This document shows, in pieces, positions 1-64,000 of a DNA stretch of 64,000 nt. The notes under the pieces are model-generated. The model worked only from the letters and a program-made list of their open reading frames with translations, was not told the origin of the DNA and ran no database searches. Origin of the DNA: Lewinellaceae bacterium SD302 (GTDB lineage: Bacteria; Bacteroidota; Bacteroidia; Chitinophagales; Saprospiraceae); NCBI GenBank assembly GCA_002591745.1, contig PDLQ01000003.1, forward strand, positions 1 through 64,000, written 5' to 3'. The stretch's first letter is position 1; each line of letters begins with the position of its first letter. The translations under genes were made by a program, and so were the position numbers.

Positions 1-183
1 TATACCAAACCGTACCGACCTTGGGTTTTGGCTAAGGTTCTAATCGTAGACGATTACTCAGCTGCCAGAAAACTCGAGAACTACATCAAGAGGCAGAAAA
101 GCAAAACATATGTCAAACGAATCGTCAACGACAGCGCATTAGCTCAATGGCTGATGAATAAATTCAATAGCTCAGTTGGTTAG
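1..183 (+). CDS. GIY-YIG nuclease family protein, C-terminal part
   Basis: Frame 1 is open from the window edge to a TAG at 181-183 and encodes the last 60 residues of a small protein. The stretch RPWVLAKVLIVDDYSAARKL followed by ENYIKRQKSKTYVKRIV is typical of the C-terminal half of the short stand-alone GIY-YIG (UvrC N-terminal like) endonucleases of Bacteroidota: an RPW block, then an amphipathic helix with the catalytic-region Glu (A-x-x-LE-x-x-I) and a basic K-x-x-KS motif. The N-terminal GIY and YIG strands lie outside the window. The final residues, FNSSVG, are read from the 5' half of a tRNA-like sequence, so gene end and tRNA-like element overlap. Family assignment is by motif memory; substrate and role are unknown. 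Confidence 0.8.
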   Translation, partial: YTKPYRPWVLAKVLIVDDYSAARKLENYIKRQKSKTYVKRIVNDSALAQWLMNKFNSSVG

Positions 184-245
184 AGCGGTCCCGGTGTACA
201 CCGGGATTAATCCGTAGGTCCAAGGTTCGAGTCCTTGTTGAGGCG
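161..245 (+). other. tRNA-like element overlapping the end of the GIY-YIG gene
   Basis: The segment has a tRNA D-arm (TAGCTCAGTTGGTTAGAGC, 168-186) and a perfect T-arm (CAAGG-TTCGAGT-CCTTG, 221-237) followed by TTGAGGC, which pairs with the 5' strand AATTCAA except at the two outermost positions. In place of an anticodon arm there is an 18-bp perfect palindrome, TCCCGGTGTACACCGGGA (189-206), which folds as a 7-bp stem with a four-base GTAC loop. No seven-base anticodon loop can be drawn and no CCA is encoded, so it is unlikely to act as a translational tRNA. It may be a tRNA mimic or remnant, or a processing or insertion signal tied to the nuclease gene. Confidence 0.6.
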
Positions 246-247
246 CT

Positions 248-280
248 AAGCCGAGTACATTTGTGTGCTCGGCTTTTTTC
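248..280 (+). terminator. Rho-independent terminator
   Basis: An uninterrupted stem AAGCCGAGTACA / TGTGCTCGGCTT (248-259 with 264-275, one G-T pair) and a four-base loop is followed by TTTTTT. It ends the GIY-YIG/tRNA-like transcript before the convergent rlmN gene. Confidence 0.85.
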
Positions 281-432
281 GTTTATGCATCAAGTCTATA
301 TAATCTATAGTCCCTCTCATGACAAATTCTACGTCGGTGAATGGATGTGGCTCTCTGAAATACTTTAATACAGTCACTTAATCCTTGCAGGCAGTCAGAA
401 AGGCTGTCCATGAGCGAGACGAAGCCGCGCGT

Positions 433-1485
433 CTACTTATTCGCCAGTTGCCCGCAAGCCGCGTCAATATCCTTCCCCCGGCTCCGCCTCACGGTGACCA
501 TTACGCCCCGATCCCGCAGGTAGGTGGCGAAGTCGTCGATGCGGTGCTCGGCGCTCTTAAGGAAAGGAGCGTTATCGATGGGGTTGTATTCGATGATGTT
601 CACCATAACGGGGAAGCGGCGACAGAGTTGGTAGAGTTGCTCAGCATCTTCCAGGCTATCATTGAAATTCTGGAAGGTGATGTATTCGTAACTGATCCTC
701 TTTTTGCTGGCCGCGTAATAATAAGCCAGGGCGTCCATCAGTACCTCCAGTTTATTGGATTCGTTGATGGGCATGATCTCATTGCGCTTGGTATCGTCGG
801 CGGCGTGCAGGCTCAGGGCCAGATTGACTTTCGGATTATCGTCCGCCAGTTTTTTAATCATCTTGGCGATACCTGCCGTGGAAACCGTGAGGCGGCGCGG
901 GGCCATATCCAGGCCGGTATGGTGGGTCAGCTTCACGATGCTTTCCAGTACGGGCTTGTAAGCCAGCAGCGGCTCGCCCATCCCCATATACACTACGTTG
1001 GTCAGCGGGTGATCGTAGGCTTCCAGACACTGTTCGTTCACCAGAAAAACCTGGTCGTAAATCTCACCGGCAGTCAGATTGCGGACGCGGTCCATCCGGC
1101 CGGTGGCACAGAAAGTACAGGCCAGGCTACAGCCCACCTGGCTACTCACGCAGACAGTATAGCGATCCTTCTCCGGCACGGGAATCAGTACGGCCTCGAT
1201 CAACGGCCCGTCGTGCAAACGGAAACGGCTTTTGATGGTACCGTCGTTGCTCCGTTGGGTCAGGTCCAGGCTCATCACCGGAAAGTCGAATTCCGCTTCC
1301 AACTTCGTGCGCAGGTCCTTGCTCAAATTCGTCATGGCGGCGAAGGAGCGGGCACCCTTTTTCCACAGCCACTCGTAAACCTGCTTGGCCCGGAACTTCT
1401 TCTCGCCCATGCCGAGGAAATACTCAGTGAGTTGCTCCAGGCTCAGCTGGCGAACGTCGATTTTGGCGTTTTTTGTTGACTTCAA
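433..1485 (-). CDS. rlmN: 23S rRNA (adenine(2503)-C(2))-methyltransferase RlmN
   Basis: Radical SAM enzyme that methylates C2 of A2503 in 23S rRNA (and A37 of some tRNAs) in the cytoplasm. The 350-residue length is normal. The radical SAM cluster motif CSLACTFC (C119, C123, C126) is present, as are the GEPLLAY block, the SLHA motif and a C-terminal Cys (C344, in DAACGQLA) that, with a second conserved Cys, performs the ping-pong methyl transfer in this family. The start used is TTG at 1485, directly inside a copy of the dispersed TTGCTACTTTGAAGTC repeat (1480-1495); there is no ATG in frame before the conserved N-terminal helix, so the true start is uncertain by a few codons. It stands alone, convergent with the GIY-YIG gene. 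Confidence 0.96.
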   Translation of the reverse strand: MKSTKNAKIDVRQLSLEQLTEYFLGMGEKKFRAKQVYEWLWKKGARSFAAMTNLSKDLRTKLEAEFDFPVMSLDLTQRSNDGTIKSRFRLHDGPLIEAVLIPVPEKDRYTVCVSSQVGCSLACTFCATGRMDRVRNLTAGEIYDQVFLVNEQCLEAYDHPLTNVVYMGMGEPLLAYKPVLESIVKLTHHTGLDMAPRRLTVSTAGIAKMIKKLADDNPKVNLALSLHAADDTKRNEIMPINESNKLEVLMDALAYYYAASKKRISYEYITFQNFNDSLEDAEQLYQLCRRFPVMVNIIEYNPIDNAPFLKSAEHRIDDFATYLRDRGVMVTVRRSRGKDIDAACGQLANK

Positions 1486-1813
1486 AGTAGCAATGTTTTC
1501 GGGTAGCCCGAGTTATTGTCGACCACAAAGGTACGAAGGATTGGAGGACGGAGGATTGAAGCTGAAAGGATCGAAGTCAAAATAAGCTTTCTAATTATTC
1601 TACCCGGTACAACTTTGGTGCCCCCTCCTTCTCCCTTCTGTCCTAATGAGGGCATTGCTACGTTGCTAGCCATAAAATTCAGGATCGCCTGGAAAAGCTG
1701 TAATTGTTGTTTGCTGACCCTATCACCCTCACGCATGGCCCCGTGAAATTAGTTATCTTGAAGCAGGTTATCCCTTTTCACACCCTTCTACACTCACCCT
1801 TAACTTCTCTGAG
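1486..1813. other. Intergenic region between divergent genes
   Basis: 328 bases between rlmN (leftward) and the T9SS protein (rightward). Short ORFs on both strands here show no recognisable protein. The segment holds one copy of the dispersed short repeat in the variant CATTGCTACGTTGCTAGCCAT (1650-1671). I see no convincing -33/-7 pair. Confidence 0.5.
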
Positions 1814-4030
1814 ATGTCAAGATTTCTACGTCGTACGTCCTTCTGTGTACTGCTTTTATTGACAACTTCCGTCACAATATTCGCTCAATTCGAACAGCCC
1901 TGTGACAACTGCTTCGTAGGGCAAGTAACCTATGACCCTCCGATCCCCGCAGATGGTATTTACCCGCCCAACACCGAGGTAACCGTCTCCCTCTTCGTCG
2001 ACAATTTCCAATCGGTCAGTGTCGATTGGATTCACGGGGTGTTCATCGTGCAACTAGGTTCGGGTTTCGATAGTACTTCCATCCAGTACCCTGACTTCGT
2101 AAACAGTTGCTCAGGGGCCGGATTCTGGTATTACGAAGAAAACCCTTGGGTCAGTTGCTTCTCCGGACTTACCCTCCAGGGCGGCATGGTCTTTGAAGGC
2201 AACCAGGGCATTGACTGCGGAGGAGTTCCCAATGACAGTGATCCGGGCAATAACTGGGGTGACGGCGGTAATATATGTGCTGATCGGATCTTTGAATGGA
2301 TCATCACCACCGTGGATGAACCAATCACGGACTGCACGGAAGCGAACTACGGCATCTACATTGAAACTACCGCCGACCGAAAATCCGGCAGTTGGGCCGG
2401 TGGCGGTGGTGGTCAAAACCAGTTTGTCCAGACCGTCTGCGAGCCACAAATTGAAGTTGGCAGCCTGGTCCTGATCCCTAATGGTCAGGATGGTCTCGAG
2501 GTGGCCGTGGAAATTCTGGAAGGGAATGAGTGTCAGCTCACCTATAATTGGACCATCAATAATAACGGAGAGATAATTAACAGCACGGCTTCCACAGTTC
2601 CTTACATTCCCGGTGCTGCCTACCAGGTATGCATTGGTAACGACGTGTGTTTCGAGCGTTGCTTCAGTCAAGGCATTCCCTTCGGTGATTTGGATCCGGG
2701 CTTTTATGTTTCTCCTAACGATACGCTCTGTTACGGCGAAGAGTTTGCGCTGATCGCTACGGGTGGTGATTTCATTTACTACATTAATCCCGCTGGCGAC
2801 ACGCTTGCCGGTAACGACAATCTCCTCTTCCTCACCGCCGACGAGACCCACAACGGTGTATGGACAGCTGCTATTTTCAAAGAGGGTGAATTCGTAGGAG
2901 ACTACCAACTGCAGATTTGGGTAGCCCTGGAGATAGCCTATACGATTACCACCGTTCCTGAAACGCCGATTGCGGGTCAACCAGTAACTGTCACTATCAG
3001 CGGGGCGGGTATTACCGACGCCAGTTGGGCCAATAATGAACTGGGACTTAATTTCGAGGGGCTGTCGTTTACTTATACTTTCCCCGACAGCAATTCCTTA
3101 CTTCAGTTTTCGGTAAGCATCACCGGCCAGTATGGTTGCAGAATCGTAGAGCCTTACGAACTATCCTTCGAGGAACCTTCCTTCAACTTCGAACTGAACG
3201 CGGCAAAAGGCCGGACCATTTGCGAAGGCGACAACCTGGTTTTCAACGTCAGCGGCGATAGTATCGGCGACAGCTATATCCTTTTCGCCCCCAGCGGCGA
3301 AGAATTCTTAAGCAGTGACGGCAATTTCGTCATCGGGGCCAATGTACTGGATGACTACAACGGTATCTGGACGGTGGAAGTCTACGGCAATGGCGTATTA
3401 CTCGGCAGCGACATTGTAGAAATCATCCAACTCGACGTACCCGATACGGATATTATCATAACCGGATTAGACAGCAACGGCTTCGCTACGGCCGGTGAAG
3501 TCATTACCCTGATTCCTGACCCCGCTGTTAGTAACGCCAACTACATCTGGATCGTGGAGGGACAGGCTTTCTTTGAGGAAGAAGTAGACTATACTTTCTT
3601 CGAAGTCGGCTCCTACCCCGTACTACTGCTCTCCAGATTTTCAAGCGGCTGTATGGCTGTGACTGATACGGTCATTAAGGTCATCCCAGGAGAGGTGGCC
3701 CAGGTCAATCCCGGTACGATTACGACTCCACAAAGTACCGCCAGACTGAACAGTCCGGAATGGCAAATTACCCCCAACCCCAGTGACGGCCGTTTCCTGA
3801 TCCGTTTACCAGATTTGGACGTAGTGAAATTCCAGACACTACTGCTGACCGTCTACGACCAATCCGGCAGGCTGGTCGCTCGCCGGCGAGTTAACGAACC
3901 GAGTCAGCAAATCGATCTTTCCGATCTGCCAGCGGGTGTCTATACCCTGAGCGGCGTGTTGCTCAATCCTTCGGCAGGTCCTGCGGAGACTCCGCCTACG
4001 ATGGTTTCACGGATAATTATTCGCAATTAA
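1814..4030 (+). CDS. Secreted Ig-like protein with T9SS type A sorting domain
   Basis: A 738-residue exported protein of unknown function. Residues 1-24 are a Sec signal peptide (basic MSRFLRRTSF, then a hydrophobic core ending near FAQ). The middle carries at least two related Ig-like units of about 90 residues, each with a pattern of C-x-G-E-E/N, a glycine-rich strand, 'NGVWTA' or 'NGIWTV' and a final 'LQIWV/IVEII' strand (roughly residues 300-380 and 460-555). The last 80 residues match the T9SS type A signal: ITPNPSDGRF, VYDQSGRLV, IDLSDLPAGVYTLSG and a terminal basic strand. The product is therefore probably moved across the outer membrane by the type IX system and attached or released there. 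Start ATG at 1814 follows an A/T-rich leader without a clear Shine-Dalgarno. Confidence 0.85.
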   Translation: MSRFLRRTSFCVLLLLTTSVTIFAQFEQPCDNCFVGQVTYDPPIPADGIYPPNTEVTVSLFVDNFQSVSVDWIHGVFIVQLGSGFDSTSIQYPDFVNSCSGAGFWYYEENPWVSCFSGLTLQGGMVFEGNQGIDCGGVPNDSDPGNNWGDGGNICADRIFEWIITTVDEPITDCTEANYGIYIETTADRKSGSWAGGGGGQNQFVQTVCEPQIEVGSLVLIPNGQDGLEVAVEILEGNECQLTYNWTINNNGEIINSTASTVPYIPGAAYQVCIGNDVCFERCFSQGIPFGDLDPGFYVSPNDTLCYGEEFALIATGGDFIYYINPAGDTLAGNDNLLFLTADETHNGVWTAAIFKEGEFVGDYQLQIWVALEIAYTITTVPETPIAGQPVTVTISGAGITDASWANNELGLNFEGLSFTYTFPDSNSLLQFSVSITGQYGCRIVEPYELSFEEPSFNFELNAAKGRTICEGDNLVFNVSGDSIGDSYILFAPSGEEFLSSDGNFVIGANVLDDYNGIWTVEVYGNGVLLGSDIVEIIQLDVPDTDIIITGLDSNGFATAGEVITLIPDPAVSNANYIWIVEGQAFFEEEVDYTFFEVGSYPVLLLSRFSSGCMAVTDTVIKVIPGEVAQVNPGTITTPQSTARLNSPEWQITPNPSDGRFLIRLPDLDVVKFQTLLLTVYDQSGRLVARRRVNEPSQQIDLSDLPAGVYTLSGVLLNPSAGPAETPPTMVSRIIIRN

Positions 4031-4035
4031 GTAGT

Positions 4036-4074
4036 CGGCGGCCAGATCATAAACGATTCGGCCGCCGGTTTTCT
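4036..4074 (+). terminator. Rho-independent terminator
   Basis: CGGCGGCC (4036-4043) pairs perfectly with GGCCGCCG (4060-4067) across a 16-base loop and is followed by GTTTTCTTT. It closes the preceding T9SS gene. Confidence 0.8.
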
Positions 4075-4104
4075 TTATTAACTTGCGGATAAATTATTTT
4101 CATT

Positions 4105-5106
4105 TTGTCCGATAGACGCCACTTTCTCAAGCAAGGGCTGCCGGCTGCCGCCCTGCTATTATCCGCTTGCACCCAAGACAAGGCCACAGAACCAGGAGAT
4201 AAAAACGACAAATTCGCCGCCAACAAACCCGTAGTGATCTCTACCTGGCGGCACGGCCTGGCGGCCAATGCCGGTGCCTGGGAAGTACTGGAAAATGGCG
4301 GCAGTGCACTGGACGCGGTTGAAGCCGGGGTTAGAATCACCGAAGCGGACCCCGATGGTAGGTCCGTGGGCCTCGGTGGGCGTCCGGACCGTGACGGTAT
4401 AGTTACCCTCGATGCCTGTATAATGAACTCCAGGGGCGACTGTGGTAGCGTAGCCGCTCTGGAGAATATTCTCCACCCCATCACCGTAGCTCGTCGGGTC
4501 ATGGAAGATACACCACACGTCATGCTGGTGGGCCAGGGAGCCAAGGATTTTGCCCTGAGCTTGGGCATGGAAGAGATCGACTTGCTGCTACCGGAAACCC
4601 GGGAAGAATATACCAACTGGAAGAAAAACAACCCTGATTATCGCCCCCCGATCAACGTAGAAAACCACGATACCATCGGTTTATTGGCCCTGGATAAAAA
4701 TGGTGATCTGGCCGGGGCCTGTACTACCAGCGGCGCGGCCTTCAAATACCACGGGCGAGTGGGCGATTCTCCCATCATCGGAGCCGGCCTTTACGTAGAC
4801 AATGAGATTGGTGGCGCTACGGCTACGGGTTGGGGTGAGGCTGTTATTCGCGCCGTGGGCTGTTTCCTGGTCGTTGAATTCATGCGGCAGGGCCACTCCC
4901 CCAATGACGCCTGCAAGCTGGCCGTAGAACGCGTCATCAGTAAGAACCCCGATTGGAAGAATATTCAGGTCGGCTTCATTGCTCTGGCCAAGGACGGGCG
5001 TAGTGGCGGATACTGTATTCAGTCCGGCTTTGATTATGCCCTGCAAGAACCGAATAAGCAAGCCGAAATGCTCGTACCCGGTTACGTCATTGAAGCGCCA
5101 CAATAA
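4105..5106 (+). CDS. N(4)-(beta-N-acetylglucosaminyl)-L-asparaginase-like lipoprotein (Ntn hydrolase)
   Basis: A 333-residue member of the asparaginase 2/glycosylasparaginase family, which cleaves the amide of Asn-linked GlcNAc or isoaspartyl/asparagine substrates. The N-terminus has a twin-arginine motif (DRRHFLKQ) and a lipobox LLLSAC with the acylated Cys at 22, so export by Tat and lipid anchoring are likely. The autoproteolytic nucleophile is Thr190 in ENHDTIGLLALDKNGDL, followed by the family block ACTTSG and the GRVGDSPIIGAG substrate loop. The start codon is TTG at 4105; no ATG precedes the Tat motif. It ends 6 bp before cutC and is probably co-transcribed. Which amide it prefers cannot be read from sequence. 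Confidence 0.9.
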   Translation: MSDRRHFLKQGLPAAALLLSACTQDKATEPGDKNDKFAANKPVVISTWRHGLAANAGAWEVLENGGSALDAVEAGVRITEADPDGRSVGLGGRPDRDGIVTLDACIMNSRGDCGSVAALENILHPITVARRVMEDTPHVMLVGQGAKDFALSLGMEEIDLLLPETREEYTNWKKNNPDYRPPINVENHDTIGLLALDKNGDLAGACTTSGAAFKYHGRVGDSPIIGAGLYVDNEIGGATATGWGEAVIRAVGCFLVVEFMRQGHSPNDACKLAVERVISKNPDWKNIQVGFIALAKDGRSGGYCIQSGFDYALQEPNKQAEMLVPGYVIEAPQ

Positions 5107-5112
5107 ATAAGC

Positions 5113-5844
5113 ATGATCTTTGAAGTTTGCCTGGAAGGCGTAGACGGTGCTGTTGCGGCACAATCCGGCGGTGCTCAACGCATTGAACTCTGCGCGGCCC
5201 TTGTAGAAGGGGGTATTACCCCTAGCCTTGGAACTATCCAGGCTTGCCGTGATGCCGTGGACCTAGACATTATGGTCATGATTAGACCCAGAGGGGGAGA
5301 TTTCCTTTATTCTGCCGCAGAATTAGACGCTATGGCTCGAAACATTGAAGCCTGCCGGTCCATCGGTGTAACCGGAGTGGTCTTTGGATTATTGAATCCT
5401 GACGGCAGTATCGACACCGAAAATACCGCAGACTTAAAAAGTCTCGCCGGCCCACTCGCCGTCACTTTTCACCGGGCCTTTGACGTAGCTCGTGATCCAT
5501 TTTCCAGCCTGGATTCCCTGATCCAACTGGGTATTGATCGCGTGTTGACCTCCGGACAGGCGGCTACCGTTCCGGAAGGAAAAGAACTGATCCGGCAACT
5601 GGTAGAAAGAGCTGACCGCTGCATTGGCATTCTACCCGGCTGTGGCATTAGGCCAGAAAACGTAGCGGAGATTATTAATTATACGGGTGTGCAGGAGTTT
5701 CACGCCACTGCTTTCACCCGTCTGGAAAGCCCGATGCGCCACCGTAATGAAAAAGTCTATATGGGTATTCCCGGGCTTCCGGAATACGAGCGGCAGGTGA
5801 CGAGTGCGAAGGAAGTAAAGCGTTTTTTGCGAGCCACAAGTTGA
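5113..5844 (+). CDS. cutC: CutC family protein
   Basis: A 243-residue TIM-barrel protein of the CutC family. The N-terminal FEVCLEGVDGAVAAQSGGAQ plus RIELCAALVEGGITPS block, the MIRPRGGDF strand, VTFHRAFD and the LTSGQA and ILPGCGIRPENV blocks all match the family. CutC was named for copper homeostasis in E. coli, but its biochemical role is unsettled. It follows the asparaginase-like gene after 6 bp, with ATG at 5113, and probably shares its transcript. No metal-binding regulator is next to it. Confidence 0.93.
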   Translation: MIFEVCLEGVDGAVAAQSGGAQRIELCAALVEGGITPSLGTIQACRDAVDLDIMVMIRPRGGDFLYSAAELDAMARNIEACRSIGVTGVVFGLLNPDGSIDTENTADLKSLAGPLAVTFHRAFDVARDPFSSLDSLIQLGIDRVLTSGQAATVPEGKELIRQLVERADRCIGILPGCGIRPENVAEIINYTGVQEFHATAFTRLESPMRHRNEKVYMGIPGLPEYERQVTSAKEVKRFLRATS

Positions 5845-6056
5845 GATGGCCTCACGCAAATCGAGCTACTTCTCGCTCCAGGGCGGGACAGACGCCCGCA
5901 GCATCGGTAGTTATGGTCAGTGCAGTGTTTCCTCTTCTTGCGTCCTCCGGCCCGGGTCGATAGGATACGACATCGCTATAACGGGCTGGCGACAGAATAG
6001 AATATCACCAAGTCCTATAGTGGTTCCCTACTTAAATCCTGACCTGCTATCAAACT

Positions 6057-7460
6057 TCAATTGTTAAGGTCAAATGAATTAACAGCAGCGGAAATTTCGT
6101 AGCCTAATCGTAAACCTTCCGTTGCATCTTCTATAATATGTACTCCCAGGGGTACTCTCGAGTAGGCATTTTCGTAAGCCATTTCCGTAAAGGAAGTATA
6201 ACTGCGAGGGGTTCCTTTAAACTCAGTTATGTAGTTAAAATCCAGATAGGTATTATCGGTAAAATCAATATAATCTGTTCCAAAAAAATCAATGAATACG
6301 CCTCCGGCGGCACTGGCGAAAGTAGCGTGCCCGGAAGGGTAACTTGGAAAAGCCGGATTGGGAGTGGTTATGAATCTTGACAAATTGGTGGAAAAGCCCT
6401 CGTCAATAAATTCGGTGATGTATTCGCTTGGCCGTTGCGTATTATAGGTATATTTATCATCCCAGGCGGATACTGCAGCGTCGTTTATCGAAAAGCCTAA
6501 CTTCAGGAAAAGCACCAGAGCGCTTTCGTACCCTATGTCATTTTGCACAATTAATTGATTGGCGATAGAGAATTGTCTGCCCGGAGGGCTTATCATAATT
6601 CCTTCCACATCATCGGCCCAAAACTCGGCGATCCACAATTCTTCCTCATTTCCATTTGCAGCGTCCGTAGATGTCTCATAAACATCAGTCATTGTGATAT
6701 AATAATCGCTTGATGTTTCAGTACTATAGGTGAAATGGGAGCTAAAGGCGGTGCTGCTTGTTTCTTCCGGTGGAATTACGAAGGTTCTGACCTCTCTCCA
6801 GTAAGGAAACCAAGCATCCTCGTTATCTGCTGCCACCCACAACCCATCGCCAACCGGAGCTATATAATCCGATGGAGTCTGGTTTCTGCTTTGTTCTTCT
6901 GCTTGTTCGTCGGTTTCACTAAAACTGATCACTTTTCGTGCCACGTATCTACCCCACTGTTCAGAGTCTCTGATCATATCTTGGGAAAGGTCTTCTGATA
7001 ATTCCTCCAGCTTTTCATCTCTGAATCTAAAAATATCGTTTCTGGCAAAAGTCGTGGTGCTGAACATGAAGTGTTCTATAGCCATTGCATAGGCTGTATT
7101 CAAGGCAATATCCAGATTCACGTTACTTTCCAACTCATCTACATCGATATCAAGTTCGTCGAACCTGCTCGTGTTGGTGGTGTGATCGTTCATAAACGGT
7201 ACCGCAGTTTCGTAACCCGTCAGATGAATATAGGCCAATGCTCTGGCAATAGTGGTTGGTCTCATTCCATTGGTATGCTGGTCGGTTGTTAACCACAGGT
7301 CGCTCCACTCTACGATAAGTTGAGCGGTTTGATCCGCCATGTCGATGGCGTCATCTACAGAATCGTCATCCACTGGTATGAAATCATCATCATCCCGGCA
7401 TGACGTAAACAAGAACGCTACTCCAACAAAGAGCAAAACGGAGGACTTCAGACTTCTCAT
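6057..7460 (-). CDS. Vanadium-dependent haloperoxidase/PAP2-like lipoprotein
   Basis: A 467-residue exported protein. A signal peptide ends in the lipobox FLFTSC (Cys21), followed by an Asp-rich stretch as usual for surface or periplasmic lipoproteins. The C-terminal half has the three-part active site of the vanadate haloperoxidase/acid phosphatase superfamily: K-x6-RP (KYTYNTQRP), PSYPSGHATF, and SRVPLGVHIIED. Bacteroidota proteins of this size are usually annotated as vanadium-dependent haloperoxidase; whether it binds vanadate and oxidises halide or is a phosphatase cannot be decided here. It is transcribed alone, convergent with cutC. Confidence 0.88.
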   Translation of the reverse strand: MRSLKSSVLLFVGVAFLFTSCRDDDDFIPVDDDSVDDAIDMADQTAQLIVEWSDLWLTTDQHTNGMRPTTIARALAYIHLTGYETAVPFMNDHTTNTSRFDELDIDVDELESNVNLDIALNTAYAMAIEHFMFSTTTFARNDIFRFRDEKLEELSEDLSQDMIRDSEQWGRYVARKVISFSETDEQAEEQSRNQTPSDYIAPVGDGLWVAADNEDAWFPYWREVRTFVIPPEETSSTAFSSHFTYSTETSSDYYITMTDVYETSTDAANGNEEELWIAEFWADDVEGIMISPPGRQFSIANQLIVQNDIGYESALVLFLKLGFSINDAAVSAWDDKYTYNTQRPSEYITEFIDEGFSTNLSRFITTPNPAFPSYPSGHATFASAAGGVFIDFFGTDYIDFTDNTYLDFNYITEFKGTPRSYTSFTEMAYENAYSRVPLGVHIIEDATEGLRLGYEISAAVNSFDLNN

Positions 7461-7784
7461 TCTGGAAATTTTGATCGTTAAAGAATTGAATGTTCTCGTT
7501 AGACCTGCTTCCTACGAGTTTCCTTCGCTCATTTCGTAAATTTCTAAAAGTAAGAGTTTGTTTGGGAATTGCTATGAACTGAAATCCAAACAAGCTCTAA
7601 TCTATTGGCCTCTATCCCCTGCTAATGTTTCCTTCGGGATTGACGTATCGTATTAATCCTCGACCTGCTCACTATCCGCAGTCCGAAAAAGCGATTCCGG
7701 CGCACGTGGTAAACTTCGGCCAACATTCATAAAAATATCCGCAGCTAAATCATCTTTCCCACAGCAGGATAAGTTTAAGGCCAC
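7461..7784. other. Intergenic region upstream of the haloperoxidase-like gene
   Basis: 324 bases between the stop of the esterase gene and the start of the haloperoxidase-like gene, both on the minus strand. It must hold the promoter of the latter, but no clean TAnnTTTG box at good spacing is visible. No terminator hairpin with a T-run and no coding ORF were recognised. Confidence 0.4.
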
Positions 7785-8678
7785 TTAGTCATTCGCCTCC
7801 TCAACAATCCACGGATAGGCCATCCTAAAAGACTTGCGCCAAGTGAGGTGCCAGTGCCCTAGCCCCTCAAAGACATGCATGCGCAATTGATCATCTTTCC
7901 TCAAACCAGCGGCGGCGAATTTATCGTAAACCCCCTGAGCCTGAGGCACCATCGGTGCTTCCAGCTCGCCAACGGAAACAAAGACCCTGGTATCTTCTCC
8001 CCAACCATTCGCTGGATCATCCATGGCCAATAGTCGCTCTTCGTCGACCCACATGGATGGAGATTGAATGAGACCGATGCCAAAAGTTTCCGGATGACTC
8101 ATCATTGTGTAGTAGGCCATCATGCCACTACGGGAGATACCGCCGACACCGGTGGCCGCACGCGCTGGCTGCGTCCGGAAGTTGGTGTCCACCCAGGGTT
8201 TAAAATCGTTAACGAGCCAATCAATGAAAGCTTCGCCGTGGGCATCAGGATTATCGTCGTTGACCCAGGGAGTGTATTCGGCATCACGGTCTTCCGCGCT
8301 GGGGATACCGATGACAATAGCAGCGGGGCCGCCCGCGGCTACGGTGGAATCGATTACCTCGTCGACCTGCCATTCGGGGGCTTGGCTAACCAGGTCGCTG
8401 AAACTTCCGTCACCATCCAGCATGTAAATGACCGGATAAGTAATGCTGTCTTCAAAGTAGCCGGGTGGCAGGTAAAGATGGACGGTCCGCTTTTCATTCT
8501 GGTAGTCGATCAGGATAGAATCTTTGAGCACCGTCACGTTTTCCGAGGCCGTGTCTTCGGCATTGGCCAGCCACTCCTGGTGTTCCCGGTCTTCTTGGTA
8601 TTGTTTATAAAATATTCGCCCGAAATAAATGGCGGCGAAAATTAGTCCGGGCAACAAGAAGAACAGGAACTTTTTCAT
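7785..8678 (-). CDS. Putative esterase (alpha/beta hydrolase, Fes/EstD type)
   Basis: A 297-residue alpha/beta hydrolase of the putative-esterase family that includes ferri-enterobactin esterase, S-formylglutathione hydrolase and mycolyltransferases. One N-terminal hydrophobic helix (FLFFLLPGLIFAAIYF, residues 4-19) would anchor it to the inner membrane, facing the periplasm. The family blocks RTVHLYLPPGYF and YPVIYMLDGDGSF are followed by the nucleophile elbow GISRSG, an Asp-containing strand after VFVSVGELE, and a C-terminal His in GLGHWHLTW. Its substrate is unknown. The gene is followed by the haloperoxidase-like gene after 324 bp, so the two are probably separate units. Confidence 0.82.
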   Translation of the reverse strand: MKKFLFFLLPGLIFAAIYFGRIFYKQYQEDREHQEWLANAEDTASENVTVLKDSILIDYQNEKRTVHLYLPPGYFEDSITYPVIYMLDGDGSFSDLVSQAPEWQVDEVIDSTVAAGGPAAIVIGIPSAEDRDAEYTPWVNDDNPDAHGEAFIDWLVNDFKPWVDTNFRTQPARAATGVGGISRSGMMAYYTMMSHPETFGIGLIQSPSMWVDEERLLAMDDPANGWGEDTRVFVSVGELEAPMVPQAQGVYDKFAAAGLRKDDQLRMHVFEGLGHWHLTWRKSFRMAYPWIVEEAND

Positions 8679-8759
8679 GTTTCAGAGTTAGCTTATTTTG
8701 GACAGCTTAGGACTTGAAGTTAGATAAACACTCACTTTCCGTCGATCGAAACGGTTTAA

Positions 8760-8767
8760 TACCTTTG
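8760..8767 (+). promoter_or_regulatory. Promoter -7 box TACCTTTG next to a start codon
   Basis: TACCTTTG is an exact match to the Bacteroidota -7 consensus TAnnTTTG and ends only four bases before the ATG of the VanX-like gene (8772). A weak TTTC near 8736 could be the -33 element. If used, the mRNA would be leaderless or nearly so. Confidence 0.5.
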
Positions 8768-8771
8768 CTGA

Positions 8772-9530
8772 ATGTCAATTTCACCTTTCGTTCATCTTTT
8801 CTCAGTATTGATTTTTGGTTGGCTGTTGATCAGTTGCAAAGACGCTGATCGGCCGAAAGCAGGAGGCATCGAGTTATCAAGGGACACTGCTACTTTGAAG
8901 TCCCTCCCCATCGCTACCAGTGACCAGCCTGGTCTGCAAAGTCGACAAGACAGTATTCCGCCGCCGAGATCTTATGACTACGACACCAGCCAATGGACGG
9001 AGATCACGCTAGCCGAAACCGGTATCCGCCTGGACCTTCGCTACGCTACGGACAGTAATTTCATGGAGCAGAAAGTATATGATTGTGGCCGCTGTTTCTA
9101 CCGCAAGTCGGTAGCCGCCGCCCTGCTCAAAGTACAGGCCGAACTGGCCGACAAGGGGCTCGGACTGAAAATGTTCGACTGCTATCGCCCCGCCCCTTAC
9201 CAGCAACGGCTGTGGGACATCCTGCCCGACGCCCGCTACGTGGCCCGCCCCAGCAAAGGCAGCCTGCACAGCCGGGGAGCCGCCGCCGACCTGACCGTTG
9301 TGAACTTGCAGACCGGCGAAGAACTGGATATGGGTACCGGCTATGATTTTTTCGGTGAAGCTGCCTATACCACTACAACCGACCTTCCCCGGAAAGTACT
9401 GGACAACCGTGCCCTCTTTCAGGCCGCTATGCGCAAACACGGTTTCGGCACCATCCGGACGGAATGGTGGCACTTCAACTTTCTGGGGCCACGAATGGAA
9501 TTGGCCGATTGGGTCTGGCCTTGTGAATAA
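8772..9530 (+). CDS. D-alanyl-D-alanine dipeptidase-like lipoprotein (M15D, VanX/DdpX family)
   Basis: A 252-residue zinc peptidase. The signal peptide ends with the lipobox LLISC (Cys22). From residue 75 on it follows the VanX family: RLDLRYATDSNFM, the FDCYRPAPYQQ block with the catalytic Arg, the first zinc ligands in SLHSRGAAADL (SxHxxGxAxD) and the EWWHF motif with the catalytic Glu and third zinc ligand. It would cleave D-Ala-D-Ala or related dipeptides in the periplasm, most likely for peptidoglycan recycling; no van resistance genes are nearby, so resistance is not implied. Confidence 0.93.
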   Translation: MSISPFVHLFSVLIFGWLLISCKDADRPKAGGIELSRDTATLKSLPIATSDQPGLQSRQDSIPPPRSYDYDTSQWTEITLAETGIRLDLRYATDSNFMEQKVYDCGRCFYRKSVAAALLKVQAELADKGLGLKMFDCYRPAPYQQRLWDILPDARYVARPSKGSLHSRGAAADLTVVNLQTGEELDMGTGYDFFGEAAYTTTTDLPRKVLDNRALFQAAMRKHGFGTIRTEWWHFNFLGPRMELADWVWPCE

Positions 9531-9663
9531 CGATCGAATGAGATAATGACCTAATGACTGAATTACGATTGAATTAGAGAAATCGCCCCCTCCTTCATTA
9601 GATCATTGCTTAACGAACCTCCGTTAGCAACGCTCTGTTCCAGCCTTAGCATTCTGCCACTTC

Positions 9664-12600
9664 ATGGTGTACAAAGTTCTCCGCTGGTTGATCGGTCTTA
9701 CCGGACTGTTCCTACTGCTTCTCGTCATCGGGCTGACTGGACTGTACTTTTACGTAGACAAGCACCGTGACCGCGTCATTAAGGAGGCCGCCGCAGCTGC
9801 GGGAATGGAGGTACACTACCGTGCGCTGGACCTCTTTTGGTGGGAGGAATTTCCCCGCCTCACCTTCACCGTGGATAGCCTGATACTGCGAGACACAGCC
9901 GTACTCACCGACGCTCCGCCCTTACTAGCACTGGATTCTATTCGCCTGAATTTCTCCGTGGATGCCTTATTAAGCGACACACTCCGGCTACAAAAACTAA
10001 CGATCACCGGCGGGCGGCTACACTTGGAAAGAGATACGGCCGGCCGGCTGAACTTCGGCTCTCTGTTTACCATTAAAGACACTACTGAAAGCGGACAAAG
10101 CTATGCCCCTGAACTGGATTGGGCGGGAGTGGAGTTGAACGTCCGTGACCTCGAGGTGCTGCACCGCGATCCTTTAAAGAACAAACTCTTCGATTTTCGA
10201 TTAGACTCCCTGAAAGTCGTCGGCAATTCCGCCCCTGATGGCGACTTACTGCTAGAGTCTACGCTGGCAGCCTATTCTGCCGGCATCGCCATGAATACTG
10301 AGAAAGGCACCTACCTGAGCGACAGCCCCCTGAACGGGAAATTAAGCGCGCGGGTAGGCAAAGACTCTATTTTCCTATATCCAACCACCCTGACTGTTAG
10401 CGACCAAGCCTTTGATTTTGCCGCTACTATCGACCGAAATACGGGAACCACCCATTTGACCATCGCCAACGATAGCGTCTACTACGAGCAAACGCGTCCG
10501 CTACTTCACGACCAACTACGCGCCAAATTGGCGAATTATCACGTGGATGGGCCCTTTCCCGTTTCCGCCGAACTCACTTTTCTGTCCGAAGAGCCGCGCA
10601 ATCCAGAGATCCGGATCAATTTTGAGATCGTAGACCGTGGAGTAAAAATTCTGCAGTATCCCTTTACCAGGGTTTTCACCAGTGGACAGATGATCAATCG
10701 CCTCTCCGGGCCCGAAGGAGGTACGGCCGGCGGGAAAAAGGATTTGAGGATTCAGCTGGACAGCACGCGTGGTTTTCTGGATGGCCGGATTCTGGTAACT
10801 ACCCCCAAGGCCGTACTGGCTTCCCGGCCGGGTAAGACCAATCTGGAATCCTCAATCCAGCTGAGTGGGCCGGCTACCGAGTTGGGCCGCCAATTAAAAA
10901 ACCGGGATTTCCTGTTCAAGCGCGGTCGCTTTGACCTCGACATTAACGTAAACGCTTCACTGGACCATCCTGATGAACTCGTGGCCGAAACAGACGGCCG
11001 GCTACAGCTATACGATGTAGGCGTTTTCTACCGGCCGGCCGGCGCTACCCTGCCCTTCCTGCTGATTGACCTGAACAAGCGTGGACAGGACGTCAACTTT
11101 CATATTGACAGCAAGCCACTGCCTACTGGATTCGCCTTTAAACTCAAAGGCAGGCTGGATAACCTTACCCCGTTGATCATCGACCAGCCGGGGGAAGCGC
11201 TGACCACCGAGGTTTCTCTGACCTCGACCCGTATCGACTGGACGGACTACCTGGCCTTCTTTGGCGACGGCGGCTATTTTGAGGCGGAAGAAGTCGACAC
11301 CACACTCATCACACCAGCTCAGACCTCAATGCGTAAAACCTTACTGGGTCTCAGAAAAACCTTCCGGCCGAAGATCGATGCCCGCTTCGATACCGTGGCT
11401 TACTTCGACGTCTTCACCCTCACCGACTTCAGTACCGGCCTGCATTTTAGTAAGGATACTTTAATCTTGAAGCATACCACTTTCGACTGGGCCGGCAGCG
11501 AACTTCGCTTTGGAGCCAAACTCGATCTGGGGCAAGAGCGCTATACTCACTTCAGGCTCAATGCTCACGCCGATCACCTCGACCTCAATGCCCTGAAACC
11601 TTCACTGGATTACTTCGGTTTGCGGATGCCGGCAGAACTAGCCGAACTGCCCAATGACCTGACGATTCAGTTCTCTCACCAGGGTCGGCTGGATGATACG
11701 GCGGGCATTGTGCCGGGTTACAATGCCGGTCAGCTGGTTTTCGATGATGGCCGCGACCGCCTCTTCTCCGGCAATATGACCTACGCTCCCGTAGCGAATA
11801 GCCTGCATACCGATCTGCAGCTACGGGGGGACCCTCGGATCGTCAACTTTCTCTTTGGCTCTGAGGATTTCTTCTTCGGCAGCGGCCATTTTGAACTGAC
11901 GGCAAGTTTAGAAAATTTACCGGCGAATCTGGCCGAGCTGGTGGCCGAGCTGGACCTCCAACTACAAATCGACAGCAGCAGATTGGAGTATCGACCGGGA
12001 GGCATTTATTTGCCAATCCGCTCTTTTGCCGTAGACGTCAGGGACAAGCAAACAGATTTCGATCTTCGCTTTCTGACCGATAGTACCCGCCACGAGGTCA
12101 GGCTAAACGGTTCTCTGGACGATCTTTCCGCTTTCCTCTTACCGGCGGAGGATCAGGTCTTCAAAGTAGCAGCGCAATTGAAAGCCCCGTTGCTGCAATT
12201 CTCCGATTTTACCGACTTGATATCCTTCGATCCCAAAGCTACTCCTGCTAACGGGTCAGAGGATAATACTTCATTACTATCCTCGGCTACGGCAGGTGCT
12301 TTCCAAAGTTTTCGCCCCGATCTACTCGTGGAGATCGATACCTTCCTGGTAGGCGAACGTAGAGCCATGACCGATATTTTCGCTCACTTGCATTTACACG
12401 ATTCACTTGGGCTCGTCCTGGAAGACGCCGGGTTTTCACTTGGTGAAGGGCGGGTAAATTTGAACGCTCACTACGGTATTGACGCGCAAGAGAATGTCCC
12501 TTTCGCCCTCGACTGGAAGTTAGAGAAAATCGACTTCCGCCGGGTGATGGAAGAGTTAAACGCCATGAAGATCATTCTGCCCGCAGATTTAGCCGAGCTG

Positions 12601-13161
12601 GGCGGGCAACTCAACAGCAGCGGTTCGCTGCGTGGCCGGATTAATCCGGAAGATCAAGGCTTGCTCCCCTCCAATACTCAGGGTCAGATCAGCTTCCAAC
12701 TAGACGGAGTGGAACTTTCCGACTCTCCCTTCCTGGCAGCCATCGGTAAAAAAGCCAAGATGAAAAAACGCTTCCAGCACCTTCGCTTCTCACCTTTGGC
12801 GGGTGATTTACAGCTGGATAGTGGCCGGGTTTATATTCCCCGTCTTGAAATCCAAAATACTGGTGTACAATTATTCGTGGAGGGCTACTACGATTTAGTG
12901 TCCGGCCCCGATTTACTTATATCCCTTCCTCTCCGCAACATTGGCCGGGGTGTATTGAGTGATCCACCGTTGCCAACCGGCTATGCCCATTCCGGCTGGA
13001 AGGTCTACCTCGTCAACGAAGCTGGAAAAGACGGCAAGCCTAAGACTAAATTCAGGTTGGGTCGTCGCCGATTTTACAAACAACGGGGCCGACTGGAAGA
13101 GTTTAGATTAGAAAAGCGCCAGCTACGGGAAGAAAGGAGAGAGAAGCGGAACAACAACTAG
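9664..13161 (+). CDS. AsmA family protein
   Basis: A 1165-residue protein with one N-terminal transmembrane helix (residues about 10-31), then a long beta-rich periplasmic region typical of AsmA/TamB-like bridge proteins. The N-terminus shows the AsmA pattern: helix, then KHRDRVIKEAAAAAGMEV, a PRLTFTVDSLIL strand and LALDSIRLNFSVDALLS. The C-terminal part (from about residue 960) resembles the AsmA-like C-terminal domain, with LNSSGSLRG and LRFSPLAGDLQLDSGRVYIP. The tail is strongly basic (KRQLREERREKRNNN). Such proteins span the envelope and are linked to lipid transport and outer-membrane assembly. It is a single-gene unit. Confidence 0.88.
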   Translation: MVYKVLRWLIGLTGLFLLLLVIGLTGLYFYVDKHRDRVIKEAAAAAGMEVHYRALDLFWWEEFPRLTFTVDSLILRDTAVLTDAPPLLALDSIRLNFSVDALLSDTLRLQKLTITGGRLHLERDTAGRLNFGSLFTIKDTTESGQSYAPELDWAGVELNVRDLEVLHRDPLKNKLFDFRLDSLKVVGNSAPDGDLLLESTLAAYSAGIAMNTEKGTYLSDSPLNGKLSARVGKDSIFLYPTTLTVSDQAFDFAATIDRNTGTTHLTIANDSVYYEQTRPLLHDQLRAKLANYHVDGPFPVSAELTFLSEEPRNPEIRINFEIVDRGVKILQYPFTRVFTSGQMINRLSGPEGGTAGGKKDLRIQLDSTRGFLDGRILVTTPKAVLASRPGKTNLESSIQLSGPATELGRQLKNRDFLFKRGRFDLDINVNASLDHPDELVAETDGRLQLYDVGVFYRPAGATLPFLLIDLNKRGQDVNFHIDSKPLPTGFAFKLKGRLDNLTPLIIDQPGEALTTEVSLTSTRIDWTDYLAFFGDGGYFEAEEVDTTLITPAQTSMRKTLLGLRKTFRPKIDARFDTVAYFDVFTLTDFSTGLHFSKDTLILKHTTFDWAGSELRFGAKLDLGQERYTHFRLNAHADHLDLNALKPSLDYFGLRMPAELAELPNDLTIQFSHQGRLDDTAGIVPGYNAGQLVFDDGRDRLFSGNMTYAPVANSLHTDLQLRGDPRIVNFLFGSEDFFFGSGHFELTASLENLPANLAELVAELDLQLQIDSSRLEYRPGGIYLPIRSFAVDVRDKQTDFDLRFLTDSTRHEVRLNGSLDDLSAFLLPAEDQVFKVAAQLKAPLLQFSDFTDLISFDPKATPANGSEDNTSLLSSATAGAFQSFRPDLLVEIDTFLVGERRAMTDIFAHLHLHDSLGLVLEDAGFSLGEGRVNLNAHYGIDAQENVPFALDWKLEKIDFRRVMEELNAMKIILPADLAELGGQLNSSGSLRGRINPEDQGLLPSNTQGQISFQLDGVELSDSPFLAAIGKKAKMKKRFQHLRFSPLAGDLQLDSGRVYIPRLEIQNTGVQLFVEGYYDLVSGPDLLISLPLRNIGRGVLSDPPLPTGYAHSGWKVYLVNEAGKDGKPKTKFRLGRRRFYKQRGRLEEFRLEKRQLREERREKRNNN

Positions 13162-13352
13162 TAGTTTGATCACGCTTTTTTATTGTTCGTGTCAGGTAAT
13201 AGATCTCTGTACAATAACAACAAGGTTAAAGAAACCACTGACTTTGCTACTTTGTTAGCCATCCTGATAAATCAGCGTAGCAATTATTCTGACTTCAACT
13301 CCGATGATCTTGCGACAAACGTTGTTACTCTCTTCGTTAAACTCATTTGCAC

Positions 13353-13949
13353 ATGGTCTATTCATTTAAAGGATTTATCCCCGTCGTACACGAAAGTAGC
13401 TTTATTCATCCGCTGGCCTCCGTTACGGGTAACGTGATTATTGGTCAGAATTGTTACGTGGGGCCGGGAGCTGCCATTCGCGGAGATTGGGGGCAAATCG
13501 TGTTAAAGGATGGCGTGAATGTGCAAGAGAATTGTACCGTCCACATGTTCCCAGGCAAATCGATCGTGCTAAGCGAGGGAGCCCACGTCGGTCACGGTGC
13601 CGTGATTCACGGAGCCAACCTCGGCCGCAACTGCCTGATCGGCATGAACACTGTGATCATGGATGATGCCGAGATCGGAGAAGAATGCATCATCGGAGCG
13701 ATGAGTTTCGTAAAGGCGAACACCATGATTCCGGCTCGCAGCCTGGTTGTAGGTAATCCGGCCAGAATCATCAAGCAGGTCAGCGACGAGATGATCGCCT
13801 GGAAAACCAAGGGAACTGAGCTGTATCAGCAGCTACCGGCCGAGTGCCACGCCAGTTTGCGGGAAGTGGAGCCACTACGGGAGGTACCGGAGGATTTGCC
13901 GGAACAGGAAGCTTTTTATGATACGTTGAATGATTTTTTGAAAGCTTGA
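13353..13949 (+). CDS. paaY: PaaY-like hexapeptide-repeat thioesterase (gamma-carbonic anhydrase family)
   Basis: A left-handed beta-helix protein of 198 residues. Hexapeptide repeats run from NVIIGQNCYVGPGAAIRGDW to GNPARIIKQV, and three His residues positioned as in gamma-carbonic anhydrases (VHMF, HVGHGAVIHG) would bind a metal between subunits. PaaY in phenylacetate pathways is a thioesterase that clears inhibitory CoA esters formed when the ring-opening step stalls; its nearness to paaK and the paa cluster supports that role over a general carbonic anhydrase. The frame is open from a TTG two codons earlier; the ATG at 13353 gives the family's usual MVYSF-like start. A TTGCTACTTTGTTAGCC repeat lies about 100 bp upstream. 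Confidence 0.88.
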   Translation: MVYSFKGFIPVVHESSFIHPLASVTGNVIIGQNCYVGPGAAIRGDWGQIVLKDGVNVQENCTVHMFPGKSIVLSEGAHVGHGAVIHGANLGRNCLIGMNTVIMDDAEIGEECIIGAMSFVKANTMIPARSLVVGNPARIIKQVSDEMIAWKTKGTELYQQLPAECHASLREVEPLREVPEDLPEQEAFYDTLNDFLKA

Positions 13950-14191
13950 CGCTGCACTTGGGTGCGCCGTTCCGGCCTGCCTTCGTTTCTTGATTTGCAG
14001 GTGGCCCAGTAACGCTTCGCTCACATGCGCCTGCAGCGTGCCTCCGGCGGCTTCATTTTTTGCTGCGCTGATCGTCCCTTCGGTCCTCGGAGTTCCATTG
14101 AAGAAAAAAGTAGAGTCAAAGCGGCACGCCAAAGCAGCTACCGCCTTGAGCAGCTCTTAAGCAGTAGATAGGCCCGCCGGAGGCACACCCC
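13950..14191. repeat. Intergenic dispersed repeat, copy 1
   Basis: This gap carries GC-rich palindromic pieces (GCCTCCGGCGGCTTCATTTTTT at 14040-14061, and GCCCGCCGGAGGCAC near 14172) and a partial copy of the long form of the TACTTTG repeat (GATCGTCCCTTCGGTCC, 14070-14086). The same parts, in similar order, occur at 17887-18094 after paaK. No gene was recognised here. It separates convergent paaY and the E1 fusion. Confidence 0.55.
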
Positions 14192-16264
14192 CTAATACGC
14201 CAGTAACTCCTCCACCTTCACCCGCACTTTTTCCGCCGAAGGGATCATACTTTGTTCCAGCACACTATTCAGCGGGATGGCCGGCATATTTACCGAACCC
14301 AAAGTCATCACCGGTGCATCGAGATCGCGGAAACACTTTTCCTGAATGAGTCCGCTGAGGCTGCGGGCAAAGGAGTTGCCAACCGGCTCCTCCGTGATAA
14401 CCAGGCACTTTTTCGTTTTACGGACGGACTCGAAAACGGCTTCCTCATCTAGGGGGTAGAGGGTACGGAGATCGATAATCTCAACTTGTTCCTCCAGGCC
14501 TTTGGTCGCGTTCAAGGCCCAGTGCACGCCCATCCCGTAGCAGATGATGCTTAGCGTTTCCCGCTCATCGTTACGGGTAATTTCTCGCACAACTCCCGCC
14601 TGCCCGAAGGGTAATACGTAGTCGTCCGCCGGCTCAACACTGCGGGCCTTTTCAGTTCCTTTTACTTTGGACCAGTACAGGCCTTTGTGTTCGAAGATAA
14701 CGACCGGGTTGGGGTCCAGATAGGCCGCTTTCATCAGTCCCTTTAGGTCGGCACCGTTGCTGGGATAGGCGATTTTCACCCCCCGAATGTTGGTAACTAC
14801 GGATTCAACGGAAGAAGAGTGGTAGGGACCACCACTGCCGTAAGCACCGATCGGGACCCGTAGGATCATCGACACCGGCCACTTACCGTTGGACAGATAG
14901 CAAGAGCGACTCACTTCGGAGAAAAGTTGATTAAGGCCCGGCCAGATATAGTCGGCGAACTGTACTTCCACAATGGGTTTGAGTCCAACGGCGCTCATAC
15001 CGGCCGTGGAGCCGATGATGAAGGCTTCCTGGATTGGTGTATTGAACACCCGTTCGTTGCCAAATTTCTGGGCAAGGGTAGCCGCTTCCCGGAATACACC
15101 GCCGAGACGATGGCCGACGTCCTGACCATAAAGCAGACATTCGGGGTGCTCACGCATTAATTCCTCCACGGCGTGGAGAGCGCAGTCGACCATAACAACT
15201 TCCTGGCCACCCGTCGGCGAGCGGTCGCCCGATTCTTCGGCAACGGGGGAAGGGGCGAAATCGTGGGTCAGTAAATCTTCCGGGCGCGGGTCTTCGGCTT
15301 GTTGGGCACGGTCAAAATCAGCTTGTACCTTTAATTTGGCATCCTGCTCAATGGTATCGATCTCGTCTTGTTCGATTCCCTGACCCAGCAGCTCCTGCAC
15401 GAAAACGGGGTAAGGATCACGGCTACGGGCCTCTTCCAGATCGTCTCGGTACCATTCCATCCGGACACCGGAGGTGTGGTGATTGAGCAGCGGCACCTTG
15501 GCGTGTATGAGAACAGGGCGGCGTTCTTCCCGAATAATTTGCAGGGCTTTGGCGACCGTGGCGTAACAAGTTTCAAAACTCGATCCGTCGATGGTAAAGG
15601 CCTCGATGCCTTTAAAGCCCTGGATGTATTCGTAAGCATCCTGGGCGCGGACTTCATCGGCGCTGGCGGAAATATCCCACTCATTGTCCTGCACCAGATA
15701 AAGAATGGGAAGCTGCCGTAACGCAGCCATCTGGAAAGCCTCCGCAACTTCACCCTCGGTGATGGCGGCATCGCCGATGGAGCAGACGACTACGGCATCA
15801 TCCGTTGCGTTGATATTTAATTGCTCCCGGTATTGAAAGCCAAGGGCTGCGCCGGTAGCGGGAATGGCCTGCATCCCGGTCGCCGAAGACTGATGAGGTA
15901 TTTTGGGCTTATCGTCGTCGCGCAGACTGGGGTGACTATAGTAAGTTCTCCCCCCAGAGAAGGGGTCATCGCGCTTGGCCAGCAATTGAAGCATCAGATC
16001 GTAAGGCTGCATCCCCACCCCCAGCAACAGAGCGTCGTCGCGGTAATAAGGGTAAACGTAGTCGTCGGAGGAAAGCTGGATACCCGTCGCGATCTGAATG
16101 GCCTCGTGCCCCTTTGAAGTCGCATGGACGTACTTGGAAACCAATTTGAAATTGTCTTCGTAGAGCGAACTCATGGCGCGGGCTTCGGCAAATAAGCGGA
16201 AGGCCGTTAGTAAAGTTTCTCGTTTTTGGAGGTCGACTACTAGTTTATTCATTGGGGCATGCAA
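14192..16264 (-). CDS. 2-oxoacid dehydrogenase E1 component, alpha-beta fusion
   Basis: A 690-residue thiamine-diphosphate enzyme. Residues 1-340 form the E1 alpha half, with the ThDP/Mg motif from GDAAITEGEV (164-173) to N194 (LVQDNEWDIS). From about residue 355 the E1 beta half follows, with LYGQDVGHRLGGVF, the NTPIQEAFIIG block and the transketolase C-terminal domain (YPLDEEAVFESVRKTKKCLVI). Fusions of this type in Bacteroidota are named branched-chain 2-oxoacid or pyruvate dehydrogenase E1. Lying divergent from paaK, it may feed acyl-CoA, possibly phenylacetyl-CoA from phenylpyruvate, but that is inference. No E2 or E3 gene is present in the window. A 22-bp palindrome sits 36 bp upstream of its start. 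Confidence 0.9.
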   Translation of the reverse strand: MHAPMNKLVVDLQKRETLLTAFRLFAEARAMSSLYEDNFKLVSKYVHATSKGHEAIQIATGIQLSSDDYVYPYYRDDALLLGVGMQPYDLMLQLLAKRDDPFSGGRTYYSHPSLRDDDKPKIPHQSSATGMQAIPATGAALGFQYREQLNINATDDAVVVCSIGDAAITEGEVAEAFQMAALRQLPILYLVQDNEWDISASADEVRAQDAYEYIQGFKGIEAFTIDGSSFETCYATVAKALQIIREERRPVLIHAKVPLLNHHTSGVRMEWYRDDLEEARSRDPYPVFVQELLGQGIEQDEIDTIEQDAKLKVQADFDRAQQAEDPRPEDLLTHDFAPSPVAEESGDRSPTGGQEVVMVDCALHAVEELMREHPECLLYGQDVGHRLGGVFREAATLAQKFGNERVFNTPIQEAFIIGSTAGMSAVGLKPIVEVQFADYIWPGLNQLFSEVSRSCYLSNGKWPVSMILRVPIGAYGSGGPYHSSSVESVVTNIRGVKIAYPSNGADLKGLMKAAYLDPNPVVIFEHKGLYWSKVKGTEKARSVEPADDYVLPFGQAGVVREITRNDERETLSIICYGMGVHWALNATKGLEEQVEIIDLRTLYPLDEEAVFESVRKTKKCLVITEEPVGNSFARSLSGLIQEKCFRDLDAPVMTLGSVNMPAIPLNSVLEQSMIPSAEKVRVKVEELLAY

Positions 16265-16602
16265 CTAAAAGCGGTTGAGGAAGACAAAATATACGCACGA
16301 ATAGTTGCCTAGGCAACTATTGTTGCAAAGTAAATGGAGTTTCTGCAGATTAGGTTGTGCTCAATGGCGATTTTTGGGCGTCAGGCTGAATCTTGATCCT
16401 TTCATTGCTACTTTGAAGTCAAAAATGGCACCAGATGAAAGATACTAGGCGCTAGTTCTGTCGTGACGCGCTAAAGTAGCAGTCTAACAGCGAAGCGATC
16501 TAGTGTCTAATTTCTAACAGCGAAGCGGTCTTTTCTGACTATCAAAGTAGCAATGATTATGAAAGTCAGCTATGCTGTGTTTACGGTCCTTACCTTTAAG
16601 TC
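16265..16602. other. 338-bp intergenic region between divergent E1 fusion and paaK
   Basis: Besides the palindrome at 16300-16321, this gap holds a short TTGCTACTTTGAAGTC repeat (16395-16410, plus), an inverted copy (16541-16555) and a shortened one (16472-16481), and a 19-base direct repeat TCTAACAGCGAAGCGrTCT at 16483-16501 and 16513-16531. A clear paaK promoter is not visible; the short repeats carry TACTTTG, close to a -7 box. Confidence 0.5.
16300..16321. promoter_or_regulatory. 22-bp perfect palindrome, candidate operator of the E1 fusion gene
   Basis: AATAGTTGCC/TAGGCAACTATT reads the same on both strands over 22 bases. It lies 36-57 bp upstream of the minus-strand start at 16264 and just upstream of a -7-like TATATTTTG (minus strand, about 16285-16293), so a bound repressor would cover the -33 area. 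The TTGCCTAGGCAA core with dyad symmetry resembles MarR-type operators. No MarR gene is in the window. Confidence 0.65.
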
Positions 16603-17886
16603 ATGTACAATCCCTCCATTGAAAACTTGCCACTGGACCAATTAAGGGCCTTGCAAAACAAGCGATTGGTTACTTTGGTAAATCGCGTCTATAAGAATGT
16701 ACCTTTTTACCAAAATCAATTCGACAACATTGGTTTGCACCCCTCTGATATTCAGTCGGTAGACGATCTGCATAAAATCCCGTTTACCCAAAAGTCAGAT
16801 TTACGCGACCATTATCCATACGGTCTTTTTGCGAAGCCTATGGATAAGATATTGCGTATTCATGCCTCCAGTGGAACGACGGGAAAACCCACCGTGGTAG
16901 GCTATACGAAAAATGATCTGGACGTGTTTGACGAGGTGGTGGCCCGCTCGCTATACTGTGCTGGTGCCCGGCCGGGAATGAAACTTCACAATGCGTACGG
17001 TTATGGGCTCTTTACCGGCGGGTTGGGCATGCACGGAGGTGCCACGAAACTGGGTATGGCCGTCATTCCCGTATCTGGCGGCATGACCGAACGCCAATTG
17101 ACGATTTTGCAAGATTTCAGGCCCGAAGTTATTTGCTGTACGCCTTCCTACGCCCAGACCCTGGCTCAGGCCTTTGCCGCCAAAGGAATCGACACGGCAG
17201 ATCTGTCAGCCCGATACGCGATTCTCGGAGCGGAGCCCTGGACCGAGGCCATTCGAAAAGAAGTAGAAACGGGTTTACGGGTCAAAGCGACCAATATTTA
17301 CGGTTTATCCGAAATCATTGGACCGGGCGTATCTCAGGAAGACGTTGATGAGCGCGGCAGTGGCAGCTACATTTGGGAAGACCACTTTTACCCCGAAGTA
17401 GTGGACAAGGACAGCGGGAAAGTATTGCCCTACGGGGAAGAAGGCGTACTCGTGTTTACCACCTTAACTAAAGAAGCCCTTCCGATCCTGCGGTACCGGA
17501 CCAACGATATTTGCTCCATTAATTACGATGCAAACGCCAGGCGGACCCACATCAAGATGTCTTCGATCAAAGGGCGGTCCGACGATATGCTGATTATTCG
17601 GGGCGTCAACCTTTTCTACACACAGGTGGAAGAGGTGATCAATGACCTTGCTTCCCTAAGCGCCAACTACCGGCTGATCGTCGATAAAAAGAGAAGTATG
17701 GATAGCGTTACGGTGGAAGTTGAACTCGTGCCGGGTGCTTCCGTAGACCATTCAGCGATAGCAGCCGAACTGAAGCACAAAATCAAAAACTCCATTGGTA
17801 TTTCGATGGATATTGAGCTGAAAGAACCCATGACTATTCCGCGGAGTCAGGGAGGGAAGTTGAGCCGGATCGTTGATTTGAGGTAA
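16603..17886 (+). CDS. paaK: Phenylacetate-CoA ligase
   Basis: A 427-residue AMP-forming enzyme that activates phenylacetate to phenylacetyl-CoA, the first step of the pathway. The adenylate P-loop SSGTTGKP is at 89-96, followed by YGYGLFTGGLGMHGG, the YGLSEIIGPG substrate/A5 region, the LRYRTND A8-like block, and the C-terminal swivel domain (GRSDDMLIIRGVNLF, residues about 325-340) typical of PaaK. Length is normal for the family (about 430). It precedes the TetR gene by 247 bp containing a dispersed repeat, so it may be its own unit. Confidence 0.97.
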   Translation: MYNPSIENLPLDQLRALQNKRLVTLVNRVYKNVPFYQNQFDNIGLHPSDIQSVDDLHKIPFTQKSDLRDHYPYGLFAKPMDKILRIHASSGTTGKPTVVGYTKNDLDVFDEVVARSLYCAGARPGMKLHNAYGYGLFTGGLGMHGGATKLGMAVIPVSGGMTERQLTILQDFRPEVICCTPSYAQTLAQAFAAKGIDTADLSARYAILGAEPWTEAIRKEVETGLRVKATNIYGLSEIIGPGVSQEDVDERGSGSYIWEDHFYPEVVDKDSGKVLPYGEEGVLVFTTLTKEALPILRYRTNDICSINYDANARRTHIKMSSIKGRSDDMLIIRGVNLFYTQVEEVINDLASLSANYRLIVDKKRSMDSVTVEVELVPGASVDHSAIAAELKHKIKNSIGISMDIELKEPMTIPRSQGGKLSRIVDLR

Positions 17887-18094
17887 GGGCGGGCGCTGCG
17901 CTTGCGTGCGCCTACGGCGTGCCTTCGGCGACTTCATTTTTTGGCATCGCCCCAAAAAACGAAGCAAAAAAAATCTAGGACTTACGCGCTGGCTTAACGT
18001 AAAAAAGAAGCCGCCGGAGGCATGTAAAAACGGCAAACCGTAGACCTTGCTACTTTACCTTCGGTGATCGTCCTTCGTCCTCAGAGTTGAAGTC
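17887..18094. repeat. Intergenic dispersed repeat, copy 2, with long-form TACTTTG repeat
   Basis: After paaK comes a GC-rich segment with an inverted repeat CTTC-TTTTTTGG / CCAAAAAA-GAAG (about 17930-17965) and a CCGCCGGAGGCA piece, as in 13950-14191. It ends with a 50-bp long-form copy of the TACTTTG repeat (18045-18094): TTGCTACTTT, about 30 bases of insert, then TTGAAGTC. The same 50 bases occur in reverse at 24778-24827 before paaI. Confidence 0.65.
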
Positions 18095-18133
18095 CAAAAC
18101 ATTAATCCAACCCTCCCTCCTTACCTTCGTAAC

Positions 18134-18700
18134 ATGACCGACCGTAAAAAGGAAATCATCGCTACCGCCGCCACTCTTTTTCGCAAGAAAGGTTATACGG
18201 CGGTGAGTATGCGTTCGTTGGCCGAAGAAATTGGCATCAGGGCCGCCAGTTTGTACAACCACATTGAGTCCAAACAGGAAATTCTTGAACACATCATCCT
18301 GGGCGTAGCCGATCGTTTCACCGACGGCATGCGGAATATACAGTCGACCACCGCCGACCCGCTCGAAAAGATTCGGCGGGTCATATTGTTGCACATCGAG
18401 ATCACCCTCAGCGACCCGGAAGGCATGGAATCCCTGCAAAACAACTGGATGTACCTGGAAGGGAAGAGTATGTCGGTTTACAAAACATCCCGCAACGACT
18501 ACGAGGAGCAGCTTCGCCGGATCGTTCACGCCGGTATTGCTTCCGGCCATCTTCGCAGCGTTAATCCCGAGCTACTGATCTATTCCATGCTCTCTACGCT
18601 GCGCTACCTTTACATATGGTACCCCCGACAAGAAGGAATCGACCCCGAAAACCTTAAGGAAGAGATGATGCTTGTCATTTTGCGTGGCATGGGAAAATAG
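18134..18700 (+). CDS. TetR/AcrR family transcriptional regulator
   Basis: A 188-residue regulator with the TetR helix-turn-helix at residues 6-52 (IIATAATLFRKKGYTAVSM, then RSLAEEIGIRAASLYNHI, ESKQEIL). The C-terminal ligand domain is not conserved enough to name a ligand. It lies directly before the paa catabolic genes, and a palindrome typical of TetR operators sits in the paaE promoter 51 bp after its stop, so it is probably the local repressor, released by phenylacetyl-CoA as for Thermus PaaR; this role is inferred from position. Confidence 0.92.
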   Translation: MTDRKKEIIATAATLFRKKGYTAVSMRSLAEEIGIRAASLYNHIESKQEILEHIILGVADRFTDGMRNIQSTTADPLEKIRRVILLHIEITLSDPEGMESLQNNWMYLEGKSMSVYKTSRNDYEEQLRRIVHAGIASGHLRSVNPELLIYSMLSTLRYLYIWYPRQEGIDPENLKEEMMLVILRGMGK

Positions 18701-18740
18701 GGGTAATTTGACGTAGTTCTATTAAAAAATCATGACTTGG

Positions 18741-18771
18741 TTGCAACACTAACTAACATTCGTTAGTTTTA
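18741..18771 (+). promoter_or_regulatory. paaE promoter with embedded TetR-type operator
   Basis: TTG (18741) and TAGTTTTA (18764-18771, a 7/8 match to TAnnTTTG) are spaced like -33 and -7 elements. Between and overlapping them lies AACTAAC-ATTC-GTTAGTT (18751-18768), perfect 7-bp arms with a 4-bp spacer. The inner 14 bases match the PaaR site of Thermus (CNAACGNNCGTTNG, recalled from the literature) at all but one fixed position. Repression by the adjacent TetR protein would follow from this geometry. Confidence 0.7.
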
Positions 18772-18790
18772 CAATCAAACGTAACCGTCA

Positions 18791-19858
18791 ATGTCCCGCT
18801 TTCACGCTCTTACCGTTACCGATATCGAACGCACCACCCATGATTGCTCGGTGATAACCCTGGACGTGCCAGCAGAAAAGTCCGGCGACTTCAATTTCAA
18901 GCAGGGGCAGTACCTGACCTTGAAGACGACCATCGACGGAGAAGAGGTGCGCCGTTCTTACTCCTTATGCAGCAGTCCGCTGGATAATAAGTGGTCCGTA
19001 GCCGTCAAGCAGATCGAGGGTGGGCTATTTTCTACTTTCGCCAACCAACAACTTAAAGTTGGTGATGAGCTGGAAGTGATGCCGCCGGCCGGTGACTTTT
19101 ACGTTGACGTCGATCCAACCCAGGCCCGGAACTACATTGCTTTTGCGGCCGGTAGTGGTATTACGCCTATTTTATCTACCATTAAGACTCACCTGAGTGC
19201 GGAACCGGAATCGACTTTCAAACTTTTCTACGTCAATCGCGCCGTTTCTTCCATCATCCTGAAAGAAGAACTGGAAGCCCTGAAGAACATTTTTCTGGAC
19301 CGTCTGGAGATCTTCCATTTCCTGACCCGCGAGCCCCGCAACGCCCCCCTGTTCAACGGCCGGATCGACCAGGTAAAATTGCAGTTACTCTTCAAAACAA
19401 TTTGCCCGGTTGAACGCGTCGACCACTGCTTCGTTTGTGGCCCGAAGGACATGATTTTTCTGGTTCGCGATGAACTGAAAGCCGCCGGGCTGCCCGCCGA
19501 GAACATCCACTATGAGTTGTTTTATTCCGGCGACGTGGATACTTCCGCCGCCGCAAGGGTTATTGAGAACCAAGCGAAAGGCGCAGCTGTTATTATTATA
19601 GACGGTGGGAAAGAATTCCACCTGACGATGGGAGAGCAGCACGATAATATTCTGGATGCCGCCCTGGCAGCCGGAGCCGACCTTCCCTTCGCCTGTAAAG
19701 GTGGCGTTTGCAGCACCTGCAAGTGCAAGGTATTGGCAGGTAGCGTTGAAATGAAAAAAAATTACGCCCTCGAGCCCGATGAAGTTGCCAAAAACTTCGT
19801 CCTCAGCTGTCAGGCCGTTCCGACGAGTGACAGCGTCAAGCTGGATTTTGATGTATAA
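18791..19858 (+). CDS. paaE: 1,2-phenylacetyl-CoA epoxidase, reductase subunit PaaE
   Basis: A 355-residue electron-transfer subunit that passes electrons from NADPH to the di-iron epoxidase PaaA. The N-terminal FAD domain has RRSYSLCSSP (54-63), the NAD(P) domain has AAGSGITPIL (120-128) and CGPKDMI (216-222), and the C-terminal plant-type 2Fe-2S ferredoxin domain has cysteines C302, C307, C310 and C340 (CKGGVCSTC ... C). It is the first gene after the operator, which differs from the E. coli order in which paaE comes last; E-A-B-C-D is common in Bacteroidota. PaaA follows after 23 bp. Confidence 0.96.
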   Translation: MSRFHALTVTDIERTTHDCSVITLDVPAEKSGDFNFKQGQYLTLKTTIDGEEVRRSYSLCSSPLDNKWSVAVKQIEGGLFSTFANQQLKVGDELEVMPPAGDFYVDVDPTQARNYIAFAAGSGITPILSTIKTHLSAEPESTFKLFYVNRAVSSIILKEELEALKNIFLDRLEIFHFLTREPRNAPLFNGRIDQVKLQLLFKTICPVERVDHCFVCGPKDMIFLVRDELKAAGLPAENIHYELFYSGDVDTSAAARVIENQAKGAAVIIIDGGKEFHLTMGEQHDNILDAALAAGADLPFACKGGVCSTCKCKVLAGSVEMKKNYALEPDEVAKNFVLSCQAVPTSDSVKLDFDV

Positions 19859-19881
19859 AGTGAATAAGTAAACCGATCAAG

Positions 19882-20865
19882 ATGCAAGATGATAAGATTA
19901 AAAAGCTGGAAGAACGTTTCGAAGCGCGCATTGCCGCCGACGAAAAAATAGAGCCCCGTGACTGGATGCCGGAGAAATACCGCAAGACACATATTCGCCA
20001 GATGTCTCAGCACGCCCACTCCGAAATCGTAGGCATGCTGCCGGAAGGAAATTGGATTTCCCGGGCTCCCTCTTTGCGCCGTAAAGTCGCTCTTCTGGCC
20101 AAAGTTCAGGACGAAGCCGGCCACGGTCTTTATCTCTATTCCGCTTGCGAAACCCTGGGTATTTCCCGCGAAGAGCTCTTCGAACAGCTTCATACGGGCA
20201 AAGCGAAATACTCCAGCATTTTCAACTACCCTACCCTGACCTGGGCGGATATGGGCGCCATCGGCTGGCTCGTCGACGGAGCCGCCATCATTAACCAGGT
20301 TCCGCTGTGCAGCACTTCCTACGGTCCCTATGCCCGGGCTATGGTACGCGTTTGTAAGGAAGAATCTTTTCACCAGCGCCAGGGTTTCGAGATCATGATG
20401 ACCCTGGCCAATGGCAGCCCGGAGCAAAAAGAAATGGCCCAGGATGCTCTCAATCGCTGGTGGTGGCCCTCACTAATGATGCTTGGCCCCACCGATGCAG
20501 AGTCGGTACACACGGCCCAATCCATGAAGTGGAAACTTAAGCGCAAAACCAATGACGAGTTGCGCCAGCAGTTCATCGACCAAACCGTGCCCCAAGCTGA
20601 TCTGCTCGGTCTCACCATTCCCGATCCGGAGTTAAAATGGAACGAGGAGCGTGGCCACTATGATTTCGGCCCCATCGACTGGGACGAATTCTGGCAGGTC
20701 GTCAAAGGCCACGGTCCCTGCAATAAGGAGCGCTTAGGTGCTCGCGTAAAAGCCTGGGAAGAAGGACAGTGGGTACGCGACGCCGCCGTTGCCTACGCGG
20801 AGAAGCAAAGCAATGAGAGAAGTCTTAAGCGGGAGGAAACGGTTATTCAATCGAAGGCCAGCTAA
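19882..20865 (+). CDS. paaA: 1,2-phenylacetyl-CoA epoxidase, catalytic subunit PaaA
   Basis: A 327-residue ferritin-like di-iron oxygenase subunit that inserts one oxygen atom into the ring of phenylacetyl-CoA to give the 1,2-epoxide. Iron-ligand regions are visible as [13 protein letters not shown] (around residue 75) and [15 protein letters not shown] (around residue 160), each with the E-x-x-H pattern. The family N-terminal block [25 protein letters not shown] is intact. It pairs with PaaC structurally and receives electrons from PaaE. A 287-bp gap with a MITE-like insert separates it from paaB. Confidence 0.97.
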
Positions 20866-20894
20866 TTTTTTGGCTTCAAAGTAGCAAGGTCTGG

Positions 20895-21140
20895 AGCTCG
20901 TCCGCCGAAACGGACGTTTGCGGCCTGGTTCGTCGGCCGAGCGGATACTTCAAAGTAGCAATATCTGCTTGTAACCCAGGGTCGAGAACCTCCGGTCCGA
21001 CCATGTCGCTTTAGCTGCTTTTACGAGTACTTCGGACTGTCCCGACTAAGTCGTGGATTGGCCGAGGAATTGCAGACTCACTCAAACTTAAATACCGCTC
21101 GGCGGACGAGTCAGGCTACCGCCGCCTCGGCCGACGAGCT
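20895..21140. mobile_element. MITE-like 246-bp insert between paaA and paaB
   Basis: The gap is bounded by terminal inverted repeats: AGCTCGTCCGCCGAA (20895-20909) matches the reverse complement of 21126-21140 at 13 of 15 positions, and an inner pair TCGTCGGCCGAG (20930-20941) / CTCGGCCGACGA (21126-21137) is a perfect 12-bp inverted repeat. A perfect hairpin CGTCCG-CCGAAA-CGGACG lies at 20899-20916. No transposase is encoded. Elsewhere paaBCDG are spaced 1-17 bp apart, which makes the gap stand out. No target-site duplication was identified. Confidence 0.5.
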
Positions 21141-21152
21141 AAAAAAACCAAC

Positions 21153-21437
21153 ATGTCTAAAAACTGGCCCCTTTTCGAAGTATTCGTTCGCTCCAAGAAC
21201 GGATTGGAACACCGCCACTGCGGAAGTCTACACGCGGCTGATGCGACCATGGCATTACAAAACGCCCGCGATGTATATACCCGCCGCAGCGAGGGTGTCA
21301 GCATCTGGGTAGTGGAGTCTAAGAACATCACGGCTTCGAACCCCGAACACAGCGAGGAATTTTTCGAACCCGCTGCGGATAAGATCTACCGCCACCCTAC
21401 TTTCTACGATCTACCCGACGAGGTAAAGCACATGTAA
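21153..21437 (+). CDS. paaB: 1,2-phenylacetyl-CoA epoxidase, subunit PaaB
   Basis: A 94-residue structural subunit of the epoxidase that bridges PaaAC heterodimers. The family pattern is clear: PLFEVFVRSKNGLEHRHCGS, LHAADATMALQNARDVYTRR, and EGVSIWVVESKNITAS. Length is normal (about 95). The start ATG at 21153 is 12 bp after the end of the MITE-like insert, so its ribosome-binding region lies at or beside the element border. paaC follows after 17 bp. Confidence 0.96.
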   Translation: MSKNWPLFEVFVRSKNGLEHRHCGSLHAADATMALQNARDVYTRRSEGVSIWVVESKNITASNPEHSEEFFEPAADKIYRHPTFYDLPDEVKHM

Positions 21438-21454
21438 TCCCCCCCCTGCCAACC

Positions 21455-22207
21455 ATGAAAGACCAACTTTATCAATACATTCTCGGGATTGCGGACAACT
21501 CCCTGATCCTCGGTCAGCGGCTCGGCCAGCTTTGTGGTCATGGCCCTAGCCTGGAAGTGGATATTGCCTGCACTAACATTTCTCTTGATCTATTCGGTCA
21601 GGTAAGAAGTTATTACCAATATGCCGCCAAGCTGGCAGGTGGAGACGCCAGTGAAGACAGTATTGCTTTTCTGCGTAAGGAAAGAGAATACCGCAACGTC
21701 CTCCTCGTCGAGCAACCCAATACAGATTTTGCTTACATCATTACCCGTGGCTTTCTATTCGACGTTTACCACGAGCTTTTTCTGGAACGGTTGATGCACA
21801 GCAAAGACGAAACCCTGGCCGCTATTGCCGCTAAATCCATCAAGGAAGTTCGTTATCACCGGAGTTTTTCCTCCGAATGGATGAAGCGGATGGGAGCTGG
21901 AACGGAAGAAAGTCACCGGCGTGTCCAGGATGCCGTAGACAGTCTCTGGCGCTACACCAAAGAGTTTTTTCAGCCAACGGAAGCCGAGAAAGCGATGGCG
22001 GAAGCCGGCATTGGTGTAGACACCAGTTCATTCAAAGCAACCTACGACCAACATATAGCCGAAGTGTTACAGGAAGCCACCATCGTCGTACCAACTTCCC
22101 CCTATTTTCAACGGGGCGGTAAAGAGGGCGTCCACACCGAACACCTGGGTTACTTACTGAGCGACATGCAATACATGCAGCGGACCTACCCCAATATGAA
22201 CTGGTAA
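21455..22207 (+). CDS. paaC: 1,2-phenylacetyl-CoA epoxidase, subunit PaaC
   Basis: A 250-residue ferritin-like subunit related to PaaA but without a working di-iron site in the family; it stabilises PaaA. Typical blocks are LYQYILGIADNSLILGQRL, TNISLDLFGQVRSYYQYA, REYRNVLLVEQPNTDFA and the C-terminal REGVHTEHLGYLL-like segment (here GKEGVHTEHLGYLLSDMQY). It sits 1 bp before the paaD start, suggesting coupled translation. Confidence 0.96.
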   Translation: MKDQLYQYILGIADNSLILGQRLGQLCGHGPSLEVDIACTNISLDLFGQVRSYYQYAAKLAGGDASEDSIAFLRKEREYRNVLLVEQPNTDFAYIITRGFLFDVYHELFLERLMHSKDETLAAIAAKSIKEVRYHRSFSSEWMKRMGAGTEESHRRVQDAVDSLWRYTKEFFQPTEAEKAMAEAGIGVDTSSFKATYDQHIAEVLQEATIVVPTSPYFQRGGKEGVHTEHLGYLLSDMQYMQRTYPNMNW

Positions 22208-22208
22208 G

Positions 22209-22709
22209 ATGACGAGTGCCGAAGTAAACATCGACGAGCGATTGGCTCCCCTGCTACGTGAAGTTTCCGATCCGGAAATCCCGGTCTTATCCATTATGGA
22301 TATGGGCGTTGTACGGGAGGCCAGACTGGAGGGTAAAACGGCGTACATTAAACTGACGCCAACCTACAGCGGATGCCCGGCGATGGACGTGATGGGCGTT
22401 GACATCCAGCGACTCCTTAAGAAGTATGGTTATGACGCCAAAGTCGAACTGGTGCTGAGCCCCGCCTGGACCACGGATTGGATTACGCCCTCGGGCCGCG
22501 CATCCCTGGAAGCCTATGGCATAGCTGTCCCCCTAGAGCCGGAGGCCGACAAAGCGGCGCTAACGGGTAGCGAACGTATCGTTAAATGTACCCACTGCGG
22601 CTCTCAGAATACTCGGGTCGTCAGCGCCTTTGGTTCCACGGCCTGCAAAGCCCTTTTTCAGTGCGACGACTGCCTGGAGCCCTTCGATTATTTCAAATGC
22701 CTGAAGTAG
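22209..22709 (+). CDS. paaD: Phenylacetate degradation protein PaaD (MIP18/SufT-like)
   Basis: A 166-residue protein of the MIP18/DUF59 family, thought to help mature the iron-sulfur cluster or di-iron centre of the epoxidase. The DUF59 core runs from LLREVSDPEIPVLSIMDMG to TPTYSGCPAMDVM, with the conserved Cys in SGCPA. A C-terminal zinc-ribbon-like CTHCGSQN ... CKALFQCDDCLEPF segment is typical of PaaD. paaC precedes it by 1 bp and paaG follows after 10 bp. Confidence 0.95.
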   Translation: MTSAEVNIDERLAPLLREVSDPEIPVLSIMDMGVVREARLEGKTAYIKLTPTYSGCPAMDVMGVDIQRLLKKYGYDAKVELVLSPAWTTDWITPSGRASLEAYGIAVPLEPEADKAALTGSERIVKCTHCGSQNTRVVSAFGSTACKALFQCDDCLEPFDYFKCLK

Positions 22710-22719
22710 CCACCATCCA

Positions 22720-23508
22720 ATGCAAGCAAAAACCACCATATTAGCCCGCCACGAAAACGGCGTTGCCTACCTGACGCTCAATCGACCAGATGTCTTCAAC
22801 AGTTTCAACCGCGAAATGGCCCTGGAACTGCAACAACATTTAGACAACTGTGCCGCTAGCGATACCGTTCGGGCCGTCGTCCTCACCGGAGCCGGAAAAG
22901 CCTTCTGCGCCGGCCAGGACCTGAAGGAGGTAACTACTCCAGAGTTGAATCCGGGCTTTCGCAAAATACTCGACGAGCACTACGCTCCCATCATTACTCG
23001 CCTGCGGCAATTACCCAAGCCGGTAGTTGCCGCAGTGAACGGAGTAGCCGCAGGCGCGGGTGCCAATATTGCCCTGGCCTGCGATATCATCATGGCCGAC
23101 GAAGGGGCCTCATTTATTCAGGCCTTTAGCAAGATTGGCCTGGTACCGGACAGCGGCGGCACTTTTTTCCTTCCGCGCATTGTCGGTTTCCAGAAAGCTA
23201 TGGCCTTGGCCATGCTCGGTGATAAAGTCTCGGCCCGGGACGCTGAAAAAATGGGGATGATCTACCGGGCCGTGCCCTCCGAAACATTCACCGAAACCGT
23301 AGAAAAAACGGCTACGAAACTGGCCATGATGCCAACCAGGGCCCTTGGCTTGATCAAGCAGGCATTCCACGCCTCTCAGGGCAACAGCCTGGAACAACAA
23401 CTTGAACTGGAAGCCAATTGCCAGATCGAAGCCTCGGAAACGGAGGATTATCAGGAAGGCGTAACGGCCTTTTTAGAAAAACGCAAGCCAAATTACCGGG
23501 GGCGGTAA
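22720..23508 (+). CDS. paaG: 2-(1,2-epoxyphenyl)acetyl-CoA isomerase PaaG
   Basis: A 262-residue crotonase-fold enzyme, the same length as E. coli PaaG, that isomerises ring-1,2-epoxyphenylacetyl-CoA to the oxepin form and also shifts a later double bond. The CoA oxyanion-hole motifs CAGQDLKEV and GVAAGAGANIALACD are present, and the PDSGGTFFLPR segment carries the acidic residue typical of PaaG rather than the paired Glu of classical hydratases. It directly follows paaD by 10 bp, in keeping with its step after the epoxidase. Confidence 0.93.
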   Translation: MQAKTTILARHENGVAYLTLNRPDVFNSFNREMALELQQHLDNCAASDTVRAVVLTGAGKAFCAGQDLKEVTTPELNPGFRKILDEHYAPIITRLRQLPKPVVAAVNGVAAGAGANIALACDIIMADEGASFIQAFSKIGLVPDSGGTFFLPRIVGFQKAMALAMLGDKVSARDAEKMGMIYRAVPSETFTETVEKTATKLAMMPTRALGLIKQAFHASQGNSLEQQLELEANCQIEASETEDYQEGVTAFLEKRKPNYRGR

Positions 23509-23548
23509 ATCAGATTTTAACGAGCATTAGCAAACAGCAAACATTCAA

Positions 23549-24718
23549 ATGACAGTAGGAATTATCGGATCCGGAACCATGGGGAGCGGTATCGCTCAGG
23601 TTGCCGCTACGGCCGGCAGTCGGGTATTGGTTTATGATACCAAAGTAGAAGCCCTGGAGCGTAGCCGGAGCAAATTGGAAAAAATCCTGAACCGGCTCAT
23701 TGAAAAGGGGCGGATCGACGAGGGTAAGAAAAACGAAATTCAAGGAAATATTTCCTACGTCAACAGCCTGAGTGATTTGAAGGAATGTGGTCTCGTGATC
23801 GAAGCCATTGTAGAAAATCTGGAGATCAAACAGGCAGTATTTACCGAACTGGAAAGCTACCTGGCCGCTAGCGCGATCATTGCTTCCAACACCTCATCCT
23901 TATCCATTGCTTCCATTGCCGCGGCGCTGCAAAAGCCGGAGCGCTGTGTGGGTATTCACTTTTTCAACCCGGCGCCATTGATGCGGCTGGTGGAAGTGAT
24001 TCCCGCCATTCAGACGTCTCCCGAAGTCCTGCAATCCGCAGTGGAGACCATCGGCAGTTGGGGAAAGTCAGTCGCTGTTGCGAAGGACACCCCGGGCTTT
24101 ATCGTCAATCGAGTAGCCCGCCCCTTTTACGGAGAAGCTCTGAGAATCTACGACGAAGGAATCGCTGATTTTGCCACCATCGATCACGCCATGAAAGCAC
24201 TGGGCGGGTTCCGGATGGGACCGTTCGAACTGATGGATTTTATTGGTAACGACGTCAATTATACCGTTACGGAAACCGTATTCACTGCCTTCTATTTCGA
24301 TCCGCGCTACAAGCCTTCCTTCACCCAAAAGCGGATGTCGGAAGCCGGTTATTTGGGTCGGAAATCAGGAAGGGGCTACTATGATTATGCGGAGGGCGCG
24401 AGCAAACCCTCTCCTACTGAAGATAAAACACTGACCAACACCATTTTCGAGCGAATATTGGTAATGCTCATCAACGAAGCGGCCGACGCTCTCTTTATGA
24501 ACATCGCTTCGGCCGAAGACATCGATAACGCCATGACCAAAGGCGTCAATTACCCCAAGGGTCTGCTAAGCTGGGCCGACGAAAAAGGGATCGACTGGTG
24601 CGTAGATCGAATGGACGCTCTCTATGAACATTACCGTGAGGATCGTTACCGTTGCAGCCCGTTGTTGCGGCGGATGCGGGAGCAGGGAGAAGTATTTTTC
24701 AATGATCAACCGATTTGA
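23549..24718 (+). CDS. paaH: 3-hydroxyacyl-CoA dehydrogenase (PaaH-type)
   Basis: A 389-residue NAD-dependent dehydrogenase for the 3-hydroxyadipyl-CoA oxidation step. The Rossmann motif GSGTMGSGIAQ is at residues 7-17; ASNTSSLSI, GIHFFNPAPLMRLVEVI and KDTPGFIVNRVARPFYGEA match the family, as does the catalytic His in that block. E. coli PaaH is about 475 residues because of an extra C-terminal segment; the shorter form here, with two 6-phosphogluconate-like C-terminal domains, is usual for many bacteria. A 113-bp gap with a dispersed repeat follows. Confidence 0.93.
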   Translation: MTVGIIGSGTMGSGIAQVAATAGSRVLVYDTKVEALERSRSKLEKILNRLIEKGRIDEGKKNEIQGNISYVNSLSDLKECGLVIEAIVENLEIKQAVFTELESYLAASAIIASNTSSLSIASIAAALQKPERCVGIHFFNPAPLMRLVEVIPAIQTSPEVLQSAVETIGSWGKSVAVAKDTPGFIVNRVARPFYGEALRIYDEGIADFATIDHAMKALGGFRMGPFELMDFIGNDVNYTVTETVFTAFYFDPRYKPSFTQKRMSEAGYLGRKSGRGYYDYAEGASKPSPTEDKTLTNTIFERILVMLINEAADALFMNIASAEDIDNAMTKGVNYPKGLLSWADEKGIDWCVDRMDALYEHYREDRYRCSPLLRRMREQGEVFFNDQPI

Positions 24719-24777
24719 TGAAACAACGATCTAATCGGTTATTCAATCATTAGATCATCATTGCATTTAATCATTTT

Positions 24778-24827
24778 GACTTCAACTCTGAGGACGAAGG
24801 ACGATCACCGAAGGTAAAGTAGCAAGG
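24778..24827 (-). repeat. Long-form TACTTTG dispersed repeat
   Basis: Read on the minus strand this is the same 50-bp element as 18045-18094: TTGCTACTTT, then a 30-base GATCGTCC-containing insert, then TTGAAGTC, identical except at the ends. It lies 4 bp before the paaI start codon, so it forms the leader of that gene. Upstream, an 8-bp inverted repeat GATCTAAT / ATTAGATC spans 24729-24757. Confidence 0.75.
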
Positions 24828-24831
24828 TTTA

Positions 24832-25263
24832 ATGGCGAAAGAAACAGCAGACACCGAAGACATGAAATCACCCATAGCCGAACGCATGCTGGCCCAGGAT
24901 GCTTTTAGTCAGTGGCTCGGTATCGAGATCATCGACCAGCGACCCGGTTATTGCAAAATCGGGATGACCATTCGTCCTGAAATGCTTAACGGTATGGGTA
25001 AGGCCCACGGTGGCATTACTTTTTCTTTTGCCGACAGTTGTTTCGGTTTTGCCACCAACGCTCACGGCCGTAAAGCCGTATCCATCGAAGCTTCGGTGAA
25101 TCACCTGCGAGCACTTGATGCCGGAGATTGTATAACGGCCGAAACTTCACTGGATGAGGCCATGAATAAACTGGGTTTTCATCTGATTGAAGTCAAACGC
25201 GGTGAAGAACTGGTCGCGCTCTTCAAAGGAGTCGTTTACCGAACTTCTCAGAAATGGCAGTGA
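24832..25263 (+). CDS. paaI: Hydroxyphenylacetyl-CoA thioesterase PaaI
   Basis: A 143-residue hot-dog-fold thioesterase. The core LNGMGKAHGGITFSFADSCFGFATNA holds the conserved Asn, His-Gly-Gly and Asp of the PaaI family; VSIEASVNHLRAL follows. PaaI hydrolyses ring-hydroxylated phenylacetyl-CoA side products so that CoA is not trapped. The ATG at 24832 gives the family start MKSPIAERMLAQDAFSQWLG after a short extra N-terminus; MKS at about 24862 is an alternative start. Confidence 0.93.
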   Translation: MAKETADTEDMKSPIAERMLAQDAFSQWLGIEIIDQRPGYCKIGMTIRPEMLNGMGKAHGGITFSFADSCFGFATNAHGRKAVSIEASVNHLRALDAGDCITAETSLDEAMNKLGFHLIEVKRGEELVALFKGVVYRTSQKWQ

Positions 25264-25344
25264 CCGTTTCGAACGCCCGGAAGACGGTTGACAATAACCC
25301 CTGCTACTTTGTTAGCCATAAAAAACCCACCTAAAAATTAAAAA

Positions 25345-26562
25345 ATGAAAGAAGCATACATCATCGACGGCCTGAGAACGCCCATTGGAAAGTTTAAAGG
25401 AACGCTGAGTAGTATCCGCCCGGACGACCTGGGTGCCCACGTGATTAAAGCCCTCGTTGAGCGAAATGAAAATATTCCCAAAGAAGCCTACGATGACGTG
25501 ATTATGGGTTGCGCAAATCAGGCGGGGGAAGACAATCGCAACGTAGCCCGGATGTGTAGCTTACTAGCCGGTCTTCCATACTCGGTACCAGGAGAGACGG
25601 TGAACCGCCTGTGCAGTTCCGGCTTGTCCGCCATTATTCACGCCAATCGGGCAATCAAGGCCGGTGACGGCGACCTGTTCATCGCCGGTGGCGTAGAGAG
25701 CATGACGCGCGGGCCTTACGCCATGTCCAAGCCTTCTACGGCCTACGGAACTGACTCGAAGATGTACGACACCAGCTTCGGTTGGCGTTTCGTGAACCCC
25801 AAAATGCACGAACTTTACGGTACCGATGGAATGGGAGTAACCGCGGAAAACCTGGTCGACTTGTACGACATCTCCCGGGAAGACCAGGATGCTTTCGCTT
25901 ACCGGAGTCAGATGAAAGCAACCGAGGCTCAACGGTCCGGTCGATTGGCCAAAGAGATCGTGGCGGTGGAAATTCCGCGCCGCAAACAGGAGCCACTGAT
26001 CTTCGCCGATGATGAATTCATCAAGCCGAAGACCAGCAAGGAGGTACTGGCTAAACTACGACCGGCCTTTCGCAAGGAGGGAGGAAGCGTTACGGCGGGT
26101 AATGCCTCCGGATTAAATGACGGAGCGGCTGCCACCATCATCGCTTCGGAAGCTGCTGTGAAGCAATACGATCTTAAACCTCTGGCTCGTATCGTCAGCT
26201 CTGCAGTAGTGGGCGTGGAGCCACGGATCATGGGCATCGGCCCGGTCAAGGCGAGCGAGAAAGCACTAGAAAAAGCCGGACTGAGTTTAGATGACATGGA
26301 CATCATCGAACTCAACGAAGCCTTTGCTGCTCAGTCCCTCGCCTGTACCCGCGCCCTGGGTTTGCAGGATGATGATCCACGGGTAAACCCCAATGGCGGT
26401 GCCATTGCTATCGGTCATCCCCTGGGTGTTACCGGTACGCGCATTTGCTATTCGGCCGCCCTGGAATTAAAAATAACGGGTAAGCGTTACGCCCTCGTTA
26501 CGATGTGTATTGGCGTGGGCCAGGGCTATGCCGCCATTATTGAAAACGTGACAGAGAATTAA
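25345..26562 (+). CDS. paaJ: 3-oxoadipyl-CoA/3-oxo-5,6-dehydrosuberyl-CoA thiolase
   Basis: A 405-residue thiolase that performs both thiolytic cleavages of the pathway, giving acetyl-CoA and succinyl-CoA. The acyl-accepting Cys90 lies in VNRLCSSGLSA; the C-terminal GGAIAIGHPLGVTG His and VTMCIGVGQG Cys complete the catalytic set. The long segment GPYAMSKPSTAYGTDSKMYD is typical of the PaaJ/PcaF subgroup. A TTGCTACTTTG-type motif (25302-25319, reading GCTACTTTGTTAGCC) lies 26-42 bp upstream and could supply a -7 box. Confidence 0.94.
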   Translation: MKEAYIIDGLRTPIGKFKGTLSSIRPDDLGAHVIKALVERNENIPKEAYDDVIMGCANQAGEDNRNVARMCSLLAGLPYSVPGETVNRLCSSGLSAIIHANRAIKAGDGDLFIAGGVESMTRGPYAMSKPSTAYGTDSKMYDTSFGWRFVNPKMHELYGTDGMGVTAENLVDLYDISREDQDAFAYRSQMKATEAQRSGRLAKEIVAVEIPRRKQEPLIFADDEFIKPKTSKEVLAKLRPAFRKEGGSVTAGNASGLNDGAAATIIASEAAVKQYDLKPLARIVSSAVVGVEPRIMGIGPVKASEKALEKAGLSLDDMDIIELNEAFAAQSLACTRALGLQDDDPRVNPNGGAIAIGHPLGVTGTRICYSAALELKITGKRYALVTMCIGVGQGYAAIIENVTEN

Positions 26563-26635
26563 AAGCACCTTCTCCGGGAATTCCTGCGGGCTAAATAAAA
26601 CTGCGGGAACTCCCAGAGAACTATAAATATATACT

Positions 26636-29131
26636 ATGCAAAAGCTAGGAAACTACGTCACCGGAGCGTGGCGCGAAGGAACGGGAGAGGGCGTGCCAGT
26701 GGTAGATGCCGTTACCGGTGAAGTCATCGCCCTGTCCGATACCAAGGGATTGGACCTGAGGGAAATTCTCGCCTACGGTCGCCAGAAAGGTAAAGCCCTG
26801 CGCCGGATGACTTTTCAGGAGCGGGGGCAGATGCTGAAAAAACTGGCGATGCATCTCCTGCGAAAAAAAGAAGCTTTTTATGAGTTGAGTTACCGGTCCG
26901 GTGCCACCAGGGTAGATAGCTGGATTGATATTGAGGGTGGGATCGGCAACTTATTTGCCAACGCTTCTTTGCGCAAACTCTTCCCCAACCAGCCCTACCA
27001 CGTAGAAGGTGAGCCGATTGATCTGTCCCGTGGTGGTCGATTCATGGCGCACCACATCATGGTCCCCAAGCGCGGCGTGGCGGTACACATCAATGCCTTC
27101 AACTTTCCGGTTTGGGGGATGCTGGAAAAGTGTGCCTGCAACTGGATGGCCGGGGTGCCAGCCGTGGTAAAGCCCGCTACTAATACTTCCTTTCTGACTG
27201 AGGCCGTAGTGCGCGAGATCATTGCTTCCGGCATCTTGCCCGAAGGTGCTTTGCAACTTATTTCCGGTTCTGCCCGCTCGATTTTGGATACGGTCGAATC
27301 CCAGGATGTCATCACCTTCACCGGCTCGGCGAGTACGGGCCGCATGCTGAAAGCCCACCCGCGGCTCATCGAGGAATCCGTGCCGTTCAACATGGAGGCA
27401 GATTCCTTGAACTGTAGCGTGTTGGGCGAAGACGCCGTACCCGGCACCCCGGAATTTGATCTGTTCATTAAGGAAGTCCGCAAGGAGATGACGGTGAAGT
27501 GTGGACAAAAATGTACCGCCATTCGCCGCATGATCGTACCGGAATACTTGGTGGAAGACGTACAAATCCACCTCGGAAAAGCACTGGACAAGGTGACCAT
27601 CGGCGACCCCCGCAATAAGCAGGTACGGATGGGTGCTCTCGTCAGCCGCGACCAGGTTGACGAAGTAAAGGCCTGCATTGCCGACATCGCCAAAACCGCT
27701 GAGATCGTTTACGGTAGTCTGGACGCCCCTGAGCTGATCGACGCCTCCGCTGAGCGGGGAGCTTTCCTACGGCCAGTGGTCTTGCGGGAGGACAAGCCGT
27801 TCGAAAACCTGGCTGTTCACGACCGGGAAGCTTTTGGCCCGGTAGCTACTATCATGCCTTACAAGGATCTGGACGAAGCCATCACCCTGGCTCAAATGGG
27901 AAAAGGTTCGCTGGTTTCTTCCATCGTTACCAACGACGACCGTATTGCCAAGGAATACGTGGTAGAAGCTGCCACTCACCACGGCCGCATCCTGGTCCTG
28001 AACCGGGAAAGCGCCAAGGAAAGCACCGGCCACGGCTCCCCCCTTCCCAACCTCGTTCACGGTGGTCCTGGCCGGGCCGGCGGCGGCGAAGAGATGGGCG
28101 GCATGCGCGGCATCAAGCACTATTTACAACGAACAGCGGTGCAGGGCTCCCCTACTACGCTAACCGAAGTAACGGGCATTTACCAGCAGAACGCCAAATA
28201 CAAGGAAACCGAAAAGCACCCCTTCCAGTACCACTGGGAGGACATTGAGCCGGGTATGTCGCTCAAGACCCATCGTCGGACGCTGACCGACACTGACATC
28301 ATCAACTTCGCCAACGTAACCTGGGATCATTTCTACGCCCATACGGACATCACCTCCCTCGATGGCAGTATTTTTGAAAAACGTACAGCCCACGGTTACT
28401 TCATTATTTCCGCAGCCGCAGGGTTGTTTGTCTACCCAAACAAAGGCCCCGTGGCGGCCAATTACGGATTGGAAGAATGCCGTTTTCTCCGCCCGCTCTA
28501 CCACAACGACACCATCTACGTACGCCTGACCTGTAAGCAAAAAATCGAGCGCGATGTAGTCACCGCCGAACACCCGAGCGGTATCGTCAAATGGTTCGTC
28601 GAAGTCTTCGATACCGACGACGAGCTGGTGGCCATTGCAACCATTCTGACTATGGTTCAGAAGAAGCAAGAGACGCTCGTCGAGATGACGGAAGAACAAA
28701 TACACACTTCTCTGGCTAAATTGGAAGAAGACAGCAAGGCGAAATTCGGATCCCTGACGCCGCAAACTATGGTAGAGCACCTGGAATACAGCTACCGGAT
28801 CGCGGCGGGCGAAATCCAGGATTTTGAAGTCGTAACACCGGAGCGTAAGTTGGAAAAAGTACACGCTACTCTCTACAACTATCGCCCCTTTCCCATGGGC
28901 TTCGAATTTCCACTGGCCCAACGCTCCAGGATCAATGAGCCCAAACACGAGAGCCTGGACGAAGCAAAAGAGAAAATGCTGGAAGCCCGGACCGCTTACC
29001 TGGAATTCTTCAAGGAAAATCCCGGCGTCAGGACCAAGCACAGTGTTTTCGGTGAATTGAACGGCTACGAATGGGAGCTGATGCACCGCAAACACCTGAA
29101 CCACCACTTTGATCAATTCGAACTACTGTAG
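26636..29131 (+). CDS. paaZ: PaaZ: ring-opening hydrolase/aldehyde dehydrogenase with an extra C-terminal DinB-like domain
   Basis: An 831-residue protein, about 150 residues longer than E. coli PaaZ (681). Residues 1-510 are the aldehyde dehydrogenase domain, with general base E254 (FNMEADSLNC) and nucleophile C293 (CGQKCTAIRR). Residues about 525-680 are the MaoC-like hydratase that opens the oxepin ring, with D564 and H569 in TWDHFYAHTD. Residues 685-831 form a third domain that resembles DinB/DUF1569 helical-bundle proteins: FGSLTPQTMVEHLEYSYRI at its start and FGELNGYEWELMHRKHLNHH at its end, with His715, His820 and His824 placed like the metal triad of that fold. The role of the extra domain is unknown. 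Confidence 0.94.
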   Translation: MQKLGNYVTGAWREGTGEGVPVVDAVTGEVIALSDTKGLDLREILAYGRQKGKALRRMTFQERGQMLKKLAMHLLRKKEAFYELSYRSGATRVDSWIDIEGGIGNLFANASLRKLFPNQPYHVEGEPIDLSRGGRFMAHHIMVPKRGVAVHINAFNFPVWGMLEKCACNWMAGVPAVVKPATNTSFLTEAVVREIIASGILPEGALQLISGSARSILDTVESQDVITFTGSASTGRMLKAHPRLIEESVPFNMEADSLNCSVLGEDAVPGTPEFDLFIKEVRKEMTVKCGQKCTAIRRMIVPEYLVEDVQIHLGKALDKVTIGDPRNKQVRMGALVSRDQVDEVKACIADIAKTAEIVYGSLDAPELIDASAERGAFLRPVVLREDKPFENLAVHDREAFGPVATIMPYKDLDEAITLAQMGKGSLVSSIVTNDDRIAKEYVVEAATHHGRILVLNRESAKESTGHGSPLPNLVHGGPGRAGGGEEMGGMRGIKHYLQRTAVQGSPTTLTEVTGIYQQNAKYKETEKHPFQYHWEDIEPGMSLKTHRRTLTDTDIINFANVTWDHFYAHTDITSLDGSIFEKRTAHGYFIISAAAGLFVYPNKGPVAANYGLEECRFLRPLYHNDTIYVRLTCKQKIERDVVTAEHPSGIVKWFVEVFDTDDELVAIATILTMVQKKQETLVEMTEEQIHTSLAKLEEDSKAKFGSLTPQTMVEHLEYSYRIAAGEIQDFEVVTPERKLEKVHATLYNYRPFPMGFEFPLAQRSRINEPKHESLDEAKEKMLEARTAYLEFFKENPGVRTKHSVFGELNGYEWELMHRKHLNHHFDQFELL

Positions 29132-29142
29132 TTAGTAGTTTG

Positions 29143-29190
29143 AACTTCAACCTCGAGAAGCTTACGACGAGCACCGAAGTTAAAGCAGCA
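29143..29190 (-). repeat. Degenerate long-form TACTTTG repeat and leader hairpins
   Basis: The bases after paaZ match the long repeat form on the minus strand with several changes: TGCTTTAACTTCGGTGCTCG on one side and GAGGTTGAAGTTC on the other. Next to it (29199-29234) GGGCGC and GCGCCC bracket a small cruciform ATGCT-C-AGCAT. The frame of the downstream crotonase is open through the repeat only by chance. Confidence 0.5.
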
Positions 29191-29265
29191 AAATTTCAGG
29201 GCGCTCGAAGTATGCTCAGCATCTTTGGGCGCCCAAATAACCACTCACCCTCAACCAAGAATAAC

Positions 29266-30018
29266 ATGACCGAACCATACGTAAAGCATCAGATCGACGA
29301 GGATATTGCCACCGTCGAATTCTTTCACCCGGCGCACAACTCCTTGCCGAGTAATCTGCTGGCTAAACTCGCCGAAACCATAACTGAACTCGGCGAAAAC
29401 GAGGCCGTAAAGGTCGTGATCCTCAAGAGCGGTGGCGACCGGACCTTTTGCGCCGGAGCCAGCTTTGAGGAACTGATAAATATTCAGGATAAAGAGGAAG
29501 GGCTACGCTTTTTCTCCGGTTTTGCCAACGTTATCAATGCTATGCGGAAATGCCCGAAGTTCATTATCGGACGGGTACAGGGTAAAGCCGTTGGCGGAGG
29601 TGTTGGCCTGGCTTCGGCGGTTGACTACTGCATGGCCACTAAATTTGCTTCCATCAAACTTAGTGAGTTGAACGTGGGCATCGGGCCTTTCGTCGTTGGC
29701 CCCGCCATTGAGCGCAAGATCGGCGTATCGGCCATGTCACAAATTGCCATTCGCGCGAATAATTTTTTCTCCCCGGACTGGGCCATGAACAAGGGACTCT
29801 ATACCGAAATTTTCGACGACGCCGCAGCGCTGGATACCGCCATTAGCGAGCTGGCCCAGTCATTGACTAAGTACAATCCCAACGCTATGGTGCAGATGAA
29901 AAGGATGTTCTGGTCCGGTACCGACCACTGGGATGAACTGCTGGCGGAACGAGCAGCCATCAGCGGAGAGTTAGTACTGAGCGAGTTTACCAAAGAGACG
30001 TTGAAGCGATTCGCTTAA
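29266..30018 (+). CDS. Enoyl-CoA hydratase/isomerase family protein (PaaF-like position)
   Basis: A 250-residue crotonase-fold protein. CAGASFEEL and GKAVGGGVGLASAVD form the oxyanion hole region; the active-site acids of classical hydratases are not obvious in LSELNVGIGPFVVGP, where the usual P-E/D-G is replaced. By position it may do the 2,3-dehydroadipyl-CoA hydratase step (PaaF), the only beta-oxidation step otherwise missing, but the divergent active site leaves this open. The frame is open from 29140, yet that stretch is a dispersed repeat; ATG at 29266 gives a normal crotonase start (MTEPYVKHQI). Confidence 0.88.
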   Translation: MTEPYVKHQIDEDIATVEFFHPAHNSLPSNLLAKLAETITELGENEAVKVVILKSGGDRTFCAGASFEELINIQDKEEGLRFFSGFANVINAMRKCPKFIIGRVQGKAVGGGVGLASAVDYCMATKFASIKLSELNVGIGPFVVGPAIERKIGVSAMSQIAIRANNFFSPDWAMNKGLYTEIFDDAAALDTAISELAQSLTKYNPNAMVQMKRMFWSGTDHWDELLAERAAISGELVLSEFTKETLKRFA

Positions 30019-30045
30019 ATCTTGTTAAAGTTGTAAAAATAAAAA

Positions 30046-30090
30046 AGCCACTGTTTATTACCCGGGGGAAACCGGTAATTAACAGTGGCT
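30046..30090 (-). terminator. Terminator hairpin, strongest for the minus strand
   Basis: AGCCACTGTT...ATTACCCGG pairs with CCGGTAAT...AACAGTGGCT around a short GGGAAA loop. Read leftward it is followed by TTTTTTATTTTT, an ideal intrinsic terminator for the small minus-strand unit; rightward it is followed by CTGGTTTTCG and may also stop the paa transcript. Confidence 0.85.
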
Positions 30091-30120
30091 CTGGTTTTCG
30101 TTTAGAAAAAGAGTGTGGTA

Positions 30121-30186
30121 CTAGATAATGACGGTATCTTCATTGATGATGCCGAGAAACTCTAGTACAGAGTTCAGGAGGTCCAT
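30121..30186 (-). CDS. Candidate 21-residue small protein
   Basis: On the minus strand ATG at 30186 opens a 21-codon frame ending in TAG at 30121: MDLLNSVLEFLGIIN then EDTVII. The peptide is hydrophobic and acidic, with a possible amphipathic helix in its first half. It is framed by its own signals: a perfect -7 box (30261-30268) about 75 bp upstream and a strong terminator 31 bp downstream, giving a predicted RNA of about 210 bases. No family is recognised. The alternative is that the RNA itself is the product and the frame is chance; a local hairpin AACTCT-GTACT-AGAGTT is inside the frame. Confidence 0.45.
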   Translation of the reverse strand: MDLLNSVLEFLGIINEDTVII

Positions 30187-30260
30187 GATGTAAAATTTTC
30201 AGTGATATATAAAAGACGTAATTCAATCAAATGATACGCGCGTGACTGCGATCATTGATT

Positions 30261-30268
30261 CAAATGTA
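30261..30268 (-). promoter_or_regulatory. Promoter -7 box TACATTTG (minus strand)
   Basis: Read leftward, TACATTTG matches TAnnTTTG exactly and lies about 75 bp before the 21-codon ORF. A second weaker box, TATCATTTG, occurs near 30226-30234. No -33 TTTG at ideal spacing was found. Confidence 0.5.
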
Positions 30269-30484
30269 AAGTGAAGTGGTGGGACGCGGCTGGACAGGCA
30301 AGCACAAAAACACACGGGCAGATTTGCCCAAATTAAATAAATATTTATATGCTACGTGTTAAATATCAGATATTTACATAAAGTAAAATGTGTTCAAAAC
30401 ACACATTTGAGCATATGGATTTCTGCCCGTCTAATAATTTCACGAATATACGATTTCTGTGTTAACTAAAGGTAAACAAGTTGC

Positions 30485-31993
30485 TTAGGTGCGTAAATCA
30501 TTTATGATCATCTCCCAAAGTACCTCGTAGGGTATAATCTCCATTCGCCCGAACAAATTACTGCTCGTACTTGGCAACTTGGCAAGTTCCTGAAGTGATG
30601 CCTCTGCCAGGATTTCGATTCGATCGATCTGAAAACTACCCGATGGTATGGACAGCAACAGTCGTAAAAAATAATACGCCCGTCGGTTGTCCTCTTTGTT
30701 CAGGTAGCGAAGGCAGTATTTTTCCATTCGCTCGATCCGATCGATTGCCTCATTTTTTTTCCGGCGACTAATCAGGTACAGAATATTGATGATCAATACA
30801 GCAACGTTCTTGCCTTCTTTATCCTGGGTGTAAGTAGGCATTTTATTCAAAAAGGACTGCATTCTGAAAGCAGGAAATTTCCCCGCACTTTCATCGACCA
30901 CGATTTTGCCATGCTGCTGCAAAAAAGTAAGGTAAGCATGGAACAAGGTCCAGTTTTCACGCTCTTTTTCTTTAAGCAAGCTAAATTGCGAGTGGTTCGT
31001 AGTTGTCTGATACACGTCCAAAGCTTCTTGGTAACGACCGGTTTGCATACCTAATAAAAGGTGGAATTCCTGATGTTTGAACCAATTCGACGTTCCTTCC
31101 GGAGATAGTCCCTGGCTTTTTTTTCCCGCTTCCAGTCCTTTCTCAAAGTCTCCGGCTTGTAAGTGGCCGACGATCTGGTGATGTAAAAAATTCTGGATCG
31201 CCGTACTGGTAGAAAATGGTTTATTCTGAAACACATCCAGTAATTCTTCACTTATCGGTATTACGCTGATGTAATCATCTACGATTGTATACTGCATCAA
31301 TCGGATCAATGCTGTATAAAAAATGAAGCTATACGATTGGATGGACTTTTCCTTTGCTCGTAACTCCTCGTAGAAGCCCCTGCATAGCACTTGCAGCTTT
31401 TTTCGATCCTGCTTACGGTCATTATAGCCCGAGACGATCCGCGTGTAATGGGCTACGGCTTTGTTTTCCCAGTAATCTATTTCCTGGTAAGTATCGCAGA
31501 GTTTACTGTACAGCAAATATTTTTTCTGGTCAATTTTCCGGGCACCATAGTGTATCCTGAGCGCACGAACGGCAGTAAGCGCGATGCTGTTGAACTCATA
31601 CTTCTCCGCTACTCTAAGAAGTTTGGTAAATTGCTTGACGGCAGCGATAGGAGCCCCCTTACTCATGAGCAACTGAGCGGCCGCTAAGGATTTGCTGGCC
31701 TCATGCATAGCGATACGACGGTCCGTTTGTTTTGGCCCGTTGTTATCAATAAAAAAAATGGTATTCAGTAGCTTTTTCAGCAACCTTGCCTTAAGGTTGT
31801 AATAAGCATTGGGGGTTACCCCCTTATTATATAGATAAGCCTTGGCTTCTTCGTCTGTCTTTATTTTCTCCGTGGAAATGGCCTGATAGAACTGGTTAAT
31901 TTTACTGGCCGGCTTTTGCTCCAGGTCCAGCAATTCTATTTGCTTCACCTTATTACGGTTGACCACGAATACCAGTTCTCTCAAAAATTCCAT
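30485..31993 (-). CDS. Helical-repeat (TPR-like) protein of unknown function
   Basis: A 502-residue cytoplasmic protein without signal peptide or membrane segment. It is almost wholly helical, with paired helices spaced as in tetratricopeptide-like solenoids (for example AAQLLMSKGAPIAAVKQFTK, then LLRVAEKYEF; HLQAGDFEKGLEAGKK; LLGMQTGRYQEALDVYQ). No catalytic motif is visible. The N-terminus (MEFLRELVFVVNRNK) is basic and helical. I do not recognise a named family. It is followed, on the same strand, by the small unit at 30.1 kb after about 300 bp that hold a separate -7 box. Confidence 0.8.
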   Translation of the reverse strand: MEFLRELVFVVNRNKVKQIELLDLEQKPASKINQFYQAISTEKIKTDEEAKAYLYNKGVTPNAYYNLKARLLKKLLNTIFFIDNNGPKQTDRRIAMHEASKSLAAAQLLMSKGAPIAAVKQFTKLLRVAEKYEFNSIALTAVRALRIHYGARKIDQKKYLLYSKLCDTYQEIDYWENKAVAHYTRIVSGYNDRKQDRKKLQVLCRGFYEELRAKEKSIQSYSFIFYTALIRLMQYTIVDDYISVIPISEELLDVFQNKPFSTSTAIQNFLHHQIVGHLQAGDFEKGLEAGKKSQGLSPEGTSNWFKHQEFHLLLGMQTGRYQEALDVYQTTTNHSQFSLLKEKERENWTLFHAYLTFLQQHGKIVVDESAGKFPAFRMQSFLNKMPTYTQDKEGKNVAVLIINILYLISRRKKNEAIDRIERMEKYCLRYLNKEDNRRAYYFLRLLLSIPSGSFQIDRIEILAEASLQELAKLPSTSSNLFGRMEIIPYEVLWEMIINDLRT

Positions 31994-32088
31994 CTTCCTT
32001 ATTTAGCCATTCTCGTTTTTAATTATCTCATACGAAGATAGCTATAATTGGAAGTACGGAAACAAAGAGCGCAGTTTGTCCACTGAGG

Positions 32089-32135
32089 CATTGCTACTTT
32101 GCCAGCGGTGATCGCCCCTTCGGTACTTGGAGCTG
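32089..32135 (+). repeat. Long-form TACTTTG repeat, divergent copy
   Basis: ATTGCTACTTTGCCAGCGG, then TGATCGCCCCTTCGGTACTTGG, then AGCTGC repeats the first two-thirds of the 50-bp element at 18045. A short inverted copy (CTGCTACTTTGTTAG, minus) follows at 32158-32172. The rest of the 313-base gap 31994-32306 holds only the terminator at 32228-32264. Confidence 0.6.
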
Positions 32136-32227
32136 CTAGTTAAAATAAGATCAGGACTAACAAAGTAGCAGAGTGACTGGTGAGCAGAAAAATCATCAAA
32201 TGCAGCAAAACCACTGCTCAACCGGAA

Positions 32228-32264
32228 CAAAAAATCCCCCCGACCACAAGGGAGGCCGGGGGGA
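32228..32264 (-). terminator. Terminator of the 3084-residue protein gene
   Basis: CCCCCCGGCC and GGTCGGGGGG (read leftward) form a GC-rich stem with one G-T pair, followed by ATTTTTTG. It lies 43 bp after the stop codon at 32307. Confidence 0.85.
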
Positions 32265-32306
32265 AGAGATAAGTAAAGTTACTATTCGGAAAATTTGCAT
32301 TTAATT

Positions 32307-35300
32307 TTAATCATCGCCGCTCCAAGGGAAGGAACCGCAATCGACACGCAAAATCTGTATCGTAACCTGAGCACTTACCGTACCACAAGGACCATTCGGA
32401 TCATTAGTAGTAAGCACTAAAGTGACTGATCCGCGGGCTGCATCTTCGGGACTAGGAGTATAGGTAGTGGCCGTTGCAAAATCAGTGCCGTCGTCGAAGC
32501 TACCAGTTCCATCAGGACTACTCCAAACTCCTCCGACACCTGACGGCGAAATACTTGCGCCCTGATTCAGCATAATTTTTCGAGTAGAGCAGATCGTGGA
32601 TGGATCGGCCACGGTAACAATGACATTGCAACTCACACCTACGTCCAGCGTGGGGTCATTCATACCACTTGTCAAGTAGTTTGTTTGGTTACTGAGACCA
32701 ATACTATCATTCACCGGTGTAGCATCGCTATCGATCTCGTCGTCATTACCAACATTTGCCTGGGTAAACACGTAATTTTCCGCATTCACTGCTGTGCTAA
32801 TATCAAATAATACCTGATATATGCCCAGTGGCAGGTTGGGGAATTCGTAGAAGCCGTCAGCGTCAGTTGTAGTAATCCCGGAAATGGTATTGCCTTCTGC
32901 ATCTATCGTAACGGTATCTCCGTTTACATCCAGCAACACAACGGTGACATTTTCCAGACCCGGTTCACCGGGGGTTTGCAATCCGTCGTTGTTGAGGTCA
33001 ACAAAGGCCGTATCTCCGACGCTTACGGGCTGAAAGAAGCCAAAATCTAAGGTCATGTTACCGTTATTATCCACTTGCGGTAACATCTCATCTTGTTCGC
33101 TTCCTGGCGCATCTTCTCCGTCCGCCGTAGTAGGTTCCATCATTACTGACAACGTGATGACCCCACTAGTGGTAGGTTGTCCCGCCCCCCCGGGTTGCAG
33201 GCCATCGTCGTCTCCGTCCTCGTCATCATCGGGGTCCGTTTCCAGGAAAGGTATACCTGTGTTGTTTGATGAAACCAATGCTCCGATTGGGGTACTGGGA
33301 ATGACAACATAGTAATCTCCCGGAGGCAGATTGACGAAAATATAATTCCCATCACTATCAGTCACCACGGGAGAAGCGAGTGCAGGATTGTCAACGGGCA
33401 CGCCCATACTGTTGGTCAGTACCTGCATCATAGTCGTTGCATTGAACAGCTGTACCGTCACTGCTGACAAACCTGAGTCTAAACCATTCTGAATCCCATC
33501 ATTATTAATGTCTAGAAAAACGGTACTACCCAAACTCAGGGCGGCAACCATTACAAAGGCCGGATCCTGGCTATCAACATCCTGACCAGGCTCGTCGTCC
33601 AGGGTTTCATTATCGTCGTCGCTGCCAATACCAGCTCCAGTGTCGTTTCCTGCTCCAAGGCCGTAAGGGCTATCACCGTCCGTATCTACTGTAACGGGGT
33701 CGCCGGTCATCGGATTAATGAAAGTACCCATCTCTATTTGGGCCAAATTCGTGTAGTCCTCGTCTAATAAGGCAGCAGTTGGCTCTATCTGTAACCAGAT
33801 ACTGACGGTAGCCGTGTCGAAGAACCCGAGGCTGTTTGCCAGCAAATCATTGTTAACAAGGCCAGTAAAGTCAGTAATCGTAAGCATCGCACCTTCAGCC
33901 GTTGGTTGCCAGCCGCTCCCGTCACCAGCGGTGGCATTATTGCCGAAAGAAGGATCGAAACTTAAGCCCGGTGGTATAAGGTCACTAATGACTACTTCAT
34001 TTGCACTGATATTACCTTGGCTGATAATTCCGATATCGAATTTTACAATCTCACCGAAAATATAGGGGGGTGCGTTGTCCAGAGTATCTACTACCTTAAA
34101 GATAGCTAAGTCAAAAGCGTCCAGATTGGCCGGGTCCGCATCGTCTTCGTCCGTAAGGGGATCATCACTAGGTATGGGACCGGTACCGTTACCATTTAAT
34201 TGATTATCGGTAACCATGTTAACCATTCCGCCAGGATCGTTGTCCTGTACTCCATCCGGAGAAGAGTCCAGGTCGATCTGTACGTTGCCATCAACATCCT
34301 CAAATTGACGGATCTCAGCCGCATTGGTCAAAAAGTTCATCGGCAAGGGTAAGGGACAGCGATCAGGCATCATGGTGCTGGCGCGGGCTACGGTGATCTT
34401 TACCTGACGGCAGCTATCGGGCTGCAGCACTTCCGTTAAGGTAAGGAACACTGAATCCAGTTGTCCGGGCGGAGTCATGGCGAAGGGTGAGGTTTGAGTC
34501 CATCCCTGCATCTGGTTCAAGGTATTTCCCGGCAGGTAATCCAGCCCACAGGGTAGATAGTCAATTATGGTTACGTTTGTTACCGGCTCGTTACCCTGGT
34601 TACATACGTTGATATTGAAGGTTACCTCCGTACCAGGCGGATAATTTCCGTTAGGGCTTACGCTTTCTGCATCGAGGAACTTGATTAATGCCAAATCGTA
34701 AGTAGGTACCTGAGCAGCATCGGCGTCGTCTTCGTCCGTACTGGCACTATCGCTGCCGACCGCTCCTGTACCGTCGCCTCCGGTAGCATCGTCACTATCT
34801 CCGTTGACCATGCCACCTGGATCATTTTCCAGATTATCATCCGGGGAAGAATCTACATCCGTTGGTGCGTCATTTCCGGGATCCTGGTCATCATCAGCCG
34901 CGCTGATTTCTGCGTAGTTGATAATTGGGGGCACCACATCATCACCAACCAAACCGATCACGATCACGTTGACCGTATCACCTACCGACAAGGAATCAAG
35001 CACCAGATACCCTGAAGTACCACCACCGGTCAGACCGCTGGTTTCCATTATTGGGATACCGTTTTGGGTCGTAGCTGGCACACTTGCACTCACAAGGGTC
35101 AATCCCTCCGAAATGGAGTCGTGTACTTCCACGGCGTAGGCTGTTTGGTTACCCTGGTTGATCAGGGTAATCGTGAAGGCAATCTCATCGCCAATCTGGA
35201 AACTGTTGACGCGCCCGGTAGGCTGATCGGCAGCGGGAGCCAGCATTTTGCTTAGGGCCAAGTCAAAAACGGCTACCTGGAAGGGGTCGCTGTCGTCTTC

Positions 35301-38300
35301 ATCGTTTGGCAACAGGGGGTCATCGGGGTTACCGTTGGTGATGTCATCCGTTGGACCGTTCGGTTCTCCGCCGGCGTCGTTGCTGAAGTTGTTGTCGGGT
35401 TGACTGTCCTCATCGAAGGCAGACAGATTGCTCCCGGAAGGACTGGTAAAGCGGTTGATCTCGGCACGGTTGACATACTGGTCTACTCCGCCGCCAGTGT
35501 TGGTTATCCGGGCACAAAGCGTGGCAACCGCCGATTCTTCTGGCAGAATGGGGCCGGGGAAAGTGAACAGCTGCAAGGGGGCGATATTCGACCAGCCGAG
35601 CGCACTTTCAGCGGCGGCAAAGGTCAGTCCAGCGGGCAAGGAGTCATACACCTGTACGTTACTGACGGGCTGCTCTCCCTGGTTGAAGACCGTGATATCC
35701 ACACAAACCAGGCTGCCCACCACGTAGGGTCCGGGGGTCAGTTCCAGTGTACTCGCTGTCTTGGTCAGGGCGAGGTCGTAGGTACAGGGCGCAATCGGAT
35801 CGGAATTGGTCGTAGCGGTACAGGAGGTACTCTCCCGGAAAGCTGCGTCCACGGTAAAGGTGGTGGTTGCTACCGGGTTGATCAGCGAATCGATCACCAG
35901 TACGGTATCGGAAAGCTCGCTGGCGATGATGGTGTACACCACTCCGTTGATCGACAGGTCCAGCGTGTCATTACCGTCGCCGAACTGGTCGTAGGTATAA
36001 GGGTTATTCAACCAACGGGCGGTGACCATCAATGGCTGCGCAAGGGTATCGCCACTTAGCTGACAGGGGCCGACCACCACGTCAAGCTCCAGGCTGCAGT
36101 CAGGGATGAAGCCGGCGTCGAAGTTGAGGTCTACTGAATCCAGCGGAACGAACATCGGCGGCGTGATGCCCGTCACCGGGTCGGCGTCGCTGTCGTCGGT
36201 GTCGTCTCCGCCCTGGTTGCCCTGGGTAAAGACGAAGCCATCCGGCAGCACGAACTGTACGGCATAATTTCCCGCCGGAAGTGCATTGAAAAGATAGCTA
36301 CCATCAGCTGCCGTCATGGTCGTACTGATGATGCTTCCATTATTGGCATTGACGAGGTAAACGGTGACGCCCTCGATGCCGGGCTCACCGGGGTCCAGCA
36401 GGCCATTTTCGTTAAAGTCGAACCATACGGTGTCGCCCAAGGCAGCTTCGGGAGGGCCGCAATCCAGTCCCGTGAAGTTGACGGTGTAGAATGCGGCACA
36501 GCCGTCCCCGACGTCGTAGGTCAGGACATAGGTGGTCATGCCGAGCTGAATGTCGTCGATAGTTGCCGTGCTACCGTTGTTCGTAATGGTGAGGCCGGCG
36601 GCCGGCATCCAGGAGAAGTTGGACGCTCCCTCGGCCGTAGTGGTGGGCAGCGTGTAGGTGCCTCCGGCACAGGCTTGCACGTTCACCATCTCATTCAGTG
36701 CCGGAGCAATGGTCACGTTGATGCGGCCGTCGTTGAAACAAGGTGCGGTACTTACCCTTAAGTCGTACTGCAGGGTAATGGGTGCACCGGTATTGTTGAC
36801 CGGAGCGGTAAAGACCGTTGGTGAGTCATCCGTAGGGTTCAAGTTACCGAGGTCGGAGCCGTCCACGCTAACCCAACCGTAATTGTAGCCGTCGATCTTG
36901 TCCGGGCCCACCATGATCTGGTCTCCACTACAAACCTCGTAATCACGCGGAAACTCGTAGACGATCTCCGGTCGGTAAGTGACCGAGGGGCGCGTATTAC
37001 AGGTACAGGTCAGTTCAGGGTCCAGTACCGCGATCACGGTACAGACATTTGCCGTCATAAAAGTCTCCGAGCCGGAGATGGTAACGCTCTCGCCCGTTCC
37101 AAGGTCAGCACCGAGGGTTTCCTCGATGTTGAAAAGAAAAACATCGGCTTCGGGATCGAAGGTACCGTTGCCGTTGGCGTCTTCGTAAATGGCTACCGTC
37201 ACATTATTGCCGCTCATCAGCGGGTAACCGTTATTCACGACGGTGGCCGTGAACTGGGCCGTGGCGGTGCCATTGATGGGATCCAGCGTAATGTCTCCGC
37301 TCAGGTCGGTGAAAGCCAGGTCCGGTTTGCGGATCTCTACCATCTGTATGGTCTCTCCCCTACTCGCGTAACTCTCACAGGTCATGCCGTTACAGGTATA
37401 TTCTGCGGCGGCAAAAGCATCTACCGCGATGGGATAAGACTGACAATTCTGTCCGACGTCGTCGGCAATCACATCAAGATTAAAGCGAATAACCTCCTCT
37501 CCGTTGTTGGGTCTGTCCAGCGGAAATATCAGTGCCTGACGGCCGTCCTGATCCCGGATCACCGTAGGATTGTTGCCCGGCTCAGCATTCTGAACCGGTA
37601 CATAGGAGTCCGGTACGTACGTAATACCGCTCGGCAAAAGTACCCGGATAGAATCTGCGCTGGAGACCACTGCTCCGTCGAGATCGGCGGTAATTTCAAG
37701 CGTTTCGGTTTCCGGGCTACAAGCGTTGAAGACCAGGTCCACTGCCTCAACGCTGAGCGAGATGTCCTGCTCCGTATCGGAGGTTCTCAAGCGACCGGTC
37801 TCCCGCACTACGGGGGCCAGCGGCTCGTTACAGCTGTTTCTGGTGTTGATGGTAAATAGAGAGCGTTGTCCAGACACGTAACCACACTCCGTGATGGCGT
37901 TAAACCGAAAGGAGATCGAACTGTTCGGGGGATCCTTAGACCCGACCAAACCAATGGTGTTCAACACCTCATCCAGTACCGAGAGATCGATCCGATAGGT
38001 GCTGCCTCCGATTTCCGTGGGATCTATCGCGTAGTTGACGAAGGTGCTGCCGGGGCCACCGGGAATAGCGACTTCAAAAGTGCCCGCTTCGTAATAGACA
38101 TGAGGTGGCAGGGTGATGGTCAGGATAATGTCTCTTATAAATCCGAGGTCCGTACTCAGTATTTCCCCTTCGAAAGGAATGGGATCGCAAAGATCGATGA
38201 TCGCAGTTGAATTTCGATTAGGATGAACCACCAATAAATCAGCATTAGAGTTTGCACTCGTCAAGGCCACCTGGGAAGGGTCGGTACAGGTAGCATCGTT

Positions 38301-41300
38301 GATCGTTTGAGGGTATCCTTCACAATCCCAGCCCGCGATAAAATCAATCGTAGCATTTTCACAGTCATTCTTGGTAAAAAAAACAGTCAGCTCCTCAAAG
38401 CTGTTGCGCGAGATGGTCCCCAACGGATATATGCCAAATTCATTAGGTAAAACTTCAGTTCCATTCGCTCTTTCTACCCGATTGACTATTACGGCCCCAG
38501 AAGGTTCTGGATAAAAGAATGAATTAATGGCATCAATGGTAGAAACGTTTCTTACTCGAATCCGTGCATCATCGTAAGCGCTACACAGAAATACATTGTC
38601 CTCCACAGATTCTACTCTAAGGACCGCTGCCCCGAGGAATTCAAATGACCTATTAATCTGTTCCCGAGCAATCTCAGGCTGGCAATAAATATTTTCATCT
38701 ACTTCCTCGAAAAACTGGAAGTCGTACATATAACTCCCTACCATTGAAGCACAGCCTCCCTGAATACGCGGATAAATTTCTATTTGGTAACCTTCATCCG
38801 GCGGAATTTCCAGGTTTTCTAGGCTCTTGAGGTAATCACCGATCAGAAACGTCACCTCATCCTCGTTGCGAACAAAGTACTGAGCAGGTATATTATTCGC
38901 ATCCACGATGGTATTCACCGGCTCGACCAGTTGTCGAAGGCGAATTCTCCAATTGCTCAACACGTAGTTAAACTCAGCTGGTTTATTGAATACGAGACGA
39001 TCTGGAAGGGCAATAGACCTAATTTCATTAGTAAACTCATCTACGGCACTACCACCAATGTAGCGGCCATAGTTAATCCGCCAATTGGGCTGGTTACATG
39101 CACCGAAATTAGCGTTGGCAAAAGACTCGTCTGAAGTCAGTCCGACTTGAGTCATGCGAGCGTTCAACGAGCTACACTGGCCACCATCCAATGACATACC
39201 CGTTTCCGAAAGATAAAAGCGTGGCAGGTAATCTCGGATAAGGTAATCCGTTCCGGGCGGCAATACGTTTTTTTCTGTAAAATCCATGGTTACCAGCAAT
39301 TCGTCTCCGTCCAGGTAGCGATCAAAGTCAGTGGGCAATGCACAACCAAAGGCCTTCAATTGTGCTACGCTAAAGTCAATCACAATTCGCTGATTGGGTC
39401 CGTCAGCGGCAAGAGGCACAGCGCTACAAGTATAGATCGTACCATCTCGATCAATTGTAATGGTGGCCCCCAGGGGGGTAAAATCACCATGATCCAGTGG
39501 AAACTCTATGAATCCGAAAGCCAAATTTTGATCATTATCGGCATCTTGTACGGTAGCAGAGAATACCGCCCGCAAACTGTCGCCCCGCAAGTAACGGTCC
39601 GTTTGAGCAATAGCTGGATTTGCCGTATCCATTCCGTCCGGCACTTGGTTGTTGTCTGCATCTGCTAGTCCAAGGTTGGTACGAAACACCTGGAAATCCC
39701 CAAAACTAATACCGTCACATGCATCTCCACATGGCCCAGGGTTAGCACATTGGATACGGACATCTAGGTCATCAGGAGCCCATACCTTTTGAGTAGTACA
39801 ACTGGCCAAGCAACTGGGGTCGGATGTCAAATCAAATCTGGTTTGTATGATTTCGGTAAATACGAGCGCACTACAATCCGCCAAGTCTTTTTCAGTACAG
39901 TCTGCTACGACCATGAAGTCGAAATTAGCTCCGGCATTCATCTGGAATCCAGAGGGTCGATCAGCTGCATTAAAACGCACGATCAGTTGATCGATACTCC
40001 CCACAGTATTAACATCAGTATAGGTAACGGAACCCACTGGATATATTCTGTTATTCCGGTCCACCCACACCACGCTGTTAGGAACATAGTCCATAGCGCA
40101 GGGCAGTTCTACCACCATTTCAAGGTAAGCGTCGTTGAACTCATCAGTCATCCAGTCGAGCTCCATTTCGCTTACGAAGTAGCTGACTAGGCTCTGGTCC
40201 CCGTCGTTCACACTAGGAGGGCCTTCAGCCAAGCCATTGATAAAAGCGTTGTAGCGGTCACTTGGTGTAGTAGCGTCTCGATCTACATTCAGGTTTCCAC
40301 ACAGGTCAAAATAGTCCAGAATAGTTGTCCGATTGTAGTATTTATTTCGAACATCACAATCGTTGCAGTCGCAAGTAGCAGTAACTGCATAACTTACGGT
40401 AAATGACTGATCAACCTCCATTCTAAAGTCGGTCAACCGGTAGTCAATCAGCGTAATTCCCATTCCCTGACAAGTAGAGCCTGTCGTTGTATTTACGATA
40501 TCGAAATCCGTGATTTCATCGCCGGATTCATCGTCCGTTATGATAATGCTACTCCCATCGATCACCATCCCGCTGGTATTGTCAGTAAGAATCCGAAAGC
40601 CCGGGCTGATTGCAGGAGCCGTACCAACATTTGTTAATCGAACGGTAGCTAAGGTGGGCTCATCAGCGTAGCATGCCGGTCGTTCACTGGAGATGGTCGC
40701 TATACTAAGCTCAGGAAAACTACCGATAAAAGAAACCGAGGTGGGAACGTAGTCTCCTTGGGGCTTGTCCTGGCAGTCGTTATCTCCCTGACAGCCGTAC
40801 TGAGCACGCCGCAAGACATCCATCGGATCATCTACACATTCCACTACTTCCCAGGTCTCTTCAGCTAGGATGGTTTCCTGCTGCACAAACGGATCATTCA
40901 GCATCACTGTAAAACATTGTTGAGTGCCTACTACAAAATCCGGTGTAGTGCCGACATCGACGCCATCGACCACTAATCCTCTGAGTTCTACAGCCACAAG
41001 ATTGTTAGAAACGCAATAATTCATCACTTCCAGTGACCCAAAACCATTATTGACGATGCCAACTTCAACAGTCTGTATCTTACCGAAGAAGGCATCAATT
41101 GTCTGCGGATCAGTCTGAAAAGGAAGGGATAGGTCGGCAAAAATACGCTCCGAGGTAGTCCCTACGAGCGTATCCCCAGTAATGTTGTCACTGGAAGCAT
41201 TGCCGGTAAATTCAAAAGTAATAACGGAGGCATCACAGGAGAGCTGATAAGTAGCTTCGAAAACAGCCACTTCCCCAGGCCCGATGTCGCCCACCATTAC

Positions 41301-41561
41301 GTAGTTATTTGGTTGAAGCGTGCCGGTACCGCTCACGGACAACACGTTCACCCCGTTGGGGGCGGCCAGTTCCACCAAAACATTATTAGCTGTTTGTACC
41401 GGGTCCGTATTCTCCACCTGCACCTCGAAGGTGTTCAGCGGCCCGCAAACGGTTGATTGATCCGGTAGTACTCCGAGGGTGAGTTCAAGGCTCTGTCCGT
41501 CAATTGCGGTTGAGCATAGGAATAGAATTACTAGCAAGTAGTAAAAGGTCTTAAATTTCAT
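32307..41561 (-). CDS. Giant surface protein (3084 aa) with DUF11 and SdrD-B-like repeats
   Basis: A secreted protein with a signal peptide at residues 1-22 (MKFKTFYYLLVILFLCSTAI). Residues to about 1600 are beta-rich, Cys-containing repeats of DUF11-like type without clear family names. SdrD-B-like domains start near 1705 (LGDTVWFDFNENGLLDPGEP), 2680 (LGSTVFLDINNDG) and 2847 (VGDTAFVDLNNDG); each has a DxNxDG calcium loop. Four DUF11 domains start near 1928, 2098, 2287 and 2483 (YDLALTK, FDLALSK, YDLALIK, FDLAIFK), joined by Asp-rich linkers. The last 110 residues, ending ILRVDCGSFPWSGDD, have no type A T9SS signature but are shared with the next giant protein. A role in adhesion or as a cell-surface fibre is likely. 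Own terminator and leader show a single-gene unit. Confidence 0.85.
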   Translation of the reverse strand: MKFKTFYYLLVILFLCSTAIDGQSLELTLGVLPDQSTVCGPLNTFEVQVENTDPVQTANNVLVELAAPNGVNVLSVSGTGTLQPNNYVMVGDIGPGEVAVFEATYQLSCDASVITFEFTGNASSDNITGDTLVGTTSERIFADLSLPFQTDPQTIDAFFGKIQTVEVGIVNNGFGSLEVMNYCVSNNLVAVELRGLVVDGVDVGTTPDFVVGTQQCFTVMLNDPFVQQETILAEETWEVVECVDDPMDVLRRAQYGCQGDNDCQDKPQGDYVPTSVSFIGSFPELSIATISSERPACYADEPTLATVRLTNVGTAPAISPGFRILTDNTSGMVIDGSSIIITDDESGDEITDFDIVNTTTGSTCQGMGITLIDYRLTDFRMEVDQSFTVSYAVTATCDCNDCDVRNKYYNRTTILDYFDLCGNLNVDRDATTPSDRYNAFINGLAEGPPSVNDGDQSLVSYFVSEMELDWMTDEFNDAYLEMVVELPCAMDYVPNSVVWVDRNNRIYPVGSVTYTDVNTVGSIDQLIVRFNAADRPSGFQMNAGANFDFMVVADCTEKDLADCSALVFTEIIQTRFDLTSDPSCLASCTTQKVWAPDDLDVRIQCANPGPCGDACDGISFGDFQVFRTNLGLADADNNQVPDGMDTANPAIAQTDRYLRGDSLRAVFSATVQDADNDQNLAFGFIEFPLDHGDFTPLGATITIDRDGTIYTCSAVPLAADGPNQRIVIDFSVAQLKAFGCALPTDFDRYLDGDELLVTMDFTEKNVLPPGTDYLIRDYLPRFYLSETGMSLDGGQCSSLNARMTQVGLTSDESFANANFGACNQPNWRINYGRYIGGSAVDEFTNEIRSIALPDRLVFNKPAEFNYVLSNWRIRLRQLVEPVNTIVDANNIPAQYFVRNEDEVTFLIGDYLKSLENLEIPPDEGYQIEIYPRIQGGCASMVGSYMYDFQFFEEVDENIYCQPEIAREQINRSFEFLGAAVLRVESVEDNVFLCSAYDDARIRVRNVSTIDAINSFFYPEPSGAVIVNRVERANGTEVLPNEFGIYPLGTISRNSFEELTVFFTKNDCENATIDFIAGWDCEGYPQTINDATCTDPSQVALTSANSNADLLVVHPNRNSTAIIDLCDPIPFEGEILSTDLGFIRDIILTITLPPHVYYEAGTFEVAIPGGPGSTFVNYAIDPTEIGGSTYRIDLSVLDEVLNTIGLVGSKDPPNSSISFRFNAITECGYVSGQRSLFTINTRNSCNEPLAPVVRETGRLRTSDTEQDISLSVEAVDLVFNACSPETETLEITADLDGAVVSSADSIRVLLPSGITYVPDSYVPVQNAEPGNNPTVIRDQDGRQALIFPLDRPNNGEEVIRFNLDVIADDVGQNCQSYPIAVDAFAAAEYTCNGMTCESYASRGETIQMVEIRKPDLAFTDLSGDITLDPINGTATAQFTATVVNNGYPLMSGNNVTVAIYEDANGNGTFDPEADVFLFNIEETLGADLGTGESVTISGSETFMTANVCTVIAVLDPELTCTCNTRPSVTYRPEIVYEFPRDYEVCSGDQIMVGPDKIDGYNYGWVSVDGSDLGNLNPTDDSPTVFTAPVNNTGAPITLQYDLRVSTAPCFNDGRINVTIAPALNEMVNVQACAGGTYTLPTTTAEGASNFSWMPAAGLTITNNGSTATIDDIQLGMTTYVLTYDVGDGCAAFYTVNFTGLDCGPPEAALGDTVWFDFNENGLLDPGEPGIEGVTVYLVNANNGSIISTTMTAADGSYLFNALPAGNYAVQFVLPDGFVFTQGNQGGDDTDDSDADPVTGITPPMFVPLDSVDLNFDAGFIPDCSLELDVVVGPCQLSGDTLAQPLMVTARWLNNPYTYDQFGDGNDTLDLSINGVVYTIIASELSDTVLVIDSLINPVATTTFTVDAAFRESTSCTATTNSDPIAPCTYDLALTKTASTLELTPGPYVVGSLVCVDITVFNQGEQPVSNVQVYDSLPAGLTFAAAESALGWSNIAPLQLFTFPGPILPEESAVATLCARITNTGGGVDQYVNRAEINRFTSPSGSNLSAFDEDSQPDNNFSNDAGGEPNGPTDDITNGNPDDPLLPNDEDDSDPFQVAVFDLALSKMLAPAADQPTGRVNSFQIGDEIAFTITLINQGNQTAYAVEVHDSISEGLTLVSASVPATTQNGIPIMETSGLTGGGTSGYLVLDSLSVGDTVNVIVIGLVGDDVVPPIINYAEISAADDDQDPGNDAPTDVDSSPDDNLENDPGGMVNGDSDDATGGDGTGAVGSDSASTDEDDADAAQVPTYDLALIKFLDAESVSPNGNYPPGTEVTFNINVCNQGNEPVTNVTIIDYLPCGLDYLPGNTLNQMQGWTQTSPFAMTPPGQLDSVFLTLTEVLQPDSCRQVKITVARASTMMPDRCPLPLPMNFLTNAAEIRQFEDVDGNVQIDLDSSPDGVQDNDPGGMVNMVTDNQLNGNGTGPIPSDDPLTDEDDADPANLDAFDLAIFKVVDTLDNAPPYIFGEIVKFDIGIISQGNISANEVVISDLIPPGLSFDPSFGNNATAGDGSGWQPTAEGAMLTITDFTGLVNNDLLANSLGFFDTATVSIWLQIEPTAALLDEDYTNLAQIEMGTFINPMTGDPVTVDTDGDSPYGLGAGNDTGAGIGSDDDNETLDDEPGQDVDSQDPAFVMVAALSLGSTVFLDINNDGIQNGLDSGLSAVTVQLFNATTMMQVLTNSMGVPVDNPALASPVVTDSDGNYIFVNLPPGDYYVVIPSTPIGALVSSNNTGIPFLETDPDDDEDGDDDGLQPGGAGQPTTSGVITLSVMMEPTTADGEDAPGSEQDEMLPQVDNNGNMTLDFGFFQPVSVGDTAFVDLNNDGLQTPGEPGLENVTVVLLDVNGDTVTIDAEGNTISGITTTDADGFYEFPNLPLGIYQVLFDISTAVNAENYVFTQANVGNDDEIDSDATPVNDSIGLSNQTNYLTSGMNDPTLDVGVSCNVIVTVADPSTICSTRKIMLNQGASISPSGVGGVWSSPDGTGSFDDGTDFATATTYTPSPEDAARGSVTLVLTTNDPNGPCGTVSAQVTIQILRVDCGSFPWSGDD

Positions 41562-41626
41562 ACAAACATGCTTTAATACAAGAACTACTTCTCTTTTCTA
41601 AAAAAGAGTAAGCAATTAGAACAATC

Positions 41627-41726
41627 TTCGCATGAATGAAGGGTGCTTCCGAGACGGAAGCGCTTATGTGGTCGTATTTTTTTCATGCGAAAAACTCGAA
41701 TGCCGTGGCATTCAAAGTCGAATATA
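41627..41726 (-). promoter_or_regulatory. Promoter and structured 5' leader of the 3084-aa gene
   Basis: Read leftward: a -7-like TATATTCG (41719-41726), then 28 bases to a 10-bp perfect inverted repeat TTCGCATGAA / TTCATGCGAA (41682-41691 with 41627-41636). Between the arms lie AAAATACGACC and a perfect 7-bp hairpin GCTTCCG-TCT-CGGAAGC (41645-41661). The same box, spacing and TTCGCATGAA...CGACC motif precede the other giant gene, so this is a shared regulatory leader. Confidence 0.65.
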
Positions 41727-41774
41727 CAAAAATTTACTATTCGGGGGACGCATGTATTTATAACTACACAAAAA

Positions 41775-41900
41775 CTCCGGTCAGACCATTGCCGAACCGG
41801 AGCAAAACATCACTTGGGATAACTATAATTCGGCGTACAGATAGCACTGCTTCTATGAAGTCAAAAACCCGGCTTCACTGGATAACCAACGAAGCCGGGG
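41775..41900 (-). terminator. Tandem terminators of the 3579-residue protein gene
   Basis: Two hairpins in series on the minus strand: CCCCGGCTTC / GAAGCCGGG followed by TTTTTG (41900 to about 41862), and CTCCGGT / ACCGGAG followed by TTTTTG (41802 to about 41770). They end the upstream giant gene before the promoter of the next, so the two giants are separate transcripts. Confidence 0.8.
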
Positions 41901-41930
41901 AAATTAAAATATCAATCCAAAATCTTAGGT

Positions 41931-44900
41931 CTAATTACCGCCGTTCCAAAAGAATGATCCACAATCCACGCGCAGTATCTGGAAAGTCACCTGCTCGGTA
42001 ACAATACCGCAGGGGCCGCCGGGTTCGTTCGTCGTCAATATCAGCGTGACGGAGCCGCGGGCCGCGTCTTCGTCACTCGTGGTATAAGTTGTTGCCGTCG
42101 CGAAATCTGTACCATTGTCAAAGGTTCCCGTTCCGTCGGGTGTACTCCAGGTTCCGCCCAGCCCCACTGGGGTGATACTTGCACCCTCATTCAGTACTAT
42201 CCTTTGGGTAGAGCAAATCGTAGCCGGAGGAGCCAAGGTGACTGAAGTGGTACAAATTACGCCCGCATCCAGCGTCGGATCGTCGGTGCCCGAGGACAGG
42301 AAACCAGTTGGAGCGCTTACCCCAGTAGAGTCATTTATCGGAGTAGCGTCGCTGTCAACAGCGTCGTCACCACCCAGATCCGGCGTTACGAAAGCGTAGA
42401 ACTCAGCATCATTGGCCGTACTGATATCGAAACTCACTTGATAGTCGCCCGGTGGCAGATTCGTGAAGGAGTAGCTGCCGTCAGCAGCCGTCATGGTGAT
42501 GCCGGAGATCGGATTACCTTCGGCGTCCACAGTAATGGTATCGCCGGTAGCTACATCCAGCAGCACCACCGTTACCCCTTCCAAGACACCGTCGCCCGGC
42601 GTCTGGGTATCGCTTTCATCCAGATCAACGAAGGCCGTATCGCCCACACTGACGGGGGCAAAGAAGCCGAAGTCGAGGGTCATATTACCGTTGCTATCGA
42701 AGGCATCGTCTTGCAGGTTACCCTGGGCGCTTTCGTCCATGACTCCCGTGCCGTTCTCCGGCTCGTCACCTAAACTCAAAGTAATCGTTCCGCTGGTAAC
42801 GGCCGTGCCGCTTCCACCTGCCTGGATTCCTTCATCATCGTTATCCGTATTGTCATCCGGATCGGTTTCGACGAAAGCGATGCCCGTGTTGTTGGAGGAA
42901 ATGGGTGCATTCATCGGGGTGGTCGGGATAACTACGTAGTAATCACCCGGCAGCAAATTCGTAAAGTGGTAATTACCACTCCCATCCGTTAAGGTCGGGG
43001 CTACATCCATGGCATCCAGTACGCGCACACCCGCCGCGTCAGTCAATACCGGCATCATCGTCATAGCGTCGAACAACTGTACTTCGATCATCGGAATACC
43101 GTTGTCAGCGCCACTCTGGAGGCCGTCGTTGTTGTTATCCAGGAAGACTGTGCTACCCAGACTCGCTGTTTCAATGGAGAGCAAAGCCAGGTCAAAGTCA
43201 TCCGCGTCGGTCGGGTTATCCGGGGTACCGTCCCCATTCTGTCCATCGTCACTGTCTTCGTCGTCGATCTCCATATCCGGTGGCGTGTTTCCGTTATCTC
43301 CGGGCGTCGAATCATCATCCGGCAGCCCCAGGGCGTTTTCACCGGCGGTAATTTCCGCCAGGTTGGTGATGGAAGTTCCTTCGAAGTCCAAATCAATGGT
43401 AAAGCTGATTGACAAAGTAGCAGTGTCACCGGCGGCCAGATCGAAGGGCATTGTCGTACGGGCGGTATCCATATCCATCATCCAGTTCGCGTCGGCCACC
43501 AGGGTCAGTCCTTCGGGTACGTAGTCGGCGACTTCGACGTCGGTAGCGTCCAGGGTTCCCTGGTTACGAACTTCGATGGCGAAGGTTACCGTACTGCCGT
43601 AGGTGTAAGGAGGGGGCGTGGCCAACGTATCCAGGTACTTGACCAGGTTGAGGTCGAAGCTTTGCATGACGGGTATGCCTTCCCAATCGTAATCGTCTTC
43701 GTCATTGGGGTCATCCATATCCCCGGGTGAGCCTGGGTTTTCGTCGTCGTACTCATTCGGGGTATCGACCTCCGGATCGTCGTCACCATTGTCATTAGGC
43801 GTAGAGTCGAAGTCTTCCGGCGGAATGGTGTTCGGATCCCCGTCGTCGTCGAAGTAGGTAATTTCCGCACGATTGACCAGACTGTCGCCCATGAAGTCTA
43901 TGTCAATCACAAAGCTAATGGACAAGCTGGTAGAATCTCCCGCAACCAGATCAATGGAATCGATCAATCTTACGGTATCCACGTCTACCATCCAATCCGT
44001 CATCGAAGCAGGAGCGAGCGTTAGTCCTGCGGGTACGTAATCCGATACAACGATATCTACTGCATCATCTTCTCCCTGATTATAAACTTCCAGTTCGTAA
44101 GTTATCGTACTACCGGGCGTGAATGGGCCGGGATTGGCAAGGGTATCCAACCGCTTGACCAACGCCAGGTCAAACTTTTGATTGACCGTCGCGCAGATCA
44201 CGCCGATCGCGCCACTCTGGCTCGGTAGGTTGAACACAATTGAATCGAAGGAGGGCAAGCCTAATGAGTCCGCGGTGACGCTGATTATTCGGTTGGCGGT
44301 ACGATCACCAAAGACCACGCCATCTACTTCGAACGTGCTGCCGGACCCCGCCTCAAAGTCCGAGAACGGAATAGTAACGGAGCCGCCGGTTAAGGTACTG
44401 GCAAAGGTGACCGAACCCAGATTGGCGGGCTCCAGATCAATCAAATCAAAGGCAAACCGACCAAGGGGCAGGTCAGAATTAACGATCAAATCACCTCCTC
44501 CGGCGAAGTCATTCGGCTGGCTGATATCCGCCGTTTGATTGATGATCAATACATTGCCGAGCATTTCAGTAATGATGTTACCGTTATCCCACTGATTCGT
44601 TCCCGCACTATTCCGCTCCAGATCGGGATCGGCACCACCGGTGCCATCCGTATTGTACAGATTCAACGGATGATTGGCCTGATCATTCGTGGAAAAGCGC
44701 AGTCCCTCACCTGGGCCATAAAGATTGGCGTAAGGCTGATCGACAAAGACATTGGCTGCTCCCGCTACGAGTGGATTACCCATATCGTCCGTTTCAAAGT
44801 CGGCCAGATAGGAACAACCGTCATTCGTATCACACAATTCAGGCTCTTCTGCGACACCAAAATCATAAGTAGCGATGGGCTCTTCCGTCGTTTCAGGATC

Positions 44901-47900
44901 GCGGGCAGCCGTGGTCTGATTACCCTGAATCGCCCTGGCGGATACTCCGTTGAAGTTATCCGAGTCCTCGTCATCATCAGCGTTTCCACCAATATCAGCG
45001 ATCGTCGGTACCAAACCGAGATCGGTAAAAGCAGTCTGGTTACCATCGACCGAAATCAGGAAGTTCGGTTCTTCCGGAGCTAAAGTATCCCGGTAGTCTT
45101 CGTCCAGCAACAGGTTTCGGAAATCGTAGAAGCCGGGGTTACCCACTTGATCATTACGGGTTGTATCCGTCAGCATGATCTCGGTTCCATCCGCGTAGGT
45201 AATCCGCATCATAATGCCGACTCCGTTCAGACCGGTTTCGCCATCGTTTTGCAGACCGTTCCGATCGGCATCGATCCAGACATAGTTGCCCAAGGCCGCG
45301 GGATCTTTGTAGTAGCCAAAGTCCACGTTCAGGTTATCGGGAATGGCGTTGTCGATGGTCGCAGCGAAGGCATCTTCTTTTGAATTATCCATCGGATCAT
45401 TTCCGCCGTTGGTCGTAGGGTCTTGGTTACCGTTGGAATGCCAGTACCCGGCCAGTACGCCGTCCACGTCCGTCACGTTTACGATGTAGTCGTCCAGTGG
45501 CAGGTCTTCGAAGAGGTACATACCGTTGGCGTCGGTTGTTGTCGTTCCGATCCGGGGTTCGCCGGGGTCCAGTTCGCCGTTGCCATCCAGGTCGCGGTAG
45601 AGATCGATCGTCACACCGGCAATCGGCGCCTCGTCGTCGGAGTTTCCGGCTACGCCATCGGCACCGTCCGGTTCGTAGGTACCGTCGGCATCATCGTCTT
45701 CCCAAACCTGGTTGCCGATGCTTCCGAGCTGGTTGTTGTCGTCACCGACGTAACTAAAATCCTGATCCAGATCTACCGGGTCGGCATCCGTCAGCGTCAC
45801 TACTCCACCGACGTTATCGGGGTTGGTCGTCATATCGTCCGGATCGAAAGTATTGGCCAGGTCTTCCAGTGGTTGTCCCGGTTGAAAATTCGTCGGACTG
45901 ATCTTCACCTGGTAGCCCTCTCCGTCGGCATCTACGGGCAGACCGACGAAAAGATAATTTCCGTTCTCGTCCGTCATAATGGAGTCGATGATCACGTCAT
46001 CACCGCCACCGATAATTTCGTCGGCTCCCAGGTCGCAGAGGTAAACGGTTACGCCTTCGATTCCACTTTCGTCGGGGTCCTGGATACCGTCCTCATTCGC
46101 ATCGTACCATACATAGTCGCCAATGGCACCGAGTCCGACCTCCTGGTCTTCCGGGGTATAGCCAAAGTCCTGATCACGATCATTGGTATTGCCGGCGTTC
46201 AGTGCCACGGCGCTCAGTCCACCCACCATATCCGCGTCGTCGTTCAGGCCGGTTGCGTTCTCACCTGCTCCACCATCTTCGTCGAAGGTGTTTCGGAGGT
46301 TATCCAACACGTTTTCGACGTCGTTGACCCAGACGAGATAGTCCGCGTCTCCATCACCATCATCCAAAGGCAGGTCTTCGAAGAGGTAGTTACCATTTTC
46401 GTCCGTCAGGTCGGTAGCGATGATCGGTTCTCCGGCATCATACACCCCGTCACCGTCCGTATCGGAGATCAAACTGACCGTTACGCCCGGAATGGGCTGT
46501 TCATTATTATCGTCATCGGCTCCAAGTCCATTTTCTCCGTCTCCCAAGGGGTCGGCATCGGCGGGTCCGTTAGTATCCGCGTCGGCGTCCAGCCAGACGG
46601 TATTACCAATGCTCCCCAGGACGGTAGCGGGCTCTGGTTCATAGCCGAAGTCTACGTTCAGGAATACGTCACCCGGCCCAAGTACCACGGGATTAGTTGT
46701 TTCATCGTCGTCCTCCACGGTGTCGTCCGGGTTATCCGCCTCGCTGGTGGCGAAATGATCGGGGTCTGCCGTCTGGTCGTACTGAGCGTCATCCAGTACG
46801 GGGTGGCTGGCGTTATCGTCATCGGTAACTTCGACGGTGTAGGCACCGGGGGGTAGGCCGTCGAAGAGGTAGAAGCCATTTTCGTTCGTCGTGGTCGTTT
46901 GGCTTCCGTCGTCGGGAGTGCCAAGTAGTCCATCAGGACCGGGCGTCGTCAGGGTAAGTTCCACCCCACTTACCCCAATTTCGTTCGGGTCCTTAACTCC
47001 GTCGCCGTCACTGTCGATCCAGACCAAATCTCCCAGGGCGGCCGTCGGGCTATTCATTGGATTGTTGACGCTATCGGTCGGGTTGAAGTTGTAGCCGAAG
47101 TCGGCGGTCAGGTTCTCCTCTCCGGGATCCAGTACGATCAGGTAGCCGTCCGCGTCGTGGTCTTTATTGCCCAGGTCACCGTCGTCGGTTTCCAGGTCCT
47201 CATCGTCGCTGTCCACGATATTGGTGAAGATCGTCGTTTGGGTAATGCCCGGTGGCAACGTTGTTTCATCTACGTCGACGAAGTAGTCGCCTGCGTCCAG
47301 GTCGGGGAACAGATAACCACCATTCGCATCCGTATAAGTGGTGTCGATCGGGTCTCCATTTTCATCATTCAGGACAATGGCCACGTTGGGAATTCCTGCT
47401 TCACCGGCGTCCTGGAGTCCGTCACTGTTTTCGTCTAGCCACACGTAATTACCCAGGCTGGCTGGCAAAGTAGCAAGGGGAATGAAACCCACGTCGAGGG
47501 TGTGGTCCGTCGTATCGGCCGTATTGTAGCAGATGGCAGGCAGCATCGTTCCGTTTACGTCGATGGTCTCCGCGTTGGAGTCTCCAAAGAAAGGATTATT
47601 GCCTTCTCCGGTGGAGTCCATAGTTATGGCGTATTCCGCGCCGTTCACCAGGATGCTGGTATCGGACGGAGCCGTTGCCGCGTCGCCGAAAACAATCAGG
47701 TAGCTGGTGTCGGGCAGTACCTCTCCATTGGGGTCGATCCAAATTTCACCGGCCGAACCTCCTTCGGTGAAGTAATAGTTGCCCTCGGCATCGGTCGTAG
47801 TCATTGCTACTTGTGTCAGCCCCCCACCGTCATCTTTGGTGTAGAGGAAGACGGGGACGTTAGATAGTGGCTCTTCGCAGGCATCTTGAATGCCGTCCAG

Positions 47901-50900
47901 GTCGGTGTCGATCCAGGCGTAGTTACCGATTTGAAGCGCAGGTGGAGGGCAAGTGATCTCCACGTCTCCTAGACCGTTACTTTTACCGAAAGTACCGACG
48001 TCGGTTATTCCGTAAACTCTCCGACCACCACTCTTTGTGCCGTCCGTGTTCGACAGTTTAACAGTTCCTCCCGAGCCAAATTGATCGCTATCACCATCAA
48101 TCGGATCGTAAACGGTTAGTATGACTTCTCCACTACCGGGCAGTAGAGCAACACTTCCAAGGCTAGTTTCTTCGTGGGCTATTTGGTCATCGTTAGTCTG
48201 TGGTGTACCGTTCGTAAAGTTGTAAAAATCTCCTTGGTAGAACTCGCCGTTCTGCGGGAAGATACCGGGCCCTTGCTGATTGCCGACTCCGCCGGACAAA
48301 CCACCGACCTGACCATTGTCTTCCAGTTCGAAAAACCCTTGATCGTCAGATGCCGCCCTCAGGATATCACCGCCGGAGATTACCGTCCAGGTACTGTCGA
48401 CCGTTCCGGCCGGGCTTAAATTGTTAATGCCCATTTGGTGTCCCGTCCGATCGAAAAAGGCCATGATGATGGAGCCATCTACGTCAAATTCGATATCACT
48501 CAAAACGGGTTGTGGATGAATAACCACCGGACGACCTACCGTATTCTGGGTGTTATAGGCAAACGTTAGCTCCGTAAAGTCATCTTCCCAAGGCAACCAG
48601 TTACCGAGGCCAGAGGCAGCAGGCACGTTTGCCTGCACTCTGCCTTTTTGGTAGTTGAGCGGGTAGGAAAGTACTTCTGCGAAACCATTATCAGTCAGAA
48701 CCGCTACGGATGCAATCAGATCATCGCTCGTACCATTCTGAGCATCACAAACCCCACCGACATAGACTTTCCCTTCGTGTACGTTGAGCGCAAAGGGGCG
48801 CCAGTTTCCGTTTTCACACCCCGGATCGAGCGTCGGGTAAGTGTTAGTTACCGTTTGGCCGGCAATATCGATCTCGTAAAGCGTTTTATCGGCCAGACTG
48901 ACGGCGTAAAGCGTCTGCCCGTCCTCCGAAATGTCGATGTCTCCAAGTCCCGTTTTTGCAACCAGATCAAAGGTTGCGGGGTCGCGGCTGGTTCCGTCAG
49001 CGTTGCCGAGATTACGCGAGGCTTCCGTGGGAAATCCGCTAACGTCCAGACCGAAGTCAGCCAAATCGATTAGCGTAGTTACCTGATCAGACGCGAAATT
49101 GTACTGATAGATTGCTCCTGGTCCTTCATCTCCCATCCCTACGTGACGTTTGGTAAAGGCTCCGGTGTAAACTACGTCACGTCGCGAGTCGTATGCTAGA
49201 GACCAGACTGACCCGAGCTCTCCCTTATTAGCCAGAATATCGGGAGCAGCCTCACCGGTTTCATCATAGTCGTAAGCAACCAAGACGTCTCCCGGGCCGG
49301 TACCGTCCGTAGCTCCATTAACAAAACAGGTCAGCATGACCCGGATGTCATCGGAAGTATCATCGCCGTCTGCATCCCCCCCGCAGTAAGCAGGGTCATA
49401 GACACCATAGTCGACCTCACAACTGGATACATCTACAAATTGCACCTCGGTACCGTTATCCGTGCCACTGAGGGCGGGATCAAGGAAATCCTGCATTGGC
49501 GTAGAAAACTCTACGCGTACCGGATAGGTAATATTCGTATCTTCCACGCTCCAGGCCCCATTGGCGTTGGTCCAGGTGGTTGCTACGGGCACGGGGTTGT
49601 CACATTCGTAGACTTCAACCAACACGCTTTCCTGTCCGGGTTCTCCTGTGTCTTCGGTCCCGTTACTATTTAGATCCTGGAAAACACTACCGCCCAGGGC
49701 ATCGGTGCATTCGGGGGTGCAAGCGATCAGATCGACAATTCCAATTACCTCGCAATCAACATTGTTGATAAAATTAGCTTCGACCACCAGATCATAACCC
49801 GGACCACTTACGCCCGCAAAGTTCACCGTGGTCATACCCGTAGCGGTATTAAGCTGGGCCGTGGTTTCCGTTTGACCGGCAATATTAACCTCAATAGCGT
49901 CAGAAGTTATGGGCAATAATTCGGAATTCCAGCTTAAGCTGACCTGAACCGCAAACGTACTCTGTCCCGTCATCGGGTCAAAAGTACAGCTCGGATCGAT
50001 CGCCGTTATCGACAACTCACAGGATGCAGGGCGGAATCCTACGTCAAGTCCATGGTTATTTTCTCCGGCTTCTCCGGTAGTAAAGGCGATCACTCCTATA
50101 GCGGAAGCATCGGAATCGTTAATATCCGTAAGGTTATCGTTCGTAGCATCTCCATTGGCATTCTGGGGGGAGAACTCGAAGATATTTGCGTTGACGGCCT
50201 GAGCGTCAGCCAAATCAACCCGAACCTCATAATTCATATTCGGTAACATCTCGCTCTCCGCGGAGAAGGTCCAGTCTTGATTGGCATCACCATCGTCGCT
50301 GAAGATGTAAATACCGTTCCCCTGGGCGGCGTCCGCCGCGGTCGTCGTCTCTGCTACTTTGAAGAACGTACCCGTGCCATCATCTTTGTAGAGTTCGACC
50401 AAAACTCCATTGAGACCATTCTCATCGGCATCCTGCAAACCATCGCCGTCGGTATCCACCCACAGGCGGTTGCCGATTTCCAAAGGCGCCGCATTACTAA
50501 CACCTTCCAGGTCACCCAGTCCGTTACCCTTTGCGAAGGTACCGGCATCAGTTGGCGTGGCGTATATCTGGTTTCCGCCGTTTCTCGCACCGGTAGTATT
50601 GCTCAGACTGATGATCCCCGCGTTATTGAACGGTAAGTTCCAGTCGTCCAGAGGATCGTAGACGGAAGTGAGCAGATTTAGCTGGCCGTTGAAGTTAAAA
50701 ATACCCCCGAGGCTCGTTTCGTCGTGGCCCTGTTCTCGCACGTTGCCCTGGAGGGGCGGATCCATATCCATAACGTCGAGCGCACATCCGGGCTGAAACT
50801 GGTTGTCGGGCGGAGCGTTCGCCGGGCGGTAGCGGTCGTCGTAAAAGAACTCTCCACCGCCAGGGCCTTCGCCCTGGCCCTGACCTAGCGTCGGGCCGAA

Positions 50901-52670
50901 GGGGAGCCCATTGACGCCGTTTGTGGAGTTGTTTTCCAGTACGAAAGTCGTATTGTCCGTGGTGTTCAGCGAGGCCACCAGTACGTCACCGGCACCATCC
51001 GCGGTGAAAGAGGTGTTCGGATCATTAGCCGCCAGTGGGTTCGGTGGGACCTGGTTGTAGCCGTGCTGATCGGCAAAGCGGTCGCGGAGTCCGATAACCA
51101 TTCTGCCATCTTCCGTGAACTCGATGTCCGTGATCCAGGGCTGGGGGTAAGCGCGTTCCGGGACAGATCCGCCTTCCGTGGCCATGGTTACCGCTGAAAA
51201 GGTCGTGGCGTCGTAGACCGGTGACCAAGGGTTGAATTCCGCCAAGGCATTATTACTACAAAAGTCAATGGCCTGCTCGCGCGGGTAGTTGAGCGGAAAA
51301 CTTAAAAGTTGGGTAAAAGCGTCCGTCGTCGGGTCGAACTCATAAACGAATCCTTCCATTTGCGTACGATCTCCGGTGTTGCTTACCGTACTATTAACCG
51401 GATTGAATACTACCGTAGATTCAGCGGTACTTACCAGGCCAATGTAGATTTTGCCCCGGTACTTCTTGACGGCAAAAGGTCGGATATCGGTATCCCGAGA
51501 CAGGGCCGTTCCAGGCAGGCCCGGAAGATCCGTAAGGTCTCCCCCGGCCGGCCAGGTCGAAATCGAAGCCAATGCTGGTGGCGTTGGATTGGCCGGAGTT
51601 CCACCCAGCGGAATCTCGTAAAGCCGGCGGTCCGCCAGATTAATGGTCCATAAAGTGTTGGTGTTCGACTCGTAGGCTAGCCCCCCCAAACCGACTTTAC
51701 CTACCGCATCGTAAGCCAATGGATCACGGTCGAAGTCAGTAGCGGCCACGTTGGGATGGGGATTGACACCAGCGGTAATGGGTCCGAAGAGAGCATTCAA
51801 ATCCACGATGGTTGAAACACCAACGCCGCTGATCGGAGCCGTCGGTTCATCTCCGTTCAGATCAACTTTGTAAATCGCTCCCGTACCGGAAGGCCCGAAG
51901 CCGGCGTGTCGTTTGGCGAAAGCAGCGGCAAACACGCTGTTCGAAGCCCGCCCGTAACTCACCCCGAAAGTGGCACCGATCTCATCGTGATCCGCTACGT
52001 AGTACTCGGTCGGGTTCACGGTACCGGGGCCCGGGGTCAGGCTACTTTCGGGAACGATCACCAGTACGTCTCCATTGACATTGGGGCCGCCGGGTGCAGC
52101 CGATCCTTCGACGTAACAGGGAACGACCAGGAAAATATCGTCCGGGTAGTATTCGTCCGGATAATGTAAGGCAATATTTACTGTTTCACCCTGACTGGCG
52201 AAAGCCACCGTTGTAGCTCCGGCCGTACTCGGCTCCAAGCCAGGGGCGAGACCGGTCACCTCGATTCGGTAGGTAGCCGTATTCCCCGGGGTAAAAGCAT
52301 AACTGCCATCCGGCTGGACCGTTAGTACCGTAGGCGCATTAAGCGCATCATAAGCAGTAACGGTAACGTTGCTGATGGGGGGATCTGCGGCTCCGTCATC
52401 CGTACCATTACTATTATAATCAATGAAAACGTTGACGCAGATCGACGTCGGATCCCCCGAAAATGCCGTCTTATGTAGATCTTCCAAAAGACCTGGATCA
52501 GCCAATACGTAGACCTTCTCCCCTAGATACGCCGGGTTGGCGTAAGCGAGGATGTTGGTACCAAAGCTACCGTCGATCTTATTGGGAAAGAGTACGTTCG
52601 CACTCAAGTGGGGAACGAATACTACGAATAGAGTTAATAGCGCCAGGACGCTAGTGTAATTCTTTTTCAT
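41931..52670 (-). CDS. Giant surface protein (3579 aa) with duplicated propeller-like module and about twelve SdrD-B-like repeats
   Basis: A signal peptide (residues 1-24, MKKNYTSVLALLTLFVVFVP) is followed by an SdrD-B-like unit near 75. Two related propeller-like modules of about 450 residues, near 198-680 and 1125-1530, share the phrases GDVLV, YSxAFAKRHxGxGxxGxGAIY, GLGxL and TLxxINLADRxLYEI. SdrD-B-like repeats start near 728, 993, 1581, 1738, 1880, 2019, 2181, 2315, 2458, 3170 and 3343, each with a D-x-D-x-DG calcium loop. A lectin-like segment lies at about 2615-2790 and two DUF11 domains at about 2831 and 3003. The terminal domain ends ILRVDCGSFFWNGGN as in the other giant. No type A T9SS signal is present. 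Probably a calcium-stiffened surface fibre; ligand unknown. Confidence 0.85.
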   Translation of the reverse strand: MKKNYTSVLALLTLFVVFVPHLSANVLFPNKIDGSFGTNILAYANPAYLGEKVYVLADPGLLEDLHKTAFSGDPTSICVNVFIDYNSNGTDDGAADPPISNVTVTAYDALNAPTVLTVQPDGSYAFTPGNTATYRIEVTGLAPGLEPSTAGATTVAFASQGETVNIALHYPDEYYPDDIFLVVPCYVEGSAAPGGPNVNGDVLVIVPESSLTPGPGTVNPTEYYVADHDEIGATFGVSYGRASNSVFAAAFAKRHAGFGPSGTGAIYKVDLNGDEPTAPISGVGVSTIVDLNALFGPITAGVNPHPNVAATDFDRDPLAYDAVGKVGLGGLAYESNTNTLWTINLADRRLYEIPLGGTPANPTPPALASISTWPAGGDLTDLPGLPGTALSRDTDIRPFAVKKYRGKIYIGLVSTAESTVVFNPVNSTVSNTGDRTQMEGFVYEFDPTTDAFTQLLSFPLNYPREQAIDFCSNNALAEFNPWSPVYDATTFSAVTMATEGGSVPERAYPQPWITDIEFTEDGRMVIGLRDRFADQHGYNQVPPNPLAANDPNTSFTADGAGDVLVASLNTTDNTTFVLENNSTNGVNGLPFGPTLGQGQGEGPGGGEFFYDDRYRPANAPPDNQFQPGCALDVMDMDPPLQGNVREQGHDETSLGGIFNFNGQLNLLTSVYDPLDDWNLPFNNAGIISLSNTTGARNGGNQIYATPTDAGTFAKGNGLGDLEGVSNAAPLEIGNRLWVDTDGDGLQDADENGLNGVLVELYKDDGTGTFFKVAETTTAADAAQGNGIYIFSDDGDANQDWTFSAESEMLPNMNYEVRVDLADAQAVNANIFEFSPQNANGDATNDNLTDINDSDASAIGVIAFTTGEAGENNHGLDVGFRPASCELSITAIDPSCTFDPMTGQSTFAVQVSLSWNSELLPITSDAIEVNIAGQTETTAQLNTATGMTTVNFAGVSGPGYDLVVEANFINNVDCEVIGIVDLIACTPECTDALGGSVFQDLNSNGTEDTGEPGQESVLVEVYECDNPVPVATTWTNANGAWSVEDTNITYPVRVEFSTPMQDFLDPALSGTDNGTEVQFVDVSSCEVDYGVYDPAYCGGDADGDDTSDDIRVMLTCFVNGATDGTGPGDVLVAYDYDETGEAAPDILANKGELGSVWSLAYDSRRDVVYTGAFTKRHVGMGDEGPGAIYQYNFASDQVTTLIDLADFGLDVSGFPTEASRNLGNADGTSRDPATFDLVAKTGLGDIDISEDGQTLYAVSLADKTLYEIDIAGQTVTNTYPTLDPGCENGNWRPFALNVHEGKVYVGGVCDAQNGTSDDLIASVAVLTDNGFAEVLSYPLNYQKGRVQANVPAASGLGNWLPWEDDFTELTFAYNTQNTVGRPVVIHPQPVLSDIEFDVDGSIIMAFFDRTGHQMGINNLSPAGTVDSTWTVISGGDILRAASDDQGFFELEDNGQVGGLSGGVGNQQGPGIFPQNGEFYQGDFYNFTNGTPQTNDDQIAHEETSLGSVALLPGSGEVILTVYDPIDGDSDQFGSGGTVKLSNTDGTKSGGRRVYGITDVGTFGKSNGLGDVEITCPPPALQIGNYAWIDTDLDGIQDACEEPLSNVPVFLYTKDDGGGLTQVAMTTTDAEGNYYFTEGGSAGEIWIDPNGEVLPDTSYLIVFGDAATAPSDTSILVNGAEYAITMDSTGEGNNPFFGDSNAETIDVNGTMLPAICYNTADTTDHTLDVGFIPLATLPASLGNYVWLDENSDGLQDAGEAGIPNVAIVLNDENGDPIDTTYTDANGGYLFPDLDAGDYFVDVDETTLPPGITQTTIFTNIVDSDDEDLETDDGDLGNKDHDADGYLIVLDPGEENLTADFGYNFNPTDSVNNPMNSPTAALGDLVWIDSDGDGVKDPNEIGVSGVELTLTTPGPDGLLGTPDDGSQTTTTNENGFYLFDGLPPGAYTVEVTDDDNASHPVLDDAQYDQTADPDHFATSEADNPDDTVEDDDETTNPVVLGPGDVFLNVDFGYEPEPATVLGSIGNTVWLDADADTNGPADADPLGDGENGLGADDDNNEQPIPGVTVSLISDTDGDGVYDAGEPIIATDLTDENGNYLFEDLPLDDGDGDADYLVWVNDVENVLDNLRNTFDEDGGAGENATGLNDDADMVGGLSAVALNAGNTNDRDQDFGYTPEDQEVGLGAIGDYVWYDANEDGIQDPDESGIEGVTVYLCDLGADEIIGGGDDVIIDSIMTDENGNYLFVGLPVDADGEGYQVKISPTNFQPGQPLEDLANTFDPDDMTTNPDNVGGVVTLTDADPVDLDQDFSYVGDDNNQLGSIGNQVWEDDDADGTYEPDGADGVAGNSDDEAPIAGVTIDLYRDLDGNGELDPGEPRIGTTTTDANGMYLFEDLPLDDYIVNVTDVDGVLAGYWHSNGNQDPTTNGGNDPMDNSKEDAFAATIDNAIPDNLNVDFGYYKDPAALGNYVWIDADRNGLQNDGETGLNGVGIMMRITYADGTEIMLTDTTRNDQVGNPGFYDFRNLLLDEDYRDTLAPEEPNFLISVDGNQTAFTDLGLVPTIADIGGNADDDEDSDNFNGVSARAIQGNQTTAARDPETTEEPIATYDFGVAEEPELCDTNDGCSYLADFETDDMGNPLVAGAANVFVDQPYANLYGPGEGLRFSTNDQANHPLNLYNTDGTGGADPDLERNSAGTNQWDNGNIITEMLGNVLIINQTADISQPNDFAGGGDLIVNSDLPLGRFAFDLIDLEPANLGSVTFASTLTGGSVTIPFSDFEAGSGSTFEVDGVVFGDRTANRIISVTADSLGLPSFDSIVFNLPSQSGAIGVICATVNQKFDLALVKRLDTLANPGPFTPGSTITYELEVYNQGEDDAVDIVVSDYVPAGLTLAPASMTDWMVDVDTVRLIDSIDLVAGDSTSLSISFVIDIDFMGDSLVNRAEITYFDDDGDPNTIPPEDFDSTPNDNGDDDPEVDTPNEYDDENPGSPGDMDDPNDEDDYDWEGIPVMQSFDLNLVKYLDTLATPPPYTYGSTVTFAIEVRNQGTLDATDVEVADYVPEGLTLVADANWMMDMDTARTTMPFDLAAGDTATLSISFTIDLDFEGTSITNLAEITAGENALGLPDDDSTPGDNGNTPPDMEIDDEDSDDGQNGDGTPDNPTDADDFDLALLSIETASLGSTVFLDNNNDGLQSGADNGIPMIEVQLFDAMTMMPVLTDAAGVRVLDAMDVAPTLTDGSGNYHFTNLLPGDYYVVIPTTPMNAPISSNNTGIAFVETDPDDNTDNDDEGIQAGGSGTAVTSGTITLSLGDEPENGTGVMDESAQGNLQDDAFDSNGNMTLDFGFFAPVSVGDTAFVDLDESDTQTPGDGVLEGVTVVLLDVATGDTITVDAEGNPISGITMTAADGSYSFTNLPPGDYQVSFDISTANDAEFYAFVTPDLGGDDAVDSDATPINDSTGVSAPTGFLSSGTDDPTLDAGVICTTSVTLAPPATICSTQRIVLNEGASITPVGLGGTWSTPDGTGTFDNGTDFATATTYTTSDEDAARGSVTLILTTNEPGGPCGIVTEQVTFQILRVDCGSFFWNGGN

Positions 52671-52736
52671 GCGATACGATTAAAAAGCCTTAGCCCCAGC
52701 CGTATTCACGGATGGAAGTGTTTCAAATACAGTATT

Positions 52737-52851
52737 GCATGAGTGGGAAAGGGGGGTGGCAGCAAGAAGACAACTGTCCCGGCCGCCAAGAATTGGTCGT
52801 TATTTTTTCATGCGAATACTAAACAAAAACTTAAATACAACTTCAAATATA
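52737..52851 (-). promoter_or_regulatory. Promoter and structured 5' leader of the 3579-aa gene
   Basis: Read leftward: an exact -7 box TATATTTG (52844-52851), then 28 bases to TTCGCATGAAAAAATAACG followed by ACC (52816-52795), 20 of 22 bases identical to the leader of the other giant gene. GCATGA (52808-52813) can pair with TCATGC (52737-52742) across 65 bases. The leader to the start at 52670 is about 165 bases. Confidence 0.65.
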
Positions 52852-52882
52852 TGCAAAATTATTAGCCCCTTGTACTTGTGGG

Positions 52883-52925
52883 CAAAAAAAGGCACCCGAA
52901 ACACATCACATGTCCCGGGTGCCTG
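52883..52925 (-). terminator. Terminator of the zinc carboxypeptidase gene
   Basis: Read leftward, AGGCACCCG and CGGGTGCCT form a perfect stem around an 18-base loop and are followed by TTTTTT. It lies 24 bp after the stop at 52949 and just upstream of the next gene's promoter. Confidence 0.88.
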
Positions 52926-52948
52926 CTAAACCCCAGATAATTAAAATA

Positions 52949-55900
52949 TTACGGCTTGCGCACAAAGCGTAAGCTTTCCCTGCTTTCGCCGGTCTGAATA
53001 ACGACCAAGTAAACACCAGGTAATAAGTCAGCCACGGGTAGTGCGAAGTTATCCTGCCGCCCCGCCCAACCGGACGAATAAGTTGCCACGGTTTTGCCTT
53101 CAACTGTGGTGATGGTGAAGGTTGCCGCGACGGACTCGGGTAAATGATAACCAGTTCTGAGATAAATGAAGTCGCTGGCCGGGTTGGGGTATAATTGCCA
53201 GGCATCTCCTGCGGATATTTGCTGCGATTGATGACCGGTGAAACCCGAGCCACCAGGCATCCCGGTTGCGGATAAGGTAACCGTATAGTCTTCCACCTCA
53301 CCGTAAGTAAAGGTCTGGCAACTGGTCGCATAAGCATTCCATTGCATGATTACCCGCATTCTGATACTATTCACTGCACCAGCCGGAATATTAACCGATC
53401 CGCTTACGGTAGAACTACCGGCTCCCTGGAAGGCAAGTTCTCCGGAATCCGTAAAGTCACCGTCTCCGTTAAAATCGAGATATACTCTCCAGAATTCGTT
53501 GTAGCTGCTACCGGCAAAACCGGGCGTCAGGCTAACACTGGCCGCAGCACCGGGGGCGGCGCTGAAGTTTACGCTAGCGGTAAAGTCGGCATAACCGCCA
53601 TTATTGCCGGAGTTATTATTCTGGCCATTAAAATTAACGGCCTGAATAAACTCATAGTTCGTGTTATTGCCTTGGGCTCCACAATAGTTGACGGGGCAGG
53701 CCGCGCAATCCGGGCCACCACAATCGACACCAGTCTCGTTACCATTCTGAATGCCGTCACTACAGCTCGGGCAGGCGACGCAGTCCGGTCCACCGCAGTC
53801 GACACCGGCTTCGCTACCGTTTTGAACACCGTCGTTACAAGTCGGGCAGGCCACACAATCAGGACCACCACAATCGACACCGGTTTCGCTACCGTTTTGA
53901 ACACCGTCGTTACAAGTCGGGCAGGCCACACAATCAGGTCCACCACAATCAACGCCGGTTTCGCTACCGTTCTGAATGCCGTCATTACAGTTGAAACAGG
54001 GCGCACAATCAGGGCCACCACAATCAACGCCGGTTTCATTACCGTTCTGAATGCCGTCATTACAAGTCGGGCCACCGGAAGAAGCGCCAAAAGCAAAGTA
54101 TGCCACCTGCTCCGTTGTATGGGCCCGCTCGGTATCTCCGGCAACATCTTCGTCGAATGCCAATGACAGTTGGCTGGAGGTAAACGGCGTATTGCCATAA
54201 AGGACTGGCCAACCACCATTGTTACCATCCATCGCCGCCGCGCTTACTATGGCCGCCTGGGCACCGCTAAGTCCATTCAGGTTATAGTTAAAACCAGTAC
54301 TTGTGTTGGTGATGCCTTGTACGATATCGCTACCCAAACCGGCAGTGTACTCTGTACCGTCAACTGTCCCGTTTCCGGCTTCGATAACCAGGTAGCCGAC
54401 CGTTTCGTTGGCGCGGGTGTTATCCGGATCTTCTCCAACGTTTTTACCCGCCGCAAAACTACTGGGAGTCGGCGGGGTCGTGCGCGAGCCATTGGCCGAC
54501 GCCCAGAAGACGGACCAGTCCGCATCATTAAAGGTCATTATCTGACCGACAACCACCGGGCTGGAATAAGCCTGCTGGTAAGTTCTGGATTCGAAAGCCC
54601 AATTATTGTTCTCCGCAGTTACCGTGGAGTTAAATTTAACGGCCTCCATTTTTATCCCATCATTCGCAAGCGTATAGACACCTTCTTCCACCACGGTATA
54701 GTGGATGGTGTAGACTGACGAAGTAGCAGTGCTGGTGGTCTGGACACGAAGATCGAAGCTACTGCCGGCGGCGTTCCGAACCCGGGTTACCACCGGTACC
54801 TGAGCAGAACTTGGCATAACTACCGAAGCGACCACTACCATTGAATTATAGTTATTGGCAAGTGGTACCGTCACCCAGCTTTCACCAATGTTATTCAAGG
54901 TACCGTATTCAAGTTGCAGTCCGGCTAGCGGGCAGCTGGTCGGGCAACTTCCACCGCAGTCGACACCAGTTTCGTCTCCGTTCTGGATGCCGTCGAAACA
55001 GGTCGGGCAAGCCGCACAGTCAGGACCGCCACAATCAACTCCGGTTTCCCCTCCGTTCTGAATGCCGTCGAAACAGGTTGGGCAGGCCGCACAATCAGGT
55101 CCACCGCAGTCGACACCCGATTCGTCACCATTTTGCACGCCGTCATCACAAGTTGGGCAAGCGGCACAGTCGGTACCACCACAGTCGACGTCGGTTTCGT
55201 TACCGTTTTGAATACCGTCGTTACAAGTTGGGCTACAACTCGTTAAAGGACCAGTACTGGTGGTGCCAGAAGTACAAGTATTATCGGCAGCATCGCGGAA
55301 ATTGATGTTTGCCGCACCTCCGCTGGCTGCTACACTGAAGCTGGTTGAATTGCCGGAGTTGACGTTGGCAGCGATCTCTACGCCGTCCAGTAAAACATCG
55401 TACGCTCCGCTACCATTATTTACCGTAGCAATTACGGTAATTGCAATTGAATCATCAGCCGTACTGACCGTATTGAAGCCGTTACAGGATTGACTGACAA
55501 TATTACCGCTCACACTACATCCCGGTGGATCACTGTAATCGGCGATATAGAAATCGTCGAAGTAAAATCCATCGGAGCGTTTACTGCTATTTTGAACCGA
55601 GACGAAACGGAATCTTACGGATTGTCCGATGAAACTGCTGAGGTCTACGCTTTGATGGGTCCAGCGCTCATTCTCCTTGTAACCCGGGCCGCCCGCAATC
55701 GTTTCCATAGCATCCGTACTGACGTTAGACCAGGAACTACCACCGTTGGTACTAATCTGTAAGCGTACGTAATCCGAAGTGAGCCACAAGCCCCATTTGG
55801 CGGCAAACTCTAGCCTCGGGTTAGCTGCACCAGCAAGAGATACCGAGCTATTCATTGCGAAGGCCCGGTTGTTGTTGCTCGCGGAGTGACTGATGCGGGA

Positions 55901-57646
55901 ATCTACAAAACAGTTGTTCCCGGCGTAGGCATCCTCATTGGAGGTTTCCCAATTAGAACCAGTTCCCGCCTGGGACCAGTTAGACGTTCCGGATTCCGCA
56001 TCGTCGCTGAACAATACGTTGCGATCACCTACCGTGAGGTAAATTGAATCCCGATCGGAAACCACCCCTTCCTGGCTTACGTCAATGTAAAACTTGACTA
56101 AAGTTCCTGCTGGCAATCCATTAACACTGAACTCAAAAGGAGTGCCGTTGGAAGCTTCGGTACGGGAAGCAATATTGCCGTAACTGACCGTGCCATTTAC
56201 CGCCGTTATTCCGGCATTTTCGGGTGTAACGGTCACGCTTACGTTTTGTGCCGTTTTACTCAGACCTTTGTTTTTAACTTCAATATTGAGCTCCAGGTTC
56301 TGACTGGCACTCAGGCCCTGGCTGTTCAGAATTGTGAACCCCTGGTAATCAGCCAGAGCGCCGGCTACCCAACAAGCATATTCGTAGGGCTTTATCTGCT
56401 GGTTGACCAGCGGAATAATCTCGGGAATCGAGGGCCAGAAGCCGGTAGTACCGATCTCGGGCGTCCAAGTCAGGGTGCCATTGGTTTCGTACATCCAGTT
56501 TTGGGTCGTTCCGGCCACGTAACCCAAGATCAAGTTTGCGTCGCCGTAGATGTACTCGTTCTCGTCCATACAATCACTGTTCAGTTCGGCGTGAATGGCG
56601 AATTCCTGTTGGCCGTTACTAAAATCCGGCCCAAGCCAGTAGCCGCCGGAGGTATGGGTGGTGTAAGCGATCGGCGGCTGAATGCTGTTGACGAAGTCGC
56701 GAACGGTTTGTGATTCAATCTCGGAAAAGGGGCCCGTTCCCCGGTAGCTATCCGAACAGGGATTACTACTGGTACCCGACCCACCGAAATCCGTATCGTA
56801 GTTACGGTTCAAGTCTACACCCCGGCAAGAACTACCGGAGTTTACCCGACGATTCTTGCGCCAAAACCCACCACCATTAGGATTGGTTTGCTGATTATAA
56901 ACGTATCCGTCCGGATTGACACAAGGGATAATGTGAATCTCCCGGTTATCGATCAAATAGGTGATTTGTGGGTCCGTGCCGTAGTTTTCCAGTAAGTGAA
57001 ACATGAAATTGATCACCGTTGCCCCGGAAGCCGGTTCGCGAGCGTGGTGCAGTGCATCGAAATAAACTTGCGCCTCCGTTGAGGATTCATCGACCGATGG
57101 GTTGTCGGATATTTTTACGGCCCAGATCGTCCGTCCTTCTACGGTTGTGGCCAGACTGAATTTTGGCGTAATCAGGTTCGGGTAAAGGCTCGCCATTTCG
57201 TCCAGTTGCTGCACGATTTCCGCAAAAGTGTAGAACCCACCCATGCTGCCCAATTCAAACCCATTGGTCGTCTTTTCCTGGCCGATGCCCGATGGATTGT
57301 ACTTGATCAGATCGGCGATATTGCGTTGTTCGATCTTTGCCGCTACGTCAAAGGACAGCACCTCATACTCCAGGCCAGTGGAAATCAATGCCGCTAACTC
57401 ACCCTGGCGGATGACTATGGTATTCGTTCCCAATTCAGGATGAAAGTGATCTACGTCGAGTTCTGCTTCAGACAAAGTCTCCATAGCCGCCTCATCGGGT
57501 AGCTCGACGGCAACTTCATAGTATTTGGTGACGATTTCCTGGCCATTGAGACTGATCTGGCCTTGGAGAGAACTAGCAGTTCCCAGCAGAAACAATGCGA
57601 GTATTAGCAGGACCGAATGGTCCAACTTCAATAATTTGATTTTCAT
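52949..57646 (-). CDS. Secreted M14 zinc carboxypeptidase with Cys-rich repeats, GEVED domain and T9SS type A signal
   Basis: A 1565-residue exported enzyme. After a signal peptide (1-28) and a pro-region, the M14 domain spans about 115-420: zinc ligands in HHAREPASG (near 200), GVDLNRNYDTDFGG, THTSGGYW, and the catalytic Glu in TWTPEIG (near 395). Then follow a CARDB-like/Ig region, a MAM-like jelly roll (about 545-700), four Cys-rich units (about 810-905, C-x-DGIQNG-x-ET-x-VDCGG), an H-type-lectin-like section, five more Cys-rich units (1194-1318), a GEVED domain (YLDFNGDGDF ... GEVEDYTV) and a T9SS type A tail (LYPNPASDFIYL ... LLPGVYLVVIQ). It would degrade proteins or peptides outside the cell. 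Promoter at 57680-57709; own terminator. Confidence 0.92.
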   Translation of the reverse strand: MKIKLLKLDHSVLLILALFLLGTASSLQGQISLNGQEIVTKYYEVAVELPDEAAMETLSEAELDVDHFHPELGTNTIVIRQGELAALISTGLEYEVLSFDVAAKIEQRNIADLIKYNPSGIGQEKTTNGFELGSMGGFYTFAEIVQQLDEMASLYPNLITPKFSLATTVEGRTIWAVKISDNPSVDESSTEAQVYFDALHHAREPASGATVINFMFHLLENYGTDPQITYLIDNREIHIIPCVNPDGYVYNQQTNPNGGGFWRKNRRVNSGSSCRGVDLNRNYDTDFGGSGTSSNPCSDSYRGTGPFSEIESQTVRDFVNSIQPPIAYTTHTSGGYWLGPDFSNGQQEFAIHAELNSDCMDENEYIYGDANLILGYVAGTTQNWMYETNGTLTWTPEIGTTGFWPSIPEIIPLVNQQIKPYEYACWVAGALADYQGFTILNSQGLSASQNLELNIEVKNKGLSKTAQNVSVTVTPENAGITAVNGTVSYGNIASRTEASNGTPFEFSVNGLPAGTLVKFYIDVSQEGVVSDRDSIYLTVGDRNVLFSDDAESGTSNWSQAGTGSNWETSNEDAYAGNNCFVDSRISHSASNNNRAFAMNSSVSLAGAANPRLEFAAKWGLWLTSDYVRLQISTNGGSSWSNVSTDAMETIAGGPGYKENERWTHQSVDLSSFIGQSVRFRFVSVQNSSKRSDGFYFDDFYIADYSDPPGCSVSGNIVSQSCNGFNTVSTADDSIAITVIATVNNGSGAYDVLLDGVEIAANVNSGNSTSFSVAASGGAANINFRDAADNTCTSGTTSTGPLTSCSPTCNDGIQNGNETDVDCGGTDCAACPTCDDGVQNGDESGVDCGGPDCAACPTCFDGIQNGGETGVDCGGPDCAACPTCFDGIQNGDETGVDCGGSCPTSCPLAGLQLEYGTLNNIGESWVTVPLANNYNSMVVVASVVMPSSAQVPVVTRVRNAAGSSFDLRVQTTSTATSSVYTIHYTVVEEGVYTLANDGIKMEAVKFNSTVTAENNNWAFESRTYQQAYSSPVVVGQIMTFNDADWSVFWASANGSRTTPPTPSSFAAGKNVGEDPDNTRANETVGYLVIEAGNGTVDGTEYTAGLGSDIVQGITNTSTGFNYNLNGLSGAQAAIVSAAAMDGNNGGWPVLYGNTPFTSSQLSLAFDEDVAGDTERAHTTEQVAYFAFGASSGGPTCNDGIQNGNETGVDCGGPDCAPCFNCNDGIQNGSETGVDCGGPDCVACPTCNDGVQNGSETGVDCGGPDCVACPTCNDGVQNGSEAGVDCGGPDCVACPSCSDGIQNGNETGVDCGGPDCAACPVNYCGAQGNNTNYEFIQAVNFNGQNNNSGNNGGYADFTASVNFSAAPGAAASVSLTPGFAGSSYNEFWRVYLDFNGDGDFTDSGELAFQGAGSSTVSGSVNIPAGAVNSIRMRVIMQWNAYATSCQTFTYGEVEDYTVTLSATGMPGGSGFTGHQSQQISAGDAWQLYPNPASDFIYLRTGYHLPESVAATFTITTVEGKTVATYSSGWAGRQDNFALPVADLLPGVYLVVIQTGESRESLRFVRKP
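53690..54064 (-). repeat. In-frame tandem repeat, five 75-bp units
   Basis: Five head-to-tail units of 25 codons encode C-NDG-x-QNG-x-ET-GVDCGGPDC-x-x-C-P/F-x. Adjacent copies are near-identical at DNA level (for example 53820-53890 and 53885-53960), pointing to recent duplication or gene conversion. Confidence 0.85.
54930..55215 (-). repeat. In-frame tandem repeat, four 75-bp units
   Basis: Four further copies of the same Cys-rich 25-codon unit lie on the N-terminal side of the protein, more diverged than the first cluster and ending in a shortened CGGSCPTSCP form. The same unit is frequent in secreted Saprospiraceae proteins, as far as I recall. Confidence 0.82.
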
Positions 57647-57679
57647 GTGATATTATTCTTAACAATTACAATGCGGTGC

Positions 57680-57709
57680 TAAATATATAACTTTATCACC
57701 GATGACAAA
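57680..57709 (-). promoter_or_regulatory. Promoter of the zinc carboxypeptidase gene
   Basis: Read leftward, TTTG (57706-57709), 18 bases, then TATATTTA (57680-57687), a 7/8 match to TAnnTTTG. The leader to the ATG at 57646 is short, about 28 bases. Confidence 0.6.
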
Positions 57710-57765
57710 CTAAAATGGCTGATTATCAAGACGAAAAGACGCATTAGAAATACGAAAAACACTAG

Positions 57766-58545
57766 TTATGATAAAGTCACTTCCTGCCAGAATTCAGGAA
57801 ACTCCTTTACCATTTTCAGGCTCTCCTGATTAAATAAAAACGGAGCTACGTCTTTGGTCAATTGGTCGAAATCGAAGGGGGCGATCCGTTCGTTAATCAG
57901 TTTTCTTAGTTCTTCTGGAGTAGTTACTTCGAACCGCTGTTTCAAATAGCCGTAATCCGGGGTAGTTCGTTTGAGTAGCCAGGCCAAGTCATAAAAGTCT
58001 CTTCCTTTCGGCCGTTTCCTACCCATGATGGCCGCAATCTTTTGACTGGCCAACAATGCCTCGGGGGTAGCAAAAATATCAGCGCTGACGCCAAACTTCT
58101 GAAGGCGGACCAGGGAGCGTTCGTATTCGTAGTGTTGTTTCTCGGTATCTAGTTTGATGAAAATCCTGGCTTCTTTGTGTCCGCTGAGACTGTAGTCATA
58201 GAGAATGCCTGGAAAAGTAACCTTGCAATGAAATGCATCCTTATGACTGAACTTTATGGTTGTTCGGTAACCAAGTAATTCCAGTCCCTTACGTACAGCC
58301 TCTCCAGTTTCTTCAAACTCCGCTTTGGAGAGACCTACGTTATCGAAATCAAGATCTTCGGAAAATCGATCGGTTCCGTGTACAATGCGAAGGCAGGTAC
58401 CCCCTAAAAAGGTGTAGGCACTACCGTGCTTGGAGTTGAAAATAAGCCTAAGTATTTCGTATTGAAGAAACTCTCGCAGCAGGAAAGACTGGCGGTCATG
58501 GAGTTGCTCCGGGTATTCTTTCAAAATTTCAGACATTTCAATCAT
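57766..58545 (-). CDS. AbiEii/AbiGii-type nucleotidyltransferase toxin
   Basis: A 259-residue toxin of the type IV toxin-antitoxin (AbiE) family, related to MenT. The nucleotidyltransferase core is clear: GGTCLRIVHGTDRFSEDLDFD holds the GG/S and D-x-D motifs, then a Lys-rich strand and the RDFYDLAWLL motif typical of the family. Such toxins modify tRNA or other RNAs by adding nucleotides and stop growth, for example during phage infection. Its start overlaps the antitoxin stop by 4 bp (58542-58545), so the two are translationally coupled, with antitoxin first. Confidence 0.92.
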   Translation of the reverse strand: MIEMSEILKEYPEQLHDRQSFLLREFLQYEILRLIFNSKHGSAYTFLGGTCLRIVHGTDRFSEDLDFDNVGLSKAEFEETGEAVRKGLELLGYRTTIKFSHKDAFHCKVTFPGILYDYSLSGHKEARIFIKLDTEKQHYEYERSLVRLQKFGVSADIFATPEALLASQKIAAIMGRKRPKGRDFYDLAWLLKRTTPDYGYLKQRFEVTTPEELRKLINERIAPFDFDQLTKDVAPFLFNQESLKMVKEFPEFWQEVTLS

Positions 58546-59177
58546 AGGTCATATACTTCTAAGAGCTTAGCCATTCTAATCATTGTTGCTTCCGATTTCA
58601 TTTGGTATCCATAAATATAGGCCTGTACCCAATCGACTTCATCGCGCAGTACATCTTCGTCAAAGCGCATTTCTTCCAGCCAGTCAGCATCACCAAACGA
58701 AGGTTCCAGATAAGCGAAATCCAACAACGCTTTTTCCAGAGACGCTATCCGGTATTGTTCCCCTTTCCAATTTTGTATTCGGTAACCGAAAAACAAAGGC
58801 TTTTTGAGGTGCTGATAACTGAAATTCGCATCTCTAAACACGAATGAGTTTGTTTTTTTAGTGGTTACACTCGTAACGTTAAATACATATTCAGGAATGA
58901 GATTATAGTAGTAGAGTGCACTGTAAAGCGACACGTAAGAGGGCTCCTGAATGGAATTGGCGATGATAAAACGATCCATATCGCTTACAATGGGAGGATC
59001 AATAGAGCGGTACAAGCCATTCCTCACCTTTTCCACCTCACCCTTTGCTTCCCAGCGCTTAAATACATTAGGGTCAAAACGGCCATAGCGTTTACGCATA
59101 TAGTCGGTTGTAATAAAAATCCGGTCTTTAGGAATCTTGTATTTCGTCAAATTATATTTCCTTTTTTCAGGAAACAC
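58542..59177 (-). CDS. AbiEi-type antitoxin
   Basis: A 211-residue partner of the toxin. The N-terminal half is a winged-helix DNA-binding domain (FITTDYMRKRYGRFDPNVFK, RWEAKGEVEKVRNGLYRS), the C-terminal half the AbiEi antitoxin domain (IANSIQEPSYVSLYSALYYY, YRIASLEKALLDFAYLEP). The start taken is GTG at 59177, which lies in the loop of a perfect 16-bp inverted repeat; TTG at codon 10 is an alternative. AbiEi proteins repress their own operon by binding inverted repeats, so the site beside the start is the probable operator. The pair has its own unit between secretion and metabolic genes. Confidence 0.9.
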   Translation of the reverse strand: MFPEKRKYNLTKYKIPKDRIFITTDYMRKRYGRFDPNVFKRWEAKGEVEKVRNGLYRSIDPPIVSDMDRFIIANSIQEPSYVSLYSALYYYNLIPEYVFNVTSVTTKKTNSFVFRDANFSYQHLKKPLFFGYRIQNWKGEQYRIASLEKALLDFAYLEPSFGDADWLEEMRFDEDVLRDEVDWVQAYIYGYQMKSEATMIRMAKLLEVYDL

Positions 59178-59192
59178 CTGAAAAAAGGAAAT
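59156..59192. promoter_or_regulatory. Perfect 16-bp inverted repeat over the antitoxin start
   Basis: ATTTCCTTTTTTCAGG (59156-59171), loop AAACA, and CCTGAAAAAAGGAAAT (59177-59192) are perfectly complementary. The GTG start of the antitoxin begins in the loop. It can be a DNA operator for the AbiEi protein, or in RNA a hairpin that hides the start codon, or both. Confidence 0.75.
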
Positions 59193-59376
59193 AGTTTATT
59201 GCCATTTTATTTACAGTCGTCATGCATAGAGGGAAAATGCTCCTAACCAGCCTTGCTACGTTGAAGTCACAAAAAATTAGCCTGTAGCGAATCTTCTGCA
59301 TTGAGTCGAATTGAACCTAATACAGAAAAGCTTGTTAAAATAGATGTACATACATCAATTATCAAATTCACCGTCT

Positions 59377-60090
59377 GTGAAAACGATTCATCACCCCGCC
59401 GAAAGTCGCGGACACGCCGACCACGGCTGGCTCAAATCCAGCCATACTTTCAGTTTCGCAAACTATCACGACCCCGAACGGATCCATTTCGGTGCCCTAA
59501 GGGTCTTGAACGATGATCACGTGGCCGCCGGCAAAGGTTTCGGCACCCATCCCCACGACAATATGGAGATCGTTTCTATTCCCCTGGAAGGCGATTTGGA
59601 ACATAAGGACAGCATGGGCAACGTAACCGTCATCAAACAAGGCGACGTACAAGCCATGAGCGCCGGCACCGGCATTTTCCACAGCGAATACAACAAGAAC
59701 TCCGATCAAGACGTCAAATTTCTCCAGATCTGGGTCTTTCCCAACGAGCGCAATATCGAGCCCCGGTATAGTCAGATCACGTTAGACGAGGATAAACTCA
59801 ATAACCAACTGGCCCAAATTGTGGCTCCGAACGGTACCGAAGGTGGTGTGAATATCCAGCAAGATGCCTGGTTCCATCTCGGTCGACTGGACAAAGGTAC
59901 CGAGCTCAATTACGAATTGAAAAAATCCGGTAACGGCGTTTACGCCTTCATCCTGGATGGTGAGGTGACCATCGCCGGCCGAACCCTCAACGAGCGCGAT
60001 GGCCTCGGCGTCTGGGAAACAAACAATATCTCCATCTCCGCAGATTCCGATGCCCGGGTTCTGCTGATGGAAGTACCAATGTCAGTGTAA
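59377..60090 (+). CDS. Pirin family protein
   Basis: A bicupin protein of about 237 residues. The family N-terminus HHPAESRGHADHGWLKSSHT, FSFANYHDPERIHFGALRVLND is intact, and metal ligands appear in GTHPHDNMEI, with the conserved His and Glu of GTGIFHSEYN. Bacterial pirins are reported as quercetinases or regulators of central metabolism; substrate unknown here. The frame is open from ATG at 59344, but homologs begin at the equivalent of GTG 59377 (V/MKTIHHPAESRG), which I prefer. A TTGCTACGTTGAAGTC repeat lies about 95 bp upstream. A nitroreductase follows after 49 bp. Confidence 0.9.
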   Translation: MKTIHHPAESRGHADHGWLKSSHTFSFANYHDPERIHFGALRVLNDDHVAAGKGFGTHPHDNMEIVSIPLEGDLEHKDSMGNVTVIKQGDVQAMSAGTGIFHSEYNKNSDQDVKFLQIWVFPNERNIEPRYSQITLDEDKLNNQLAQIVAPNGTEGGVNIQQDAWFHLGRLDKGTELNYELKKSGNGVYAFILDGEVTIAGRTLNERDGLGVWETNNISISADSDARVLLMEVPMSV

Positions 60091-60139
60091 TTGACTTACG
60101 GATAGTTAAATCATTAAACCGAAAAATCAAATTTTAAGA

Positions 60140-60772
60140 ATGCACCATTTACTAGAAAAACTCAACTGGCGATACGCCACCAAGCAATTTGACCCTAATA
60201 AGCAAGTTGGCGATCAGGATCTTGAGATCATGCAGCGTTCTGTGCGCCTGGCCGCTACTTCTTACGGCCTGCAACCCTTCCGGGTAGTGATGGTCAATGA
60301 CCCTGAAGTACGAGAACAGCTTAAGAGCGCCGCTTATGGCCAAAGCCAGATTACTGACGCTTCGCACTTGGCCGTTTTTTGCGCTAAAACAGACATGAGC
60401 CCGGAATACGTGGATGATTACATGGCCCGGCTGGCTACGGCCCGCAATTTGCCCATCTCCGCCGTGGAAGGTTTCGGCAATACAATTAAAGGGCAAGTGG
60501 ACAGTATGGATGCGGCTACCATCACGGCCTGGAATAAGCGGCAGACCTACATCGCTCTCGGCCATTGGCTCATCGCCGCCGCCGAACTGCACATAGACTG
60601 CTGTCCGATGGAAGGTTTTGATGCCGAAAAATTCGACGAAATTCTCGGGCTGAAAGAACAGGGGCTGACTGCCACTGTAGTGGCTCCCATCGGTTACCGC
60701 AGCGAAGAGGATGCCATGGCCAAAGCAGCTAAAGTGCGCCTTCCTTTGGAAAAATTATTCATCAATAAATAA
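60140..60772 (+). CDS. NAD(P)H-dependent nitroreductase family oxidoreductase
   Basis: A 210-residue FMN enzyme of the NfsB-like group. The FMN phosphate-binding N-terminus (WRYATKQFDPNK), the SYGLQPFRVVMV block, GHWLIAAAELHIDCCPMEGFD, and C-terminal IGYRSEEDAMAKAAKVRLP match the family. It reduces quinones, flavins or nitro compounds in the cytoplasm; the natural substrate is unknown. Pirin and nitroreductase genes are often neighbours and probably form an operon here, perhaps for redox or quinone stress. Confidence 0.92.
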   Translation: MHHLLEKLNWRYATKQFDPNKQVGDQDLEIMQRSVRLAATSYGLQPFRVVMVNDPEVREQLKSAAYGQSQITDASHLAVFCAKTDMSPEYVDDYMARLATARNLPISAVEGFGNTIKGQVDSMDAATITAWNKRQTYIALGHWLIAAAELHIDCCPMEGFDAEKFDEILGLKEQGLTATVVAPIGYRSEEDAMAKAAKVRLPLEKLFINK

Positions 60773-60821
60773 ACCATCGCCCGGGCGTCACTAACAGTTG
60801 GCTTCCGGGCGTCTCATTCCT

Positions 60822-61118
60822 ATGACCAAAATAATTTGTGCCTGCTCCAATCCTGAAATTCTCAAAGTTATGCTTCGTCTGGTTGATAATCATGATGGCT
60901 GGCAAAGTAGCAGTGCCGATTCCCTGGCCCGCGTGAATGAATTGCTACGTTCCGATCATTCCTATGAACTGGTGCTGCTCGGCTCCGGTTTTGGCATTGA
61001 AGAGCGGGCGCAACTGAGCGAGATCATCCAAAACCGACAACTCAATACCAAACTGGTCGATCATTTCGGCGGAGGAAGCGGGTTGCTGTATAGTGAGGTT
61101 ATGCGGGCGCTTGGCTAG
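60822..61118 (+). CDS. Small receiver-like protein without the phosphorylation Asp
   Basis: A 98-residue protein starting at ATG 60822 (the frame is open from a TTG at 60798). Its strand-helix pattern is that of a response-regulator receiver: TKIICACSNPEILKVMLRLV, then DHSYELVLLGSGFGIEE where a receiver would have D-L-V-L-L-D-x-x-x-P, then NTKLVDHFGGG with LLYSEVMRAL. The acidic pocket and the phospho-accepting Asp are missing (Gly at that place), so it would not be a normal phospho-switch. It may be co-transcribed with the nitroreductase (49 bp gap). Family name not recognised. Confidence 0.7.
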   Translation: MTKIICACSNPEILKVMLRLVDNHDGWQSSSADSLARVNELLRSDHSYELVLLGSGFGIEERAQLSEIIQNRQLNTKLVDHFGGGSGLLYSEVMRALG

Positions 61119-61171
61119 TTCAGGTGAACTCCCCGTATACGCTGCAAGCGATTTATCGCCATCCAGCAACT

Positions 61172-62080
61172 TCAGGTCTCTGAATGAACGCAGCCAGTCT
61201 CCACTTCTTTCCGCAACTCTTCGCTGGTTTTACGGCTCCCGTCGTGGCTCCAACCCGGTGGTCCGAAGAGATATCCTAATCTGCTTCGCCAATTCGGGGC
61301 CCGGTAGATATCCTTGAGAATGCTGGACCATTCGTGGGTGGCAATACGCAAGGGATTGTAAGTATTAATATTGGTTACCAAACCGTACTTAGGCCGCTCT
61401 TCCTCAGCCTGGAAAGTACCGAAAAGGCGATCCCAAATAATGAGTACCCCTCCGTGGTTGCGGTCCAGGTATTTGATGTCGCTACCGTGGTGAACCCGGT
61501 GGTGACTGGGTGTATTAAAAATGAATTCGATCGGCCGCCATAGCTTATCTATTGATTCCGTGTGAATCCAAAACTGGTAGATGAGGCTGACGCTACCGAA
61601 GATGGCGATCATAATGGGATGAAAACCCAATAGCGGTAGCCAGGCCTTAAAGATCCAGGCACCGGAGAGCGTGCCCGTCCAGGTTTGCCGTAGCGCGGTG
61701 GACAGGTTGTACTTTTGACTACTATGGTGTACTACGTGGCTGGCCCAAAAGTAACGGATAGTATGGCTTCCACGGTGAAAAGCATAGTAAGCAAGGTCTT
61801 CGGCGAAAAAGCACAGTACCCAGACCCACCAAGCGGTGCCGAGATCAAAAAGCCGGTACTGGTAGAGGAAGAAAAAAGCCCCGAGGGTGATCACCTTCGT
61901 GAAAAGCCGAATGATTGCATTACCAACTCCCATCGCCAGCGAACTGAGGGTATCCTTGGTTTCATACCAATCGCTCTGCTGATATACGGTTACCCCAATC
62001 TCCACCAATAGTAAGGCGACGAAAAAAGGAATGGCATAGTGAATGGCAATCGGGTTATCCGTAAAGATGAAGTCCGGCAT
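61172..62080 (-). CDS. Sterol desaturase/fatty acid hydroxylase family membrane protein
   Basis: A 302-residue integral membrane di-iron enzyme with about five hydrophobic segments (for example AIPFFVALLLVEIGVTVY, WWVWVLCFFAEDLAYY). The histidine boxes of the family are present: HRGSH, HVVHHS, and HHRVHHG. It hydroxylates or desaturates a lipid or carotenoid-like substrate in the membrane; the exact substrate is unknown. It is convergent with the receiver-like gene and lies 67 bp downstream of the HTTM gene on the same strand. Confidence 0.92.
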   Translation of the reverse strand: MPDFIFTDNPIAIHYAIPFFVALLLVEIGVTVYQQSDWYETKDTLSSLAMGVGNAIIRLFTKVITLGAFFFLYQYRLFDLGTAWWVWVLCFFAEDLAYYAFHRGSHTIRYFWASHVVHHSSQKYNLSTALRQTWTGTLSGAWIFKAWLPLLGFHPIMIAIFGSVSLIYQFWIHTESIDKLWRPIEFIFNTPSHHRVHHGSDIKYLDRNHGGVLIIWDRLFGTFQAEEERPKYGLVTNINTYNPLRIATHEWSSILKDIYRAPNWRSRLGYLFGPPGWSHDGSRKTSEELRKEVETGCVHSET

Positions 62081-62147
62081 GCTGCAAAGATAAGCATTAG
62101 GACGGTCGATACTGCTTAGATCATCTCGTTTGAGAGCACAACCCGTT

Positions 62148-63884
62148 TCAGTCGTTTCCTTCTTCCAGTACCCATTTCTTTCTTCCCAGCCAGATCCATT
62201 CTACTTCTGCCAAATTAACCTCCGGGTCGATGTATGGATAGTATTTGCCGTCATTCAGCCGGGCCTTGATCTTAGCGTAAACCTGACAGGAATTACCAGT
62301 GGTATCGGCGCATTCGCTCGCCAAATGATGGGCAAACTGCAGAATCATATCCGGATGAGTATAGAGCTTGCGGGCCTGGCGAGGGTAGAGACGATCGCGG
62401 GGATACACCTTGGTTTCTTTGCCGGTGGAATCAATGATGCGGAAGTAGCCGCTGCCCCTCTTAGAGCGAAGCATCATTCGCCAGCTGTAGCGATGGCCTT
62501 CTTCGGTCCAGCCGACGTCGCCGGGGATGAAATGGTGGCGCAGAGGCAAGAATACGTGAACGGCAATTATAGCAGCCAGCAGTAGAGTCACCCAGGGCGT
62601 AAAGATTGGACGGTCGTAATTATCAAACCAGTCTTCCCTTTCACTTTCGAGTTGACCAACGAAAGGATTATGACCCGTATATTTCGGAAGCGGTGATGGT
62701 TCGGCGTCAGCATTTCCAACATTGCTACCCCGTCCGGCTTCGTCTTCGGCCGGGCAGGTTTGAAGTCCAACAAAATGACTTTCCCAGCGCAGTTGTAATT
62801 TCCTTACCCAATTCCATTTGCTCCCCAGCCAGTTGACGAACCGCCCCGGCCAGTCCGGTTCAAACCAAAGTGAGCTCATCACCAGCGAGAGGTAGGGGAA
62901 GATGCCGATATTGAAGATCAGGTGATTCATTGCGTGGAAGAAAACCACCGCCGCCAGGGCCCACCAGCGCAGCCGTTTGTGGAGCAGCAAAAAAGCTACG
63001 CTGAGGTCCAGCAGAAAACCACCCCAGGCAAACAGATAAGCGGTTTCCTTAAGTTCCAGTAATGGCCCGATCAGCAAGATATCCCCGCGTGCGCTCAACC
63101 AGCTGTGTAGCGGACTGGCCTGCAATAACCAATCGGCATTGATCTTTGCAACCCCGCCGAAGAAATAGACGATGCCCATCATGAGCGGAAACAACGCTAT
63201 GCTCCAGCGAGGGCAGACCCTGGATCGTGCCATTGGTTTTCGCCAGGCATCGAAGGACAACTCCCGCCAGGCGGGGGTAAATACAATCAACCAGGCCAGC
63301 CAAGAAAAAAGGTAGGCGTGATTGAGGTAATGGGCCTTTTCCAGCAAAAAAAGATAACTGAAACTAATGGCCAACACCGGCGCTGCTATCCGGAAGCGAT
63401 AGCCCACGGCCACGGCAATTCCCGCAAGGAACCCGGTGATGAAAAACAAAGAAAAGAAGGGTTCCGGTAATGGGTGCACCCATTCGAACCCATAATAACG
63501 GAAAGTGAAGCCGGCGAAGGCATCCTTATACCAGTGATAGTAGATGCCATTGCCCAAAATATCTCCTCCGCCGAGTAAGCCGATGGCGATACGCAGCCAG
63601 ACGAGGGTATGGATGGGAACGGGATCTTTTAGACGGGCGAAGCCCTGGTGGACGGGCTGCGCCCTTTTAGACGCCTGCGGCTTTTGGACGGCCGTTGGCC
63701 TGGTGGACGCTTCGCTTTTGGACGTCGCTGCGCGACTTTTTGGGGCTTCTTCCTCGTCTTTTAATGGTTCCAAAGTCAAATTCTTGTTTTTTAGAAGAAG
63801 CCTCCCCAAAAGGGCTTTAGCCCGTCCAAAAGATCGCTTCAGCGATCGTCCAAAGGGCGCCGCCCGTCCAAAAGCCGCAGGCAT
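62148..63884 (-). CDS. HTTM domain (vitamin K-dependent gamma-carboxylase-like) membrane protein
   Basis: The open frame is 578 codons. From about residue 88 it is a typical HTTM protein: DPVPIHTLVWLRIAIGLLGG, LLEKAHYLNHAYLFSWLAWL, VYFFGGVAKINADWL, many membrane helices, a late helix LLLAAIIAVHVFLPLRHHF and a soluble tail with HRYSWRMMLRSKRG. Bacterial relatives of GGCX have no proven carboxylase role. The first 86 codons are largely the translation of hairpin-array DNA (63627-63883), rich in Arg, Ala, Lys and Gln, and are probably not native: true initiation may be at TTG 63779 or 63773 or within the array. The frame begins 3 bp after the stop of the oxidoreductase gene, so the two are likely co-transcribed. 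Confidence 0.85.
   Translation of the reverse strand: MPAAFGRAAPFGRSLKRSFGRAKALLGRLLLKNKNLTLEPLKDEEEAPKSRAATSKSEASTRPTAVQKPQASKRAQPVHQGFARLKDPVPIHTLVWLRIAIGLLGGGDILGNGIYYHWYKDAFAGFTFRYYGFEWVHPLPEPFFSLFFITGFLAGIAVAVGYRFRIAAPVLAISFSYLFLLEKAHYLNHAYLFSWLAWLIVFTPAWRELSFDAWRKPMARSRVCPRWSIALFPLMMGIVYFFGGVAKINADWLLQASPLHSWLSARGDILLIGPLLELKETAYLFAWGGFLLDLSVAFLLLHKRLRWWALAAVVFFHAMNHLIFNIGIFPYLSLVMSSLWFEPDWPGRFVNWLGSKWNWVRKLQLRWESHFVGLQTCPAEDEAGRGSNVGNADAEPSPLPKYTGHNPFVGQLESEREDWFDNYDRPIFTPWVTLLLAAIIAVHVFLPLRHHFIPGDVGWTEEGHRYSWRMMLRSKRGSGYFRIIDSTGKETKVYPRDRLYPRQARKLYTHPDMILQFAHHLASECADTTGNSCQVYAKIKARLNDGKYYPYIDPEVNLAEVEWIWLGRKKWVLEEGND
63627..63883. repeat. Opposed arrays of micro-hairpins with constant linkers
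   Basis: Left array (63627-63740): linkers TTTTAGAC, TGGTGGAC or TTTTGGAC alternate with hairpins GGGC-GAA-GCCC, GGGC-TGC-GCCC, GCC-TGC-GGC, GGCC-GTT-GGCC, GC-TTC-GC and GTCGC-TGC-GCGAC. Right array (63808-63883), in opposite orientation: linkers GTCCAAAA with hairpins GGGC-TTTA-GCCC, GATCGC-TTCA-GCGATC, GGGC-GCC-GCCC and GCC-GCA-GGC. Between them, GGGGCTTCTTC and GAAGAAGCCTCCCC form an inverted repeat. Stem sequences vary but always self-pair, which implies that structure is kept. Confidence 0.8.
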
Positions 63885-63887
63885 CTA

Positions 63888-64000
63888 CTAGCACGGCGTC
63901 CAGACCGCTCCCGCCTTACTGCTCTCCACTGCGGCGATGATAAATTTCATCCCGCGTAAGCCATCTTCCGGGGTTGGAAAGTCTTTGGCCAGTGGATTCG
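63888..64000 (-). CDS. Gfo/Idh/MocA family oxidoreductase, C-terminal part
   Basis: The minus strand is open from the window edge to TAG at 63888-63890 and encodes the last 37 residues: [20 protein letters not shown] followed by [16 protein letters not shown]. The pattern FPTxxDGLRGMxF-x-x-A-V-x-S-S-x-x-G-x-x-W is the standard C-terminus of Gfo/Idh/MocA NAD(P)-dependent oxidoreductases, which act on sugars and sugar derivatives. The Rossmann domain is outside the window. It lies just upstream of the HTTM gene on the same strand. Confidence 0.8.

Follow-up and report, generated by a model that had tools for sequence, protein, structure and literature searches.

A 22-base leader motif of two giant surface-protein genes as a probable target of an antisense small RNA family in Saprospiraceae

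Two giant surface-protein genes, A and B, lie in the window analysed here (the whole stretch of 64,000 nt), and each carries a near-identical 22-base motif in its leader. What might such a motif do? Making surface proteins with thousands of residues is expensive, and to our knowledge the timing of their production in environmental Bacteroidota has been little studied. We consider it likely that a trans-acting small RNA, named sRNA1 here, binds the 22-mer and represses translation of the giant surface proteins. We infer from the comparisons below that sRNA1 is expressed and that it pairs with these leaders in vivo, to a repressive effect.

The shared leader motif and its folding

The features of the locus are collected in Table 1. 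The C-terminal parts of proteins A and B are 46% identical over ~800 aligned positions and, judged from this alignment, the two genes are paralogous in these parts. The motif copies before them (sites A and B) agree at 20/22 bases and are spaced 11.1 kb apart, as the earlier note on this DNA had described for two genes ~11 kb apart, and the whole own genome holds no third place matching the 22-mer with up to three mismatches. The note had also remarked that the rest of the leaders is dissimilar; indeed, besides the motif, the 700-nt upstream stretches of A and B have only short matches in common, among them TCGCATGAAAAA of the motif, which recurs at the gene B start codon. Sites A and B lie 125 nt and 141 nt upstream of their respective start codons. 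In both leaders TTCGCATG follows a TATATTYG box by 27 nt, so that the equal spacing claimed earlier holds, with a value of 27 in place of 28. The promoter role given to these boxes, as -7 elements at the same distance from the motif, is less secure: TTG is absent 17–24 nt upstream of both, and gene B has a rival promoter-like pair, TTTG-N21-TAATTTTG, which by its sequence is a better promoter candidate than the TATATTYG box of this gene. An equal promoter distance for the two genes is therefore not secured. With a score of 17, the similarity between leaders A and B ranks joint second among the 496 leader pairs in the window (top score 18). The motif is thus real, yet the similarity alone is not above chance, and its weight comes from relatives of this genome.

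Table 1. Features of the locus and own-genome copies of the small RNAs (window positions unless a contig is named)
Feature	Position	Strand	Sequence	Remark
Gene A	32307..41561	−		3084 aa; SdrD_B + DUF11 domains
Gene B	41931..52670	−		3579 aa; SdrD_B + DUF11 domains
Gene C	52949..57646	−		1565 aa; M14 peptidase with secretion-sorting tail
Leader site A	41691-41670	−	TTCGCATGAAAAAAATACGACC	antisense to sRNA1 core; overlaps 5' arm of hairpin P1
Leader site B	52816-52795	−	TTCGCATGAAAAAATAACGACC	antisense to sRNA1 core
Box, gene A	41726-41719	−	TATATTCG	TATATTYG; putative promoter element, no -33 element
Box, gene B	52851-52844	−	TATATTTG	TATATTYG, 27 nt before site B
Alternative promoter-like pair, gene B	52861-52854	−	TAATTTTG	TTTG (52886-52883) 21 nt upstream; 37 nt before motif
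P1 3' arm, leader A	41627..41636	−	TTCATGCGAA	predicted alternative partner: start-codon region 41566-41557
Inner perfect hairpin, leader A	41645..41661	−	GCTTCCG-TCT-CGGAAGC	
Start-codon region, gene A	41557..41566	−	TTTGTATGAA	predicted alternative partner of P1 3' arm
P1 5' arm, leader B	52808..52820	−	AGTATTCGCATGA	overlaps site B
P1 3' arm, leader B	52731..52742	−	TCATGCAATACT	predicted partner: 52820-52808 or start-codon region
Second antisense match, gene B	52660..52681	−	AATCGTATCGCATGAAAAAGAA	over own start codon
Own sRNA1 copy (L131, L106)	contig C71, 162208-162284	+		98 kb past window
Own copy, second sRNA class (L212)	C87:13135-13214	+	TTTTCRTGAGATTATGAT (core)	own terminator

The folding described for leader A was confirmed. 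GCATGA of the motif pairs with TCATGC within a perfect 10-bp inverted repeat, P1 (41691-41682 / 41636-41627, minus strand), which encloses a second perfect hairpin of 7 bp. Leader B has a corresponding helix overlooked in the earlier note, AGTATT-C-GCATGA / TCATGC-AATACT, of 12 bp with one bulge. In predicted folds the first half of the motif accordingly pairs with a downstream arm over 10–12 bp in A and over these 12 bp in B. The folding z-scores are -2.64 for leader A and -1.31 for leader B. Perfect 10-bp inverted repeats spanning up to 100 nt account for 19 overlapping 10-mers at 11 separate places of the window; 20 Markov sequences gave 7.3 on average and never more than 15.

The earlier note had read the motif as a riboswitch-like or protein-binding mRNA leader and had named a search upstream of orthologous genes as the check on this reading. 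In the upstream regions of the A and B orthologues examined, the motif was not found. Near-exact copies numbered nine outside the own genome among 100 genomes (own included), against seven for a reversed control, and two of the nine (L013, L014) are small RNA copies read on the opposite strand; with up to three mismatches, the 20 other genus genomes gave a background level of 15 matches compared with 27 for the control. A near-exact search of 84,980 genomes returned four matches (Nitrosomonas twice, Herbaspirillum and Paraburkholderia), which we take as chance, and one of viral contigs returned none. A comparison of the window with Rfam (E up to 5) yielded nothing but a tRNA and a single antisense RNA below threshold, and no catalogued RNA matched leaders A and B, in agreement with the statement that no known leader RNA fits. 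Background-level matches in relatives, together with orthologous leaders lacking the motif among those examined, led us to reject a conserved riboswitch or leader family. What survives of the earlier proposal is a probable regulatory element of the giant surface-protein genes; the self-contained leader does not. As a separate observation, TTCCGATGAAAAAAATGCTACC or a one-base variant of it is present at L061, L064, L065 and L070, in the genus genomes G014, G005, G008 and G003.

A rival reading would be a self-contained cis element, a structured leader with P1 and the A-run/CGACC junction recognised by a ligand or protein. Both leaders do share P1, an A-rich junction, an inner hairpin and a C/T-rich stretch, and the outer halves of P1 differ between A and B yet still pair. 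The genus-wide background just described speaks against such an element, as do the orthologous leaders examined, the lack of an Rfam match and a fold of leader B at a z of only -1.31; moreover, the A homologue of a genome of another genus (G033, see below) retains a long antisense match in its leader with letters unlike the A/B motif. We regard this explanation as unlikely.

A small RNA family with a near-invariant core

The looser pattern GAAAAAN{2,4}ACGACC has 126 matches in 21 genus genomes; of 30 loci read, 28 fall within open frames 187 codons or longer, and sRNA1 was reached via one of the other two, along with 13 further stretches. It is a recurring intergenic element that shows AGGTCGTC-T(7-9)-CATGAGATTATGAT(T)TGTTTGTGCC on the opposite strand, with a hairpin rich in GC and a T-run coming after it. 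The short form of the core is AGGTCGTC-T-run-CATGAGATTATGA, or AGGUCGUC-U-run-CAUGAGAUUAUGAUUUGUU as RNA. Across ten genus genomes the core is near-invariant while the flanks vary. Six pairs of the terminator hairpin show changes on both sides, with the T-run following, and so do two pairs of a short hairpin that precedes the core in the genus. RNAalifold pairs ten core positions with one another, all of them invariant, and an open seed is our assumption.

A covariance model of the element (R1, E<=0.01) matched 42 of 148 genomes, the own one included. Thirty loci were fetched, one per genome; the core pattern occurs in 24 of them, twice in three. Ten of the 24 are from the own genus (21 genomes) and 14 from further genera within its family, and the six loci lacking the pattern (L133, L138, L146 and L149-L151) were left uncounted. 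Across 395 genomes of the class the model found only the own genome at E<=1e-4, which is a rough bound, as 12 candidates per genome were scored and few of these genomes belong to the own family. The half-core CATAATCTCATGAAAA, with one mismatch allowed, is present in 25/25 genomes chosen as positive for the small RNA, partly by construction, and in 0/10 genus genomes that have no model match. None of nine scanned genus loci of sRNA1 reached the threshold of an Rfam family, in a searched copy that possibly lacks the FopS model, and nothing on such a family was apparent in the parts we saw of the literature on small RNAs of Saprospiraceae, Haliscomenobacter and Lewinella, on Bacteroidota adhesins and surface proteins, and on FopS.

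The genes beside sRNA1 vary among genomes (translations resemble a pyrD-like protein, a membrane protein and an S41 protease), which argues against a cis-acting attenuator. A core and an intrinsic terminator kept irrespective of the neighbours would be the anatomy of a trans-acting small RNA. The own copy starts ~85 nt past the stop of a DUF7619 gene with a secretion-sorting tail (DUF11 sub-threshold), and sRNA1 could be derived from a 3' UTR; a similar neighbour seems to be repeated at L103 and L014.

In total, three RNA classes with a common core TTTTCRTGAGATTAYGAT and separate terminators are found in the genus, two of them brought to light by the half-core pattern; the own genome has copies at C71:162208 and C87:13135. 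The second class, convergent with a ~154-aa gene in several loci, occurs in ten genus genomes, namely the own one and those of L215, L216, L218, L221-L223 and L228-L230; an upstream block like AAAGCACTAAAGATG stands in nine of these loci, in two of the nine as a variant, and is absent from L222. The third class, CATGAGATTACGATTTGTC with a long terminator stem, is present in six genus genomes (L214, L217, L219, L220, L224, L227) and has the strongly conserved upstream sequence ACTTACTACC...TTTTCTCCCC. Genome G015 holds two more near-copies of a core half, GATAATCTCATGAAAA (L225, L226), adjoining a nearly identical GC-rich stretch; ARAGORN placed no tRNA beside them. The idea that the leaders mimic the small RNA was also considered and rejected, as their resemblance to it in the sense orientation did not go beyond shuffles.

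Antisense matches at leaders and start codons

The reverse complement of the core was aligned locally with 3196 overlapping 80-nt stretches covering both strands of the window. The top score, 32, belonged to leader B; leader A shared second place with 30, and the true start of gene B came fifth with 28, the start of gene A being a weak match (18). Two stretches at a T-rich hairpin near 59160 tie with leader A; positions 59155-59193 form a perfect, terminator-like 17-bp inverted repeat (TATTTCCTTTTTTCAGG...). Markov-shuffled cores reached the score of A in 6/5000 cases and that of B in 1/5000, and shuffled leaders did so in 10 and 1. Among 275 sampled gene starts of the own genome (-200 to +60), B was again first and A joint second. 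Local alignment was adopted in place of a whole-core RNAduplex scan, in which the A stretch came first of 6394 and the B leader was not among the best 25 listed, since long GC-rich duplexes blur that ranking. The small RNA was found with part of the motif, so that the match of A and B to the core is partly circular and only the genes of other genomes are independent targets, these being related to each other.

We therefore scored genes of other genomes, identified by protein homology, against each genome's own core. The best of 118 starts in G015 is that of the B homologue, which matches the core at 25/29 positions across the start codon and scores 42 (next 30). Among 127 starts of G006 the homologue of gene C, the M14 peptidase gene, leads with a score of 36 for a leader site at -168..-146; the B homologue, with CTCATGAAAAAAA on its start codon, follows in second place. 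G002 has AATCATAATTTCATGA on the start codon of its A homologue (second of 61) and a leader site at -177..-152 of its gene C homologue (third of 61). The B homologue of G018 ranks first of 22, and among 48 starts of G005 the B homologues include one joint first and one joint third. A 2657-aa SdrD_B giant of G013 with ATCATAATCGCATGAAA on its start codon is first of 55, and as it falls outside the homologue set it was counted as background. Misses occur as well: for gene C, G015 gives 69 of 119 and the own gene, whose start is a weak match to the core, 21 of 277; one B homologue each in G005 and G002 ranks ninth (of 48 and of 61); the A homologue of G013 scores 22 at -33, and a B-like gene of G003 scores 22 away from its start. 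Few sites reach the length of those in A and B: among the non-sRNA loci inspected, the gene C leader of G006 alone is similar.

We pooled 13 A, B and C homologues, the own gene C among them and the rest from six other genus genomes, with genes A and B themselves left out; comparing them with 695 other starts gave an AUC of 0.935. Against 76 background genes starting with MK, p was 3.3e-6. The nominal Mann-Whitney p of 2.1e-8 for the full comparison overstates the enrichment, because the proper AUC baseline is 0.65, not 0.5: 200 shuffled cores had a mean AUC of 0.65 (sd 0.08), and 0/200 reached 0.935. Eight of the 13 homologues scored at least 26; with shuffled cores this number averaged 0.6 and never exceeded 3. 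Control AUCs were 0.65 for the reversed core, 0.66 for the complemented core and 0.79 for the sense core, the last perhaps due to TCATGA being its own reverse complement.

Further genes were scored outside this pool. The A homologue of G033 leads 73 starts with a site at -128..-90, about the same position as site A. Its score of 36 was reached by 1/5000 shuffled regions and 24/5000 shuffled cores; the site reads CATAGAAAA and contains no ATG. In G042, also of another genus, an SdrD_B giant has AACAAATCATAATTTCATGAAAA over its start codon with 22/23 matched (score 42), in a sample of only two starts. The SdrD_B giants of G109 and G014 lead small samples of 7 and 3 starts, and the best match in G021 (28, 12 starts) ends on an internal ATG, which may be the true start of its SdrD_B giant.

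Could the motif be a leftover of duplication, or a chance match of A-rich leaders, with the antisense match amounting to the context TCATGAAAAA in which secreted proteins commonly start? The C-terminal paralogy of A and B, the joint second rank of their leader similarity and the shuffled-core AUC of 0.65 would all fit such an origin. The enrichment nevertheless holds against MK-starting genes and against every shuffled core, and the matches in G015, G042 and G033 extend far beyond the common context, so we hold this origin to be improbable. Still less probable is an upstream reading frame or decoy start, in which translation from ATGAAAAAA in the motif, over 33 codons in A and as MKK-stop in B, would control the main gene. 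The frames at the motif are as stated, its TCGCATGAAAAA equals the true start of gene B, and the gene C leader of G006 also reads ATGAAAAAATAA; however, the A and B peptides disagree despite 20/22 identical bases, and the site in G033 has no ATG. A leader peptide with a conserved frame or start codon was rejected on these two grounds.

Computationally, the sRNA1 family is firm, as is the antisense match that it shows to the starts of many giant genes, and on these alignments the two leader motifs are probable sRNA1 targets.

A predicted switch and its relation to known systems

How might sRNA1 act on these mRNAs? Its core is predicted to be antisense to the start-codon-like sequence CATAATCTCATGAAAA...GACGACC and would pair with either the translation start or an upstream leader site of giant SdrD_B genes, the neighbouring M14 peptidase gene being a putative further target in some genomes. 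Lying over a start codon, which is where many of the predicted targets have their match, sRNA1 would block ribosome entry. Such plain occlusion is not applicable to gene A, as its site lies 125 nt upstream and its start scores only 18. Let us assume, then, that in A and B sRNA1 occupies the leader site and displaces the 3' arm of P1; the freed arm might fold onto the start codon, and net repression would be expected. The arm and the small RNA would share partners, which would explain why the leader motif resembles the start of gene B.

Predicted hybrids of sRNA1 at sites A and B have energies of -22.8/-21.2 kcal/mol, with opening costs of 5.3/4.5 kcal/mol. When the site was blocked in the fold of leader A, expected arm-to-start pairs rose from 0.6 to 9.6, with seven control blocks giving at most 0.5, and start accessibility fell from 0.47 to 0.17. 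In leader B the pairs rose from 0.6 to 8.9, a value equalled by some of eleven control blocks, and accessibility fell from 0.43 to 0.27, while some control blocks lowered it as much or more (0.18–0.19 in longer constructs). The modelled folds suggest that upstream binding silences the start through a relay of the freed arm. A bolder scheme, which we put forward tentatively as possible rather than likely, would be a three-way switch: complementary partners are contested by the sRNA core, the leader arm and the true start codon; the small RNA takes the upstream start-like copy and the arm seals a start more than 120 nt away, and a paralogous sRNA copy behind another secreted-protein gene lets one surface locus silence others.

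Like riboswitches and protein-binding leaders, the 5' leaders of A and B are structured, with two exclusive pairings predicted; they differ in having no conserved aptamer in the orthologues examined, and the proposed input is an RNA. A closer parallel is the FopS/GibS and RbpB system, whose paralogous multicopy small RNAs share a conserved seed and carry an intrinsic terminator, and in which FopS sRNAs repress susC at its start codon in Bacteroides thetaiotaomicron (PMC11697453). The sRNA1 family resembles it in being paralogous within a genome, in its conserved core and intrinsic terminator and, with the misses given above, in its complementarity to start codons of surface-protein mRNAs. It differs in that the predicted targets are giant SdrD_B proteins and the M14 peptidase, not SusC, and in having a hairpin before the core (in the genus) and leader sites 125–141 nt upstream with a predicted switch; the comparison is one of anatomy and description. 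If our reading is true, FopS-type logic would apply to giant surface proteins as well as to glycan transporters, and a widespread small RNA with an almost invariant antisense core would be a directly testable candidate regulator whose short sequence predicts further targets.

Small RNAs of the MicF and VrrA type act antisense on outer membrane protein mRNAs. sRNA1 has sub-threshold Rfam matches to both (MicF RF00033, 31.6 bits; VrrA RF01456, 27.1 bits; gathering scores 79 and 50), which probably reflect the U-rich stretch and the terminator. Lastly, we note two SdrD_B giants from outside the genus that match the core in antisense over long stretches, one in the leader (L293:9172, minus strand) and the other at the start codon (L305:917, plus strand).
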